Below are positions 1-64,000 of a stretch of DNA of 64,000 nt, piece by piece. Below the pieces are notes generated by a model that did no database searches, was not told the DNA's origin, and saw nothing but the letters and a program-made list of their open reading frames with translations. Numbering within the stretch: the first letter of the stretch is position 1; the number at the start of each line of letters is the position of its first letter. The stretch is from Anodontia alba (taxonomy: Eukaryota > Mollusca > Bivalvia > Lucinida > Lucinidae): contig OZ024826.1 in NCBI GenBank assembly GCA_964016985.1, positions 57,535,735-57,599,734 on the forward strand, read 5' to 3'. A program made the translations under genes and the position numbers.

Positions 1-42
1 AGGATAAATTTAAAATTATAAAATTATAATTCCAACATATTA

Positions 43-828
43 ACAAGAGGCCCATGGGCCATGACTTGCTCACCTGAATGAAACAGCCATTCAATATCTG
101 CAGATGCCATGCAATATTCTTCCAATATTGCTTCAGTCCCCGATGCTATATACCAAGACTCAACCTCAAAGCTTTCTTGCTTCTGGGGAAGATTTTCCAT
201 ATATGCACATGGTAACCATCTTATTCAATGGTGCAGTATCATTTGATCAAACTGTCAATATTCCTTCTACAGAAGGCACTAAGTGAAGTTTTGTGAGAAC
301 TGATCAATAGGTTGCAGAGGAGAAGTATATATTTTACATTTTCATATAGCCAAGTGCAAGAGCAGATAACCCCTGGTGGACAAAATTTTGACTGTTACTA
401 GAAGGTTTGTACTCTGACTATACAGTTGTAACATTTTCCACATGCAAATATATATATAAATATATAGGGACGCAAATTTGACCGTGCTATAAAAAAGGTC
501 ATTTAAGGTCAATCTAGGATCATTGAAATAACTTAGCAAATCACGAGTCCCAGATGCCATATAAACCAAAATTCAGCCGCAAAACTTTCTTGGTTCTGAA
601 AAAGAAGAGTGATTTTTTAGATGCACTTTGACTATTTTAACAGACTATGACCATTTGTACAAATTTTCAATCCCCCTTCAACAGAAGGCTACACACCAAT
701 TTTGAAGAAAAATGGCCCAAGGGTTTCCGTGGATAAGTCATTCAAAGGTGTGGATGGACAGACAGACGGATGAACAGCACATGATCACAATAGCTTATCC
801 TAAGCCTTTAGCTCAGGTGAGCTAACAA
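43..828 (+). mobile_element. ACAAGAGGCCC-type repeat element
   Basis: The left end reads ACAAGAGGCCCATGGGCC followed by GCTCACCTGA, and the right end reads GCTCAGGTGAGCTAACAA, so the CTCACCTGA motif is inverted at the two ends. The interior has loosely repeated text ("...actttgactattttaacagactatgacc...") and no reading frame that looks coding. The same termini recur at 24891-26989 and, reversed, near 29520 and 31120. I infer a non-autonomous repeat family. Its transposition class is not visible from the sequence. Confidence 0.6.
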
Positions 829-906
829 TACAGTTAGAAGAGAATTTTAACTACTAAATGAATTTATATTTGTACTGTATTTAACCCAAGTATTTAGACA
901 ATCAGG

Positions 907-982
907 CCTGCAAAAACAGTCTAGATCCAGATCACATGCCTCAAAACATGACATCTAATCAGACTCGACACTGTTTGCCACT
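907..982. repeat. GATCTGGGTCTACACTGTTTG hairpin, diverged copy
   Basis: The two arms (AGATCCAGATCACATGCC and CATCTAATCAGACTCGACAC) pair imperfectly around AAAACAT. This belongs to the short hairpin family seen in its best form at 16034-16101. Confidence 0.5.
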
Positions 983-1055
983 AGTAGTTTTAGACCCATC
1001 AATAGGTACTAAAAAGGACAATCAATTTTTTAGACAATTATGCTAAGGATTTAAT

Positions 1056-1262
1056 ACAGAGGAGCTGTTAAGGAGGAGTATTTGGTGATAATTCTGAGAT
1101 AATTTTTCTTATTTGTCCATAAAAACATATGTTGTGGGTACTCATTAGAAGCACCTCAGCGAGGTGCTTCTAATGAGTACCACAACATATGTTTTTATGG
1201 AGAGATAAGAAAAATTATCCCAGAATTATCACCAAATATGCCTTAACAACTCCTCTGTAATA
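1056..1262. repeat. 205-bp near-perfect palindrome (CATATGTTGTGGGTACTC hairpin)
   Basis: The left arm runs outward to inward through ACAGAGGAG, TTTGGTGATAATTCT, TTTTTCTTATTT, AAAACATATGTTGTG and TACTCATTAGAAGCACCTC, and the right arm is its reverse complement with few mismatches. The centre is AGCG. Shorter copies lie at about 6275-6360, 32905-33000, 39631-39748, 43970-44055, 48375-48470, 51385-51470 and 55800-55870. It is a foldback MITE with no coding capacity. Confidence 0.75.
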
Positions 1263-2261
1263 TGTCCAAATATTTAAGATAAATGCAGTAAAACTAAAAA
1301 CACAATGTAAACATGTTGGCAAGCATTTGGCAGATCTGGAATTTGAAAGCAATATAGTCACCTGTTAGTGGCAGTAACTCTTTAAAAATTAAAAAAAACA
1401 ACAAAAAAACATAATATAATAATAATGTTTAAAACTACAAGTATCACAATACTAAGAATGATGCATTCAGTCAGTCACTTTATATGCAAATATATCAAAA
1501 ACTAGACTTGTGTTTGTAAAACACAATGCCGTAACTGCAGCTTGTCACTCAGAGATGTACAGTGTAGCATCACCCAATAATCACCAAAATCACTGACGCA
1601 TTGATTTTAACAGTATGTCAAATATACTTTTTTTAAAAAAAAAGAAAGATGTATTTTCCCCAAAAGTAGTTAACCAAATAATATCAAAATCTACTGTTAT
1701 TAATGGGAAAATGCCAAAGTTGAAAAAAGGTTATAACTCAGTCAAATTGATGCATTTTACCCAAAAGTCCATCAGGTGATCTACACATTGGCCATAAGCA
1801 GTACACTAAACATCAATACCCAAACCCAAATATTTTATTGAAATCATTATAACAAGGCTGCAGTTATAACTCAGTTTAAAATTGACATTTACTTAAGTTA
1901 ATAAGCCATAGTTTACACATTACCCAAATGCCAAATATCAATATATCCTACCTCATGTACTTGTGTACATGCTTTTGCCAGTAACTGACAACTGCCCTTC
2001 TTGAATCAAGTCAGACACTATCGACTATGCTACGGAGCCCGGCTATTGCAGCAGTTTGTAGATATTGTTTTCTTTTAAGGGATTAGAATAATGGAAGATA
2101 AAATGACTAAAACAAGTAAATTAATATTTACTTAAATACTGAATAATATATGTTAAATATTTACTTTTTCAAAAGCAGACAAGTTAAAAATCTATAAATG
2201 TGAAAGTCACTCTTTGAAAAATTATCTACTTCTTCAAGAAATTTTTTCAAAAACAACTTAC
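1263..2261. other. No gene seen; intergenic or intronic AT-rich DNA
   Basis: Nothing here reads as an exon on either strand. A short tRNA-like SINE fragment may lie at about 1970-2046, where the text resembles the SINEs at 4459 and 46116. The next SPATA4 exon must begin with one base completing a CC-N codon, and I could not find it here. It is probably left of the window. Confidence 0.5.
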
Positions 2262-2380
2262 GGCCTGTTTGTTAGTATTTCATAGATTTTTTCCACCAAG
2301 CCAGCTGCCGCGCCTTCCTTGCAATGTATGGTTCCTTCTACAAGGTCTGCTGGTATATCAAGCCGGTTCCGCTTTATAAA
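2262..2380 (-). CDS. SPATA4: SPATA4 exon 3
   Basis: The exon has a CTGTTAG acceptor and a GTAAGT donor. It is in phase 0 and encodes 39 codons plus CC, including FIKRNRLDIPADLVEGTI and EKIYEILTNR. This is the final helix region of the CH-like domain. Confidence 0.88.
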
Positions 2381-2799
2381 CTAACAGAAAACATAAAGAG
2401 AGTTACCATTCACAGTTATTCAGTATTAACCCTACACATTTTGAACAGACAGGCATAAGCAAACAATGTAGACCCAGATCAGATGCCACAAAATGTGGCA
2501 TCTGATCAGAATCTACACTGTTTGCCACTCATCCCACAGAATTATAAATGGATCATCATTTAGTCAAATAGACGTTATTCAATGTTTAGGACAAGTGTGG
2601 TAATTAAATACATGTAGTTAAAGTTTCAGATTATTGAGGGTAAATACCATACACTAAACAAATAACCCAAGGGCCAATTCGTGCAAAATTCCATACAAGT
2701 CATACTTTGTCAAGTCTAGGGTGATATAGTGGTGTTTAAGACATCAAAATACTGAATACAACTGTTCAAATAGGATAGAAAAGGAACCAAATTTCAATG

Positions 2800-2832
<33 letters not shown>

Positions 2833-5800
2833 AGTAAGTTCTCAGTTTTGGACTTTAAACAAAATTTTAATTTTATCCCAAAGAATAAAATTTGAGGACT
2901 TAAAGGACACTTGAGTTCTGCCCTGGACAAGACTGACAAATGAATGGACATAGACTGGCAGAGGGACAGAATAAAGACAGACACAGTTTGTTTACTCTGT
3001 ACTTTGTTTCTTCTTAATTTGATTCAACCTTGTATCTTTAATATTTTCAGTCACACAATGGAAAATAAAATAATGATGGAAACAAATGGCAATAAATCTT
3101 GCAGGAATGATGGCAGAATCATGGTTCCCAAGCAAACACACAATGTTGTAATAATGTTCATTTGACATGGCTGCGATGCGATGTTACAACATCGCAGTGA
3201 CATCAAATCGACATTATTACGATGCTGTGTGCTTACTGGGTCTTTAACTCTTGTGCTTCACCTCATCTTCATTTAGACATGAACACGGTTTCAGTCTAAT
3301 ACCTTATCAACTATTGAGCTACAGTATGCTCCAACAAAAAGTTAAACTATAATACCCCATCATTATCATGTCGTGGACAGATAACTCTGTCAAACATTGA
3401 CGAAATTTGCCCATTAGCAATTCCAAATCAGATTTCCTTAATATCAATGCATGTACCAAATTTGGTTAAATCCCTTGTCATTTACAGAAGTTATCGCCCG
3501 GAAACAAAAATATGGGCGTGTCTCAGGCAGATAACTCCGTCAAAATCTGACAAAATTTGTCCATTAGCAATCCCAAACCAGACTTCCACAATATCAATGC
3601 ACATGCAAAGTTTGGTGAAAATCTATTGATGTTTACTCAAATTATTACTGGAAACGAAATACTGATGGAGGTACGACTGACGGATGGGCGTTCTAACATT
3701 TCGGTTTTAGGGGCTACCTCAATGTTAAATTTCCATAAGAATTTAGGGGCTACCCGTACCTCAAATTTCCGAAGGATTCCGTGCAACTACGAATAACTCC
3801 GAAGAAAATATTGTGCGGAGTATTGGGACATTTACTACGAAGCAATTTTTTACTGAAAAATGGAAAACAGAGCGGAGAATGCGTAAATCTCTACGATTAC
3901 CACCACATTTGGAATGAGCTACGCACTTTCGTAACAAGCGGAGTATTGGGATGAAATTTCCGCATGCTTACGCATATTTACCATTCGTATCTTGCGTAAA
4001 GGTTCGTAGAAAATGTCCCAATACTCCGCTGGTTTGCAATCATCTCCGCATGACTGCGTAATTGTTCGTAACTAGCTCCGCATGCTTACGCACGCTTACC
4101 ATTTGTATGTTGCGTAAAGTTTCGTAGAAAATGTCCCAATACTCCGCTGGTTTGTAATCATCTCCGCATGACTGCGTAGTTGTTCGTAACTAGCTCCGCA
4201 TGCTTACGCAAGCTTACCATTTGTATGGTGCATAAAGTTTCATAGAAAATGTCCCAATACTCTGCTGGTTTGTAATCATCTCCGCATGACTGCGTAGTTT
4301 TTCGTAACTAGCTCCGCATGCTTACGCACACTTACCATCAGTATCTTGCGTAGAGGTTTGTAGAAAATGTCCTAATACTCCGCTTGTTTGTAATCAGCTC
4401 CGCATGACTACCTATTTGTCTCCAAATGAACATTTGTTTGTGTTGAGGTTTTACGGCCCAGTCAACTTAATGGGGTCATGTAGAGCCTGGTCAGTTTACC
4501 CAACCACACTTTTACTGGGTAGCTTAGTCCTCTTAGTGGTTAACCAGTGAGTGTGCACATTCTTTCGCCAGAAACTGAAGCATACCCTTCTTACATGACA
4601 GCGGAAGGGAGAGAATGACCATAAAAAGTACTTCATGATCATATCCCTATGAAATAATGTTGCTGACCCAATGGGGGTCAAACCTGTAACCTAATCACAA
4701 GTTGGAGGTGCATCCAATGGAGCCACCTAGGCTGGCCTCCAAATGAACATAGCAAGCACCTCCAGGATTTCAAGGTAGGGCAGTAACAAAATTATTATGA
4801 AAACTCCATAAAGCATGCTTTTTCTACCACAAAATGAAGTATAACATATTTTGTATTAAAGCATTTTGTATTTACAAAAAGGTTATTAGTCATTGGAATC
4901 TACTTAAAAAGTCATGTACATGTGTGTTTTGTATATCTGTTAACAGTGATGGAAAAAAGATTTTACCACAATTTTACACCACTTCTTTTGAAGAAAAGCA
5001 TTATTATCAATGTATTGTGAATGAAAAAATAAAAAGTGCAAGACTTAGAATTCAACTTTTTGATTTGCTTATATTCTATTGAAATACATGTAATCAAAAG
5101 AAACCACCAACCTTCTGAAATCAGCAATAACATTTCCATGGACTATTAAAGTCATTTAGACTATTCCATTTTACATGTAAAACACAAAAACCAAGTATAT
5201 GTATTTCTAATTCATAATTTAAATTCACTAATGAACTAGCTTTATAGTTATGTTGCCTCAGAGTAGCTCTATAAATGACTGAACTTTTTGGTTTCAAAGC
5301 CATAAAGCAACTACTTTTATGATATCTTAATTGATACCATTTTGTATCCATGGCAACAAAGTCTTCTGTGAATCTGTTATGCATATTAAATTACAAAGGT
5401 CTCTAAGCACACTCCGAATGCTACGAAAGACTACGAACCAAAAATTGGTTAAGTTATATTCTATGTTCTCATTTGATCTAAAAAATTTCTAAGTCCAGTA
5501 ATCTCCATACATATACGAACTGAAATAAGTTTAAGTCTATATTCTACGAACGATTCCGCACTGAAAAATGCTAAGTCCACAGTTTTACGAAGTACTCCGT
5601 TCAGAGTGCGGAGATTGCTCCGTTCGTTTGTAGACAGCTACGAATATATTTCTACGTATGTACGGAAATTTGTTCGTAAATACGCAGATTTCCGCAAACC
5701 TTCGTAACAAACTACAAGAATATACGCAATCTCCGGACAAAATTACGCAAAAATACGAAAGAATCCACTCATTTACGAAGAGAACTGTTCGTAGTTTTCG

Positions 5801-8800
5801 TAAATTTGAGGTACGGGTACTCAAATTCAGTTTAGGGGCTAGCTAATGTATTTTAAATGGAATAAACTTCAAATACCTCATAATTATGTCCAAAATAGCC
5901 CAAAATAGCCCCTTAACCTTGGATGTTCACCCGAAGAGACACACGGACGTCCAACATGAAACCATAATACCCCGCCACTATCATGTGGCGGGGTATAAAA
6001 ATGATGAAATGAGCCATATCATGAGAGAAAAGCTCTCCAGACTTTCCATCAAATCAGTCTTTCAGTGCACATTCTCTACAACTACATGTCCCTTGGCGAG
6101 GCCACATGTCTAGTTCTTTGGCTGAAGTTTTCCCGTGGCTTACTACAGTCTAAACTCAATAGCTCGAACACAGATGGTTCGTTTACTGGCCCATAGCTAA
6201 TTCAAACTCATTTTTTGAGTCCCTACAAATTCTTTCGATTGCTCAAAAAAAAAATATATATTGAAAGGGAAATTTTAATTCTTATTTTCATGAAATTGTA
6301 TGTTGTGTGTACTCATCAGAATCGCTTCATCAAGGCGATTCTAATGAGTACATTCAATGTACAATTATTGTGTAGAATATAAAAAAAAAAGTCCCCTAAA
6401 GTATCACTATTTGCTTCCTGACCTGGTACCATTATTAACCCTTGGTGGTTCAAACTACCCATGTCTTGAACAATTTTCTATGGTCCCAAAGATGTTTGAG
6501 CCATTGAAGTTCGACTGTACTTGCTTGAGTGAACAGCATAAGTCCTGGTAAGACTGCAGGTATGTGCAGGCTCACCTCAACCATTGCTGTCTGCATATGC
6601 TATAACTACTCTTTTCTCATGATGCCACTCAAAATATGATGGAACGACAAACTGATGGAAGAGTAGTAGTGGTCATGGTACCCAAGCTGTAATCCAAACT
6701 CATAAATCCGTAAATGAATGACAAATCAGAATGTTCAGACCAACAGACATGGACCCCAGAATAAAGGATGTGACAACTGTAAGGGAATGGGGTGTGGCCG
6801 AGCCGGGAGGGTGAATAGAGCACAAGAAAAGACATATATCTATATAAATATTTTTCTTGCTTCCCAACAAAATCATAAGAAAAATATCAATAATTTTTTA
6901 TAGAAAAAAAAACAATTATTTAGAGCTCTGCAGGAGCATAATAATGAATAAACACATATCACTTACATTAGTTAAAAGGTCCCAATTTTTCTGCTTTGAT
7001 TCCAGTGATCTGCCATTGATGTAACAGTGCATCTGAATATCTTGAGGGAAGTACCAAGAGAATATCTCTGCTACAAGATAGCCATTTGTCAGGTCCCTAA
7101 AACAGAACAAATAAGAGATGGAGAAGGTATCATCTGGGTCTACTGCTCCTGTAGGAGCTGTTTGATCTGGGTCTAGACTGTTTGCTCAGACCTGCTTGTC
7201 TGAATACTTAGCATAAATACAGTAGCACAAATATTTTATCCTAAAAACACCTATTTTTTTTTTTTTTTTTTTTCTTTTTGAGAAAACATGGAAAAAAAAA
7301 AAATGCTAGATTTCACAAGGAAAATTAGGTATGGTCAGTTCTCATATTTCCAGTGGATTGGGTGCGATGATGTCCCGGCCCATAGCAAAGACCTAATGAC
7401 AAGCCACGAGGTATATACAATATGGCGGATACTATATGGTGTGCATAGTTTTCCGGATAATTAATGCATAATTTCACCCTCTTATTGCTCAGTTTGGTTT
7501 GAAAGTGTGCACTGCAAGATTGAAATGATGACTGAACAAATTTATTTGATAAAAAATTGAGGCGAAAATTATCAGAATTTCAGATATTGTCTTCTGAAAT
7601 AAAGTATGAAACGATACTTGAAACATCGTTCTTTACAAATTACTGCTTGAAAAAATACTAGACTCTACACATTTTATAGATACGTGTCAGTTGAAATACA
7701 CTAGACACTGTTTATGCGGTGCACATTAACGTGAAATGTGAAACAATTAAAACACTCTGTGCCTAAATTTTATAATTAAAATTACACTATGATGTACATG
7801 TATACATATTAACTATACAGAAATAGCTGAAAAGGCACAGAAATCATAGAGGAGACAAAATCTGCGTGTGTTTACTAACTGGACATGTGGCATGGGTGAG
7901 ACCTCAGCTCCAGCCAGACACCTATACACACCCATCCACTCCCCATTACCCCACTCCCACTATAATTATAATAATCACCATTTACAGATGTTTGGCTTGT
8001 TATTATTGTTTTGCCCGAAAACTTGTGGAATATATCTTGTGGAATACATAAAAAGTCAAAATATGAGTTAAAAAAATACATTTTATTTTCTTTTTACATA
8101 TGTAAAATATGTTTATAACTCAGATTTTGACTTCTTACACATTCCAAAGTTTTCGGCCAAAATAACGGGCCAAGCACCTGTGATAATCACTACAATCAAC
8201 TGCAGCATTCTCTGTACAATTTGTTTTACTTTTCTTAAGAATGACTGAACAATGTGTTTAAATGTATGAGGCCAAACAATTTCATGCATCTTTCAGGTTT
8301 CAGCTTGAACAAAATTTGAATCAGTGGTCACCTAACTGACTTTTTTTGGACAGATACATCTATAAATCAGGGCAAACAGGGTAGACCCAGATCAGATTAA
8401 TTAGATTCTGAACTGTTTGCCATTCCAACTACATCTTTTGAGTGTTAAAACATTGTTGTTCAAATTTTAGGATAGTTACAGCAATTTTTCAGTTGTTGAA
8501 ATTTTAGGATATTTATGGATTGTCATTTTACAATATACATGTATTTGTTTATATAATTCTTAAATACAGTACAAAAACCTAGATACAATATTGGAAACCT
8601 GAAAAACATATACATATTTGTCTTGACCGATACTCTGGTAATAATTCTAAGCTTTCAGGCCTATGTAAACAGTGCAGACCCAGATCAGACTGATTAGGGT
8701 CTTCACTGTTTGTCACTCCATCTGTATCTTTTGAAGAAATTTGTAAATGGTAAAACCACATTGTTCAAAGTTTAGGATAATGTTATAGCATTTGTTTGGG

Positions 8801-11800
8801 TGTGTGAAGGTTTAGGATTTTTAAGGTATGATAGTGTTTTATGTACTGTGAGCCTGAATGACCCTTCAAAAATATATTTTTGCACAGTTTGCTCAGAGAG
8901 CTTAACACATGTACTGTCCTAGCAGCAAACAAAGGCACTGATTAGACTTTGCAGAAGTGCAGGATGATCTGTGTCATTGTTTATGCATATGTCATAAGGC
9001 AGCTTTTCTAATTATGTGGCTTGAAGACAATAATGAATTCCAACAATTTTAATTCTGTTTTATTTCATTATACCGAGAGAGTCATTAAAGCAGTAACAGC
9101 AATATTTTGACCTAGTAAGGCACTATAATAACACACCAGGTAAGCATCAGTTGCAAACAACCATTTTTATATATAAAAAAAAATCAAATGCCAAAAACCA
9201 TTTTTCAATTGCCAAAAACCACATTATGGCAAACAGAAACAATAAATAATTTGCCTTCATCAATTTGGCAACTGAAAGCAATTTTCTTGCATGAAATAAA
9301 TTATTCATGATTATCACCTACCCGGTGTGAATAACTGGGATCTAAAATTGTTTCATATTTATAACAACAACAAACGATTTCAAGTATTTTCTCGGTTGTC
9401 ATTATGGTAATAATGGTTTGTGCAACCTCCTTCACTTTGGCTTTTTAGACCAAAAAAGTCATTAAATTGACAAATATTCACTCGCTATATGTATACACTT
9501 GCTTATTCAATAAACATGGTGGTAATGGCAGCTATTTGTACCTCTGTCATTAGTTGCTATTGACAATGCGTTAAGTACCTGGATCTGCCGACTGAGTCAA
9601 TTCTTTCTCATATCTAGCTCCTCGCAGTTGGAATATACTTATAACACACAACTTTTATAATATTAATTATGCCACATTGAAATTAATGAAAAATAAATTT
9701 GATAAAAATTATATAGTTTTGAACAAAATAATGTTACTCACAAATATATGCATAAAAAAAAAAAAAAAAGCACAAAATACTTTTTTTTTTTAGGGGTAGC
9801 CCAAAATAATCTCAAAACAATTCTTACTGGATTCTTACTGGCTGGACATCTAGATAAGCCACTCTGTGGCCTGTGACGATGAAATTAATGTCAATAAAAT
9901 TTACAAGTGTTGGTTATTGAAACACAGTGATAGTCCAAATATTATGTCCAACAAGTTTAATATGCAACAAATGTTTTGAGCTCCTTTAAATATCAAATTG
10001 TGAGAACCGTGAATGGAATTATGGGTATACATCAGGCCTGTTGCCGGGGTAATGGAAAGTGGCCCGACGGAGGTTAGTGGCGAGTGCTGAAGGCACGAGA
10101 GGGGGGAGAGCACGAGAGAGGGATTTCCCCCCTCTCGTAAGGTGGGTTCTGGGGTCCTCCCCTGAGAAAATTTTTGAATTATCAATGCCTGTACGTGCAT
10201 TTTAATGCATTTTGGGAACTTTTTGGTGCCCAGAATTTCAGTAATTCAAAGTCAAAAAGTTTTATACATGACTTGCCGACCGACATGTTCTTTGATTTAG
10301 AATAATTAGAAAAATAGATTAAGGGGATTTAAACTTTCTTCTATGGTGCTCTTTATTACATTCTGGATCAAAGCTCAACAAATTTATCATGTCATTGATA
10401 TACCATCTATTGATATTAATCCTTTAAAGATAATGAATTAAATCAAACAAGTGTCATTATGATGATTGCAGTGTTTGGCACAACGTGTGACTGTTTTGTT
10501 TTCACACCTTTGACAGGCTATAGGTGAAACCAGCCACGAGCGTTATTGATAATTGCATTAACAAAACAGGCATTAAATGCCGCACTTTTGATAATGGGAT
10601 TGAACAATTTCACAGATAAGCACAACAGAAAAGGCTGAAATAAGAAAAAAAAAAAAAAGTGGTAGACCGAAAGCATGCTCGGCCAAAAAGTGGTCCGGCG
10701 CTCGCCGGACCTGCCGGACCGCTGACGACGGCCTTGTACATGCCTTAAAAAATCACCCTTAGTTTAGGATAAAGCCATTGGCCAGTTCAGTGAGTTTGTG
10801 AGGCTTCCGGACCTGGGGATGAGCCTCATGCAAATGTTCCCTATGCAGGTTAAATTTATAACAACCTTATTTTCTGCTTTTACCCAAGGCTTTCAGTTGT
10901 GTAAGAATAATTTTAGCTTTAGTTTATGTGCTCCTCATTTTTCATGCATGCTTTTAATTTACAGCTTTTCATTTTCAGTTTAATTTTTTCGTTTCAGTTT
11001 TGCTTTATCATGTTTATCTGTGCCTTTTCATTATCAGTTTTAATGTTGTATGTATGTTTGCATGCAAATAATTTATCCTCAACTGACTGCATAGCAAGGG
11101 GGGGGGGGGGGGGGGGGGTCACCCCCCAACCTGTGCATGTCCATTCTGCCAAATCCATTTTGGCTAGTTGGCTTTCGTTTTTCACTCCAAGTGTCCTTGC
11201 ACCTCATGATCTTGCACTGACATGCAAGGGACTTTTATTTCCCAACCCCCTTTCATATTTTGTTCCTGTTTCACCTAGCAAGCAGGAGATGGCTTATACT
11301 TGATTTTGGGACTTATTTTGCTCTTGTGCCTTTTATTGACTAAAAGAAAATGTACTTGTGCTTGTACAGAGTCCTCAGTCTGTATTTATATGTACTGTAA
11401 CTGCGATATATTCTCTTGCATGCTATTGCATACACAATATTACTTTTCAAATAAATATAAGGTCTTATATGAAAATATATTGCAACTGGAAGAAGAGAAA
11501 TTCATAAAGTAATTTTCTGTGTATTTGTTTGATGCCAAGCATAAATAATTTGAAGAAAAATATTTTTGCTGACAATAAATAATCTATTTAGAACATTTTA
11601 TTAAGACATGTGGCAAATTTGTACATGCAAGCAGAAGAAACAAGCACTTCAACTGCCCTACCCCTTAAAACTGAGGCATAAAAATGGAGGCAATTCGCAT
11701 AATGGTCAAATTTTAAATATATACAGGTGTCATTCAATAGTGATTCTTGTCATTTTATTTTGTTCTAACAGGCAAATGAACATGCTTGAACATGGTCCTG

Positions 11801-12957
11801 GTATTATTGTAAAAATTAAATTACTACCTTGCAAGAAAAATAGCAGCCTATTAGATGTGTCATTTCATACGAGTGCAAATTTATTTTAAAAATATTAAAT
11901 AGTGTTCTAGAAGTCCATGATTGTCTTACACAAAACAAATGTACTGGAAGTTGTCTGTGAATTTAATTATATGTCAAATGATGCTTAAGTGCATCAAAAC
12001 CCATGTCTACTGTCCTTTCGACATCTCTCGGAAAGACGTTTTTTGCTTGGCGTTTTATCTTAAATGAAAATATTTTGTTCTGATTGACTATATCTTATCA
12101 GAAACCATTTGTCTTTTCTGTTTCTGTGTTTTATTTTCAAATATGTACCCTAAAATTAAATTTATCGCCAGAAATTGGTCTGACCTATGCAATTTCTATA
12201 GTAAAGTGATTTTTTGGAATTTTTGTCTTAGTAAATATTTTTTACTTTTCTTTGCTGAATTTGAATTATTGATGTTTCACAACAATATTGTGAAAATTCC
12301 AGAAAAATTGAACAAGTGAAACTTATTAAAAATCTGCCTCCAAGTTACCTACCCTACAAATTTCTGCATAATTTTCATTCATTTTTACTATTGGAAAAAG
12401 TGAAAATATTGGATTTTTAAAAAACCACTGACTAGAATAAAACTTTTTGCGCATAGGTAGTTACGACAAATGGTTTTGCATTAAATCATGACAAAAGTTT
12501 ACAAATTTACTTCTGTTTAAAGCGTCGAGCAAAAAACATCTTTTTCTGAAAGATGTCGAAAGCACAGTAGGCTATGTGTTTCCAGGCTATATATGATCTT
12601 TGTTCTATCAATAATTCCCAACCTTTAAAAAAAAAAAGAGCCTGGATCCATCCATTTGAGTTCATTAAACACTTAGTATGCTGGGTAAAAAATCAGCAGA
12701 CTACATTTTGCAAGGGCTGTGTATGGAGTTGAAATGCGGCGGAATTGCAGCTGGCTGCAGCATTTCATTTTCACAACTGAAAATTGGTTGGAAAATGGAA
12801 CTTAGTGATTAGGACTAAAATTATTATTCTTTTCGTGGGCTCTTTAGAAAACCTACATGAAGGCTATCAAGAATACCAACCATTTTGGCGTTTTGACTTG
12901 CCAGGTCAAATCCAAACTTTGAATCCACTTCAAAACTTCTCTTGGAAGGCCAGACAT
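2262..12957 (-). CDS. SPATA4: SPATA4-like calponin-homology (CH_2) protein, 3' end off window
   Basis: Three exons join in phase: 12957-12881, 7096-6967 and 2380-2262. The protein opens with MSGLPREVLKWIQSLDL, continues with NGYLVAEIFSWYFPQDIQ and SKQKNWDLL, and ends its visible part with LVEGTIHCKEGAA. This order (start, NGYLVAEIFSWY, SLxxKxxNW, EGTIHCK) is the calponin-homology-like domain of SPATA4; SPEF1/CLAMP is the nearest relative and fits less well. The domain would occupy about residues 3-108. SPATA4 proteins are known mainly from testis, and the related CLAMP protein binds microtubules, so a sperm or ciliary microtubule role is inference. The exon 1 donor (TG/GTTGGT) is weak, but it gives the phase that exon 2 requires. 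The C-terminal tail is not in the window. The gene is divergent from MITD1. Confidence 0.85.
2381..3340. other. Intron sequence: hairpin at 2460-2527 and poly-A, no exon
   Basis: This is SPATA4 intron. A clean GATCAGATGCC hairpin sits at 2460-2527, and a 29-base A run starts at 2800. An imperfect palindrome around ACATGGCTGCGATGCGATG lies near 3165-3200. The short open frames over the A run are not credible genes. Confidence 0.6.
2460..2527. repeat. Hairpin MITE, AGTGTAGACCCAGATCAGATGCC family
   Basis: The arms AGACCCAGATCAGATGCCAC and GTGGCATCTGATCAGAATCT are near-complementary, with a loop of AAAAT. The same family occurs at 8370, 8665, 16034, 16847, 34838, 36528, 44339, 47451 and 57836. 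Confidence 0.75.
3955..4420. repeat. 118-bp tandem repeat, four copies
   Basis: Each unit contains CTCCGCATG.TTACGCA, then TTGCGTAAAG and TGTCCCAATACTCCGCTGG. The units start near 3957, 4075, 4193 and 4311 and are highly similar. The array is internal to the TTCGTA-rich element. Confidence 0.8.
4459..4738 (-). mobile_element. tRNA-like SINE, copy 1
   Basis: It is clearly similar over its length to 46116-46395: both begin CCCAGTCAAC and share CACACTTTTACTGGG, TTAGTCCTCT and ATTCTTTCGCCAGAAACTG. The end nearest 4738, read on the minus strand, carries a promoter A-box-like stretch near CTAGGTGGCTCCATTGG. I infer a minus-strand, pol III-type SINE, because the B-box is clearer in the 46 kb copy. 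Confidence 0.6.
5997..6966. other. SPATA4 intron, no gene seen
   Basis: It holds a short CGATTCTAATGAGTAC hairpin at 6300-6355 and otherwise unique AT-rich DNA. None of the short open frames resembles a protein I know. Confidence 0.5.
6967..7096 (-). CDS. SPATA4: SPATA4 exon 2
   Basis: The exon has a TTTTAG acceptor and a GTAAGT donor. It encodes one base completing a codon plus 43 codons, including DLTNGYLVAEIFSWYFPQ and the conserved KNW. This is the best conserved part of the CH-like domain. Confidence 0.9.
7097..11999. other. SPATA4 intron: hairpins, homopolymers, no exon
   Basis: It contains GATCTGGGTCTA hairpin copies near 7136-7190, 8370-8428 and 8665-8720. T and A runs lie at 7252-7305 and 9758-9791, a GC-richer patch at 10036-10150 (AGGGGGGAGAGCACGAGAG and its partner) and a G run at 11098-11118. 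Open frames up to 125 codons cross the G run and have no recognisable composition, so I do not call them genes. Confidence 0.5.
12002..12585. mobile_element. 580-bp inverted-repeat MITE
   Basis: The left end (CATGTCTACTGTCCTTTCGA followed by CATCT) matches the reversed right end (CTACTGTGCTTTCGACATCT). The pairing continues inward through GTTTTTTGC and, further in, through the complementary motifs CTGACCTATGC and GCATAGGTAG. There is no coding capacity. Confidence 0.65.
12881..12957 (-). CDS. SPATA4: SPATA4 exon 1 (start codon)
   Basis: The ATG is at 12957-12955 and the exon encodes 25 codons plus TG. The ATG fits because the protein begins SGLPREVLKW, the usual start of the domain. The donor is GTTGGT; the next GT (GTATTC) would be out of phase with exon 2. 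Splicing to exon 2 makes a Trp codon at the junction and aligns the length exactly with the family. Confidence 0.75.
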
Positions 12958-14480
12958 CTTTTACATTTGGCTCCAACTTGGTTGATGTCGTCGCTACTGA
13001 CAACATTGACGGGTTCACAAACTATATTTTGGCTGGTTACAGGACCTATATACACACGATGAAACGGGAAACCAATGAGATAGAAACAGAGTACCTGTCA
13101 ACGTCTTCTCTTCCGGTATACTTCCTACTTTCGGTTTGACATTCGATTTTGTATATTTTTAGAATAGATCTAGATTTATGCGGTAGTTTGACACACAAGT
13201 AGCAACGTTTAAAAATTATTTCTCTCAATTTCAAAAAAAAAAAAAAGAAATGCTTAGACGCAATGCTTGTATTTTTAACTATGTAAGATGGCCACATTTA
13301 CAAAAAGCTATTGTGTTTTTTTTTGTTTGTTTTTTTGTCTTCGACTCTTTGTAACTTTTGTGCACATGATCTGCTCTCATTATCAGGAGATTGTCAGCGC
13401 AGTGGGTAGTGTACTGACATCTGGTGCTAGAGGTCAAGGGTTCATTCCACACTAAAAATAAAACATTCTGGGTCCATTGTAAACACACTCCATTAGAGTA
13501 GCATACAGTGATGATTTATAATGCCGGTCTCATCTTTTGGATTGGGATGTTAACTGGAGACATTGACTAGAGGGAAAAGACATCTTCTGTGCAGGTTAGA
13601 GATCCAGCTACTACAGAATTTCTCCTAAAGAGACCGTATGCATGAAATATTTAAGCTAGAATATTTTCTGAGAAAAAGATTTCAAAATGTCATCTTATCT
13701 AGCATGCTAGGCATTAATGTTTTGGAAATATTTGCCTGAATCAGACCTTGCAAAATTCTGCTGATGATCAACATTTAGTTGCCACAACAATTATCCCTCT
13801 TGAAAGTCTGGACAATGGATACTTTTATTACTGTAAATCAGTTAAATTTTAACCCCTTACCAAGCAGTAAGCAAAAATAGAAACTTTGGTAAAAATAATT
13901 GAATTACAAGATTCCAGCCTTACAAATTTAATCTTTAAATTTAGCACAGAACTAGAATGCGCATTCAATGGCACACCATCCCAAAATCCCCACACTCCAT
14001 GCTAATGTTGCTAAAAGCGTGAAGTTCAGATCTGACAGACGGACTCACGAGGATGAGGGGAAGTCATGTACCCAGTGGTTAAGGAGAAGATACATGTAGT
14101 GTGATGGATGGATGGAGGCGTTCACAATATCCCCATCGCTAAAGCATTGGGATAATAATTGCCAATTTTAATTTTGGCAAAATATGGCTTATCATTATAA
14201 GATATATATGCTGGCAGAGAAGTTTCTGTGGTGAGGGATTAACTAATTATTTTCAGGTCTTGAGTTAAGGTTTGCCATGTGGGTAAAATTTTCAGCAGAT
14301 GACATTTTGTCTTATTTTTCCCAGCAAACTAGGAAAAAATAAATGTCATCAATTTGCAGTCTGCTGAATTTGCCCAGAGAAGAGTTAAGGAGTTAAGGTG
14401 TTCAGGAAATTAGCTCTGTTTTCAATATGTTTCTGCTTTCAGATCGATGTAATTCAATCAGATCTCAAATTAGATCCAAG
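12958..14480. promoter_or_regulatory. Divergent SPATA4/MITD1 intergenic region
   Basis: This is the 1.5 kb between two opposed start codons and presumably holds both promoters. I see no convincing TATA box. A splice acceptor (TTCTGCTTTCAG, ending 14442) lies 38 bases before the MITD1 ATG, suggesting an upstream non-coding MITD1 exon somewhere in this interval. A tRNA-like SINE is at 13387-13640. Confidence 0.45.
13387..13640 (+). mobile_element. tRNA-derived SINE (plus strand)
   Basis: GTCAGCGCAGTGGGTAGTG resembles an A box, and AAGGGTTCATTCCACAC, about 35 bases on, resembles a B box. The part between does not form a proper anticodon arm, so this is not a working tRNA. The unrelated body after it (TAATGCCGGTCTCATCTTTT onward) is as expected for a SINE. 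The 3' limit is approximate. Confidence 0.5.
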
Positions 14481-14622
14481 ATGGCAGATAAACAAGCAGG
14501 TGTTTATTCTTCAGCAATAAGTGTTCTGAAAAGAGCTATTGAACTAGACTCGGCAAACAGACTAGAAGAAGCAGTTGTTTGTTACCAAGAAGGATTGCAG
14601 CTCCTTATAACATATCTAAAAG
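14481..14622 (+). CDS. MITD1: MITD1 exon 1 (start, MIT helix 1-2)
   Basis: The ATG sits in AAGATGG, a good start context. An upstream in-frame ATG at 14427 lies before the splice acceptor at 14442 and was not chosen. The exon encodes 47 codons plus one base; the donor is AAAAG/GTTTGT. Confidence 0.92.
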
Positions 14623-17600
14623 GTTTGTTTAGGGAACTGGATACACTTGGTAGATCTTTTGCCATTTTATACAAGGGAGACGACTTTCTTGACTTCCTGT
14701 TCTCTTGTCTGCATACCGGTCCCCTCCTGAGAAAGGGTCTACTCTAAAAGGAAAGGATTTGCTTCCAAAGGAACAGACGTCCTTTTCAGAGTAGACCCCT
14801 TTGGGAGCAAACTTGTTCCCTTTTAGAGCAGACCCTTTCAGAAAGGAGGCAAAACAAATTTGGAAGAATTGTCACCCTAGAATGTGTATTATGACAGTAA
14901 ATAGTGAGTTGTTAACAGGACTCTTGGTAAGATGGAATTTGTTTTCTACCAAACGTCAATATTTTTCTCATATCTTTAAAAAAACTGTTTTTGATGCTTT
15001 TTTGAATTGGTTTGTGAAGGCCACTGTATATGCACAACTTGCATTTTCATGGAGAAAACTTAATGTCCAAAAATGTAAGAAAAAAAGTAATCTTGGTCAC
15101 TACCTTGGGATGTTTCTATAATTTACATTTTTAAAAATACTTTGGCTTTTTAGGGCTTCACCCCAAGACCCTTAACCCTATATTGATTCTTGCGTCTATA
15201 TCACCTTTTATGCCCTCATTTTATTCAATATTATCATAAGACTCTCTACTGTGTTTTACTTTTCCTGGAGCTGTACCCTACTGAGATGGGGCACTTATGA
15301 AAAAATCATAATCAGTAAATGAAAAATGCTTAACAGCAAAAGAAATATGATTATGCTCTTCTCACTTTTGTGTCCCCTCTCACACTAGCTTGCTGTGTCA
15401 GTATTCACTAGCCTTGACCAGGGTTTTCTTATGCATGTAGCTACTCCAAGCCTTCTGTAAAATACTCCCCAAAGTTTAATGGTAGTAAAATAGTAATGAA
15501 ATCATTTGAAAATATACTGACTCAAAAAAGAAATGCAACATTAATAAATGGCAAAAGAAATGAAGACTAACACCCTATGATTGCAAAACTGATCTAGTGT
15601 GTAAAATCATTACGAAAACATGCCTATTCAAATATACTGAAAATTTTACCACCAAAAAATGAAAAATTTCAGATAAAAAAATCTGATATTTTTCATATTT
15701 CTGCTAAAAACATAGATTGTGGGTACTCATTAGAACTGCCTCGCCAAGGTGGTTGTAACAAGTACCCACAATCTATATTTTTGAGCAGAAATAAGAGAAA
15801 TAATGTATAGCCCTGTAATCCCCAGTTTTACTAAAAAAAGTGGGGTTTAAGGGGGTCAAAATTATATACAGGCATGTTTTCGTGATGTGTGCAACAATAT
15901 TGAGGATATACAGTTGACTTTTGGTATCTTAACCCTTGTCATACTGAATAAATTAAGATGCCGCGCCCACTTCTAATTTTCAGCCAATCAGAATACTTGT
16001 TCAAAGTTGTTCATACAAATTTAAAAACTTAATGACAAACAGTGTAGATCCAGATCAGTTGGCTTCTGAAGAAGCCAACTGATCTGGATCTACACTGTTT
16101 GCAAAGGCAGGGTATATCCGGGTTCAGCAGGACAAGGGTTAAATGTTGATAACTCAAACTGCTGCTTAATTAAGTGTAACTAAATTTTGGAGAATGTTGG
16201 TTTAGTTTTGCTTTATGTTTTTACATTACAAAAAAAATCTGGCTTTCCACCATGTGAAACAAAATATTCTGAGATTATGATAGAAAAAACAGCCCCCTCT
16301 CCCTTCCTTACCCCACTCCCCCACAACCCCCCCTGCCCCGTCCCCCCACCCCACCCCCAACATCATCCTCCAAAAGCAATTACAAGAGTATCCATCAGAT
16401 ACCGGAATCTTAAACTTTGGAAGGTGATGATTGTCTCACCCCCTCTCCACAAGGTCAATTTTTACAGTCTGAGAAGACTCCTGACCTTCACTGGGAAGAA
16501 GAAGAGATATGTTGAGGTGCTAAAATATGAACTTATCCTTTATACTGTCACCAAAATGAATAGTTTCTGTAGTCGGTGACCAGCCTCAGTCATTCTGTGA
16601 CCATTGTGACATTTTTTATATGCAGATGCTCCAGCAGACAGGAAGGAAGGGATTAGAGCAAAAGTGAAGGAATATATGGAAAGAGCTGAACTCATCAAAA
16701 AGAAAGTTAAAGAAGATAAAGAAGGTAGAACTTAACCCATGTCAATCTGAATAAATCAAGATGCCACACCCACTTCTAAATTTCAGCCAACCAGATTACT
16801 TGATCCAGGTTGTTGATACAAATTCACATACTTAATGCCAACAGTGTAGATCCAGATCAGTTGGCTTCTTCAGGAGCCAACTGATCTGGATCTATCTGGG
16901 TTCAGCAGGAAAAGGGTTAATCTTAAATGGGAGTAAATACATTAACTCTGTTAAGATTCCTTTTGCCTCCTTTAGTTTAAACATATTTTATTTGTATTTC
17001 ATCAGTTACATGGGGGGGGGGGGGGGGGGGGGGGTGGGGGAAGAAACTCTGTTAAGATTCCTTTTGCCTCCTTTAGTTTAAACATATTTTATTTGTATTT
17101 CATCAGTTACATACATGAATAATGATATTTAATGAATAGTAAAGAGCCATATACAAATGGAATTCGAAAAAAGTCTTGTGCCTTATAAATATTCAGAAAC
17201 CATACTTGTCCTGAAATTTGCCTCCTTTCTGAAAAGGGCTTTACTCTAAGAGGATAGAATTTGTACCCCTTGAGAGCAATTTTTTCCTGTTAGACCTATT
17301 TTTTGAATGGGGCTGTGTGGGCAGTTGTCCTGCTTGCAAAAATAGTAGAAAATCTACCAAGTGCATTCAGTCCCCTTAATGTGACAAATGAGTCATCAAG
17401 AAAACATGCCTATATAATTTAACCCCCTTAAACCCCACGTTTATGCAGTAAAACTGGGGTTTATAGGGGTATACATTATTTTTCTTATTTCTACTCAAAA
17501 ACATAGATTGTGGGTACTCGTTAGAACTGCCTCATTGGGGCAGTTCTAACAAGTACCCACAATCTATGTTTTGAGCAGAAATATGAAAAATATCAGAATT

Positions 17601-19442
17601 TTTTATCTGAAAATTTTCATATCTTGGTGGTAAAATTTTCAATTTTGAATAGGCATGTTTTCGTAGTGTATATATTTCCTGGCCCCGAGGTTATGAAACC
17701 TTTTTCATGATCAATTCAGTTGAGCATGAAATTTTCTTTTCTCGGCTAATAAATATGAATATTTATGAGCAGACAAATTTTCAAGCTCAGCTATGTTTAG
17801 CAAGAAAGAATTTGCAACTGTTAGTAATTTGAGATTTATTAGCAGGACAGATTTTATGCTCAGCTGAGTTGATAATAAAAAAGTTATATAACCTCTGGGC
17901 CTGTTTTCCCAGAAGATGGAGCTTAAGCCTTAAAGCACCAAGAAAAATTTGCAGCAGACGACATTCTAAATTTTATCATTATTTTTTCAGAGAAAGTATG
18001 TCTTGACATTTCATATGAATTGTCTGCTTGGAAAGGTCTAGACTTATTTTCTTTGAAAAATAAAAAAAAAAAAGTATTTCAGAATGTCGTCTGCTGCAAT
18101 TGTGATTGGCACTATAAGGGATAATATTTTATACAATCATTTTCTTTTCACTTGATAAATGAGCTTGGCAGTTCATTATAAAATCAAAGGACTGATAGTC
18201 CTAAGAGTCTGCTAGCTTGTAAAGTACTAATGGAGTGCTGTGTATCTTCTATGCAATTTTACACAATACATGCAAAGAAGATAGACGACATTCCAATGCT
18301 ACCAATACTATACGATAAGATGGAGCTCTATGGAATATATCAAGCATCTGGGCATTGCACTTCCTGAATAGAAGACTTTCTTTAAAAAAACTCTTAAATT
18401 CTGCTGGTAAGTGCATGTCCTTGACAAATCTGACCTCAAGGCCAAGTCTTGGAGAAATTTCAAACTACACTGAAAGATGATTCTGCATGCAAAATTTCTA
18501 GTTAGGACGGACAAATACGGATGGACTCACTAATATACACTTAAATGCAGCTATGGTGACTATGTCTTGCTCAGCGCAAGCGGGCTTGACAAAAAGGAAG
18601 ATATTTGTTCAGGTTATTTTTCTTCAAACTATTAGCACATTGTTGACAGATCCATTCCTTATCCTCCACACTTTTATGTCCTAATGTACAGAGTCTTTTC
18701 ATCTCGAGCTTCAGACCCTGAATATCAAATTTAACATCAGAATGTCTGAAAAATGTTTGACAACAACTTGTACATATGTACTGGGGACCACAAGACACCA
18801 ACTTGTGAAACTGTGTGACTATAGCACTTTCTTTGTTTTTAAATTTCTTACTGCTCAAACCATCTTTTGATGTGTCACTTAACTTAGGTTTCTTATTCAG
18901 GGAGGTTTGCAATTCTTCACATATAAGGGGTGAATCAAGTAATGCGGAACGGTGTTCATTTAAGCTGTCAGCAAGCTGGGAGGAAGCATAAGGCTGTGAT
19001 GGACACAACTCAAATGAAATACATTCTTGTAAAGGAGGATAGGTAGTTATGTCACAAATTTGAAACCCAGCTCATTGGTATCATTTTATGGTCTCCCTGC
19101 AAACATGAGATATACAGAGCGAATGCAAATCAAACTGACTCACCGCTGTTGTAGTAAAGGAATTATCAAAACTAAACAATCTACGCAAATGTAAGGAAAA
19201 TGCCAGTTATATTTGTTTTCTTTAACGAAATGTTTTTGCCATTAACATTTGGCATTCCATCTGAAGCTCTTGCATGTGACTCAAAAAGGTAGAAACAGTC
19301 ACCTTGTTCCAATAATGCAATAGAAAAGCCGTTGCAAATGAAGACTGCATATGGGTTGAATGAGAAAGTCATAGCGAGTCCTGTCTCTAAATCAAGGAAA
19401 GAATACTCCACTAAAGATAAGATATTTAAATTTCCTGGAAAT

Positions 19443-19477
<35 letters not shown>

Positions 19478-22400
19478 CACTTTCCAGGGATAATGCTGGT
19501 TGTCAAGTGAAAAATAAGATGGCAAATCACATGGCTCTAAATAGTCATGATATGTCTTGGCATTCTTTTTTGCATACTTGTATAATTTATCTCCTGCAAA
19601 CAGAATTTCATTCATGTTGCTGACATTCAACTTGTTGGTACAGATCCTTTTCTGTACAGCTTTCACCAATAATATTAAACAACATGGTAGGCATTGACGC
19701 CCTCTTGAATCAGGACTAAATATCCCATCTCTTTGATGGATACTTCCTTGCAATAATACAGATGCATTTTCTTGTAGCGACACCGCCTCGTGGCTGCGAA
19801 GAAGCAGCCGCGAAGAAGCAGCCACGACGGTGGCGTCAAATGATAACACGTATGGAATAGAACAGAATTGTGTGTACGGACCCTTGCCATGGCCTGAAAA
19901 GTCGCAATGATTAAAGCGAATAACACCGAGTGTTTCGACTGAGACGTGATGTCAGTCAGCCAATGAAAGTGCTCAGCGATATGTATAGTGTCTGGTTTCC
20001 GACCTTCTGGTTGTTGCGACAACTGTGTGTGTTGTCATATGACAACCAGCTTGTTTACTAGAATCTACCAGCTGTCGAACAGTTTATTTTTCGCGAGGCT
20101 ACAGACATGAAAGCTTCTTTTACCTGCATTTTTGAAATTCATGGTGTGTCGCACGCGAAAAACAACAACAGATACTTGTTCAGTTTTTCAGCAAAATTCC
20201 TGATGTCGTAAAGTGCATTTCATGGAGGCAACCGGTAGCACAGGAGCTTGACGTTTGCTAATTTCTACTTATAGGGCCTGTCCCTACGATTATGAAATAA
20301 TCGAAGGTTCGAAGGACAGGCCCTATAAGTAGAAATTATCCAATGTCAAGCTCCTGTGACCGGTAGTGTAGCGTAACTTGGTACCTATTACCGGCGTGCA
20401 CTGATTATCGGGTATTCAGAAATCACAACCCACAGACCACGGCCCCCGCCCATCGGGGCCAGCGAAGTAGTTGGGCTGCCTATAGTCTCCAGGGCAGAGT
20501 TGCCTTAGGCAGGGCCTGTTCATCATGTGATCGGGTTGGGTAAAAGTCCCACAAATCTGGAGGCAGTATCTTTAAATGGATACATTGTTGCATTTATTTC
20601 TTTTCTTTTTATTCGCTAGAATCATCATACAGCAAATACAATGTATAAATAGACTCTAAGGCTGGCTAATCTGGTCGATTATCACTCCTGTCATTGTGAT
20701 CGATTATTTATCACAAAAGATTTGGTCAATTTACTTGTCTGTCTGAGCAGGACTCTTCCCATGTTATACTTTACTGTATGTATTTGGTCAAATAGGCCTG
20801 AGCAAACAGTGTAGACCCAGATGGGATGCCGCAAAATGTGGCGTCTCTTTGATTATAAGACATCTGTAATGATAATCATTTTTGTGGAATTTATAGATCA
20901 GTTAATCAATTATCTGATTAATTTTGTCAGCCTAAATAGTCTGTGTGAATAAAAGTAATATACTCCATGTATTTTCGCGTTAAATTCAATATTGCGTTAA
21001 ACCGATTTCTCAATGAAAATAAACGGCAGCGCCACCTACCTGCTGGATGTTTTAAATACAAAGTCACGCTTTAGTGGGCAAGGTTTGTTTTCAGAAATAC
21101 ACTGTTGTTTTGTGATTTCCGCTTAGAAAAGAAATATATTGACCGTGGTGATAACAGTCCTTAATGACATTTACACCTATATCTATTAAATCAATTTTTA
21201 CAGCTAAGACTAACTTATTTTTTCTATGAAAATATCAAATCTAAGGTACCGTATTAATCCGCCTATAAGACGGGGATTTTTCAAAAAAAAAAAAAAAAAG
21301 CCCCCAAAAATCCAGACCCATCTTATAATCAAGATCTTTGGCCATATCGGTATTTTCGGCAAAGTCCGGTGGTGCCACATGGTCACGGAAAATGCCGATC
21401 TTCGAAACCGGTAGAAGGATATAATGTTTACCTTCGTCCCTTGACAGAAATAGCAGCAAGGTAATTTTGTAGGTGAAGTACCGAATTTTTCTGTGTATTA
21501 CTCGCACCCGTGTATAACACGCGCTGAATATTTGCTAAATAGTTTTGAAATAAAAAAAAGAGATGTTCTATGTAAAACACGAAGAATTTATCTGTGCGTT
21601 ATTTACTAAGTTACCAGATACTAAGTGTAAAATTTCACTAGGATTGAGTTGAAAATGGCCGAACTCGGAAGGTTTAGAGTAGAAACAGGCCGAATTTACG
21701 ATAATGCTAACTGAATTTTCGTTGTGCAGCTCTTGTTACCATGGGCCTCAGGCAACTTGATGTAGTGTAGGCAGTTCTTTGCTTCCCCACTGCAGACGCT
21801 ATGATAATAAAAATGTAGTTATTTCTTTTGTGTCCTCATAACACCTTCTTTGTGTCACTTTCTTAACTGAGACGTGAAATTATCAACTCAGTGCCTCAGG
21901 GCAATGCAAACAACAACTAAAGTCGACTAGTTGTCATTCTGACTGCCAATTAACCAATTAAGTGCACAGATGTATGCTGGTAGTTTGATTTTCTTTATCA
22001 TAAACATTGTTTATTTCAAACAATTTTTTTGGTAAGTTGGAAGAAAAGTTTAAATAAAAAAAAAGAAAAAAAAAAAAGAAAAAAGATAAACATATGCCCA
22101 GTCAGCATTCTACGTAAATCTATATCGGGCCGTCATCGGCCCGTCAGGGTAGCTGACGGGCCGATGACGGCCCGATGTAGATTTACGTAGAATGCTAGCT
22201 GGGTGGTAAGAAAATAAAAGATAAAATGCAAATGACCGATCTACCTACCGCAAAAGCCCAGTTGGTTTTGTTTATTATCAATAATTTTAATAATTGCATA
22301 AACTTAAATACTTTTTTATTTTTTCAATGTATGATATTTTGAACTACAATAAATCAGTTGTGCAGGCTGATTTATTCAAGTTACGGTTGAGTCTTGTCAA

Positions 22401-25400
22401 AGTCCGGTAATCAATACAGATTCATATGCATATGCCTGTTTGAGTAGTTTCCCTTTGAAGAGATCACATGATCAGCAAAATAAAAAAGCGTAAACAAAAA
22501 AAGCATGGACATGAAAAGGATATCAAATTACTACAAATCAGATCGAGTAGTTTGTTTTGAGCTTTCAGAACCCTGGTATGGGCGAGATAGGTATAAAAAA
22601 TCATGAATATCTTATAGCAATCATTCTATTTCGCATTTTTAACGGGCGATCGTGAATGTCATGAGTTTTCGCGACCGATTATCTTGGTGATTTCTGTCCC
22701 GATTTTGGTGTTCCTATAAATAATACACATCGGATTTTTATAAACGTTTTCTGGGTAAATAAGGTGCGTGTTATACACAGTTAAATACGGTATGCATGCT
22801 TGTAAGTGGTATTGGGAGTTTTTTTTAATTCCTGCTCTGTGATAAATTCACTTACAAATCTGACCAATCATCGCCGATGTCTTCATGTACTTGAGAATTT
22901 CTTAGTGGCAGGGAATGTCTCCGACAGGCGACTTTTTTAACCCATCTTATAATTAATTAAAAGCAAAATCCTGCCTTTTAAGGGCCCAAAAACAGCCCCC
23001 GTCTTATAAACAAATCGTCTTATAGGCGGATTAATACGGTATCCGTACTTTATTTTGAAAATGGCCAAAATTTGCAAAAATCACATTACAATTACCTGAT
23101 GATTTTCTGCCAAAAATTTAACGCGAAGTTACATGGCTTTTGGTTCAAAATGGCGGCAACATGGTAAGCTTGTTTACACAAATGCTTTCACAAATCAAAT
23201 CCAAAGAACTGCATTATTTGTACATAAAATAAATGCTCAGATAATAATTTAGATGACTTCAGAATTATTTTCAGCATTTGTCTCTGTAAGTAGTTATGAT
23301 GAAACGTTTTACCATTAGTAACGTGAAAATACATGAAACCGGGCTAAATTATAACAGCACAAAATTCTAAGATGTGAATTATATGGGACTAGACTTAAAA
23401 AATACAGTAATTATTATACTGTACACATATGTATAGTAAAAACTTAGCAAACTAGATCACAAATCTTGATTTTGATCATGGTTCTGTTGGACATCCCAGT
23501 AGGGCTAGCTGTTGAAAGAACTTATAAGCATTAAAAGCTCTACACAGCTTATGTTGTCTATTTCTTAAATTCTTATATGCAACCTTTTATTTAAGGCTCT
23601 TTATCTTTATTTATAATGACTGAAATATTTTTTACCCACACTCCTCAATTATCTGGACAATTTTTATTAGCTGCAAAAATACCAAGAACATTTTGAATCC
23701 TCAAAGTCATAGTGACATGCCCATGCTCCAACTCTGCACACACATAAGCATATAGGTGTAGGCAAGTGAATTTTGTTGTCTGAACACTAAAGCTGGCACA
23801 ATTGATCAGATACAGTCATTTGGCTAGAACCAGGTAAAGTTATGCTTCATAACATTTTCCAAATAAGTGGCTGATCAAAATCTGGACTTTATTGGCTGAT
23901 ACAGAGTACTAGCCTTCCTTGAAATATCACACCAAAGACTTTGTCCTTCGCCTTAGGTTATCTGCCCTTGTGATGAATGTGAAGTTCTCCACTGATTTGG
24001 CTAGTTCCAAATAGTTTCGCTAGTTCCGAATAATAAATGAGGGATCTGTAAAAATCCCTCACATAATGCAACAGCCTCTATATATTATTTTATCAACTTG
24101 GATAATGTGTTACGGAGAAAATTAATTCAATATAAGACATTTGTCGCAAAGCGACATGTTCACAAAGACCTTAAAACAGATCATTTAAGCAAAAATCGTA
24201 TAATTCATGGCATAACTATTTTTCGGCATGTACACCCTCCTTACTGCAAAATTTAGCTCCTATTTTCTGGATTTAATAATCTTTCCGATATAAATATATT
24301 TCAATGAGGTTTAAGAAGTTGAAAGGAGTATGTGCATAAGGTCCTATTTTCCCCCTTCTGAAGCCCGAAAATAAAATATGCTTGCAGTAAAATTATGCGT
24401 TAATTAATCCAATTGTAGCTTGTGTTTAGCACTGTGTGATGCCGCTACAAAGTCTCCCTGCACTTTGTCAAAGTACAGATAATATATAAGCAACGACATG
24501 AAAAACCTGTCTTCGAGGTTTTCGACCAAATAAGACTCAGACCTGCTTACTCAGCCGTAGACTGGCTAACTCGGCCATTGTGCCAGATTAGCTAGTCTTG
24601 AAAGTTTTGATAGGTTGTTTACTGTCTAGACAGCGAACAACAACGGTGCTGATCAGACTGTGCATAGCAAAAACCACGTGTCTTTGTTGTTCACATATGG
24701 CATAAGATTTTTATCCCATGAAGAGGCTCATGTATCGCTTCAATAGTCTGTCACATGTCTGAGATTCTTGTACATACACTACATCAATATCTACACTCCT
24801 TTAAACACAGCATGTGAACACCTTACCCGAAATTTGATTTCTGGGTCGGTTACTCACCTCAACTCCTTACCATACTTTATTTAAAATTGAACAAGAGGCC
24901 CACGGGCCACTCACCTGAGTAGCATTGTGAGTGCAGATATGCAGATGTTATGTAACATTTTTCCAATCCTGTCATTGCAACTAATGAAAAGATCATCCTT
25001 TAAGCAGTTCTTAATTTTTAAGATGAATATTATATATGGCAAGACAGTCAATGGAGCGTGATCATTTGAACAAACTCTCAATCACATTTCAACAGTAGGA
25101 TCAATGTGAAATTTGGTTGCTATTGCCTAAGTGGTTTCTGAAGAATCATGATTTTACACATGTAAACAGCACAGTGGCAGGGAAATATAATAAACATAAA
25201 CAAGATGGTAGCCATCTTGGATTTCCAATCAGAATGACTTTTAGCTACTGTTGATCTACAAGTCACTTCTATACTTCCAATGAACTTTAAGTCAATTGCC
25301 CTTTCGGTTCAGGGGAAAAAGTTCAAAACAGATTTTCAAGATGGCCACCATAGCCGCAATTTGAGATTTCTTATCGCAACCATTTGAGCGTTTTTTGATC

Positions 25401-28400
25401 TACAAGTCACCCTGATGCTTCCTACCAAGTTTCGAGTCAATAAATGGTCTTTCAGTTCAGAAGAAGTAAAGAAAAATAGATTTTCAAGATGGCCGCCATC
25501 TTGGATTTCCAATCGGAAGGATTTTAGCTATTTTTATATCAACATGTCATCCTGATGCTTCCTACCAATTTTCAAATTAACTGGCCCTTTGGTTCAGGAA
25601 AATAAGTGAAAGGAAAAGAGTTTCAAGATGGCCGCCATGACAGCCATCTTGGATTTCCTATCCAAACAATTTAAGCTATTTTAGATCTACAAGTCACCTA
25701 AATGCTTCCTACCAAGTTTCAAGTCAAATGGCCTTTCAATTCAGGAGAAGAAGCGAAAAATAGATTTTAAAGATGGCTGTCATAGCGGCCATCTTGGATT
25801 TCTGATAGGGATGATTTTATCTATTTTTGATCTACAGGTCACCCTGATGCTTCCTACCTAGTTTAAAGCCAATAAGCCTTTTGATTCAGGAGAAGAAGTG
25901 AAAAATCTACATTTTCAAAATGGCCACCATGGCAGCCATCTTGGATTTCCAATCAGAACGATTTTAGCCATTTTTAATCTATAAGTCACCCCGATGCTTC
26001 CTACCAAGTTTCAAGTCAACTAGCTTTTGGGTTTAGGAGAAGAAGCGAAAAAAAGATTTTCAAGATGGCCACCAGGGTGGCCCTCTTGGACTTCCGATCA
26101 GCATGGTTTTAGCTATTTTTGATCTACAAGTCACCCTGATGCTTCCTACCAAGTTTGGAGTCAGTTGGCCTTTCGGCTCAGGAGAAGAAGCGAAAAATAG
26201 ATTTTCAAAATGGCCGCCATGGTGGCCATCTTGGATTTCCGTTTGGAATGATTTTAGCGTCTTTTGATCTATAAGTCACCCCTATGCTTCCTAGCAAGTT
26301 TGGAGTCAATTGGCCTTTCGGTTCAGGAGAAGAAGCGAAAAATAGATTTTCAAGATGGCTGCCATGGCGGCCATCTTGGATTTCCGATCAGCATGATTTT
26401 AGCTATTTTTGATCTACAAGTCACCCCGATGCTTCTTAGCAAGTTTGGAGTCAATTGGCCTTTCCGTTCAGGAGAAGAAGCGAAAAATAGATTTTCAAGA
26501 TGGTGGCCATCTTGGATTTCTGATCAACATGATTTTAGCTAGTTTTGATCTACAAGTCACCCCGATGCTTCCTAGCAAGTTTGGAGTCAATTGGCCTTTC
26601 GGTTCAGGAGAAGAAGCTAAAAATAGATTTAAGATGGCTGCCATGGCGGCCATCTTGGATTTTCGATTGGCAAGATTTTAACTATTTTTGATCTACAAGT
26701 CACCCCAGTGCTTCCTAGAAAGTTTGGAGTCAATTGGCCTTTCGGTTCAGGAGAAGAAGCGAAAAATAGATTTTCAAGATGGCGGCCATCTTGGATTTCC
26801 GATCGGCATGATTTTAGCTATTTTTGATGTACAAGTCACCCCGATGCTTCCTACCAAGTATTGAGTCAATTTGCCCAGGGGTGTAGGAGTAGGCTTTTAA
26901 ATCAATTGTTGACGTCGCATGACGGACGACGGACATTGACTGACCACAATAGTTCACCATGAGCACTTTGCGCTCAGGTGAGCTAACAAGTACAATTTAC
27001 TACCGAATGTTTTGTCTAAAAATAGCTCAATGGGTGGCAAACAGTTTAGCCCCTGATGTGACACCGCATTTTGTAGCATCTCATGGGGGTTTACAATGTT
27101 TGCTCGGGACTGTCTGGCCAAATACATCCAGTAAAGTATGACCAATTTCAATATAATTTTGCAGGAGTGATACTTTGATGATCCTCTACCAAGATTGTTC
27201 AAGCCATTTGGATTCGTCAAAAAACATGGCCGCCAGGGGGCGGGGCTTATTTTCCCTTTATATCTATATAGAAAACTTTAAAAATCTTCTTGTCAGAAAC
27301 CACTGGACCGATTTCAATATAATTTTGCAGGAATGTTTGTTTGGTGATCCTGTACCAAGATTGTTCAAGCCATCTGGATTCGTCAAAAAACATGGCTGCC
27401 AGGGGGTGGAGCTTATTTTTCCTACATGTATATATCTATATGGAAAACTTTTAAAAGCTTCTTGTCAGAAACACTGGGCCGATTTCAATATAATTTTACA
27501 GAAACGTTCCTTTAGTAATCCTCTACCAAGATTGTTCAAGCCATTTGGATTCCTCAAAAAACATGGCCACCAGAGGTCGGGGCTTATTTTCCCTATATAT
27601 CTATACAGAAAAGTTTAAAAATCTTCTTGTCAGAAACCACTGGACCGATTTCAATATAACACGGCAGGAATGTTTCTTTTGTAACTTTCTACCAAGATTG
27701 TTCAAGCCGTCATGATACGTCAAAAACCATGGCCGCCAGGGGGGTGGGACTTTTTTTTTTTAACTCACCTGACCTCTGCTCAGGATGAGCTATAGTGATC
27801 ACTTTTCCTCCGTCCATTAACATTTTCAAATGACTTCTCCTCTGAAGCCGCTGAGCCAATTTTGCTCAGATTTCATGTGGAGCCTCCTTAGGGTGGGGGA
27901 ACGAAAGATTGCTAAAATGGTCATGGTCCGTTGACCCAAGATGGCCTCCATGCACATATATGGTAAAAAACTTTAAAAATCTTCTCCATAACCGAGGATG
28001 CCTTGGGGCTGAATCTTTGCAAGAATCATCAGGGACAAGAGGTCTACCAAAGTTGTTATAAGATTTGTCGTACGTTGGCATTTGACCTTTTTACGGCAAG
28101 GTCAAGTTTGCTTCCCTATGCTTTTGTGTGGGAAAAACCTTTAAAAATCTTCTTCTTCAAAACCGAGCATGCCTTGTGGCTGAATCTTTGCACATATCAT
28201 CGGGAATGGGAGGGCTACCAAAGTTGCTAAAATAATGGTTGTACATTGACATTTGACCTTTTTGCGGTAAGGTCAATTTTGCTTCCTTATGCATTTATAT
28301 GGGAAAAATGTTCAGAATTTCAAATAACATCTCCTCTGGAGCCTCTGGGCCAAATTTGCTCAAATTTCATATTGAGCCTCCTTAGTTTGGGGGAACAAAA

Positions 28401-31400
28401 GATTGCTAAAATGGTCGCAGTTCATTAACCAAGATGGCCGCCATGCCCATATATGGTAAAAACATTTAAAAATCTTCTTCTCCAGAACCGAGGATGCTTT
28501 GGGGCTGAATCTTTGCATAATTCATCGGGGACAGAGGGTCTACCAAAGTTGCTAAAATTTGACCTTTTTACGGCAAGGTTGTTTGCTTCCCTATGCATTT
28601 ATATGGGAAAAAAACATTTAAAAATGTTATTCTCCAAAATCGAGGATGGCATGTGGCTGAATGTTTGCATATATCATCGGGAACGGGCGGTCTGCCAAGG
28701 TTGCTAAAATAATTGTCATACATTGACATTTAACTTTTACGGCGAGGTCAAGTTTGCTTCTGTATGCATTTGTATGGGCCCCATACATTTGTATGGAAAA
28801 AATGTTGATAATTTCAAATGACTTTTCCTCTGAAGCCTCCGGGCCAGTGTTGCTCAAATTTCATGCAGAGCCTCCTTGGGCAGGAGAATGAAAGATTGCT
28901 AAAATGGGCATGGTCCATTGATCAAAATGGCTGCCATGCCCATATAATGGTAAAAAAAAATTTACAAATCTTCTTCTCCATAACCAAATAAGCCCTGGGC
29001 CCTTATCTTTGCACGAATTATGGGGGACAGGAGAGCTACCAAAATTGCTAAAATGATGGTTCTATGTTGACGTTTGACCTTTTTACCTCCAAGGTCAAAT
29101 TTGCTTCCCCATGCATTTGTATGGGCCATATACATTTATATTGAAAGTATTCAAGTGAATTGTAGATCAACAGTAGTTAAAATTGTTCTGATTGGAAATC
29201 TTAGATGGCCATCATCTTGTTTATATTTATTATATTTCTCTGCCACTGTGCTGTTTACATGTATAAAATCATGATTCTTCAGAATCCACTTAGCCAATTT
29301 CCACCAAATTTCACATTGATCCTACTGTTGAAATGTGATTGATGGTTTATTCAAATGATCATGCTCCATTGACTGTCAGGCCCATATATTCTTCTTCAAA
29401 ACTAAGAACTGCTCAAATGACGATCTTTTCATTAGTTGTGATGATAGGATTGGAAAAATGTTGCATAACATCTGCATGTCTGCAGTCTCAGGTGAGCGAG
29501 CCGTGGCCCGTGGGCCTCTTGTTTCCCTATATATCTATATAGAAAACTTTAAAAATCTTCATGTTAGAAAACACTGGACCGATTTCTATATAACTAGGCA
29601 AAAATGTTTCCTTGGTGATCCTCTACCAAGATTGTCCAAGCCGTCATGATTTGTCAAAAAACATAGCAGCTAGTGGGCGGGGCTTATTTTCCCTATATAT
29701 ATAGAAAACTTTAAAAATCTTCTTGTCAGAAACCACTGGACCGATTTCATTAATACTTGGCAGAAATCTTTCCTTTTGACCCTTAACCAAGATTGTTCAA
29801 GTTATCATGATTTGTCAAAAAAACATTGCCGCCGAGTGGTGGGTGGGGAGGGAGGCTTAATTTCCCTATATATCTATATAGAGAAGTTTAAAAATCTTCT
29901 TGTCAGAAACCAATGGACCAATTTCAATATAGCTTGGCAGGAATGTTGCTTTGGTGACCTGCTACCAAGATTGTTCAAGCAGTCATGATTCGTCTAAAAA
30001 AAATTCTGCCAGGGGGTGGGGCTTATTTTCCCTATATATCTCTATAGAAAACTTTAAAAATCTTCTTGTCAGAAACCACTGGACCGATTTCATTATAACT
30101 TGGTAGAAATCTTTCCTTGTTGACCCTCTACCAAGATTGTTCAAGTTATCATGATTCGTCAAAAAACAATGGCCGCCACTGGGAGGGGCTTATTTTCCAA
30201 ATATATCTATATAGAAAAGTTTAAAAATCTTCTTCTCAGAAACCAATGGACCGATTTCAATATAACTTGGCAGGAATGTTTCTTTGGTGACCCTCTACCA
30301 AGATTGTTCAAGCCGTTATGATTCATCAAAAAACATGGCGGCTAGGAGGCGGAGCATATTTTCCCTATATAGAAAACTTTAAAAATCTTCTCGTAAGAAA
30401 CCGTTGGATTGAGTTCAATGTAACTTGACAGGAATGTGCTTTGGTGACCTTCTACTAAGATGGTGCCCTCATGATACGTCAAAAAACATGGCCTTCATGG
30501 GGCGGGGCTTATTTTCCGTATATATCTGTATAGAAAACTTTAAAATTCATCTTGTCAGAAACCACCTGACTGATTTTAATATTACTTGCCAGGAATGTTG
30601 CTTTGGTGACCCCCTATCAAGATTGTTCAAGCAATCATGATTCGTCAAAAAACATGGTTGCTAGGGGTGGGGCTTATTTTCCCTATATATCTAAATAGAA
30701 AACTTTAAAAATCTTCTTGTCAGAAACCACTGAACCGATTTCAATATAACTTGGCAGGATTTTTCCTTTGGTGACCCTCTACCAAGTTTGTTCAAGCTGT
30801 CATGATTTGTCAAAAAACATGGCCGTTAGGGGGTGGGGCTTAATTTCCCTATATATCTGTATAAGACATTTTAAAAATCTATTTGTCAGAAACCACTGGA
30901 CCAATTTCAATATAACAGCAGAATTGTTCCTTTGGTGATCCTCTTTCACTATTCAGTTCAAGCCATCATGATGGATGAAATAAACATGGCCACTGGGGTG
31001 CAGGGTTATAAAATTTATACAAAAATTTTAGAGCAGTAAACTTGGCTGAAACTTCAACAGTAAGTATGCAAAGCTGTTTGCTCAGGTGAGCGATATAGGA
31101 CCATCATGGTCCTCTTGCTTTTTTTTTTTCCCCCATTGGACCTAGCATGCCAGTTATGCCTGTTTTTGAATCTATTCTGTTCTAAATATTCCCCCCCCCC
31201 CCCTCCCCCCACACACACCCTTGGATGGGGACGCCAGTGCTGATAAGATCTGCACCAAAAGCAATATACCCCCTCCCGCTTGAGCTAGGATTCTGATATT
31301 TATGTCTCCTCCCTTTAGGGTAGGGAGATGTGTATTGTTTTTTCCCTCGGGCGTCTGTCACAAATCTTGTCCACTCTGTAACTTGAAAATGGTTCAAGCT

Positions 31401-34400
31401 GTCTCCACATAACTTCATATAAATATCAATCAACATTATCTTACATGCAGAGCACAAGAACCATACGTCTTGCATTTAATCTTTTTGAGTTATTTCACTT
31501 GGAACTTTATGCGTCACAAAATCGTGTCCGCTCTGTAACTTGAAACCTGTTCAAGATATCTTCAAGAAAGGTCATGTAAATATCAATCAGCATTAGACAA
31601 CATGCAGCGCGCAAGAACCATAACTCTTGCATTTATACTTTTTTGAATTATTATACACCTGTTTGAAAAACGGGACATATTATTTTACGGGGTATGACGT
31701 CCGTCAGAAAACTTTTTCGTTTCCGGCTAACGCCTCCTACAGTTTACATCCGATTAAAATGAAACTTGGTATATAGCTAGACCATGATGTGAAGCAGCAA
31801 ATATTGTTTTTGGGCTACAGACCACCAATTATTAGCAGAGCTATGCCCCTTCGAAAATTTCAGAAAACATTTCGTTTCTGGTTAACTCCTACACTTTACA
31901 TCTGATCAAGCTGAAACTTCATTTATAGTTAGACCATGATGTGGAACAGTGCATATTGTTTTGAGGTTACAGTCCACTTGATATCAGCAGAGTTATAGCC
32001 CTTTGAAAATTCCTTTAAACTTTTCGTTTCCGGATAACTGCTCCTACAATTTACATCTGATCAAGCTGAAACTTCATTTATAGTTAGACCAAGATGTGGG
32101 GGCAGTGCATATTGTTTCTAGGTCACAGTCCACCAAATATTAGCAGAGTTATGTCCCTTTTAAAATTTCATTAAACTTTTCGTTTCCGGCTAACTCCTCC
32201 TACAATTTACATCCGATCAAGCTGAAACTTCATTTATAGCTAGACCATGATGTGGAGCGGCATATATTGTTTCAAGGTTACAGTCCACTAAATATTAGCA
32301 GAGTTAAGCCCCATTGAAAATTTCTTTAAACTTCTAGTTTCTGGTTAACTCCTCCTACAATTTATATCCGATCAAGCTGAAACTTCATTTATGCTATAGT
32401 TAGACCAAGATGTAGAGAAGGGCGTATTGTTTTGAGGTTACAGTCCACCAAATATTAGCTGAGTTACGCCTAGTGGTGGGACGATTCATCGATGCATTGG
32501 TGCATCCCGATACGCTTCATGTATCGATACACATGATGGAGTATCGATATGATGAACGCTTCTATTCAGATTCGCTTATTTGTGTTCGTTACATTCTTTA
32601 ATCCGGTCTACAAAGTGACATTTTCAGAGCGCGATTTTGATTGGATGACGCTTGACTGATAGCCAATTGCATTTTGCTTTACTCTCATTATGATGGCAGA
32701 CGAAACTGTGGTTGGAATTTATTCGCCGCCCAGCGGTAAAAATACTAGTTCTGTATGGGAATGTTTCGGCCATCCTATTCTTACTTTTGAAGTTAGCCAT
32801 TTTTAGTGTTTCAGTATTATGGACAATGCATGTTTAAGGGAAACCATATAGTTGGGGTCATAGTGTTGTTCAAACACATGTTCTAGTTCATTATAATTTC
32901 AACACAAAAACATGTTGGAACTTATTAGAAGGTCATTCATTGGTAGGGCTCTTTTAATGAATATCCACAACATATATTCCTTAAGAAAAATAAGAAACAT
33001 GCCAGTAATTTTTATTCAAAAAGTGTGTTATCTAACTGATAATACAGGTAAATAATAACGTTACTTTACGCATGTTAAAGTTAAATAAAAGTGTAGTTAA
33101 AAAGAGATTCAGAACCACCACAGAGTAATGTACATCCAGTATAGCAACTGTAGTTACTCTGAATTGTTCAGAAGGCGGTGTCGCGAAAAAAGGCATTAAC
33201 TTAATTACATAATTAGATTTATATGATTTGATGGACCTGGATTTTGCTCTATATCCATATTTTCACACTTTCTTACAACCAGTGGCTTCATCCAATATTA
33301 AATTTACATTCAGAGACAAGGCTTTGTGAGAAAATTTACTATTCCTTGAAAAACAACCAACATGAACACTTTGTACTACATGCTTTCACTATCAATTTAA
33401 TTTCTCAAAATCAGTCAGATGGAAATGCATTCTACTTCTTTTAATGTATAAATAAGAATGGGTCTTTACTGAGGCATCTGTGTAAAACAGATATACATAA
33501 ATAAGCTAACCATGTACTGAAAAACTAAGTACAATAATTTCTCTTCTGTTTTGTTTCTTTCTTTACAAAAAAATCCATTTTATTATCTGCATATATAAGC
33601 CAATGCAGTGATTGGAGTAATGAACCTCTTTATTTTCCAATGAAGTTTACCACCTGATTATTCCAAATGAGTGTATCTCCAGCAGCAATTTCCAATTTCT
33701 AGAATTATCAAAGTTCAAGTCTAGATATGCTCCAGTTCATACATATTCAACACCTGATGTAGCTCCACGATTATTCTGGTGCAATTTTATAAATTTATCT
33801 TTATCAACTTATTATGAAGACGAGCAGATTAAATAAATTTGAAATGGCTATGTTCAATCCAGATTAGCTTTAATAACTGATTGTCATTTGATAGTGCTTC
33901 ACCTAAGCATCAACAGATTAGCCCGACCAGCTATGCCTACCCTTTTCTGTTTTCAAGAGATTTTCCGATGTCCACAAAAGAAGGGTCATAACGTATAAAT
34001 GGGCCAGCAGTCGTCAGACAACTCCGTGTCACTGAGGTGTGAATAAAGTAATTTCATGTAGGATGAATGAATTAAATGCCTGATGTCTTGCTATATTCAA
34101 TATCGAATAAGTAGATTCTAATACTTTCTTTTCGTTCAGCTTCCGTTGCTAAGCACAACATCAAAGATGGCGTGTGGTGATTGACAAAAGTAGCGCGTGT
34201 ATTACTACACCGAATTTTGAAGTCTATGTTTCAAATTGCACTGTCTAAATCGATTTCAGTTACAGTTATGTTAGCGAAATAGAAAAGCTATAAAAAATTC
34301 CCCTGCTTCACATTCAGTTCGCCGTAATAGTGCCGCATTGCGTCTGATTAAGAAGTAGTGCGCGTATGAATATAGCGGTGATGAAAATCCGCTTGTGACG

Positions 34401-37400
34401 TAGTAAAAAACCCCATGCGATTGCATAGAGCCTGCTAGCTGTCGCTAGCAGACTCAAAAACTATATTTATCGGTTTATCCTGTTAAATAATAGGAAACCT
34501 TAACTCCTTACTGTACTTGTCCTAAAATTTGAATGAGTCCAGTTTAGTACCTGTTGATGTGCATAAACACTGCTGGATGTGTGGTAAACACTACACTCAT
34601 CAGATGCCGCATTCTGCCATATCTTTGTTTGAAAATATGCTGGCTGAGTAGAACCAACATTAGAGGCCACATTCTGCTGCATCTTATCTGGATCTTTACA
34701 GTTTCTCAGGCATATTTTATTTACCATTACCTTAAATATTCCAATGCCTTAATGCCTTACAGTACATGTCATAATATTTGAACAATTCTATTATACCAGC
34801 TGTTTATTTGCTAAAACTGCTGGATGAGTTTCAAATAGTGTAGACCCTGATCAGATGCTGCATTTTGTAGCTTCTGATCTGGGTATATTTTGTTTGCTGA
34901 GGCCTGTTTGTCATAACATTCAGGGTAAACATGAAACTTGTAATTTTTATAACAAAAAATGCTGACCCTGATCAGACACTGGTTGCAAAAGCAGTAATGG
35001 GATCACCCTTTTGTGTATTCCTGTTCCTGTGGCTTATGAATTCTAACAACAGAAATTTATTTTTCTCTATTGTCAGCGGAGAGATATCATGAACAGATTC
35101 ACATTGAACATAACTCAACAGGTCATGGTTATGACACACTTTTTGGAAGGTTCCTGGATGAGCAGCTAACAGAAGTTTATGTTGAAGATCCTTATATACG
35201 AACAACACATCAGGTACTGTCAAACACTTTTTTAGTGGTACATAGCTCTTGATAAAGTGCTCTTTTTTTTAACTAAAATGTAACTAGAGGATCTGACTAT
35301 AGCCCGGCTGCAGCTCTATCGGAGGGGAAATACATATAGTGTTGAAATATTTTGAATTCATCCTTACCAGGAAACACCACTGTAGCACATGGTAACATGG
35401 CATCCTAAAATCTATCAAGGGATTTTAATCCATGAGTTATGGGCCCTGATTCCTGAATACATGATCCATCAACCCACTGTCCAAGCATGTACCACTTTTT
35501 CAAAGCCCCCAAGTGTGGTATAAGTTCCATCGAAGTAGGACCACAAAAATAAAAGTTATTGAGCAAAATGCATTTTAAATTTTTTGAAAACCTACCAAGG
35601 GACATAACTCCAAGAGTTATGTACCCTTGGCCCTAATTCCGGTATACACCATAATCCAGTCATTGTTCATGTTGATATGAGCTTTCAACTTTCTAACTTT
35701 CATAGTTCCTTAGAAATCTGTTATGAAAATTTTCAATTGGTAAAATTTGAAAACCTATAAAGGGACATAACTCCAGGAGTTATGGGCCCTTGGCCACCAT
35801 TCTGCCACTACGCCTTCCTTACCTTAGAGATCAAGTGTGGTATAAGTTTCATTGAAGTAGGACCACAAACATAAAGTTATTGAAAACCTACAAAGGGATA
35901 TAACTCCAAGAGTTATGGACCCTTGACCCCTATTCCGGTATACACAATACATCCAGTCATTGTCAATGTTTATACAAACTTTCAGCTTTCTAGCTTTCAT
36001 AGTTCCTGAGAAATCTGTTACCAAAATTTTCAAGAATGGCAAAATTTGAAAAGCTATGAAGGTACATAACTCCAAGAGTTATGAGCCCTTGGCCACCTTT
36101 CTGCCACTACACCTCCCTTATCTTAGAGACCAAGTATAGTATAAGTTTCATCGAAGTAGGACCACAATCATAAAAGTTATTGAGCAAAATACATTTTAAT
36201 TTTTTGAAACCCTACCAAGGGACACAACTCCAAGAGTTATGGGTCCTTGGCCACTATTCTGCGACTACACCTTACTTAGCTCAGAGACCAAGTATAAGTT
36301 ACATTGAAGTAGGACCACAAACATAAAAAGTTATTAAGCAAAATGCATTTTAATTTTGCAGTCACGGAATCACGGAATGACAGAAGGACATGGCAAATCC
36401 AGTATAGCCCCACTTTTTCAAAGTGCAGCTATAATGATATTCTTCTTACGTCTCCATGATGTAGTATGGTAAATATCCTGAAATTTTATTCACAAATTAA
36501 GGTTTAATTCTGATAAGGTGGCATATGAAAACAGTGCAGAAGGAACAGCCTGATCAGGGTCTACACTGTTTGCCATTCCACCAGGGATCATCCTAGAGCT
36601 CTCAGACAGGGAAAAGTTTTGCGACAGTTTCAGGATTTCAAGGAGAAGTTTGGGTCAAATTTCTGTATTCTCCTATATGTTCTATAAATTTTCACTTCTC
36701 CCTCTGCTCAAAGTAGGGAGAAGTCAGCCAGCTTAGGGTGACTATTTCTCCCAAATCGCCCTCTAGAATGATCCCTGTTCCACTGAGTATTTTAAAAAAA
36801 AAAAAACAGCATAAAAAGCAAACTGTACGTAAAAAATGTATAAAATTAAATATTCCAAATTTTAGGACATTTACCATACTAATGAGTGCCCACAATGTTA
36901 TGTTTTCATGGAGAAATAATAAAAATATTGATGTGGATAGCCTCTTATCTAGAGTTCTGGCAATAGCAAAAGAAATCCACACAATCTGATCATGGTCTTT
37001 GTTGTTTATAGTTGTTTACATTCTACAGTGAATATACTGCACAACAAACTGCCATCACGAAAACATGCCTATATAATTTTGACCCCCTTAAACCCCACTT
37101 TTATATTGTAAAACTGAGGGTATATAGGGGTATACATTATTTTTCTTATTTTTGCTCAAGAACATAAATTGTGGGTACTCATTAGAACTGCATTGCTGAG
37201 GCAGTTCTAACAAGTACCCACAGTCTATATTTTGAGCAGAAATATGAAAAATATCAGTTTTTTATCTGAAAATTTTCAGTTTTTGGAGGTGAAATTTTCT
37301 ACATATTTGAATAGGTGTGTTTCCATAATGTACCTTAAACAGTTTGATCCAGGTCTAAATCATTTGGTCAAGCATGTTTGCCGTAATATTTTAGGCAAAT

Positions 37401-40400
37401 ACAGTTCATTTTATTATTATCACACCCTGTTTTACAGTTTGGTAGATATATTTACCTTTACCATACTATGGGTGAATTCAGCAGATGACAAACTGATGAT
37501 ATTTATCTTTATTTTTTCTAAAAAGAGATCTGACACTGTATGCAAATTGTCTCCTATGGAGACACTTTGCATGAAGTGTCAGATCCTACATGTATTTATT
37601 AGGCAAAACTAAGAAAAATATTTCAAAATGTTGTCTGCTGAAATTTTTACCTAGCATGGTCATTTTATCAATGGCCTGTGTTTTTATGCCCTGCCACAAA
37701 ATGTGGATAGGGTATTATGTTATACCCTCCAAACTTTTGAGTTTGTTTCCGTCCATCTGTCTGGATTGGTCGTCTGTCAGCGCTTCCATCATTAGTGTCC
37801 ACTCCATAACTCTGATACCATCTGAGATATTTTCACGAAACTTCACACAAATATAAAGCACTATGTATCGATGTGAAGAACACATGAATCGTAACTCTGG
37901 TTTGCTTACTTTTGAAGTGAAGAACACATGAATCGTAACTCTGGTTTGCTTACTTTTGAAGTTATTGCCCTTTGAACATAGAACATAGCCATTTCTACCA
38001 TGTACTCGTGTCCACTCGTAAATTGAAACAGTTCGAGATATTATTATGAAATTCCTCACAAATGTAAAGCACAATGAGATAACATGCAGAACACAAAATC
38101 TGTAATTCTGGTTAACCTACTTTTGGTGTTGCGGCCCTTTGAACATAGTCGACATTAAAAATAGCCATTTCTACTATTTACTCATGCCCACTCAATATTT
38201 TCACGAACTTTCACAAATTTAAAGTAGAACACATGAACTGTAACTCTGGTTTGCCTACTTTTGGAGTTATTGTTCTTTGAACAGTGAACATAGCCATTTC
38301 TACCAAGTACTCGTGTCTGCTCTGTAAGTTAAAAACTGTTTGTGATATTATAATTTCTCATAAATGTAAAGCACCATGAGACAAGGTGCAGCACAAAAAA
38401 TGTAAGTCTGGTTAACCTACTTTTGGAGTTGCGGCCCATTGAATGTAGTAGATATTGAAAATAGCCATTTCTGCTATGTAAACATGTAAACATTTCTAAT
38501 ATGTAAAAAAGGAAACAATTACTTTGAACATTTAAATCAAAATTAACACATCTACATACATCAATGTTGATAATATTTAGGAAAGACTAATTGCCTTTGG
38601 TTTCATTTCTGACAGCTATGCCACTTGCTTGATAAGTGTAGTGGCAGGGCATGGTGCAGTGCTTGCAGCACTTTTATTTGCTTAAGAGGACTGGATACTT
38701 GGCAGATTCCCATCTGCCTACTCTGGTTTTAGAAGGGAGGCAAATTTGTGTAATCCTGCTTGTTTCCAGGCACAACAAGCCCCTGCTAAAAGCAGTTTCT
38801 TCTGTAGACAAAAACAATTTGTTCCCATGAGGTATACAATAAAAGATCTTGAAGATGGCTTTAAAACTTATTAAAATGCAACTACTCCCTTGTAGTTTTT
38901 CTGCTGACTATTCCAAGGCAGTGGCTGTCTCTGTTCCTCTTTGTTAGTATGTTTATTATTACAATTGTAGTGTTTTAGATTGTCATGATTTGCTCCCCGT
39001 CTTTTTCTTTTGGGGAGGGCTGTTCTTTGTGATTATGGCCCTTTTGGGGAAACTTCATTTATCTTTTTGAAAGGGTTTCACTTGCATGCAATCCCTATGT
39101 CACCCCTAGGTTTCACCCCAGTCTACTCCAGCTCCACTCATTAATGATCAGTCTTAAACATAGCAGGTTTATTGTCATATCAAAGCTACTGATAAGAATT
39201 TTAACTTGTCTGGCCCAGACAACATGACATTGTACACTTCAGTCAAATCGTACACTCAAGTATGTCTGTATGGTAAATACAGGTTAATGCTCTCTTGAGT
39301 TTAAAAGACAGGAAATAATTCCTTAGAGATTTGCGAATCCGATAAACAAATGAGTGCATAGCAAGAGTTGTTTGTTTTTAAGATTTGCAAGTCTCGAGGG
39401 AACTATTTCATGTATTTTAAACTCAGTGTATATATATTACATACCATAAAAAGGATCTTTTTTCTTTGGATTCTGTTTTAGCTCTTTCAAATGATGTCAG
39501 TTTAATAAGTTTTGTGACATTATGTCATCTACACTCGTCACGTGGTGTGATATTGTTCTAAAGGAAATATTTCCTCCTGTGAATTTTTATAGCTCTTGAT
39601 AAGGTGCTTTCTTCAACCTAAAAGTATTGATATTTTTCTTATTTCTCCACAAAAACATATGTTGTGGGTACTTATTAGAAGGGCCTCGCCGAGGCACTTC
39701 TAATGAGTATCACAACATATGTTTTCATATAGAAATAAGAAAATTATTTACCTGATACCCACTCTTATCTAGACCTATGATTTTGAATTATATTTCCCAC
39801 AGAAATGACTAAAAATAGCTTCAAGTGTGTAACATAATTAACTCCATTCAGACTGGTGTGTTTGTCCTCTAGCTCTTTTGGATACCTCTACTGTAAATTC
39901 TTTGTAAATATCAACATGATTCAAACAGCAAGGTTTAATTTCAGACATATTTAATTGATTATAAGTTGTAATGGCTATGTTTAAAGTAAGACCACATAAA
40001 AAGTGTGTACTTTACAGTAACAGAATTTGACTGTATAAAGAAATCGGGCTAAGAATAATCTGTGACATTTTTTTCTCTGTTACTAACCTTAAGAGCCTTT
40101 TACGCAATGCAATCTATATGGGAAATCAAGGTTAATGGGCAGCAACAGAGTGTTTGGTTCCTGAAGCAGTCTGAAGGCCACTAAACGCAAAGCACAAAAA
40201 GCTCGAATAACATCTTCTGTTTTCTTGTTTCCAACTCATTCACTGGCAACTGGGTGCAGACAAAATGGGAATAGCCCTGGCTTATGTACAGTTGTTATCG
40301 ATTTACATGATAAAAATGCATTATAGAACTTTTCAGCTTTAGTCCCTTAGCTTCTGATATAACATTTAAGGGGAATGGAGACTTTCGGGGGATGCAACTA

Positions 40401-43400
40401 TATCAAAATTGTTGTATCTCCCTTTGCTTTGTGAAAGATGTAATGGTTATTGTTATGTAATTCAAATTTTATAATGTAATGAGACATTTAATTAACTACA
40501 TGTATATTAGGCTATAATTGACCTCAGGTCTGCATATCCCAAAAAGGGATCATATGTGCAGATTGATCTAAGCCTTACGATGTTCATGTTGTAAGATCCT
40601 TGTATGAGACAGGGTATGAATAGGTAATACTGGGTAAGAGGTAATTGTTACATCATTACGAAAACAAGCCTATTCAAATATACTAAAAATTTTAGCACAA
40701 AAAAAATGAAAAATTTCAGTAAAAAATTTGGATATTTTTCAAATTTCTGCTCAAAACATAGATTGTGGGTACTCATTAGAACTGCCTCGATGAGGCAGTT
40801 CTAACGAGTACCCACACGAGTACCCACAATGTATGTTTTAGAGCAGGAATAAGAACAATAATGTTTACCTCTGTTAACCCCAGTTTTACTATATAAAAGT
40901 GGGGTTTAAGGGGGTAAACATTATATAGACATGTTTTCGTGATTTTTTGCTTTTTGTTTCTAGGATATAGAAGTTTGATTAAGACATGTGTCTTACAGTA
41001 TGATGAGAAATATATTATTGAAACAGATACAGATATACAATGTGTGATCTGAACATAAAATTATGGCAGTGAAATCATACATTTTGGGATCTTACCATTG
41101 CAGATGTACAACTTCTTAAGATTCTGTGAACTGATTGTGAAATCGAAAGCTCCTGTGAAGTGTATAAAGCTGACTACAGGACAAGATGATGTAAGTTCTT
41201 TGTAGTTCATTATTGTGAATTCAAAAGCTCCTGTGAAGTGTATTAAGCTGACTACAGGACATAATGAAGTGACTACAGGACAAGATGAAGTAAGTTCTTT
41301 GTAGTTAATTATTGTGAAATTGAAAGCTCCTGTGATGTGTATTAAGCTGACTACAGGGCAAGATATGATGCAAGTTCTTTATAGTTCAGTCTTGTAAAAT
41401 TGAAAGTTCCAGTGAAGTGTATTAAGCTGACTACAGGAGAAGGTGACATAAGTTCTTTGTAGTTCATTATTGTGAAATCAAAAGCTCCTGTGATGTGTAT
41501 TAAGCAGACTACAGGACAAGAAATATAAGTTCTTTGTAGGTCAGTATTGTGAAATCGTAAGCTCCTGTGATGTGTATTAAGCTGACTAAAGGAGCGGCTG
41601 ATGTAAATTCTTTGTAATTCATTATTGTGAAATTTAAAGCTCCTTTGAAATGAATTAAGCTGGATATAGGACTACGAGGGCGTGTCAATAAATAACCAGC
41701 CTATCCCATTTCCGATGGACCGATATGGTCACGATTTTCATGCTTTGTTTCAATATATGTTTTATACATGGGTACAAAATTGCACACGTGTCGAGTCATT
41801 CTTTAATAAGATATTGAATGTCAAACATGGCTAGTGATGCAAAGGCATGCTTTTCATCTAAAGTTGAGTATCGTGCTGTAATTCGGTACTTGTCTTTAAA
41901 AGTAAAACAGGCAAGGAAATACACGACGAGTTAGCCGATGTTTATGGGTCTTCTGCACCATCTTATGCTCAGGTTAAATTCTGGGTAGGGGAATTCAAAC
42001 GCGGTAGAATGTCTTTAGAAGATGATGCCAGGTCTGGACGCCCACTGGATGCCTCCGACGAAGAAATGTGTAAGAAAGTTCGGGATCTGGTATACTCTGA
42101 TAGGTGAATTCAGGTGGACGAAATAGCGCAGGCATTTCACATGGTAGCATTTCAACAATCTTACATGATCGTTCAGGTATGCGCATCTAACAGACCGTTG
42201 GGTCCCCAAATCCCTTAGCGATGAGCAAATGGCAACCAGAGCATCAGTATGCAGCGCCTTGTTGAAGTGTTTTAGGTCCAAAGACGATTTTCTTTTGCGT
42301 CTGGTGACTGTTGATGAGACTTGGGTTCATTATTATGAGCCAGAGAATAAAGCTCAGAGTCATCAGTGGGTAGGGCCTGGGTCCCCTAGGCCAAAGAAGT
42401 TCAAAACGCAACCATCTGCTGGCAAGGTGATGGCCACAGTATTTTGGGACGCAAAAGGCGTTATTATGTTGGACTTTTTACCCAAGAGAAGTACAATAAC
42501 TGGAGTGTACTGTGCAAACTTGTTAGACCAGCTGAGAACCGCCATCCGTGAAAAACGCCGAGGTAAACTCTCTAAAGGTGTTTTGCTGCAACAGGACAAT
42601 GCGAGAGTCCACACTTGCAAAGTTGCAATGGATGCTGTAGAGTGAAATGGGTATGAATTAATACCACATCCTGCCTATTTGCCTGACGTAGCTGCTAGCG
42701 ACTTCTTCCTATTCCCAAACTTGAAAAAGGATATCCGTGGACTTCATTTCCAGTCTGATGAAGAAGTCGTGACGGCAGTTGAGGAGTGGGTCAATGGAAA
42801 GGATCCTGACTTTTTCAGTTCTGGGCTGATGGCACTTGAACACCATTGGTCTAAGTGCATCACACTAGAGGGCAATTACATCGAAAAAGAAGAGGTGGAT
42901 ATAAGTTAGGCTGGTTACTTATTTACTCACCCTCGTAGATGACATAAGTATTTTGTTAGGTCATCGTTAATGCTGTTTATAGTAACTTTGGTAACTATGT
43001 TGAAGTTAAGGTTTTTACAATGTTCCTTTATTTCTATTCATTTTCTGAATGTATATACTCTTTATTACAGGGATTTTTTTTTGTAAATAAAAGAATTCAT
43101 TTATTACTTTGGTCATCAATGCTTAGCATTCTGGTGAAAATTTTCAACAGACAACATAGTGAATTTTTTCCCTAAAACAAGTTTTGATATTTCATCCAAT
43201 TGTCTCCAGTGGAGAGAGTTTGCATGGAATGTCAAATCCTGTTTCCAGAGCAAAATAAGAAAAAAATATCATCAATATGCTGAATTCACCCATGGAGTGG
43301 TAAAGGTTAAAATACAGACTTGTCTTTTTTCTGTGGAACAATATGTGCTATTTTGTAAAAGAAGTAATCAGCTTTATAACTTTTTGTTTCAAACTCACAG

Positions 43401-46400
43401 TAAGATTTATGAATAGTTGTGCTGTAACAATGAGTAGAAATATTCTGTATTACATTTGAATAGTGCAAGCCAATTATACTCTCATCACGAAAACATGCCT
43501 ATATAATTTTGACCCCCTTAAGCCCCACTTTTATATAGTAAAACTGGGGTTTACAGGGGTATACATTATTTTTCTTATTTCTGCTCAAAACATAGATTGT
43601 GGTACTCGTTAGAACTGCCTCGGTGAGGCAGTTCTAACGAGTACCCACAATCTATGTTTTGAGCAGAAATATGAAAAATATCAAAAAAATTTATCTGAAA
43701 ATTTTCATTTTTTGGTGGTAAAATTTTCAGTATATTTGAATAGGCATGTTTTCGTAATGATTCTGTCTACTAAACAACTCTTAATGAATAGCCTGGACTT
43801 AGACCAGCCTATATATATGTATGCATTATGTTTTGTTGAATACATTTGGTATAAGCTACATCAGGATTGTCACTAGAATTTTAAAAGTGGGAGGCCAGAA
43901 TTCTTACTCTGCACAAAGAAATACATTTTCATTTTTCATCATAGCTTCAAATAAGAAAGGGTACCAGCATAATATTTTTCTTATTTCTCCATGACAACAG
44001 GCACTTCTAATGCATACCACAACATATGTTCTTATAGAGGAATAAGAAAATTATCAGCACTTTTCAGATGGAAAGTGCACCTTATCTGGAACTGTGTTTT
44101 CATGACACATTTGCCATGTTATTTTGCAGTGTTCCTGGCGAAGGTCTGAAGCAATATTTCAAGCAGTATGATTAAAGTTAGGTATTTATTGATTGTGTGT
44201 GACAGTGAGTTATTTATTCATCATGACTTTTTACTATACCCAGATACAAAATCAACTTCAATAGTTTTCAGCAAGCTACTTCATTTACCAATCAATTTCA
44301 CCATAATAACCTCAAGTATTGGAACAGATAGACCTTTGCAAACAGTGTAGACCCACAGAACGCAACATCTGATCAGGGTCTACACTGTTTGCCATACATA
44401 AAGCAATATTTTAGACACATCAAGAGGTAGTAGAATGGAATATTTCAAATTTTAGGACAATTAATATGGTAAGTAGATAAGGTGTCCCACTACTTAGGGT
44501 ACATACGGTATAATACTTGATTTGGTCCTGACCGGTGAAATATATATCAGCCCATGCTTGCTTTATTTTCTTTATTAGAACCAAGATCAGCAAAGACATC
44601 AGACGAGTAAACTTGGGGAGCTTCAGACCAGTCTACGTCAGTATAATATATCTCTAGAAGTAAGCTACTCACAGACATTGCATGATAGAGAAATCAGGTA
44701 ACAGAACTTCTTTTGGGCCAAATGTTTGAAAGCATCATTAGTTTAACGGAATCACTAATTTGATCTGATGATAAATATTGGAGTACAAAAACTTTCAGTA
44801 CACTGGTAATTTTTATGAAAAGAAATGTACCTTTTTCAATAAATACAAAGTATAATGGAAATTGTAAAAAAAGTTTGCTTAAACATATTAAATAAAAATA
44901 TTGACTTAACAAATTCATTAAGCTTTAAGTGTATTGCTGCTTTGGTTGTCTGGGCCAAGATGGTGTCTGATAGTTGTCAAATTTTTAAGCAGTTGTCAGT
45001 TGTTCAGCTTTTGTCAGATTTTCAGCTTTCTCAGAAGGGTGATGTTTGATGCTGGTAAAACCAAGTTTAAGCATCACTCCACCGCCGCAACAGCTATGTG
45101 GTTGACTCTTCCAAGGCAGTATTTCTATTGCAGTTTCATTTCATTCGTTCTGTTCCCAATGAAGTACCATTTTATGTCCACCATGAAAACATGCCTATAT
45201 AATTTTGATCCCCTTAAATCCCACTTTTATCTTGTAAAACTTGGGGTTTACAGGGATATACATTATTTTTCTTATTTTTGCTCGAAAACATAAATTGTGG
45301 TACTCATTAGAACTGCCTCGCTGCGGCAGTTCTAACCAGTACACACAGTCTATGTTTTGAGCAGAAATATGAAAAATATCAGCGTTTTTTATCTAAAAAT
45401 GATGTTGGATGGGAATACCAAGTTTAAGCATCACTCCACCGCCGCAACCGCTATGTGGTTGACTCTTCCAAGGCAGTATTTCTATCGCAGTTTCATTTCA
45501 TTCGTTCTGTTCCCAATGAAGTACTATTTTATGTCCACCATGAAAACATGCCTATATAATTTTGATCCCCTTAAATCCCACTTTTATCTTGTAAAACTTG
45601 GGGTTTACAGGGGTATACATTATTTTTCTTATTTTTGCTCGAAAACATAAATTGTGGTACTCATTAGAACTGCCTCGCTGCGGCAGTTCTAACCAGTACA
45701 CACAGTCTATATTTTGAGCAGAAATATGAAAAATATCAGAGTTTTTTATCTAAAAATTTTCATTGTTCGGAGGTGAAATTTTCTATATATTTGAATAGGC
45801 GTGTTTCCATAGTGGTACTGTGTTATTCAACCCTATTCCGATGTCTTGAGAGGACTGTGCTCTATGATTGTGGCCTTTCCTGGGTATCTCCATATTTACT
45901 TTTTGCCATTTGTATGACCACATCAGAGAGGCTTGATCAGTATCAGATATTTATGCACATCCTTTTGTGCGCTGAAATGGATTTTTAAGCCCCCACTCCC
46001 CCCCCCCCCCCCCCCACCACCACCACACACACACACCCACCACCATACACTCCCACCAGTACTTTTCCTACTGACAGTTCCTTTGCTGCAGTTCTTCTTT
46101 GTTTGTTTGTTTCCCAGTCAACCCAATGGGGTCATGTTGAGTGTGGTCAGTTTGCCTAGCCACACTTTTACTGGGCAGGCTTAGTCCTCTAAGTGGTTAA
46201 CCAGTATTGGGCACATTCTTTCGCCAGAAACTGGCAACTGCCCTTCTTGAATCAGCGTAAAGGAGAGAATGACCATAGAAAATAGTTCATGATCAAATCT
46301 GTGAAAGAAAATTGCGGACCCAGGGGTGGGAGTGTTGAACCCGCAACCTCCTGATCACCAGTTGGACATGCATTCAACTTAGCCACTGAGGCCGGCTGCT

Positions 46401-48776
46401 TTGTTTGTGCATCTTTGGTTTCATATATAGCGTTCGTTCTGTCATTTTTTGTTCTTCATCTCTCCTTTTGATGCATCTGAAGGGCTGTGCTTCATGATTG
46501 TGGCATTTCCTGGGTAATTTCACTTCTATTTTGGCAGAATATCAGTGAGTGATATCTTTCATGTTTGTCCAAGTAAACATATCTTGACTTTGCATCTGAA
46601 CTGCCTCATGAGGAGTGGATTCAGGTCAAATGTCAAGCCCTGTTTTCTGAAATACCGATTATTTAAACCTTACTGTGCCATTCACTGTGGTTTAGGGGGC
46701 GTATGGAGCCTCATAAACTACAGTGTTGCATATGCAGAGACTCAATCAAACCGAGTCTTCGATTTTCATTCACTGTGGTTTAGGGGGCATATGCAGCCTC
46801 GCAAACTACAGTGTTGCACATGAAGAGACTCAATCAAACCGCGGCCGCGAGTCTTCGATTTTCATTCACTGTGGTCTAGGGGGCATATACAGCCTCGCAA
46901 ACTACAGTGTTGCATATGAAGAGACTCAATCAAACCGAGTCTCCGATTGTCGTGATTTTGTGTGTTCTTTGTTTCCAAACGGCAATCGAGCCTTTTTTGA
47001 CTTTTATTTTACTCTACCTGTAGCTGGTGTTGTGCCGTGTGGCAGCCATAAAACGTCTCCCCATACATCATCATAGTGCAGGTTATAGTTTATTTCCTTT
47101 GGGATCATGGGGCCCATCCTGGTTAGTTTGAAAATCGAATATCGCTTAAACCAGCGCTAGGGGGCTAGTTAGAGTTTCTAGCCGAGTCGTTAGCTCCACC
47201 ATAGTGTTGATAAATTAATTTATATGCATTTGTCTGCGTTGATCCAGTGATCAGTTATAAAAACCATAAAAACCCTATGAGCCTCAACATTTACATATAG
47301 TTGGAATAGATTAAGGGCAAGATTTGGCACCTATAAAATCAAAGCACTGCCAGCACTGGTGGGTCGACTGTCTCTGAGTGTAGGCTTGGAAAATGGTCCT
47401 GAATGGGGGCTTAAAACTTTCATTTAACCCTTAACCCTGTAATTTTAGTAAACAGTGCAGACCCTGATCAGCTGCTGCATTCTGTGGCGTCTGATCTTGG
47501 TCTGCACTATTTGCCAGCTTCCCAAATGTCCCAGTCCAGGTTTTAAAAATAACCCTCTATCAACAGCACGCTGACGTCACAGTGACAAAAAAGCATGGTG
47601 ATAAATAACTTACCTGGATTTCGTCTAACGTGCGTTTTGATTACATTAGTCAATGATAATCACATGGACAACTACCTTAAGGAAATTTTGGCATTTGTAT
47701 ACTATGGCTTGATTGTAAACAATTGACCCAACCAGGTTTAATTCTTATTTTGACTGTTCCAAGGCGGTTGTTTTGCTGCTGTTCCTCTTGGTTTATTTAA
47801 GTTCTGTTTTCAGTGCATTGCTGTTGTGTATTAGTCATTTCATGTCATTCAGCCCTTTTCTGTCCCGAGGTTATAAAACTGTTTTCATGCTCAACTCAGC
47901 TGAGATGAACTTTTCTCTGCTAATAAAAATGAAAATACCAACATTTGGCATTTTCATATTTATTAGCAGAGAAATTTTCATGCTCAGCTATGTTTAACAA
48001 GAAAAAAATGCAATTCATATTAATTTGAGATTTATTAACATGACAAATTTCATGCTCAGCTTAGTTGAGTTGAGCAAGAGAAAAGTTTTATATATCCGGG
48101 ACCTGGTATTATACGAAAACAGACCGAAGGAATTATGCAGCTGAGGTAATGCCTTGGAAAGATCAATATTAAAACCATTGAGGGGCTCACCCCTAGTTTT
48201 TTGGCTATATAACCCTCACCCTTAATTCTGATGTACAATCGAATTTAAATGGCCCGAACATCTTTGGAACCATGGAAATTTGTTCTAAACATGGGTGATA
48301 CAAACCACTGGGGGTTAATCATAGCGTCAGGGACTAAATGGGGATAATTTAGGAATGTTTTTCGATCTTCTATTAAATAACGATGTGTAGAGAGTACTAA
48401 TTAGAATTGCCTCACTGAGACCATTCCAGTAAGAACACACAACATGACCTTTTCATGATGAAATAAAAAGAAGACTCAAAAATGAAGACTCTAAAAAGAA
48501 GACTCAAAAGGGATTAAAAAATCGAGTTTCAATCAGTCATGATAAACGAATTACCAGTGTTTTCGAATCAGTGGTTATACTGTAGTTTTCCCTTGTTTTA
48601 GGTTCAACAATGGTTGGATTATAAAGATTGGTCGGGGACTTGACTTGTACAAAGCTACAAACAGTAAATTTTCAATAGGCTATTGTGACTTTGACTTGAG
48701 AAAGTGCCATGAGACAACTGTTGATATATTCCATAGCAAACATTTAAATAAAACAGATTCAGCATCTGGAAGCTGA
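14481..48776 (+). CDS. MITD1: MITD1: MIT domain protein, ESCRT-III partner, six coding exons
   Basis: The exons are 14481-14622, 16626-16724, 35077-35213, 41104-41190, 44579-44697 and 48602-48776. All junction phases match (1, 1, 0, 0, 2) and all introns are GT/AG. The product is 252 aa, close to the vertebrate length of about 249. Residues 1-80 are the MIT three-helix domain ([28 protein letters not shown]). Residues from about 83 form the MITD1 C-terminal PLD-like domain ([57 protein letters not shown]). In vertebrates MITD1 binds ESCRT-III tails through the MIT domain and membranes through the C-terminal domain, and it acts at the midbody in cytokinesis. Intron 2 is 18.4 kb and filled with repeats. 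The 3' end of exon 4 is tandemly amplified downstream (41212-42960). AATAAA at 49265-49270 is a possible poly-A signal. Identification is secure. Confidence 0.95.
15608..15887 (-). mobile_element. ACGAAAACATGCCTA MITE, copy 1
   Basis: A 280-bp foldback with ends CATTACGAAAACATGCCTA and AGGCATGTTTTCGTGATG. Its central hairpin is ATTGTGGGTACTCATTAG pairing with ACAAGTACCCACAAT, and it carries an internal GGGGTTTAAGGGGGT tract. It is reversed relative to the copies at 17395 and 43483. It is non-coding. Confidence 0.8.
16034..16101. repeat. Perfect hairpin of the GATCTGGATCTACACTG family
   Basis: The stem starts AGTGTAGATCCAGATCAG, continues TTGGCTTC, and closes on a TGAA loop with no mismatch over 27 pairs. 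The arms are so exact that this copy is probably young or maintained. Confidence 0.85.
16626..16724 (+). CDS. MITD1: MITD1 exon 2 (MIT helix 3)
   Basis: The acceptor is TATATGCAG and the donor GAAG/GTAGAA. It encodes [18 protein letters not shown], then [11 protein letters not shown], the third MIT helix and linker. The phase fits both neighbours. Confidence 0.93.
16847..16900. repeat. Hairpin, same family as 16034
   Basis: AGATCCAGATCAGTTGGCTT pairs with AGCCAACTGATCTGGATCT around CTTCAGG. It lies inside a longer stretch that repeats the flanks of the 16034 copy (AATAAATTAAGATGCC.CGCCCA and GGTTCAGCAGGA.AAGGGTTA), so the two are copies of one larger element. Confidence 0.75.
17395..17668 (+). 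mobile_element. ACGAAAACATGCCTA MITE, copy 2
   Basis: This is the same family as 15608-15887 in the opposite orientation. The central hairpin is intact (GTACTCGTTAGAACTGCCTC with its partner). Confidence 0.8.
17690..17905. repeat. Foldback element CCGAGGTTATRAAAC, copy 1
   Basis: The ends CCCGAGGTTATGAAACC and AAAGTTATATAACCTCTGGG are inverted. The interior holds CATGCTCAGCTGAGTTG-type words on both strands. A second copy is at 47865-48110. Confidence 0.6.
18571..19849 (-). pseudogene. Helitron-type coding remnant: cysteine-protease-like and Cys-rich regions
   Basis: Two minus-strand frames lie in series. The upstream one (19849-19181) contains [34 protein letters not shown] and [20 protein letters not shown] then HARASDGMP. 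These match, as I recall the family, the OTU/C-protease-like region that precedes Rep/helicase in many animal Helitrons and PIF1-like elements. The downstream one (19008-18571) has [18 protein letters not shown] and [14 protein letters not shown], a CxxC zinc-like N-terminal region of the same proteins. A 35-base T run at 19444-19478 (poly-Lys in frame) breaks the first frame, and no Rep or helicase domain follows. The piece is a decayed fragment inside MITD1 intron 2. The exact family is uncertain. Confidence 0.55.
20231..20366. repeat. 136-bp palindromic MITE
   Basis: Its arms are ACCGGTAGCACAGGAGCTTG, continuing into ATTTCTACTTATAGGGCCTG, and their reverse complements. The centre is ATTATGAAATAAT. 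It is a near-perfect foldback. Confidence 0.75.
21480..22792. mobile_element. Third-level TIR element (CCGNATTTNNCTGTGTAT)
   Basis: The left end is CCGAATTTTTCTGTGTATTA and the reversed right end is CCGTATTTAACTGTGTATAA. Both sides then share ACGC and a TATAACACGC word, and both are bordered by TA. It contains a CpG-rich palindrome at 22097-22203 and AT-rich filler. Confidence 0.65.
22097..22203. repeat. 107-bp palindromic MITE, innermost of the nest
   Basis: The arms are CCCAGTCAGCATTCTACGTA, then AATCTATATCGGGCCGTCAT, and their complements with very few mismatches, closing on AGGGTAGC. A degraded relative begins near 51173 (GGCTAGCATTTTACTTAAAT). Confidence 0.85.
24891..26989 (+). mobile_element. 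ACAAGAGGCCC-type element carrying the AAGATGG tandem array
   Basis: The left end is ACAAGAGGCCCACGGGCCAC followed by TCACCTGAG, and the right end is GCTCAGGTGAGCTAACAAG. The first 350 bases reappear inverted at 29150-29522. The interior is the tandem array at 25200-26880. Confidence 0.7.
25200..26880. repeat. 145-bp tandem array with palindromic AAGATGGC/GCCATCTT, about 12 units
   Basis: Units begin with CAAGATGG near 25203, 25338, 25487, 25625, 25771, 25917, 26062, 26207, 26352, 26498, 26632 and 26777. Each contains GCCATCTTGGATTTCC, then GATCTACAAGTCACCC, GATGCTTCCTA, GGCCTTTCGGTTCAGGAGAA and GAAGCGAAAAATAGATTT. The units from 26060 on are the most alike. Overlapping open frames here are artefacts of the period. 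Confidence 0.88.
27140..31125 (-). repeat. 165-bp tandem array (CCGATTTCAATATAA...GGCGGGGCTTATTTTCCC), 13 units, interrupted
   Basis: Units repeat CCGATTTCAATATAACTTGG, CTACCAAGATTGTTCAAG, a CGTCAAAAAACATGGCC core, a GC-rich CCAGGGGGCGGGGC segment and AAAACTTTAAAAATCTTCTT. Four units lie at 27140-27750 and nine at 29522-31010. The right end (GCTCAGGTGAGC...ACCATCATGGTCCTCTTG, to 31125) is an inverted ACAAGAGG-type terminus. The unit broken at 27750 resumes at 29522. Confidence 0.85.
27752..29522 (-). mobile_element. ACAAGAGGCCC-type element inserted in the 165-bp array
   Basis: On the plus strand it begins TAACTCACCTGACCTC and ends GGCCCGTGGGCCTCTTGTTT. Its last 370 bases are an inverted copy of 24891-25265. 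Inside are about three 490-bp units (CTCCTCTGAAGCC, AAGATTGCTAAAATGG, TTGACCTTTTTACGGCAAGG). It splits one 165-bp unit, so it arrived after the array had formed. Confidence 0.75.
31310..31660. repeat. 180-bp tandem repeat, two copies
   Basis: CACTCTGTAACTTGAAA, GTTCAAG, AAATATCAATCA.CATTA and CATGCAG.GC.CAAGAACCAT occur twice, about 180 bases apart. The text resembles the array at 37690-38660. Confidence 0.6.
31690..32465. repeat. 148-bp tandem repeat, about five copies
   Basis: Each unit carries CGTTTCCGGCTAACTCCTCC, TACAATTTACATCCGATCAA, GCTGAAACTTCATTTATAG, TAGACCATGATGTGG and TATTAGCAGAGTTA. There is no coding potential. Confidence 0.85.
32471..32806 (+). mobile_element. hAT transposon 5' remnant with BED-finger start
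   Basis: TAGTGGTGGGACGATTCATC followed by GATGCATTGGTGCATC is typical of a hAT terminal inverted repeat. A 38-codon frame at 32690-32806 starts [18 protein letters not shown] and continues [10 protein letters not shown], which resembles the start of a BED zinc-finger hAT transposase. It stops early, and no matching right end occurs in the window. It abuts the 148-bp array without a recognisable duplication. Confidence 0.5.
35077..35213 (+). CDS. MITD1: MITD1 exon 3 (start of PLD-like domain)
   Basis: The acceptor is TCTCTATTGTCAG and the donor CAG/GTACTG. It encodes [20 protein letters not shown], then the [19 protein letters not shown] segment. The phase is 1 in and 0 out. Confidence 0.95.
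35290..36440. repeat. 160-bp tandem repeat, about six copies
   Basis: Each unit has AGGGACATAACTCCAAGAGT, TATGGGCCCTTGGCC, ATTCTGCCACTAC, AAGTGTGGTATAAGTT and GAAGTAGGACCACAA. The outer edges carry CTATAGCCCGGCTGCAGCT on the left and TATAGCCCCA...GTGCAGCTATA on the right, which may be the ends of the element. Confidence 0.8.
36582..36779. mobile_element. Short TIR element CAGGGATCATYCTAGAG
   Basis: The left end CAGGGATCATCCTAGAG and right end CTCTAGAATGATCCCTG are inverted repeats. TTCCAC occurs next to both ends. The CAGGG start suggests a hAT-type MITE. Confidence 0.5.
37053..37330 (+). mobile_element. ACGAAAACATGCCTA MITE, copy 3
   Basis: This is the full foldback with GGGGTATACATTATTTTTCT and the TGTGGGTACTCATTAGAA hairpin. 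Its right end is altered (GTTTCCATAATG). Confidence 0.8.
37690..38660. repeat. Tandem repeat element, about 200-bp units
   Basis: CATAGCCATTTCTACCA, TACTCGTGTCC, AAATGTAAAGCAC.ATGAGA and TCTGGTT..CCTACTTTTGG recur about four times. A 44-base direct duplication (GTGAAGAACACATGAATCG) lies at 37876-37960. The edges ATGCCCTGCCAC and GTGGCAGGGCAT are inverted, and may be the element ends. Confidence 0.7.
39631..39748. repeat. CATATGTTGTGGGTAC foldback, short copy
   Basis: TTTTTCTTATTTCTCC, then AAAACATATGTTGTGGGTAC, then GCCTCGCCGAGGC and the reverse order. It is a shorter version of the palindrome at 1056-1262. Confidence 0.75.
40654..40943 (-). mobile_element. ACGAAAACATGCCTA MITE, copy 4
   Basis: It has the same orientation as copy 1. 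The right arm of the central hairpin contains a short direct duplication (ACGAGTACCCAC twice, 40805-40830). Confidence 0.8.
41104..41190 (+). CDS. MITD1: MITD1 exon 4
   Basis: The acceptor is ACCATTGCAG and the donor GAT/GTAAGT. It is phase 0 and has 29 codons: [20 protein letters not shown], then IKLTTGQDD. Its last 57 bases and the start of the intron are the founder copy of the array that follows. Confidence 0.93.
41675..42935 (+). mobile_element. Mariner-family DNA transposon, 1261 bp
   Basis: The inverted ends are CGAGGGCGTGTCAATAAATA on the left and CGAGGGTGAGTAAATAAGTA on the right (reversed), both continuing to ACCAGCCT. TA flanks them at 41673-41674 and 42936-42937. Length, TA duplication and transposase all fit mariner. 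Removing it with one TA restores the seventh unit of the exon 4 array. Confidence 0.93.
41827..42909 (+). pseudogene. Mariner transposase, inactivated
   Basis: The frame opens [20 protein letters not shown], and the N-terminal DNA-binding region continues in another frame with [20 protein letters not shown] and [17 protein letters not shown]. The catalytic core shows [26 protein letters not shown] and [20 protein letters not shown]. The second and third Asp are 34 residues apart, the mariner D34D signature. It cannot make the enzyme: one frameshift lies near 41900, a TGA near 42105, another shift near 42140-42210, and a TGA at 42643-42645 between the second and third catalytic Asp. It is cut-and-paste transposase, now dead. 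Confidence 0.92.
43483..43759 (+). mobile_element. ACGAAAACATGCCTA MITE, copy 5
   Basis: This is an intact copy with ends ATCACGAAAACATGCCTA and ATAGGCATGTTTTCGTAATG. Its central hairpin GTTAGAACTGCCTCGGTGAG with its partner is near perfect. Confidence 0.85.
43970..44055. repeat. CATATGTTGTGG foldback, half copy
   Basis: Only the outer left arm (TTTTTCTTATTTCTCCATGA) and the right half (GGCACTTCTAATGCATACCA and so on) remain. The hairpin tip is deleted. Confidence 0.6.
44339..44393. repeat. GATCAGGGTCTACACTGTTTG hairpin
   Basis: AAACAGTGTAGACCCA pairs with GGGTCTACACTGTTT. The inner arm on the left is partly deleted. Confidence 0.65.
44579..44697 (+). CDS. MITD1: MITD1 exon 5
   Basis: The acceptor is TTCTTTATTAG and the donor ATCAG/GTAACA. 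It encodes [20 protein letters not shown], then the [16 protein letters not shown] segment typical of MITD1. It has 39 codons plus 2 bases. Confidence 0.95.
45041..45757 (+). repeat. 360-bp tandem duplication containing MITE copies 6 and 7
   Basis: 45041-45400 and 45401-45757 match along their whole length, with about half a dozen base differences and small indels. Both carry CATCACTCCACCGCCGCAAC, CTTCCAAGGCAGTATTTCTA and an ACGAAAACATGCCTA-type MITE (starts at 45182 and 45539). Copy 1 ends abruptly inside the MITE at ATCTAAAAAT, and copy 2 continues to the true MITE end near 45815. The breakpoint therefore lies inside the MITE. Confidence 0.88.
45979..46040. repeat. Poly-C and CA/CCA-rich simple repeat
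   Basis: A long C run is followed by CACCACCACCACACACACAC. It interrupts no gene. Confidence 0.9.
46116..46395 (-). mobile_element. tRNA-like SINE, copy 2
   Basis: It is related to 4459-4738. Read on the minus strand, GCCGGCCTCAGTGGCTAAGT resembles an A box, and TTGCGGGTTCAACACTCCC resembles a B box. It is a pol III-type SINE head followed by an unrelated body. Confidence 0.65.
46680..46950. repeat. 87-bp tandem repeat, three copies
   Basis: ATTCACTGTGGTTTAGGGGG, CATATGCAGCCTCGCAAACT, ACAGTGTTGCATATGAAGAG and ACTCAATCAAACCGAGTC are repeated. A GCGGCCGC is inserted in copy 2. A diverged single unit lies at 50215-50300 outside the array. Confidence 0.8.
47100..48601. other. MITD1 intron 5, end part: foldbacks only
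   Basis: It holds a GATCAG hairpin at 47451-47515, the CCGAGGTTATAAAAC foldback at 47865-48110 and a weak CATATGTT-type hairpin at 48375-48470. No exon is visible. Confidence 0.6.
48602..48776 (+). CDS. MITD1: MITD1 exon 6 (stop)
   Basis: The acceptor is CCCTTGTTTTAG. It encodes [18 protein letters not shown], then [20 protein letters not shown] and FHSKHL, with a TGA stop at 48774-48776. This is the C-terminal end of the PLD-like domain, and the length matches the family. Confidence 0.95.
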
Positions 48777-49264
48777 CCAGAAATTATATCCATATTTTCC
48801 TGTGGATTGACAGTATCTGTTATAGCAAATGTCTTCATTTGAAGAAGAAATAACATGCTGGATATGGTTCAAACATTCCCTGGATATCTTTGGGAAATTG
48901 TTCATTCAGGGACACATGATAACTCGAATTACAAGAAGCATATCACGACTGATATGTAAGATTGATCTATTACTACAGCCAATAGAGGACTAGAGAAATA
49001 CATGTTAGCAGTGCCAAGTGAAAATGTGTCTTCGGGGCATATGCGGACATCGAATTGGCGTAGATCTACCTGTCTGTCCAGTCGGATCAGGGACTATGTT
49101 GTCCGCTTACAGACTCATTAGGTACTGTAAAACATATTGATTGGTATCTAAGACACAGCTTCCCTGGCTGACATGTGTCTTTACTGTTCGTATATGCCGC
49201 CAAGGTACAGTTTCTCATGACATAGCTCTTTTATTTCTACTGAAGTGTGGAATCTGCTGTGATA

Positions 49265-49270
49265 AATAAA
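49265..49270 (+). terminator. Possible MITD1 poly-A signal AATAAA
   Basis: AATAAA lies 489 bases after the MITD1 stop, in GATAAATAAAGC. I see no closer canonical signal on this strand after the stop, although AATTAT-rich text is common. It is plausible only. Confidence 0.4.
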
Positions 49271-49785
49271 GCTATCTTAAGGCACAGTCAATAGTGATAA
49301 AGAGATGCCACGCCAGATGTTCTGAAGATGTACAGTGCTATTTGCTACAAAGTATTCATTAGTTTCACCTTGTCCAGCTGATAGTAGGGAGTATCATGTT
49401 TTGATGCAAGACTACCTAAATACTTGTCTTAAAATTTGAACGTCCGTATAACTACCTATAGCAAGTTGCCGGATGAGTAGCATACAGTTTGGTTCCTGGT
49501 CAGGTTCTACATGGTTTGCTCCTTATACAGCAGTATGTAGGTCACAGTCATGGAAAACAGCCCTACCAAGGCACCAGATAAGAGTAGAGTGGCATAAAAC
49601 GATATCACAAAAGCAATACTTCATCTGCTTATTTTTCCCAAAAAACAGGTTTTAACATTGCAAGAAATGTCAAATCCTTATAAGAAAAATATTTCAAAAT
49701 TTTGTCTGCTGAAATTTTACCCATTGTCCTAAACGTTGTATCTATATTATCATATGTACAAGAATATAAAACACGCTGTAAGTAT

Positions 49786-49791
49786 TTTATT
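49786..49791 (-). terminator. Poly-A signal AATAAA of the MAM/C-type lectin gene
   Basis: AATAAA on the minus strand, 78 bases after the TAA stop at 49869-49871. Position and strand fit the 3' end of the lectin gene. Confidence 0.6.
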
Positions 49792-49868
49792 GTTTTCATC
49801 AGTCTTCATGTTACAAATGAGCTTATTGCCCAATTACATAATATGTTACCTATGCGTTTCACGGCCGG

Positions 49869-50104
49869 TTATACATGCGTTTCACATATGAATGGATGCT
49901 TATCATCACAGTTAACGTCACCCCATTCATAGTTGTCATTAGCATATTCCAGCAGCAAACAGTCTTGAACACTGCCTACATTGTTCGGTTGTCCAGCATG
50001 CCAGTTTGTGTAGTTGACGGGGTAAGGGTAGCCCGAGTCTGTCCAGACAAATCTTGATTCACTTCTTTCATCACTTCCACTGGTATACCAGCCATAAACA
50101 CCAG
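49869..50104 (-). CDS. C-type lectin exon 2 (C-terminal half, stop)
   Basis: The acceptor is CTTACAGCACAG and the start phase completes a GCT codon. It contains VWTDSG, YTNWHAGQPNN, DCLLLEY, EWGDVNCDD and HPFICETHV, then TAA. Using the CAG four bases upstream of this junction would put the conserved residues out of frame. Confidence 0.9.
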
Positions 50105-53100
50105 CTGTGCTGTAAGCTGACAGAATAATTGGATTCCATGGTTACCGATTAAGTGAATACTAAATTAAAATATCAGTGGATATCATTTTTAAATACATTC
50201 ATATTTTTCGTAGAAAATGCGCCGTATGCAGCCCTGAAAACTACACTGCTGCGTTTGAAGAGTCTCAGTGAATCCGAGGCTCAAGTTTTCTTCATTTTAT
50301 GTGTTTGGTTCCTAGGGCAACTTTTATAGATTTTATATGACATATGCAAACTATATATTAGGACATGATTCGCATGAAAACTTTTAAACACTCTATTCTC
50401 TTTATAAAACTGAACGGCTGAAATCATTTGGGCAGCTGTGTAAGCAAATGTACACAAATGTACACTATATCTGAAAACAGAGTTACATTCAAAGCTGGAT
50501 ATTTCAATTTTGTTTTCTCGTTATTTCACGTGAACAGACTGAATCAAGCTGATTCTGCTGTTTTCTGGCTTTGGTGTATGTATTTCAAAGGGGTCCCTAG
50601 TTCTGAATATTTTTTTTTTCTTCAAGAATGTGTTTGAATCAGTGCTGTAGCCAGAAAGGAATTATTTTTATGCACACATGGTAAAAATGTTGAAAGTTTC
50701 TCCCTATTATCACTTCGAAAATAGGGGCTACTCTTAAAGGATAACATGCTTCCAGAGGAAGTAAATTCTTTCCTTTAAGATTTGGGACGATACATTTTAT
50801 CCATTAAGAGCAGCCCTTATGGTAAAGAAGCAAAATATTTTATGTTAGTTGATGTCTCTTCATTGCAACTATTTTTCTTACGCATGTTACGCTCATGCAT
50901 ACTGCACGTTTGAGCGCTACATTTTTAGACATACCTGCATCATTTTGTATGGTATCGACCAATACCTGCTGCTCCTTCCTAGAGTTTACACTGACCAGAT
51001 GACTAGCAATGGATTCAGACTTACAAGTTCTTATTGCATCATACCATGAAGCTGGTGACACATGGAATGTATAACAGGAAGTTGTGTTACCATCTACCAT
51101 TTTACGCGCGCCTGGTGGGCAGGAGGAAATTGCTGAAATATGAGTTTAGACAATTGTAATGTCATCATTCCGGCTAGCATTTTACTTAAATCTATATCGG
51201 CTCGTTATTGGTCCTAATTAATGGTCCGATGTACAGTCGAACAATGTCTCGAACATCTTCAGGACCATTACAATTTGTTCTAGACATAGGTAGTTCGAGC
51301 CATTGAGGGTTATCATAGCGATAGGTCAGGAGACAAGTGGGGATGATTTAGGGATATCTTTTCGATCTCCTATAAAATAATGGTATGTTTAGTGTACCCA
51401 TCCGAATCTCCTTGATGAGGTGATTCTAATAGGTACAGACAACATGCATTTTCATTGAAATAAGGTAAAATGCCCTAAAATATCCCTAAATATTTCAGGG
51501 TTTTCTTGAGCTATCACATTGATCATTCACATGAATGGTATGCCAAGGGGAATCTTCAACCAAAGTAGACATGAGGCCTTGCTGAGGGGCCCGGCATATC
51601 ATCACGAAAACATACCTATATAATTTTGACCCCCTTAAACCCCACTTTTATATTGTAAAACTGGGGTTTACAGGGGTATGCATTATTTTTCTTTTTTCTG
51701 CTCAAAAACATAGATTGTGGGTACTCATTAGAACCGCCTCGGCAAGGCGGTTCTAACGAGTACCCACAATCTATGTTTTTAGCAGAACTATGAAAAATAT
51801 TAGAATTTTTATCTGAAAATTTTCAGTTTTTGGTGGTGAAATTTTCAATATATTTGAATAGGCGTGTTTTCGTAATGGCACTAATAGATTAATTCTACGG
51901 AAAGCCTGAAGAGCCTTTTTTCAAGGCGCAGCTCATGTTTTCCCAATTAGTGTACATAAAGAAAGAAAGGAGATCTCGGTTATCAATATTTTGAGTGTTG
52001 ATCCACTGATGTATTTGTGAACCCCTACGCAGACCTAAGGATAAAGACCTTTTGTGGCTTCCAGTTTGCATTCCTATAGAGCTAATGCCCTTTGAAAAGA
52101 TGTTTACTCTAAAAGGAAAGAATTTGAGGAGAGCAAATTCAAAAGGGAATAAAATAATTTTGAAAAAGATGACTCCTGTGTAAGTGCATTAGTTCCCCTT
52201 AATTTTATTAATTTTGAAAGGGTTGCTGTCTTCATTTATAATTATGTTAGGACATGAAAGTCGCAACAAAGGAATGAAGCGTAGCTGAAAAAGATTTCCC
52301 GCCTACCGTAGGATTCGAACTCAGTCTTCCCGGATAAAATTCTAGTGCTCTAACCACTGAGCCAAAGGGTCGACTCCCTGACGCAGATATCAGAGATTGA
52401 ATATATTCCTACAAGCTATGCGTAATCTGTCAAGACAGATAATCAAAGGTAGGATTGCTAGATCGTAACACCCCCACCCCCTTTTCAAGGAAGCATATTT
52501 TATGATGACATGAAGCCATTTTCGGTGAAATAAAGTCCTATCCCGGACGAGCCCCCAACTTAAGACATGGAAGTCGCATTAAAGGAATGAAGCATAGCTG
52601 AAAGAAATTTCCCGCCTACCATGGGATTCGAACCTGGTCTGCCCGGAGAAAAATCTAATGCTCTAACCACTGAGCCAAAGGGTCGACACCCTGACGCAGA
52701 TATCAGAGATTGAATATATTCTTACAAGCTATGCGTAATCTGCCAAGGCAGATAATCGAAGGTAGGAGTGCTAGGCCGTAACAATAATATAGTTCAATTC
52801 TATTAATGTATTGCAAGATTAATAATTAAAAGTTTAAAATTTTTTATGAATATGAAATCCATGATGGCAGATTTGAAATACACAATAATAATAAAAATGC
52901 GCAGGCTGATCTGTCATTGCTTTGAATTCTGTGGGTAGCAAAATATCCATACTTCTAGTGTAGTTTATATTATCTGAGTCTTTGTGATCATTGTGCTCAT
53001 TTATGGCAAGCCGTTTTACTATTTATTAAGCAAAATAGATATCTTATATATTATATCAGATATCTTATATAGGATATAAGATATCTAATATAGGATATAA

Positions 53101-56100
53101 GATATCTGATATACTAATTCAGATATCTTATATCCTATATTAGATATCTTATATCCTATTTAAGATATCTGATATAATATATGAGATATCTTATTTAATT
53201 CCGCATATAAGATATCTAATTTACCATATAAGATATCTTATTTGTTAAATAAGATATCTTATTTATTAATATAGATATCTAATATACTAAATAAGATATC
53301 TGATATACTAAATGAGATATCTTATTTGATTTAATAAATGAGATATCTTCTTTAGTAAATAAGATATCTTATATCCTATATGAGATATCTTATATAGCAT
53401 ATCAGATATCTTATATAGCATATTAGATATCTTATATGTCAATTCAGATATCTTATATAGCATATTAGATATCTTAATTGACATATAAGATATCTATTTT
53501 ATATAAGATATCTAATATAATATATCAGATATCTGATATATTATATAAGATATCTGATATATTAAATCAGATATCTGATTTATAGAATAAATAGTAAAAC
53601 CGCTTTCTGGCAAGCCATTTTACTATTTATTATACAGTATATCAGATATCTTATATAGGATATAAGATATCTAAAATAGGATATAAGATATCTGAATTAG
53701 TATATCAGATATCTTATATCCTATATAAGATATCTTATATCCGATATAAGATATCTGATATACCATATTAGATATCTTATTTAATTCCACATATAAGATA
53801 TCTTATTTACCATATAAGATATCTTATTTGTTAAATAAGATATCTAATATATTAATATAGATATCTGATATACTAAATAAGATATCTGATATACTAAATA
53901 AGATATCTTATTTAATTGAACAAATGAGATATCTTCTTTAGTAAATAAGATATCTTATATCCTATATAAGATATCTTATATAGCATATCAGATATCTTAT
54001 ATAGCATATAAGATATCTTATATGCCAATTAAGATATCTTATATAGCATATCAGATATCTTATATAGCATATAAGATATCTAAATTGACATATAAGATAT
54101 CTTATTTATATAAGATATCTAATATAATATATCAGATATCTTATATATTATATAAGATATCTGATATATTAAATCAGATATCTGATTTATAGAATAAATA
54201 GTAAAACGGCTTGCCATACTCATTCCGTGATTTTTGAAAATTTATTATATGAAGGCCACAGAGGAGTTCTTATTTGCCGAAATTAGCTAGTCTGGCCCAG
54301 AAAACAACATATCAGCTGTTTTCAGCATTGTTAGTGTGTTTTTTTTTTTTGCTCTCGATGGTCATTCCGCTTAGAATCTGTTTCTAAAGACGAACGGCAG
54401 AATGTGTGGATGGTCAGGCTGATCTGAGCCTTTTTAAAGGCAGTGCTGTGCTTGGGTTATCATCTAATATAATAGTCTTTAAACTAGGCCACACCATGCA
54501 AAAACGTATCTTCACTTTTATGCGGGTAGCGACGTCCTTGATCAGCCGTGCAGTCTGATCAGAGTCCTTGCTGTGGGTCGGGTATAAAAGCCAAGTCCGA
54601 TCCGATCCGCCGATCATTTTTCTGCCGATCATAAATTTTATTTTTGTCATTATATCTAAGCTATGATTCAAATGTCCAGTATATCAGTTTTATATGATCA
54701 TATTATATAACTGTAATTTACAGCAATGATATTATTAAAATTGTTGTTCTAGTTTTTGATTGAGAGTAATTATTTCTCGTTTCAGGGGTATAAAAGCCAA
54801 GCTCGGAAGAAAAAATAGCTGAGAGAGATTTCTTGATTTTTTGTCTTTGTTTTGTCCTTTTATAGAACTATGACTGCTGAAATTTAAGTACATGTGCATT
54901 GTGATTCAACAAGCATATACATATGTTTCAATAAAATCAGTTTTTTCCCGTTTGTTTACCAAATTAGACGCATCTATTAATAGACCTGTAAACATGACGT
55001 TACATACAACAACGTCCTGAAATGAGACGAAATGGGGGAATTTTCAAAATTCTTACCGCGGAAGATAGCGTTTTAAGAATATCTAATAGATATTAATATC
55101 TGTATTAATGTTATTTCTCCTTTTTCGTCTATTTTTTATTTTTTTTGTACAGTAGTAGTTGGGTCATTTTGTAGCTTTCGTATTCGGTGCGGTCCGGCGT
55201 TTCTATGTTTAGAATAGTATCCGTGCAAAGCAAAGATGGACAGAAAAAAAAGACTAAAATAGTTTATATATGACATAATTTTCATATGCAAGAAACTAAT
55301 TATGTTCTAGTGACCATTTATTCTCGGAGACAGAGCTGATCTCTGTATATATAAGCTTAACTACTGAAAAAACTATGATTTTCTTATATTTACTGGACTT
55401 GGCTTTTACAGTGGCGATAGCGTTTTTCTTGTCCACGGAAACGCATGCGAAACGCTTATTAACGATTTGGAAACGCAGCGTTTGGACAACGCTTAAACGA
55501 TCGTTTGCGGTTTTAGCCAATCAGATCATCGTTTCTGAAACGTTTCAAGCGTTTCGAATATTAGCCAATCAAATTAGCGTTCGGAAAACGCTGTCATGGA
55601 AACCCTGTCTGGTTGCAAACGTTTCATCGTTTGCATCTTTAGTCAATCAAAACCCCGCGGACTCAAGTTATTTAAGATTTTTTTTTTTTTTTTTTTTTTC
55701 AGTTTCACTTAATTATAATAACTATTCAAGTCACGGTTTTGCACATGTAACATTCACTATATTACCGTATACGGGAGTTCCCCTTTCAAGATTGCGTTTT
55801 CGTAATATTTTGCCTCAGTGAGACAATTCTAATAAATATCCATAACAAAATTATTTTAGTGGAGAAATGAAGACTCATATTAATTATCATCAAATACTCT
55901 ATGCTACATGAATCTGGAGTAATTAATGTATATAATATCATGATATTTTTCTAATTTCATTTACATTTTTAATTATTTATTATACCATTTCCTTTTGTTC
56001 TAAATTTAATCTTTTGACCTTTCAAATGTAACATAATATTAGCTAGCCTATGTATTGCTTAAGGAGGATGAGATACAGGAAATGCTCATTCCATGTACTG

Positions 56101-57368
56101 TTTATTGGAAATTTAATGACATGCAGGTGCACCTCTAAGTCTTTTTCGGCTTATTTCTGATTGGATGAGAAAAAACACATGAAGTATTAACGGATTTATT
56201 GCTTGTTTATTTGTAATTTAGACAACACCAGACATAATGGAAGTCATTTTATTCTTCATTTATATTTGGATAGAAATTTCATAAGTGTATCTTTGTTAAT
56301 TTCTTTAATTTGGGATGAAATTTCAAAGAACCTTTTTTGTGAAAAAAAAAATCAATTTTAATTTATTAATTTCCAGAAAAAATTTAATTCAGAATTTATA
56401 TAATATCCAAAGATATTCTTTTTCTTTCTTTCTTTCTTTATTTCTTTCTTTCTTTCTTTCTTTCTTATCCATAATCAAACACGTATTGAGATTTTGATGC
56501 ATAAATCAAGTTGACAGTGGCTAGGGAATATATTTATCACTCTGTGTGGATCGCACAGGTTTCAGCTATAAATATGATTGATTTTAAGCTTTCATTGTCA
56601 TTCACGTAAATAATAATAAAAATAATAATAACAATAAAGTATGATAAGCAGGTATTCATTTGTTTTGGACTACAACATATCTGAATAATTTGTTTGTAAC
56701 ATTACCATCAGTAACATTTGTTTTATTTACCCCATTTTAAAACTTTTTATATCTACATAGATGTTGTCTTTTACACATATGTGTCCTAAATGGTTTCTTC
56801 AATATCTCATTTATTAGCATTTTTCAAACGAAAATTTGTGATAGTTTAAAATGTCGTCTGCTGAAAATATTACCCAGAGTGCTAAGCGTTGAAAAAAAAA
56901 ATGACTGAAAAGGATTATTTTGCATTGCATTCTGACATTCCAAATGTGTTAAAAAAATATACTTACTTCTTAATATTTTCAGTGTTCTATTTTTTTTTTT
57001 TTTTTTTTTTTTTATAATCCTGTGAAGTCCTATTATAGTATTTGATATTACATGTCATTCACCTGATAATACGTGCCAATCATTTGATAATACCTGTCAT
57101 TCATTTCATTTCAGACTATCATAAATCTACTGGCTTGTGAAATCCATAGCTGAAAAGCTTTGCAGTCCACAGAAAAAAATATCAAAGCAAAGCTCAAATA
57201 TTCCTATGGTGATTTTAAATTATTTTGTTCAATTTTAAATTTTCACTGTAAAAAAATGAAAAATAACCTTGACGCCATGTGAGTCACTGGAATAAACAAA
57301 GATTGAAAGGTTAACAACATATTAAAAGATTTGGGACATAGACAACGCATTTGTTTTTGTTGTGTTGT

Positions 57369-57430
<62 letters not shown>

Positions 57431-60400
57431 CCTACAAATAAATACAGTTACGGGGCATTAGTTATACCATGGTTCCTGCGCATGTACGATGTGATAATGC
57501 ACAAGCGTGTTGCGTGTTAGTATAACCTGATTTAACACATTTTAAGTAGATCATCCATATCCCGAGATATTTTATGCTGGATGTTGGGAAGCTTGGCCAC
57601 TATATGATAAATATAGGGCATCCGCGCATTCTGATCTGGTTCGTTTCTGCTCATCTGTACAATGTCTTGTTCGATACGATTTGCCAACAGTTTGGCACAT
57701 CATCTTCTAACATTTAACTTATTGTAGACTGAATGAACTCACCCACACTATATATTGGAAATTCTAATTTCGATTTTAGGTATGCCAGGCTATATTATTT
57801 AATTATTCAGAGAAACACATGGTTGAACTAATTGCCAACAGTGGAGACCCTGATCAGACGCCGCGTTCTGCGGCGTCTGATCTGGGTCTCCACTGTTTGC
57901 CAATTACCGTTTTAAGGGTTTCCGGACTATAATGGGTTAAATACAGCGTGCTTTAAATGCGAAATTCTAAATTAGTCTAATATTTACGTATAGCTTGCAT
58001 TTTGATCTGATTCGTTGCAGTTCGTCTGTACATTGTTTTTTTTTATTATTATTATTATTTTATTTATTCGATATGATCTGCTGTTACTCCAGTGCATCGT
58101 CTTCTAACATTTAAGTATATTTTGCAGTATGCAAAATTCTAGATTAGAATGTGCATCCGCGCATTCTGATCTGGGTAATTGCTACTCGTCCACACATTTG
58201 TTGCATTTGTTAATCTGTTAATCCAGCACGTCGTCTTCTAATATTTAAATATTGCTAAATATAGCGTGCTAAAGGGTTAACAGCTTTGCATTATCATACC
58301 AAAAATTTTTTCATAGTGGAAATATACACTTTCACGAAAGCCCTGCAGCAAGTTATTCGCCGACTGACCACATAATTGTTCAGATGTGCACAGTGCATCG
58401 TATTTGAAAAATAATGGTCCAAACAAGTAAAAATGAACCTGTTTACATTTTATAAATCTGATCAGTCTGTATATAAGTTGGATACTGTACAATTCATGTA
58501 TCACAGTATTTTATACTATTAATACCTAATCAGTGAACTGGGTGGGCACCATTATGCACTAGACTGCGTCACGCACTCTGATCTGAGTAATACATATGCT
58601 CAGAGGGAGATTTTCACTTGGTAAAGATCTAATGAAAGGATTAATATTGATGATACTTAATTCTAGCAATATATTTCAGTAATGCAGGTCATCTGTTCAA
58701 GCACTATTTGTCTAAACGTCAGTGCACATTTCATTAAAAAAAAAATAATAATAATATTACTCAAAACAATAATAGCAATTCACAGGTTTGACGTAGTTCA
58801 GTTTGGTGCAGAACGAAAACCTTTGATCTTGATCACGCTGCGAAGGTGATCTGGTTGAATATATATTTGAGCCCCTTCGAAAAGAAATGAGAAACGACCT
58901 TATGGTATTTGAGACCACCTTAGACCAAGATAAACCGGCATTTCCGCGTATTCTGATCTTCTGAATCTACACATATCGCCAACAAAATGCAGTATGTCAA
59001 CGATTCGTTGTCCAGTTGAACCTTTATCACTCTCTGGGCTAACTCAGCAGATGATCAATTCATGAAGTGTTTTCTTATTTTCTCCCATAAAACAAGTTTT
59101 GACATTTCACGCAAATTACTGATCTCGACTGAAGACAATTTGCATAGGAAGTCATATCCTGTGGAGATAATATGTATGAAATGCCGACACCTTTTTCAAG
59201 GTAACAGAAGAAAAATGCTTCAAAATGTCATCTGCTAAAAATTTTATACAGTGTACTTATAAGCCTTAAAACATTTATCTGTCAAAACAAGTTGATTGTG
59301 GTGTGAAAATAATATTGGGCTTCACAAAATATAATAATTCTTTTGAAAATAGAAAATTATCTCAATAAAACAATAAAATATGTTTTAGCAAAAAAGTAAA
59401 AAAAAAAAAAAAAAAAAAAATACAGAAAATGACAAAAAAAAAAAAAAAAAAAAAAAATCGTAGATAAATATTATCTATGTGTAAAAAAAAATGTGGTTTT
59501 AATATGATTCAATAAATGAGAAAAAAAAAACAACTTCAAAATGTCATCTGCTTAAAATTTTATACCGAGCACTACGCGCTAAAACATTTAATTGTCAAAA
59601 GAAAATGATTATCATGATTGTAGTGTGAAATATTAGGCTTCACAAAATATAATAATCAATCACATTAATTCTTTTGAAAATACGAAATTATCTCAATTAT
59701 AATTATTTATAAAAAAAAAAAAAAAAAAGAAAGAGAGAAAGAAAATACAATAAAATAAATACAATTTTTATACATAAACTCATATTACTTTAGTTGTAAA
59801 GACAATATTTAATACGGTCCAACAGGTATTTATTATTCGATTGGTCTATACATACAAACGGTGCCAAACGATCATATGATTGGCCGAAACGGAAAACAGC
59901 GTTTCGATAAGGCCAGATGATTGGCCGAAACGGTGAAAAGCGTTTCGATAAACGTTCGTAGCTCTTCAGTGCGCATGTGCAAATTTAGCGTTTGCATGAA
60001 ACGCTTTGCTCTGTAATTTGATTGGCCGAAACGATATGAAACGCTAGAAACGTTGTCGAAACGCAAACGTTATACAACGATTTCAAAACGCACCCCAAAC
60101 GCGTAAACGGACAAGAAAAACGCTATCGTCCCTGTATACCCCTAGAAGACAGAAAACTGCTTAAAAATCAAATCCAAAAGCATTGAAAAAAGAAATATCT
60201 TTTGTCGAATATTTAATTAAGCAATGTATGATAATATAAAACTGATATACTGGACATTTGAATCGTAGTTTAGATATAATGACAAAAATAAAATTTATGA
60301 TCGGCAGAAAAATGATCGGCGGATCGGATCGGACTTGGCTTTTATACCCGACCCTTGCTGTGCGCATATAGAATCATCGGATACTACAGAATGTATGAAT

Positions 60401-63400
60401 GAAGAGCAAAGATCCGGATGATACTTTGTTTCACTTGACGCAGCCCACTATAATAGTCTTGATAAATGTCAGCTTACAACTGCAGGATGTATTGTAGACA
60501 TAAATGTCATCAACTGCAATATACCCAAAGCCATGGTATATCCTCTTGTGAATGCTGCTGCCTGAGTAGTCATTACGATAGTAAGAGTTAGTACTTGCTT
60601 CAAACACCAGCTGCAAAAACAAATCCAATGTTAATCAAATTAAGATGGCTGTAGCAGTTTAGGCTAGTTACAAACAAGAGAACCATCGGGTCCTTATCGC
60701 TCCACTGAGCCTTGAAACATGACATAATAGTTGGTTAATTCAAAGCCTTTATTTTCTCTGAATACCCTTGACTTCTGGCATTTAAAGTTGAATGCATCAA
60801 CCAACTGTCATAGTGACCTTGAGGCCTTAGGAATTAAAACTTTTGGCGCATTAGGTTGCGAATACCTCATCTGGCCAGTGCAGTAATTGTATAATATTCA
60901 CTGTATTGATGTTAGCAAATTTTGCGGTCAGAGAAAATCTGAACACTAAGTAAAAGACTTCTATAGTAAAACTATGTAACTCTGCAAACTTAAATTCACA
61001 CCCCCCCCCCCACCCCGCCCCCGACAATCCCCTGAAAATTTGGGTAAATGTGAACATTTGTACATGCAAATATAAGTACAATAACTATTGCCTGTAAGGC
61101 TAAAGAACCTGGACCATAGTTAGGATACAACGTTATCTTATTCATAAATCTTATATTTGATAACCTTATTTGGTATCACAGGCTATAATTGTCGAGAAAA
61201 TCCAGAATATTTTTGAAGGATTTTTACCATATATGGGCATGGCGGCCATCTTGGTCATGCGAATGAAAATAAAGTTTTCATTTCTTTCTTCCACAAAGCT
61301 GACATATAAAATTTGACTTAAATTGACCATATGGTTTCCAAAAAAAAAAACAAAAAAAAAAAACATTTTAATAATAAAATTTCACCTTGAGCCAAGTTCA
61401 AAGACTAACGTTGGCCGCTATATTCATGTGGCTTCGTCGAGTCATTTAGTTGAATATTTCCACCAACACTAACATCACTGGCTGCAATAGTTTCTGAAAA
61501 TGCATTGTTTTCACTATTTCTCATAAAAAAGTTCATACGCCTTACCATAAAAAAGGTCGAGGTCATCCCAGGGTCATCGTTAAATAAACTAATGGGCCCG
61601 TCCACGATGCTACATTCCAAAGTTCAAAGGAATCGGTCCATTGGTTCTGAAGAAGAAGATGTTTTGAAGGCGTTTTGCCATATATGGGCATGGCAGCCAT
61701 CTTTGTCACGTGCCCATGCTAATGAAAATAAATATTCATTTCTTTCTTCTACAAAGCTGGCTTAAGAAATTTGCTTAAACTAACCGTGTGGTTTCAGAGA
61801 AAAACACATTTTGCTTTTGAAATCTCATTGACCTTGAGCAAAGGTCAAAGTCTGACCTTGACCTTTCATATGGCTTCATTTAGTTATTTTAGTGAATGCT
61901 TCCACCAACTTTGACATTACTGGTTGTAAACAAGTTCTGAAAAATGCATTGTTTTCACTTTTTCCCATAGAAAAGCCCAAGCGACCAAATTTGACCTTAC
62001 CGTAAAAAGGTCAAGGTTAACCTATAGTCATCATTTGACAAATTATGATGGGCCTTAGTCCCTGGTGCTACATGCAAAATTTGAAGGGAATAGGTCCACT
62101 GGTTCTGGAGAGGAAGATTTTTTTTAGGGCTTTTACCATATATGGACGTTGGGCAATCTTGGTCATGTGACCAGGCTAATGGAACTGTATTTTCACTATT
62201 TTTCCCCAAAGCTGACATATGAAATTGATCTAAATTGACGTTGTGATTTCAGAGAAAAATACATTTTAATTTTGAAGTCCTATAGACCTTTAGCCAAGGT
62301 CAAGGGCTGACCTTGTCTTTTAATGCATCCACAAACTTTGATATCACTGGCTGCAACCGTTTCTGAAAAATGCAATGTTTTCGCTTTTTTCTCCACACAA
62401 AAGCCCAAGTGACCAAATTTGACCTTACCATAAAAAGGATCAAGGTCAACCCAGGGTCATCGTTTGAACAAACAGTAATGGGCCCGAATCCCCAATGCTA
62501 CATACCAAGTTTCAAGGGAATCGGTCGATCGAATCCGCACAAGAAAATGTTTAAGGGTTTTTACCATCTGTGTGCATGTAGGCCATCTTGGTCAAGTGAC
62601 AGGCTAATGAAAATATTTTTTTCATTTTTTTTCTTCTACAAAGCTATATGAAATTTGATTTTAATTGACCATGTGGTTTCAGAAAAAACACAATTTAGTT
62701 ATGAAATCTAATTGACCTTTAGCCAAGGTCAAAGAATGACCTTGACCTTTAATACTCACTTGGTTTCATTTAGTTATTTATTTGAATGCTTCCACCAGCT
62801 TTGACCTCGCTGTAAAAATTTGACCTTACCATAAAAAAGGTTAAGGTCAACCCAGGGTCATCATTTGAACAAATTATGATGGGCCTGATTTCCCAGTGCC
62901 ACATAAAAATTAAATCATTTGTGCAAACTATAATGAGCCCGTTAAACGGCCCGTGGGTTCCATAAAAGATTTAAAAGGGTTAATACCATATATGAGCATG
63001 TGGTCATGTGACCCTGAGCCCGCGAACAAACTTTCGTTCCCCAACGCATGAAATTTGGCTTCAATTTGCCCAGCGGTTTTAGAGGAGTAGACTTTTGAAA
63101 ATGGTTGATGAAAGACATTACTAAAATGAGACACAAAGTGGTACCTTTCACTAATGATCTTTATTGCCCTTATTTAGACGCAATGCAAGAGAGATCAAAG
63201 GCGTATCATAAAGCAGGTGGTGGTAAAAAGGCCTTCTGGGTGGGTGTGTTGTTGTGGGTGAGGGGGGGGGGGGTAATCAATATTTTGGAAGAGATATTGC
63301 CTATGAGTCAAATAAATAACCCAGTACTAACTTTCCCTATTGGGTCCTTACTTGTCTATTGTTTTTTGACAGTATAATTGGTTTTGTTATGCCCAGTCTC

Positions 63401-63670
63401 TTATCCGTGATAAGACTAATGACCAAGACACATCTTATTTTTAAGTCTTTTTTTTTCGACTAATTATGCTAAGGATCTGATGTGTCCGATATTTAGAGTG
63501 AATACGGTATTAGTAAAACAAAACGTTAGAACATACAGCTTAGCGGATCATTTCATTACCTTGAAGGGAAAAGCAGTGTATTCCGAGCTGAGAGATATCT
63601 GAGCCATGTGCCAGTACTTGTCCTCTTGGCCTGTCTTAGTTAACACTGGATACCCGTTTCCACCTCCAAC
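49869..63670 (-). CDS. MAM and C-type lectin domain protein, 3' four exons
   Basis: The exons in transcript order are 63670-63560, 60610-60478, 51132-50935 and 50104-49869, with matching phases 0, 1 and 1. The first two encode the end of a MAM domain (GNGYPVLTKTGQ, KYWHMAQISLSS, LVFEAS, GFGYIAVDDIYVYNTSC). The last two encode a whole C-type lectin domain of about 140 residues (SCPPGARKM, SCYTFH, AIRTCKS, GSDERSESRFVWTDSGYP, YTNWHAGQPNN, DCLLLE, WGDVNCDDKHPFICE), and TAA follows four residues later. The family's usual sugar-binding tripeptide (EPN or QPD) is QPN here, and WND is WGD, so sugar specificity cannot be called. MAM domains mediate extracellular adhesion, so a secreted or surface recognition protein is likely. 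The signal peptide and any further domains lie off the right edge. Confidence 0.88.
50935..51132 (-). CDS. C-type lectin exon 1 (N-terminal half)
   Basis: The acceptor is CATATTTCAG and the donor GCAG/GTATGT. It encodes ISSCPPGARKMVDGNTTSCY, then the SWYDAIRTCKSESIASHLVS and EQQVLVDTIQ helices. There are 65 codons plus split bases at both ends. Confidence 0.9.
51133..51600. other. Lectin-gene intron: degraded MITE fragments
   Basis: A decayed relative of the 22097 palindrome starts near 51173, and a hairpin of the TCTCCTTGATGAGG type is at 51385-51470. It holds no exon. Confidence 0.5.
51600..51877 (+). mobile_element. ACGAAAACATGCCTA MITE, copy 8
   Basis: This is an intact copy with a near-perfect central hairpin (GTACTCATTAGAACCGCCTC with its partner). 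Some others in the window are truncated or diverged. Confidence 0.85.
52251..52469 (-). mobile_element. tRNA-derived SINE, copy A
   Basis: On the minus strand, GGCTCAGTGGTTAGAGCACT is an A box and AGTTCGAATCCTACGG a B box. The expected anticodon and T stems do not pair, so it is tRNA-like and not a tRNA. A 100-base body follows, ending GTTACGATCTAGCAATCC on the other side. Copy B at 52564-52782 repeats it end to end. Confidence 0.7.
52564..52782 (-). mobile_element. tRNA-derived SINE, copy B
   Basis: It is the same in length and order as copy A, in the same orientation, 95 bases further on. The tRNA-like head reads GGCTCAGTGGTTAGAGCATT and GGTTCGAATCCCATGG. Most differences from copy A are single bases. 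Confidence 0.7.
53005..53602. repeat. AGATATCT 21-bp array, higher-order unit 1 (26 octamers)
   Basis: The palindrome AGATATCT occurs 26 times, separated by 13-base AT-rich spacers (period 21), except two 18-base spacers and one 10-base spacer. The unit starts GGCAAGCCGTTTTACTATTT and ends with the inverse AATAAATAGTAAAACCG. Many spacers are complements of others (TATATCCTATATT and AATATAGGATATA). Confidence 0.92.
53609..54215. repeat. AGATATCT 21-bp array, higher-order unit 2 (26 octamers)
   Basis: It has the same spacer order as unit 1, including the two 18-base spacers and the 10-base spacer, with one unit lost at the start and one gained (TATATAGCATATA) near the end. It ends AATAAATAGTAAAACGGCTT then GCC, the exact inverse of the first bases of unit 1. 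Confidence 0.92.
56418..56466. repeat. (TTTC)n microsatellite
   Basis: About twelve TTTC units with one A interruption. Confidence 0.95.
57368..57428. repeat. (TG)n microsatellite
   Basis: An uninterrupted TG run of about 30 units. Confidence 0.97.
57836..57902. repeat. GATCAGACGCC hairpin, GC-rich copy
   Basis: AACAGTGGAGACCCTGATCA, then GACGCCGC, loop GTTCT, and the complement. It pairs almost perfectly and is one of the cleanest members of the family. Confidence 0.8.
60478..60610 (-). CDS. MAM domain final exon
   Basis: The acceptor is GTTTTTGCAG and the donor AGTT/GTAAGC. It encodes LVFEASTNSYYRNDYSGSS and GFGYIAVDDIYVYNTSC, the conserved MAM end with the closing Cys. It is phase 0 in and 1 out, matching the lectin exon 9.3 kb downstream. 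Confidence 0.88.
60674..63115 (+). repeat. 470-bp tandem repeat element, about four copies
   Basis: It opens with ACAAGAGAACCATCGGGTCC, an ACAAGAGG-type end. Units from about 61190, 61670, 62120 and 62560 repeat TTTTACCATATATGGGCATG, CCATCTTGGTCA, TTCTACAAAGCTG, AAGGTCAAAG.CTGACCTTGA, TTCTGAAAAATGCA, AAATTTGACCTTACC and ACCCAGGGTCATC. The fourth is partial. It lies in the intron between the two MAM exons. Confidence 0.8.
63560..63670 (-). CDS. MAM domain middle exon
   Basis: The acceptor is CGGTTATAG and the donor AAG/GTAATG. There are 37 codons in phase 0, including NGYPVLTKTGQEDKYWHMAQ and ISLSSEYTAFPFK, which precede the VFEA block in MAM domains. Earlier exons of the domain are off the window. 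Confidence 0.85.
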
Positions 63671-63683
63671 CTATAACCGAAAC

Positions 63684-64000
63684 ATTTCAGCTGTTTCACT
63701 GATATGTATGAGTCCAACGTGAAAAAATTCGCGCCCAGCGGATAACAACTCAAAATATTTCATCTATTACACTGATGTATATGTCCAGCATGAAAAAATG
63801 CACGCCTATCGATAACAAATCGAAACATTTCAGCTGTTTCACTAACATGTATGAGTTCAACTTGAAAAGATGTGCGCAAAGCGTCTGATCAAAACGTTTC
63901 AGCTATTACACTGATATGTTTGAGTCCAACGTGAGACAATGTGCACCCAGCAATAACAAATCTAAACATTTCAGCTATTTCACTGATATGTATACGTTGA
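63684..64000. repeat. 72-bp tandem repeat, four to five copies, runs off the window
   Basis: CATTTCAGCTGTTTCACTGA, TATGTATGAGTCCAACGTGA and AAA..T.CGCGCCCAGCG..A repeat every 67-73 bases from 63684. The array sits immediately before the MAM middle exon on the minus strand and is cut by the window edge. Confidence 0.8.

Follow-up and report, generated by a model that had tools for sequence, protein, structure and literature searches.

In a 64,000-nt stretch of Anodontia alba DNA, here called the window, the palindromic octamer AGATATCT recurs often and regularly within a single block. Exact counting located 52 octamers within positions 53037–54183, 26 in each of two head-to-tail units, and 54 in the whole window, compared with a mean of 1.5 and a maximum of 5 in 100 shuffles. 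The octamers follow one another in steps of 21 bp, except for two steps of 26 bp (18-nt spacers) and one of 18 bp (10-nt spacer) in each unit. The array comprises the following features.

53002–53608, plus strand: unit A, with 26 octamers and a degenerate right end
53037–53576, plus strand: octamer array of unit A
53108–53120, plus strand: spacer A4, exact reverse complement of B3
53192–53209, plus strand: 18-nt spacer A8
53323–53340, plus strand: 18-nt spacer A14
53496–53505, plus strand: 10-nt spacer A22
53586–53631 (53586–53608 minus strand, 53609–53631 plus strand): unit junction, where decayed inner ends abut
53609–54218, plus strand: unit B, with 26 octamers and the right end
53644–54183, plus strand: octamer array of unit B
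53694–53706, plus strand: spacer B3, inverted relative to A4
53778–53795, plus strand: 18-nt spacer B7
53909–53926, plus strand: 18-nt spacer B13
54103–54112, plus strand: 10-nt spacer B22

These counts bear out the original prediction of 52 octamers phased mostly at 21 bp in two units, and the irregular spacers correspond between the units as predicted, at A8/A14/A22 and B7/B13/B22 with the index shifted. The figure of 26 octamers per unit also stands, but the equality is a coincidence: an additional octamer occupies the left edge of unit A, and unit B has an additional repeat further right. Nor do all sites lie on one face of the helix, as had been proposed: assuming a helical repeat of 10.5 bp, the six octamers of the second block are off by 0.48 turn, the third block by 0.95, almost back in register, and the last four octamers by 0.67. 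The claim that spacers vary around an unbroken octamer holds in the comparison of unit A with unit B, in which 0 of 200 octamer columns differ compared with 35 of 385 others, 5 of these 35 being supplied by the exactly inverted pair A4/B3.

The block is a copy of a gene-less transposon

Inspection of the borders of the block revealed a pair of inverted ends flanked by a short direct duplication.

52996–53001, no strand: left target site duplication CTCATT, 6 bp; the identical 6-mer adjoins both ends
53002–53027, plus strand: left terminal inverted repeat, 26 bp, starting with TATGG and perfectly matching the right end
54193–54218, minus strand: right terminal inverted repeat, 26 bp
54219–54224, no strand: right target site duplication CTCATT

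A closing inverted repeat had been foreseen and is present, though the perfect repeat spans 26 bp rather than the 23 bp given. Equal 6-mers at the separation of the two CTCATT copies occur at 20 of 61,000 window positions. No stop-to-stop open reading frame of at least 100 amino acids overlaps the block, and scanning the window for Rfam families and tRNAs gave no hit.

A genome-wide search for the 23-bp end, as the original prediction had proposed, gave 3,752 matching places in the 1.86-Gb assembly. Both ends and a target duplication were present at 43 of 61 sampled loci (60 on contig C1 plus the window copy), the duplication being exact at 39 and with one mismatch at 4. On other contigs, both ends and an exact duplication were present in 20 of 20 young copies. 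One copy on C1 (L052) is identical to the window copy, which lies on contig C6, over 1217 letters and has a different target duplication, so the family has been mobile recently. The block is therefore one copy of a dispersed, gene-less, non-autonomous DNA transposon and not free satellite DNA, and the earlier suggestion of a transposon with satellite filling was right, given ends and target duplications at many loci.

Copies vary in length around the two-unit form. With an exact-flank pattern applied to the 61 loci, 29 of 31 unit junctions measured 38 nt, and the exact degenerate junction version of the window copy occurs at 31 places genome-wide. Each of 33 two-unit copies holds between 25 and 52 intact octamers, and whole octamers are gained or lost in 21-bp steps (15 deletions of 21 bp), so the exact octamer number does not seem critical. 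Three apparent trimers of about 1.5 kb (L017, L058 and L034) each contain, by eye, a single long foreign stretch inside the array and were thus read as two-unit copies with insertions. Five one-unit copies combine an A-type left end with a body that by eye is A-like, B-like or mixed, and were consequently read as collapsed dimers.

The termini of the element, TATGGCAAGCC...GGCTTGCCATA, conform to the TAYGG..CCRTA type, as do those of most sampled copies, with point variants in some. IS3EU elements are described as having TA..TA termini and usually 6-bp target duplications (PMC10045372), and TAYGG..CCRTA termini with 6-bp duplications have been reported for the IS3EU type (PMC12730594). The original prediction knew of no named family for this layout; the ends and the 6-bp duplication fit these published hallmarks. 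It is very unlikely that the element comes from a different superfamily whose ends are alike, such as one making TA or AT duplications, with the longer CTCATT match arising by chance: TA or AT likewise adjoins the GGCAAGCC core here, yet it is the full TAT/ATA-ended repeat that the 6-bp duplications adjoin, both in the 61 loci and in all 20 further copies. Even less credible is an ordinary satellite or higher-order repeat with no tie to transposition, which would account for 21-bp tandem repeats in a duplicated unit but not for discrete 26-bp ends, dispersed 6-bp duplications and the occurrence of an identical copy on a second contig of chromosome size. Assignment to satellite DNA was set aside for this block, which has inverted ends and a target duplication at its borders; its other copies were retrieved through their ends. 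A foldback element was rejected as well, since that class combines internal tandem repeats with very long inverted repeats and the ends here are 26 bp, though the interior folds on itself.

Transmitted mutations spare the octamers

Because the genome holds many copies, new mutations can be separated from transmitted ones. Across the 33 two-unit copies, we compared private mutations, found in a single copy, with variants in at least three copies. Private mutations affected 174 of 13,095 octamer cells (1.33%), 36 of 2,978 cells in the unique spacers (1.21%) and 307 of 18,132 in the 13-nt spacers, the octamer rate being slightly under that of the 13-nt spacers (p = 0.01). Variants in at least three copies were found in 0 of 416 octamer columns, compared with 13 of 92 in the unique spacers and 30 of 572 in the 13-nt spacers (column tests, p = 1e-10 and 9e-8, respectively). 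The private rate is roughly flat across the 21 repeat positions, and all eight octamer positions are free of transmitted variants. Five alignment settings applied to the same copies gave 0 or 1 octamer variants in at least three copies against 13 in unique spacers; certain settings or subsets contain one octamer variant present in three copies, and three copies (L030, L047 and L049) have in common one 5-bp deletion within an octamer. Two-copy octamer variants numbered 22, with 16–17 expected from recurrence.

On a tree of the copies, branches with at least three tips carried 0 of 215 octamer changes compared with 33 of 590 changes in spacers and junction, a contrast biased toward spacer changes on inner branches because the tree was made from non-octamer columns. 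With two-tip branches included, 14 of 215 octamer changes fell on inner branches, and the contrast with octamers gave p = 0.002 for unique spacers, 0.05 for 13-nt spacers and 0.17 for the junction. Mutations in the young set hit 17 of 10,379 octamer cells and 42 of 18,694 others (p = 0.34), and private-to-transmitted ratios of 17:0 and 42:7 gave a non-significant contrast when this set was taken alone (p = 0.18). When singletons were compared with variants in at least two copies, the short segments at the ends, with 13 events, showed no contrast to the octamers (p = 1.0); transmitted mutations spare the octamers as they spare the outer ends.

With no octamer variants in at least three copies despite a spacer-like private rate, the octamers look constrained in the propagating lineage, as judged from these alignments. 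Five A/T-rich positions in the spacer (2, 5, 6, 10 and 12) likewise lack transmitted variants, so the constrained site may exceed the octamer. The original prediction had named octamers that mutate as fast as spacers and a drifting period as signs of ordinary satellite evolution; the outcome is mixed, in that octamers mutate about as fast as unique spacers and 21-bp gains and losses occur, while octamer mutations are hardly inherited. Its suggestion of a dimer-binding array gains indirect support from this pattern.

Possible causes of the constraint

On balance, we favour a high-copy, recently mobile, non-autonomous IS3EU-type transposon whose octamers would be needed for propagation as putative protein docking sites. 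The main rival keeps the same transposon but has the octamers homogenised in its source copies, where adjacent repeats would undergo exchange or hairpin-templated correction and no protein would bind; exchange would then be visible in spacers and not in octamers, since spacers differ among themselves. The exact inversion A4/B3, with A4 in the middle of a quasi-palindrome of 155 bp that has 9 mismatched letters, and the recurrence of spacers in both orientations within the array show that hairpin or exchange events happen, and the frequent 21-bp deletions and the folding of single-stranded unit A, far better than that of shuffles (z about −28, 20 shuffles), point the same way. However, the unique 18- and 10-nt spacers, whose only counterpart is in the other unit and which lack an adjacent exchange partner, carry the most transmitted variants per column with a private rate close to that of the octamers. 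Bases flanking the octamers are complementary in 16 of 52 cases against 20.7 expected by chance, giving no signal of hairpin covariation, and individual copies retain their private octamer mutations, which gives no sign of correction in them. We consider homogenisation unlikely, if a serious contender. Still less probable is a role for a host factor, acting in chromatin, replication or transcription, that would recognise the octamer and aid survival or mobilisation of the same transposon, although the constraint tracks a specific sequence and no result links it to a transposase.

The best reading of the octamers is as putative docking sites for a transposase or companion protein. The element moves as a fixed two-unit body of 1217 bp including its TAT ends; many copies show insertion by way of the outer inverted repeats of 26 bp, with a 6-bp target duplication. 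Its interior is a minisatellite presenting AGATATCT once every two helical turns. Octamers would be required for spread: copies that lose them pile up and leave few or no descendants, a pattern for which selection is the presumed cause. Most likely, each palindrome would be bound by a dimer, either of transposase or of a protein that comes with it, by analogy with Galileo, whose internal repeats are reported to contain extra transposase binding sites (PMC3688188). Such an array may draw the docking protein onto the gene-less element, giving it an edge in competition with other copies. Counting against docking, 52 sites seem redundant, yet each would need to bring enough advantage to be retained. 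It is conceivable, if rather doubtful, that nearly the whole body amounts to some fifty ordered docking sites for a borrowed transposase, each selected in the lineage that propagates, with the head-to-tail dimer and its abutting ends fixed, possibly through an end-to-end joined intermediate. Bacterial IS3-family elements form end-to-end joined intermediates.

Satellite-like filling of small transposons may be regarded as passive baggage. If the octamers are docking sites, the family offers a natural test of gene-less elements competing for transposase by multiplying sites, and is suited to finding the partner and the site that it reads.

Candidate partners and related elements

Searches of the genome by the ends and by an IS3 profile found no autonomous partner or transposase, so that both the IS3EU assignment and docking stay tentative. 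An 18-bp end with a different continuation had 0 matches; the one match to the whole 26-bp end followed by unusual sequence was another array copy. The NCBIfam IS3 model was scored on 70 of 2,526 candidates; among these 70, the two best IS3-like matches outside contig C240, both on C7, combine an integrase core with an OTU domain, and in neither did we find TAYGG..CCRTA ends flanked by a 6-bp duplication. Two further candidates were rejected: L065/L075 looks by eye like a two-unit copy split by LINE-like sequence, and L066/L076 resembles an old, truncated copy next to a RecQ-like helicase and a DUF6589 gene, where 29.9 kb contained no credible left end.

The available descriptions of IS3EU and GingerRoot (PMC10045372, PMC12730594) share with this element the TATGG..CCATA termini and 6-bp target duplications; it differs in that no transposase was found and its body is a palindrome array, and the fungal TET-bearing IS3EU families are given inverted repeats of more than 30 bp (PMC12730594) as opposed to 26 bp here. 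Inverted ends, a target duplication, no coding capacity and internal tandem repeats place the element among tandem repeat-containing MITEs, and those of the clam Donax trunculus are likewise reported to combine short inverted ends with a minisatellite core; the core here differs in its alternating two-palindrome 21-bp repeat, its mostly two-unit form and the apparent constraint on an 8-bp site. BrickBuilt of Porphyromonas gingivalis also has a minisatellite core between short inverted ends, made of 23-nt repeats that lack spacers (PMC4596501). The foldback-like Drosophila elements Galileo and Tetris (PMC3688188, PMC4079207) have internal repeats too, reported within long inverted repeats rather than between 26-bp ends; Galileo belongs to the P superfamily and Tetris makes 8–10-bp duplications, in contrast to the 6 bp here. 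In Pacific oyster, the IS3EU-annotated satellites CgiSat35 and CgiSat47 share the tie between satellite and IS3EU, with monomers of 690 and 129 bp, and the available part of their description makes no mention of octamer arrays (PMC8268682).

A literature search with AGATATCT as a whole word returned no paper, and none was found on this transposon family, which is not proof of absence. The block matched nothing in plasmid or phage collections, and viral contigs matched neither three phased octamers nor a 22-bp piece of the end. Three phased octamers did occur in six stretches of a prokaryote collection; transposon ends were seen in none of the six, which were set aside, and L001, L003 and L005/L006 look by eye like 21-nt repeats coding for heptads.

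An ordered octamer array in a two-unit element

The block at window positions 53002-54218 contained 52 intact copies of the octamer AGATATCT, an 8-bp palindrome, within two head-to-tail units (A and B); shuffled windows held a mean of 1.5. Octamers followed one another in steps of 21 bp, save for two steps of 26 bp and one of 18 bp per unit, leaving common 13-nt spacers and unique 18-nt and 10-nt spacers, and they share a helical face within blocks only. In each 21-bp repeat two near-palindromes alternate: one is the octamer, the other a spacer rich in A/T whose middle varies. When unit A was aligned with unit B, none of 200 octamer columns differed and 35 of the 385 remaining columns did, a count that omits gaps and 16 columns that are octamer in one unit only. 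Twelve of the 19 differences in 13-nt spacers fell on the two octamer-touching bases, excluding the inverted pair formed by spacers A4 and B3. These two are exact reverse complements of each other, and A4 sits at the centre of a 155-bp quasi-palindrome.

Ends, target duplications and recent movement

The outer ends of the block form a perfect 26-bp inverted repeat (TATGGCAAGCC...), abutted on each side by CTCATT. Equal-separation 6-mer agreement occurred at 20 of 61,000 window positions, and at the thresholds used the block ends were the sole TAYGG..CCRTA pair in the window with 6-mer-matching flanks. Searching the assembly (1.86 Gb, 317 contigs) for the 23-bp end, allowing 3 mismatches at most, revealed 1,882 forward and 1,870 reverse places, which are not equivalent to elements, as one element has up to four ends; the reversed control gave 1 and 0.

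Copies were sampled from the first 100 end matches listed, all exact and all on contig C1, which a hand count grouped into 61 clusters; 60 were fetched. Among these and the window, 43 of 61 loci had both ends and a 6-bp duplication with at most one mismatch (39 exact), a tally rather than a rate, because the duplication criterion itself was used to choose candidate end pairs. The other 18 include stretches too short for both ends, a locus with an exact duplication and one end missing a base (L023), one with a 7-base repeat (L019) and one with no duplication (L020). The 39 exact duplications comprised 38 distinct sequences and display a weak symmetric target preference: their middle four bases are A/T-rich, and the outer two are more often G or C.

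The window's degenerate junction, which marks a young subfamily, was found at 31 places in the assembly; 26 of these lay outside the loci sampled above, and 20 of them were retrieved. These 20 copies, from contigs other than C1 and not selected on duplications, all had an exact duplication. A copy on C1 (L052) equals the window copy, which lies on contig C6, over all 1217 letters and has a different target duplication; the family has therefore moved recently.

Origin of the two-unit form

The 43 complete copies comprised 33 with two units (1050-1262 bp), 5 with one unit, 2 shortened and 3 longer. With an exact-flank pattern, 31 junctions of abutting inner ends were detected in 31 of the 61 loci. 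Because 29 of the 31 are 38 nt long and vary by substitution only, dimerisation probably happened once; the window junction is a degenerate version. Variants present in at least three copies, hereafter transmitted, numbered 5 in 46 inner-end columns and 0 in 52 outer-end columns, as expected if the outer ends alone are used, with the comparison of singletons and transmitted variants not significant taken alone (p=0.14). Bacterial IS3-family elements have joined-end intermediates, which the head-to-tail meeting of ends recalls.

Octamer mutations and their transmission

The 33 two-unit copies served as the constraint sample, and mutations confined to one copy (private) were taken as mostly recent.

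Private mutations per cell, and variants in at least three copies, among 33 two-unit copies
Octamers: 174/13,095; 0 in 416 columns
Unique 18/10-nt spacers: 36/2,978; 13 in 92 columns
13-nt spacers: 307/18,132; 30 in 572 columns
Outer ends: 15/1,716 (biased low, since the exact end was used to find copies); 0 in 52 columns
Middle junction: 7 in 67 columns (transmitted variants)

Octamers acquired private mutations yet held no transmitted variant. Column tests separated them from unique spacers (p=1e-10) and 13-nt spacers (p=9e-8), and the ratio of singletons to transmitted variants differed from that of 13-nt, unique and junction columns pooled (p=3e-8). At a sharing threshold of at least two copies, the contrasts were 3e-6 with unique spacers, 0.007 with 13-nt spacers and 0.03 with the junction, and none was detected with the short end segments (p=1.0, only 13 events in the segments); the 22 two-copy octamer variants were near the 16-17 that chance recurrence predicts. 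The private rate was roughly flat across repeat positions (0.7-2.2%). None of the eight octamer positions had a transmitted variant, nor did spacer positions 2, 5, 6, 10 and 12; such variants clustered at spacer positions 1, 7 and 13.

Five alignment settings of the 33 copies gave 0 or 1 transmitted octamer variant against 13 in unique spacers, and subsets of 11 and 30 copies gave 0 against 1 and 1 against 10, respectively. On a tree built from non-octamer columns, branches with at least three tips held 0 of 215 octamer changes and 33 of 590 changes in spacers and junction (p=6e-5), along with 0 of 18 in outer ends and 0 of 13 in short end segments; adding two-tip branches raised the octamer count to 14 of 215, and the contrasts fell to p=0.002, 0.05 and 0.17. 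In the young set (n=25), new mutations numbered 17/10,379 in octamers and 42/18,694 elsewhere, outer ends excluded (p=0.34), and transmitted variants 0 and 7, too few alone (p=0.18).

This pattern suggests selection on the octamers in the lineage that moves. Several observations count against constraint: intact octamers ranged from 25 to 52 per copy, deletions overlapped octamers wholly in 45 cases and partly in 69 across the 33 copies, one partial deletion is common to three copies, and private mutations are themselves somewhat rarer per cell in octamers than in 13-nt spacers (p=0.01). Exchange between repeats can likewise yield spacer variants without octamer variants, an account that may hold for source copies; the unique spacers count against it as the whole story. 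Array deletions in the 33 copies clustered at 2, 5 and 21 bp (27, 33 and 15 cases), a pattern that would be expected from slippage between short direct repeats.

If the octamers are selected, a dimeric DNA-binding protein may dock on them: a sequence-specific 8-bp palindrome that recurs every two helical turns and appears constrained in the moving lineage is what such docking would lead one to expect. The simplest candidate would be the transposase or a protein accompanying it. Internal repeats of Galileo hold further binding sites for the transposase domain, with a suggested role in binding specificity, according to the abstract of PMC3688188, and PMC4079207 argues for Tetris that more repeats may increase transposition efficiency.

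Family assignment and search for a transposase

IS3EU elements have TA..TA termini and, as a rule, 6-bp duplications according to PMC10045372, and PMC12730594 gives TAYGG..CCRTA termini with 6-bp duplications; the ends of the block fit both descriptions. By its ends and duplication, the element is a putative IS3EU-type member whose transposase was not found in genome searches. Searching the assembly for the end pattern with another continuation gave 0 matches, and a second such search gave 1, itself an array copy. With the NCBIfam IS3 model, 70 of 2,526 candidates in the genome were scored. The top-scoring contig, C240, had 11 matches to this bacterial transposase model, 10 above the curated cut-off and several with the same score, and looks like a bacterial contig within the eukaryotic assembly. 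The next-best two matches belonged to an element with integrase-core and OTU domains; its own ends were incompletely defined, and a search of it for TATGG-type ends flanked by a 6-bp duplication found none. Contig C7 carries two copies (L081, L082) of an element that codes for an integrase core and an OTU protease domain, with approximately 93-95% identity across more than 5 kb. A truncated old copy of the octamer element at L076 has frames of a RecQ-like helicase on one side and a DUF6589 gene on the other (locus positions 3385-7768, 9200-9901).

Other features of the window and loci

42169-42645, + strand: part of a mariner-type transposase (match to Pfam Transposase_1 at E 4.6e-23)
19181-19951, - strand: match at E 5.4e-11 to PF04843, a herpes tegument N-terminal domain family
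18571-19071, - strand: frame adjoining the PF04843 frame, with 19 relatives at 72-98% identity, PF04843 in three

The minus-strand region 18571-19951 is probably a repeated mobile-element gene. A MIT domain is also present in the window; together with the mariner-type fragment and the 1.86-Gb assembly it marks the DNA as eukaryotic, probably molluscan. Locus L077 has frames that by eye resemble the mariner-type fragment. Left of the block, 52617-52680 has a tRNA-derived (SINE-like) look by eye, and ARAGORN detected no tRNA there; nearby, 52287-52470 repeats left-flank sequence at 90%. The right flank (54219-54700) includes 126 bp that recur inverted at 60229-60354 with 97.6% identity, and 25211-32470 contains several long tandem arrays whose units measure approximately 136-171 bp. 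Near the edge of a Chlamydiia metagenome contig (L004, 21-154), six copies of AGATATCT are spaced at 21 or 42 bp with A/T-rich spacers.
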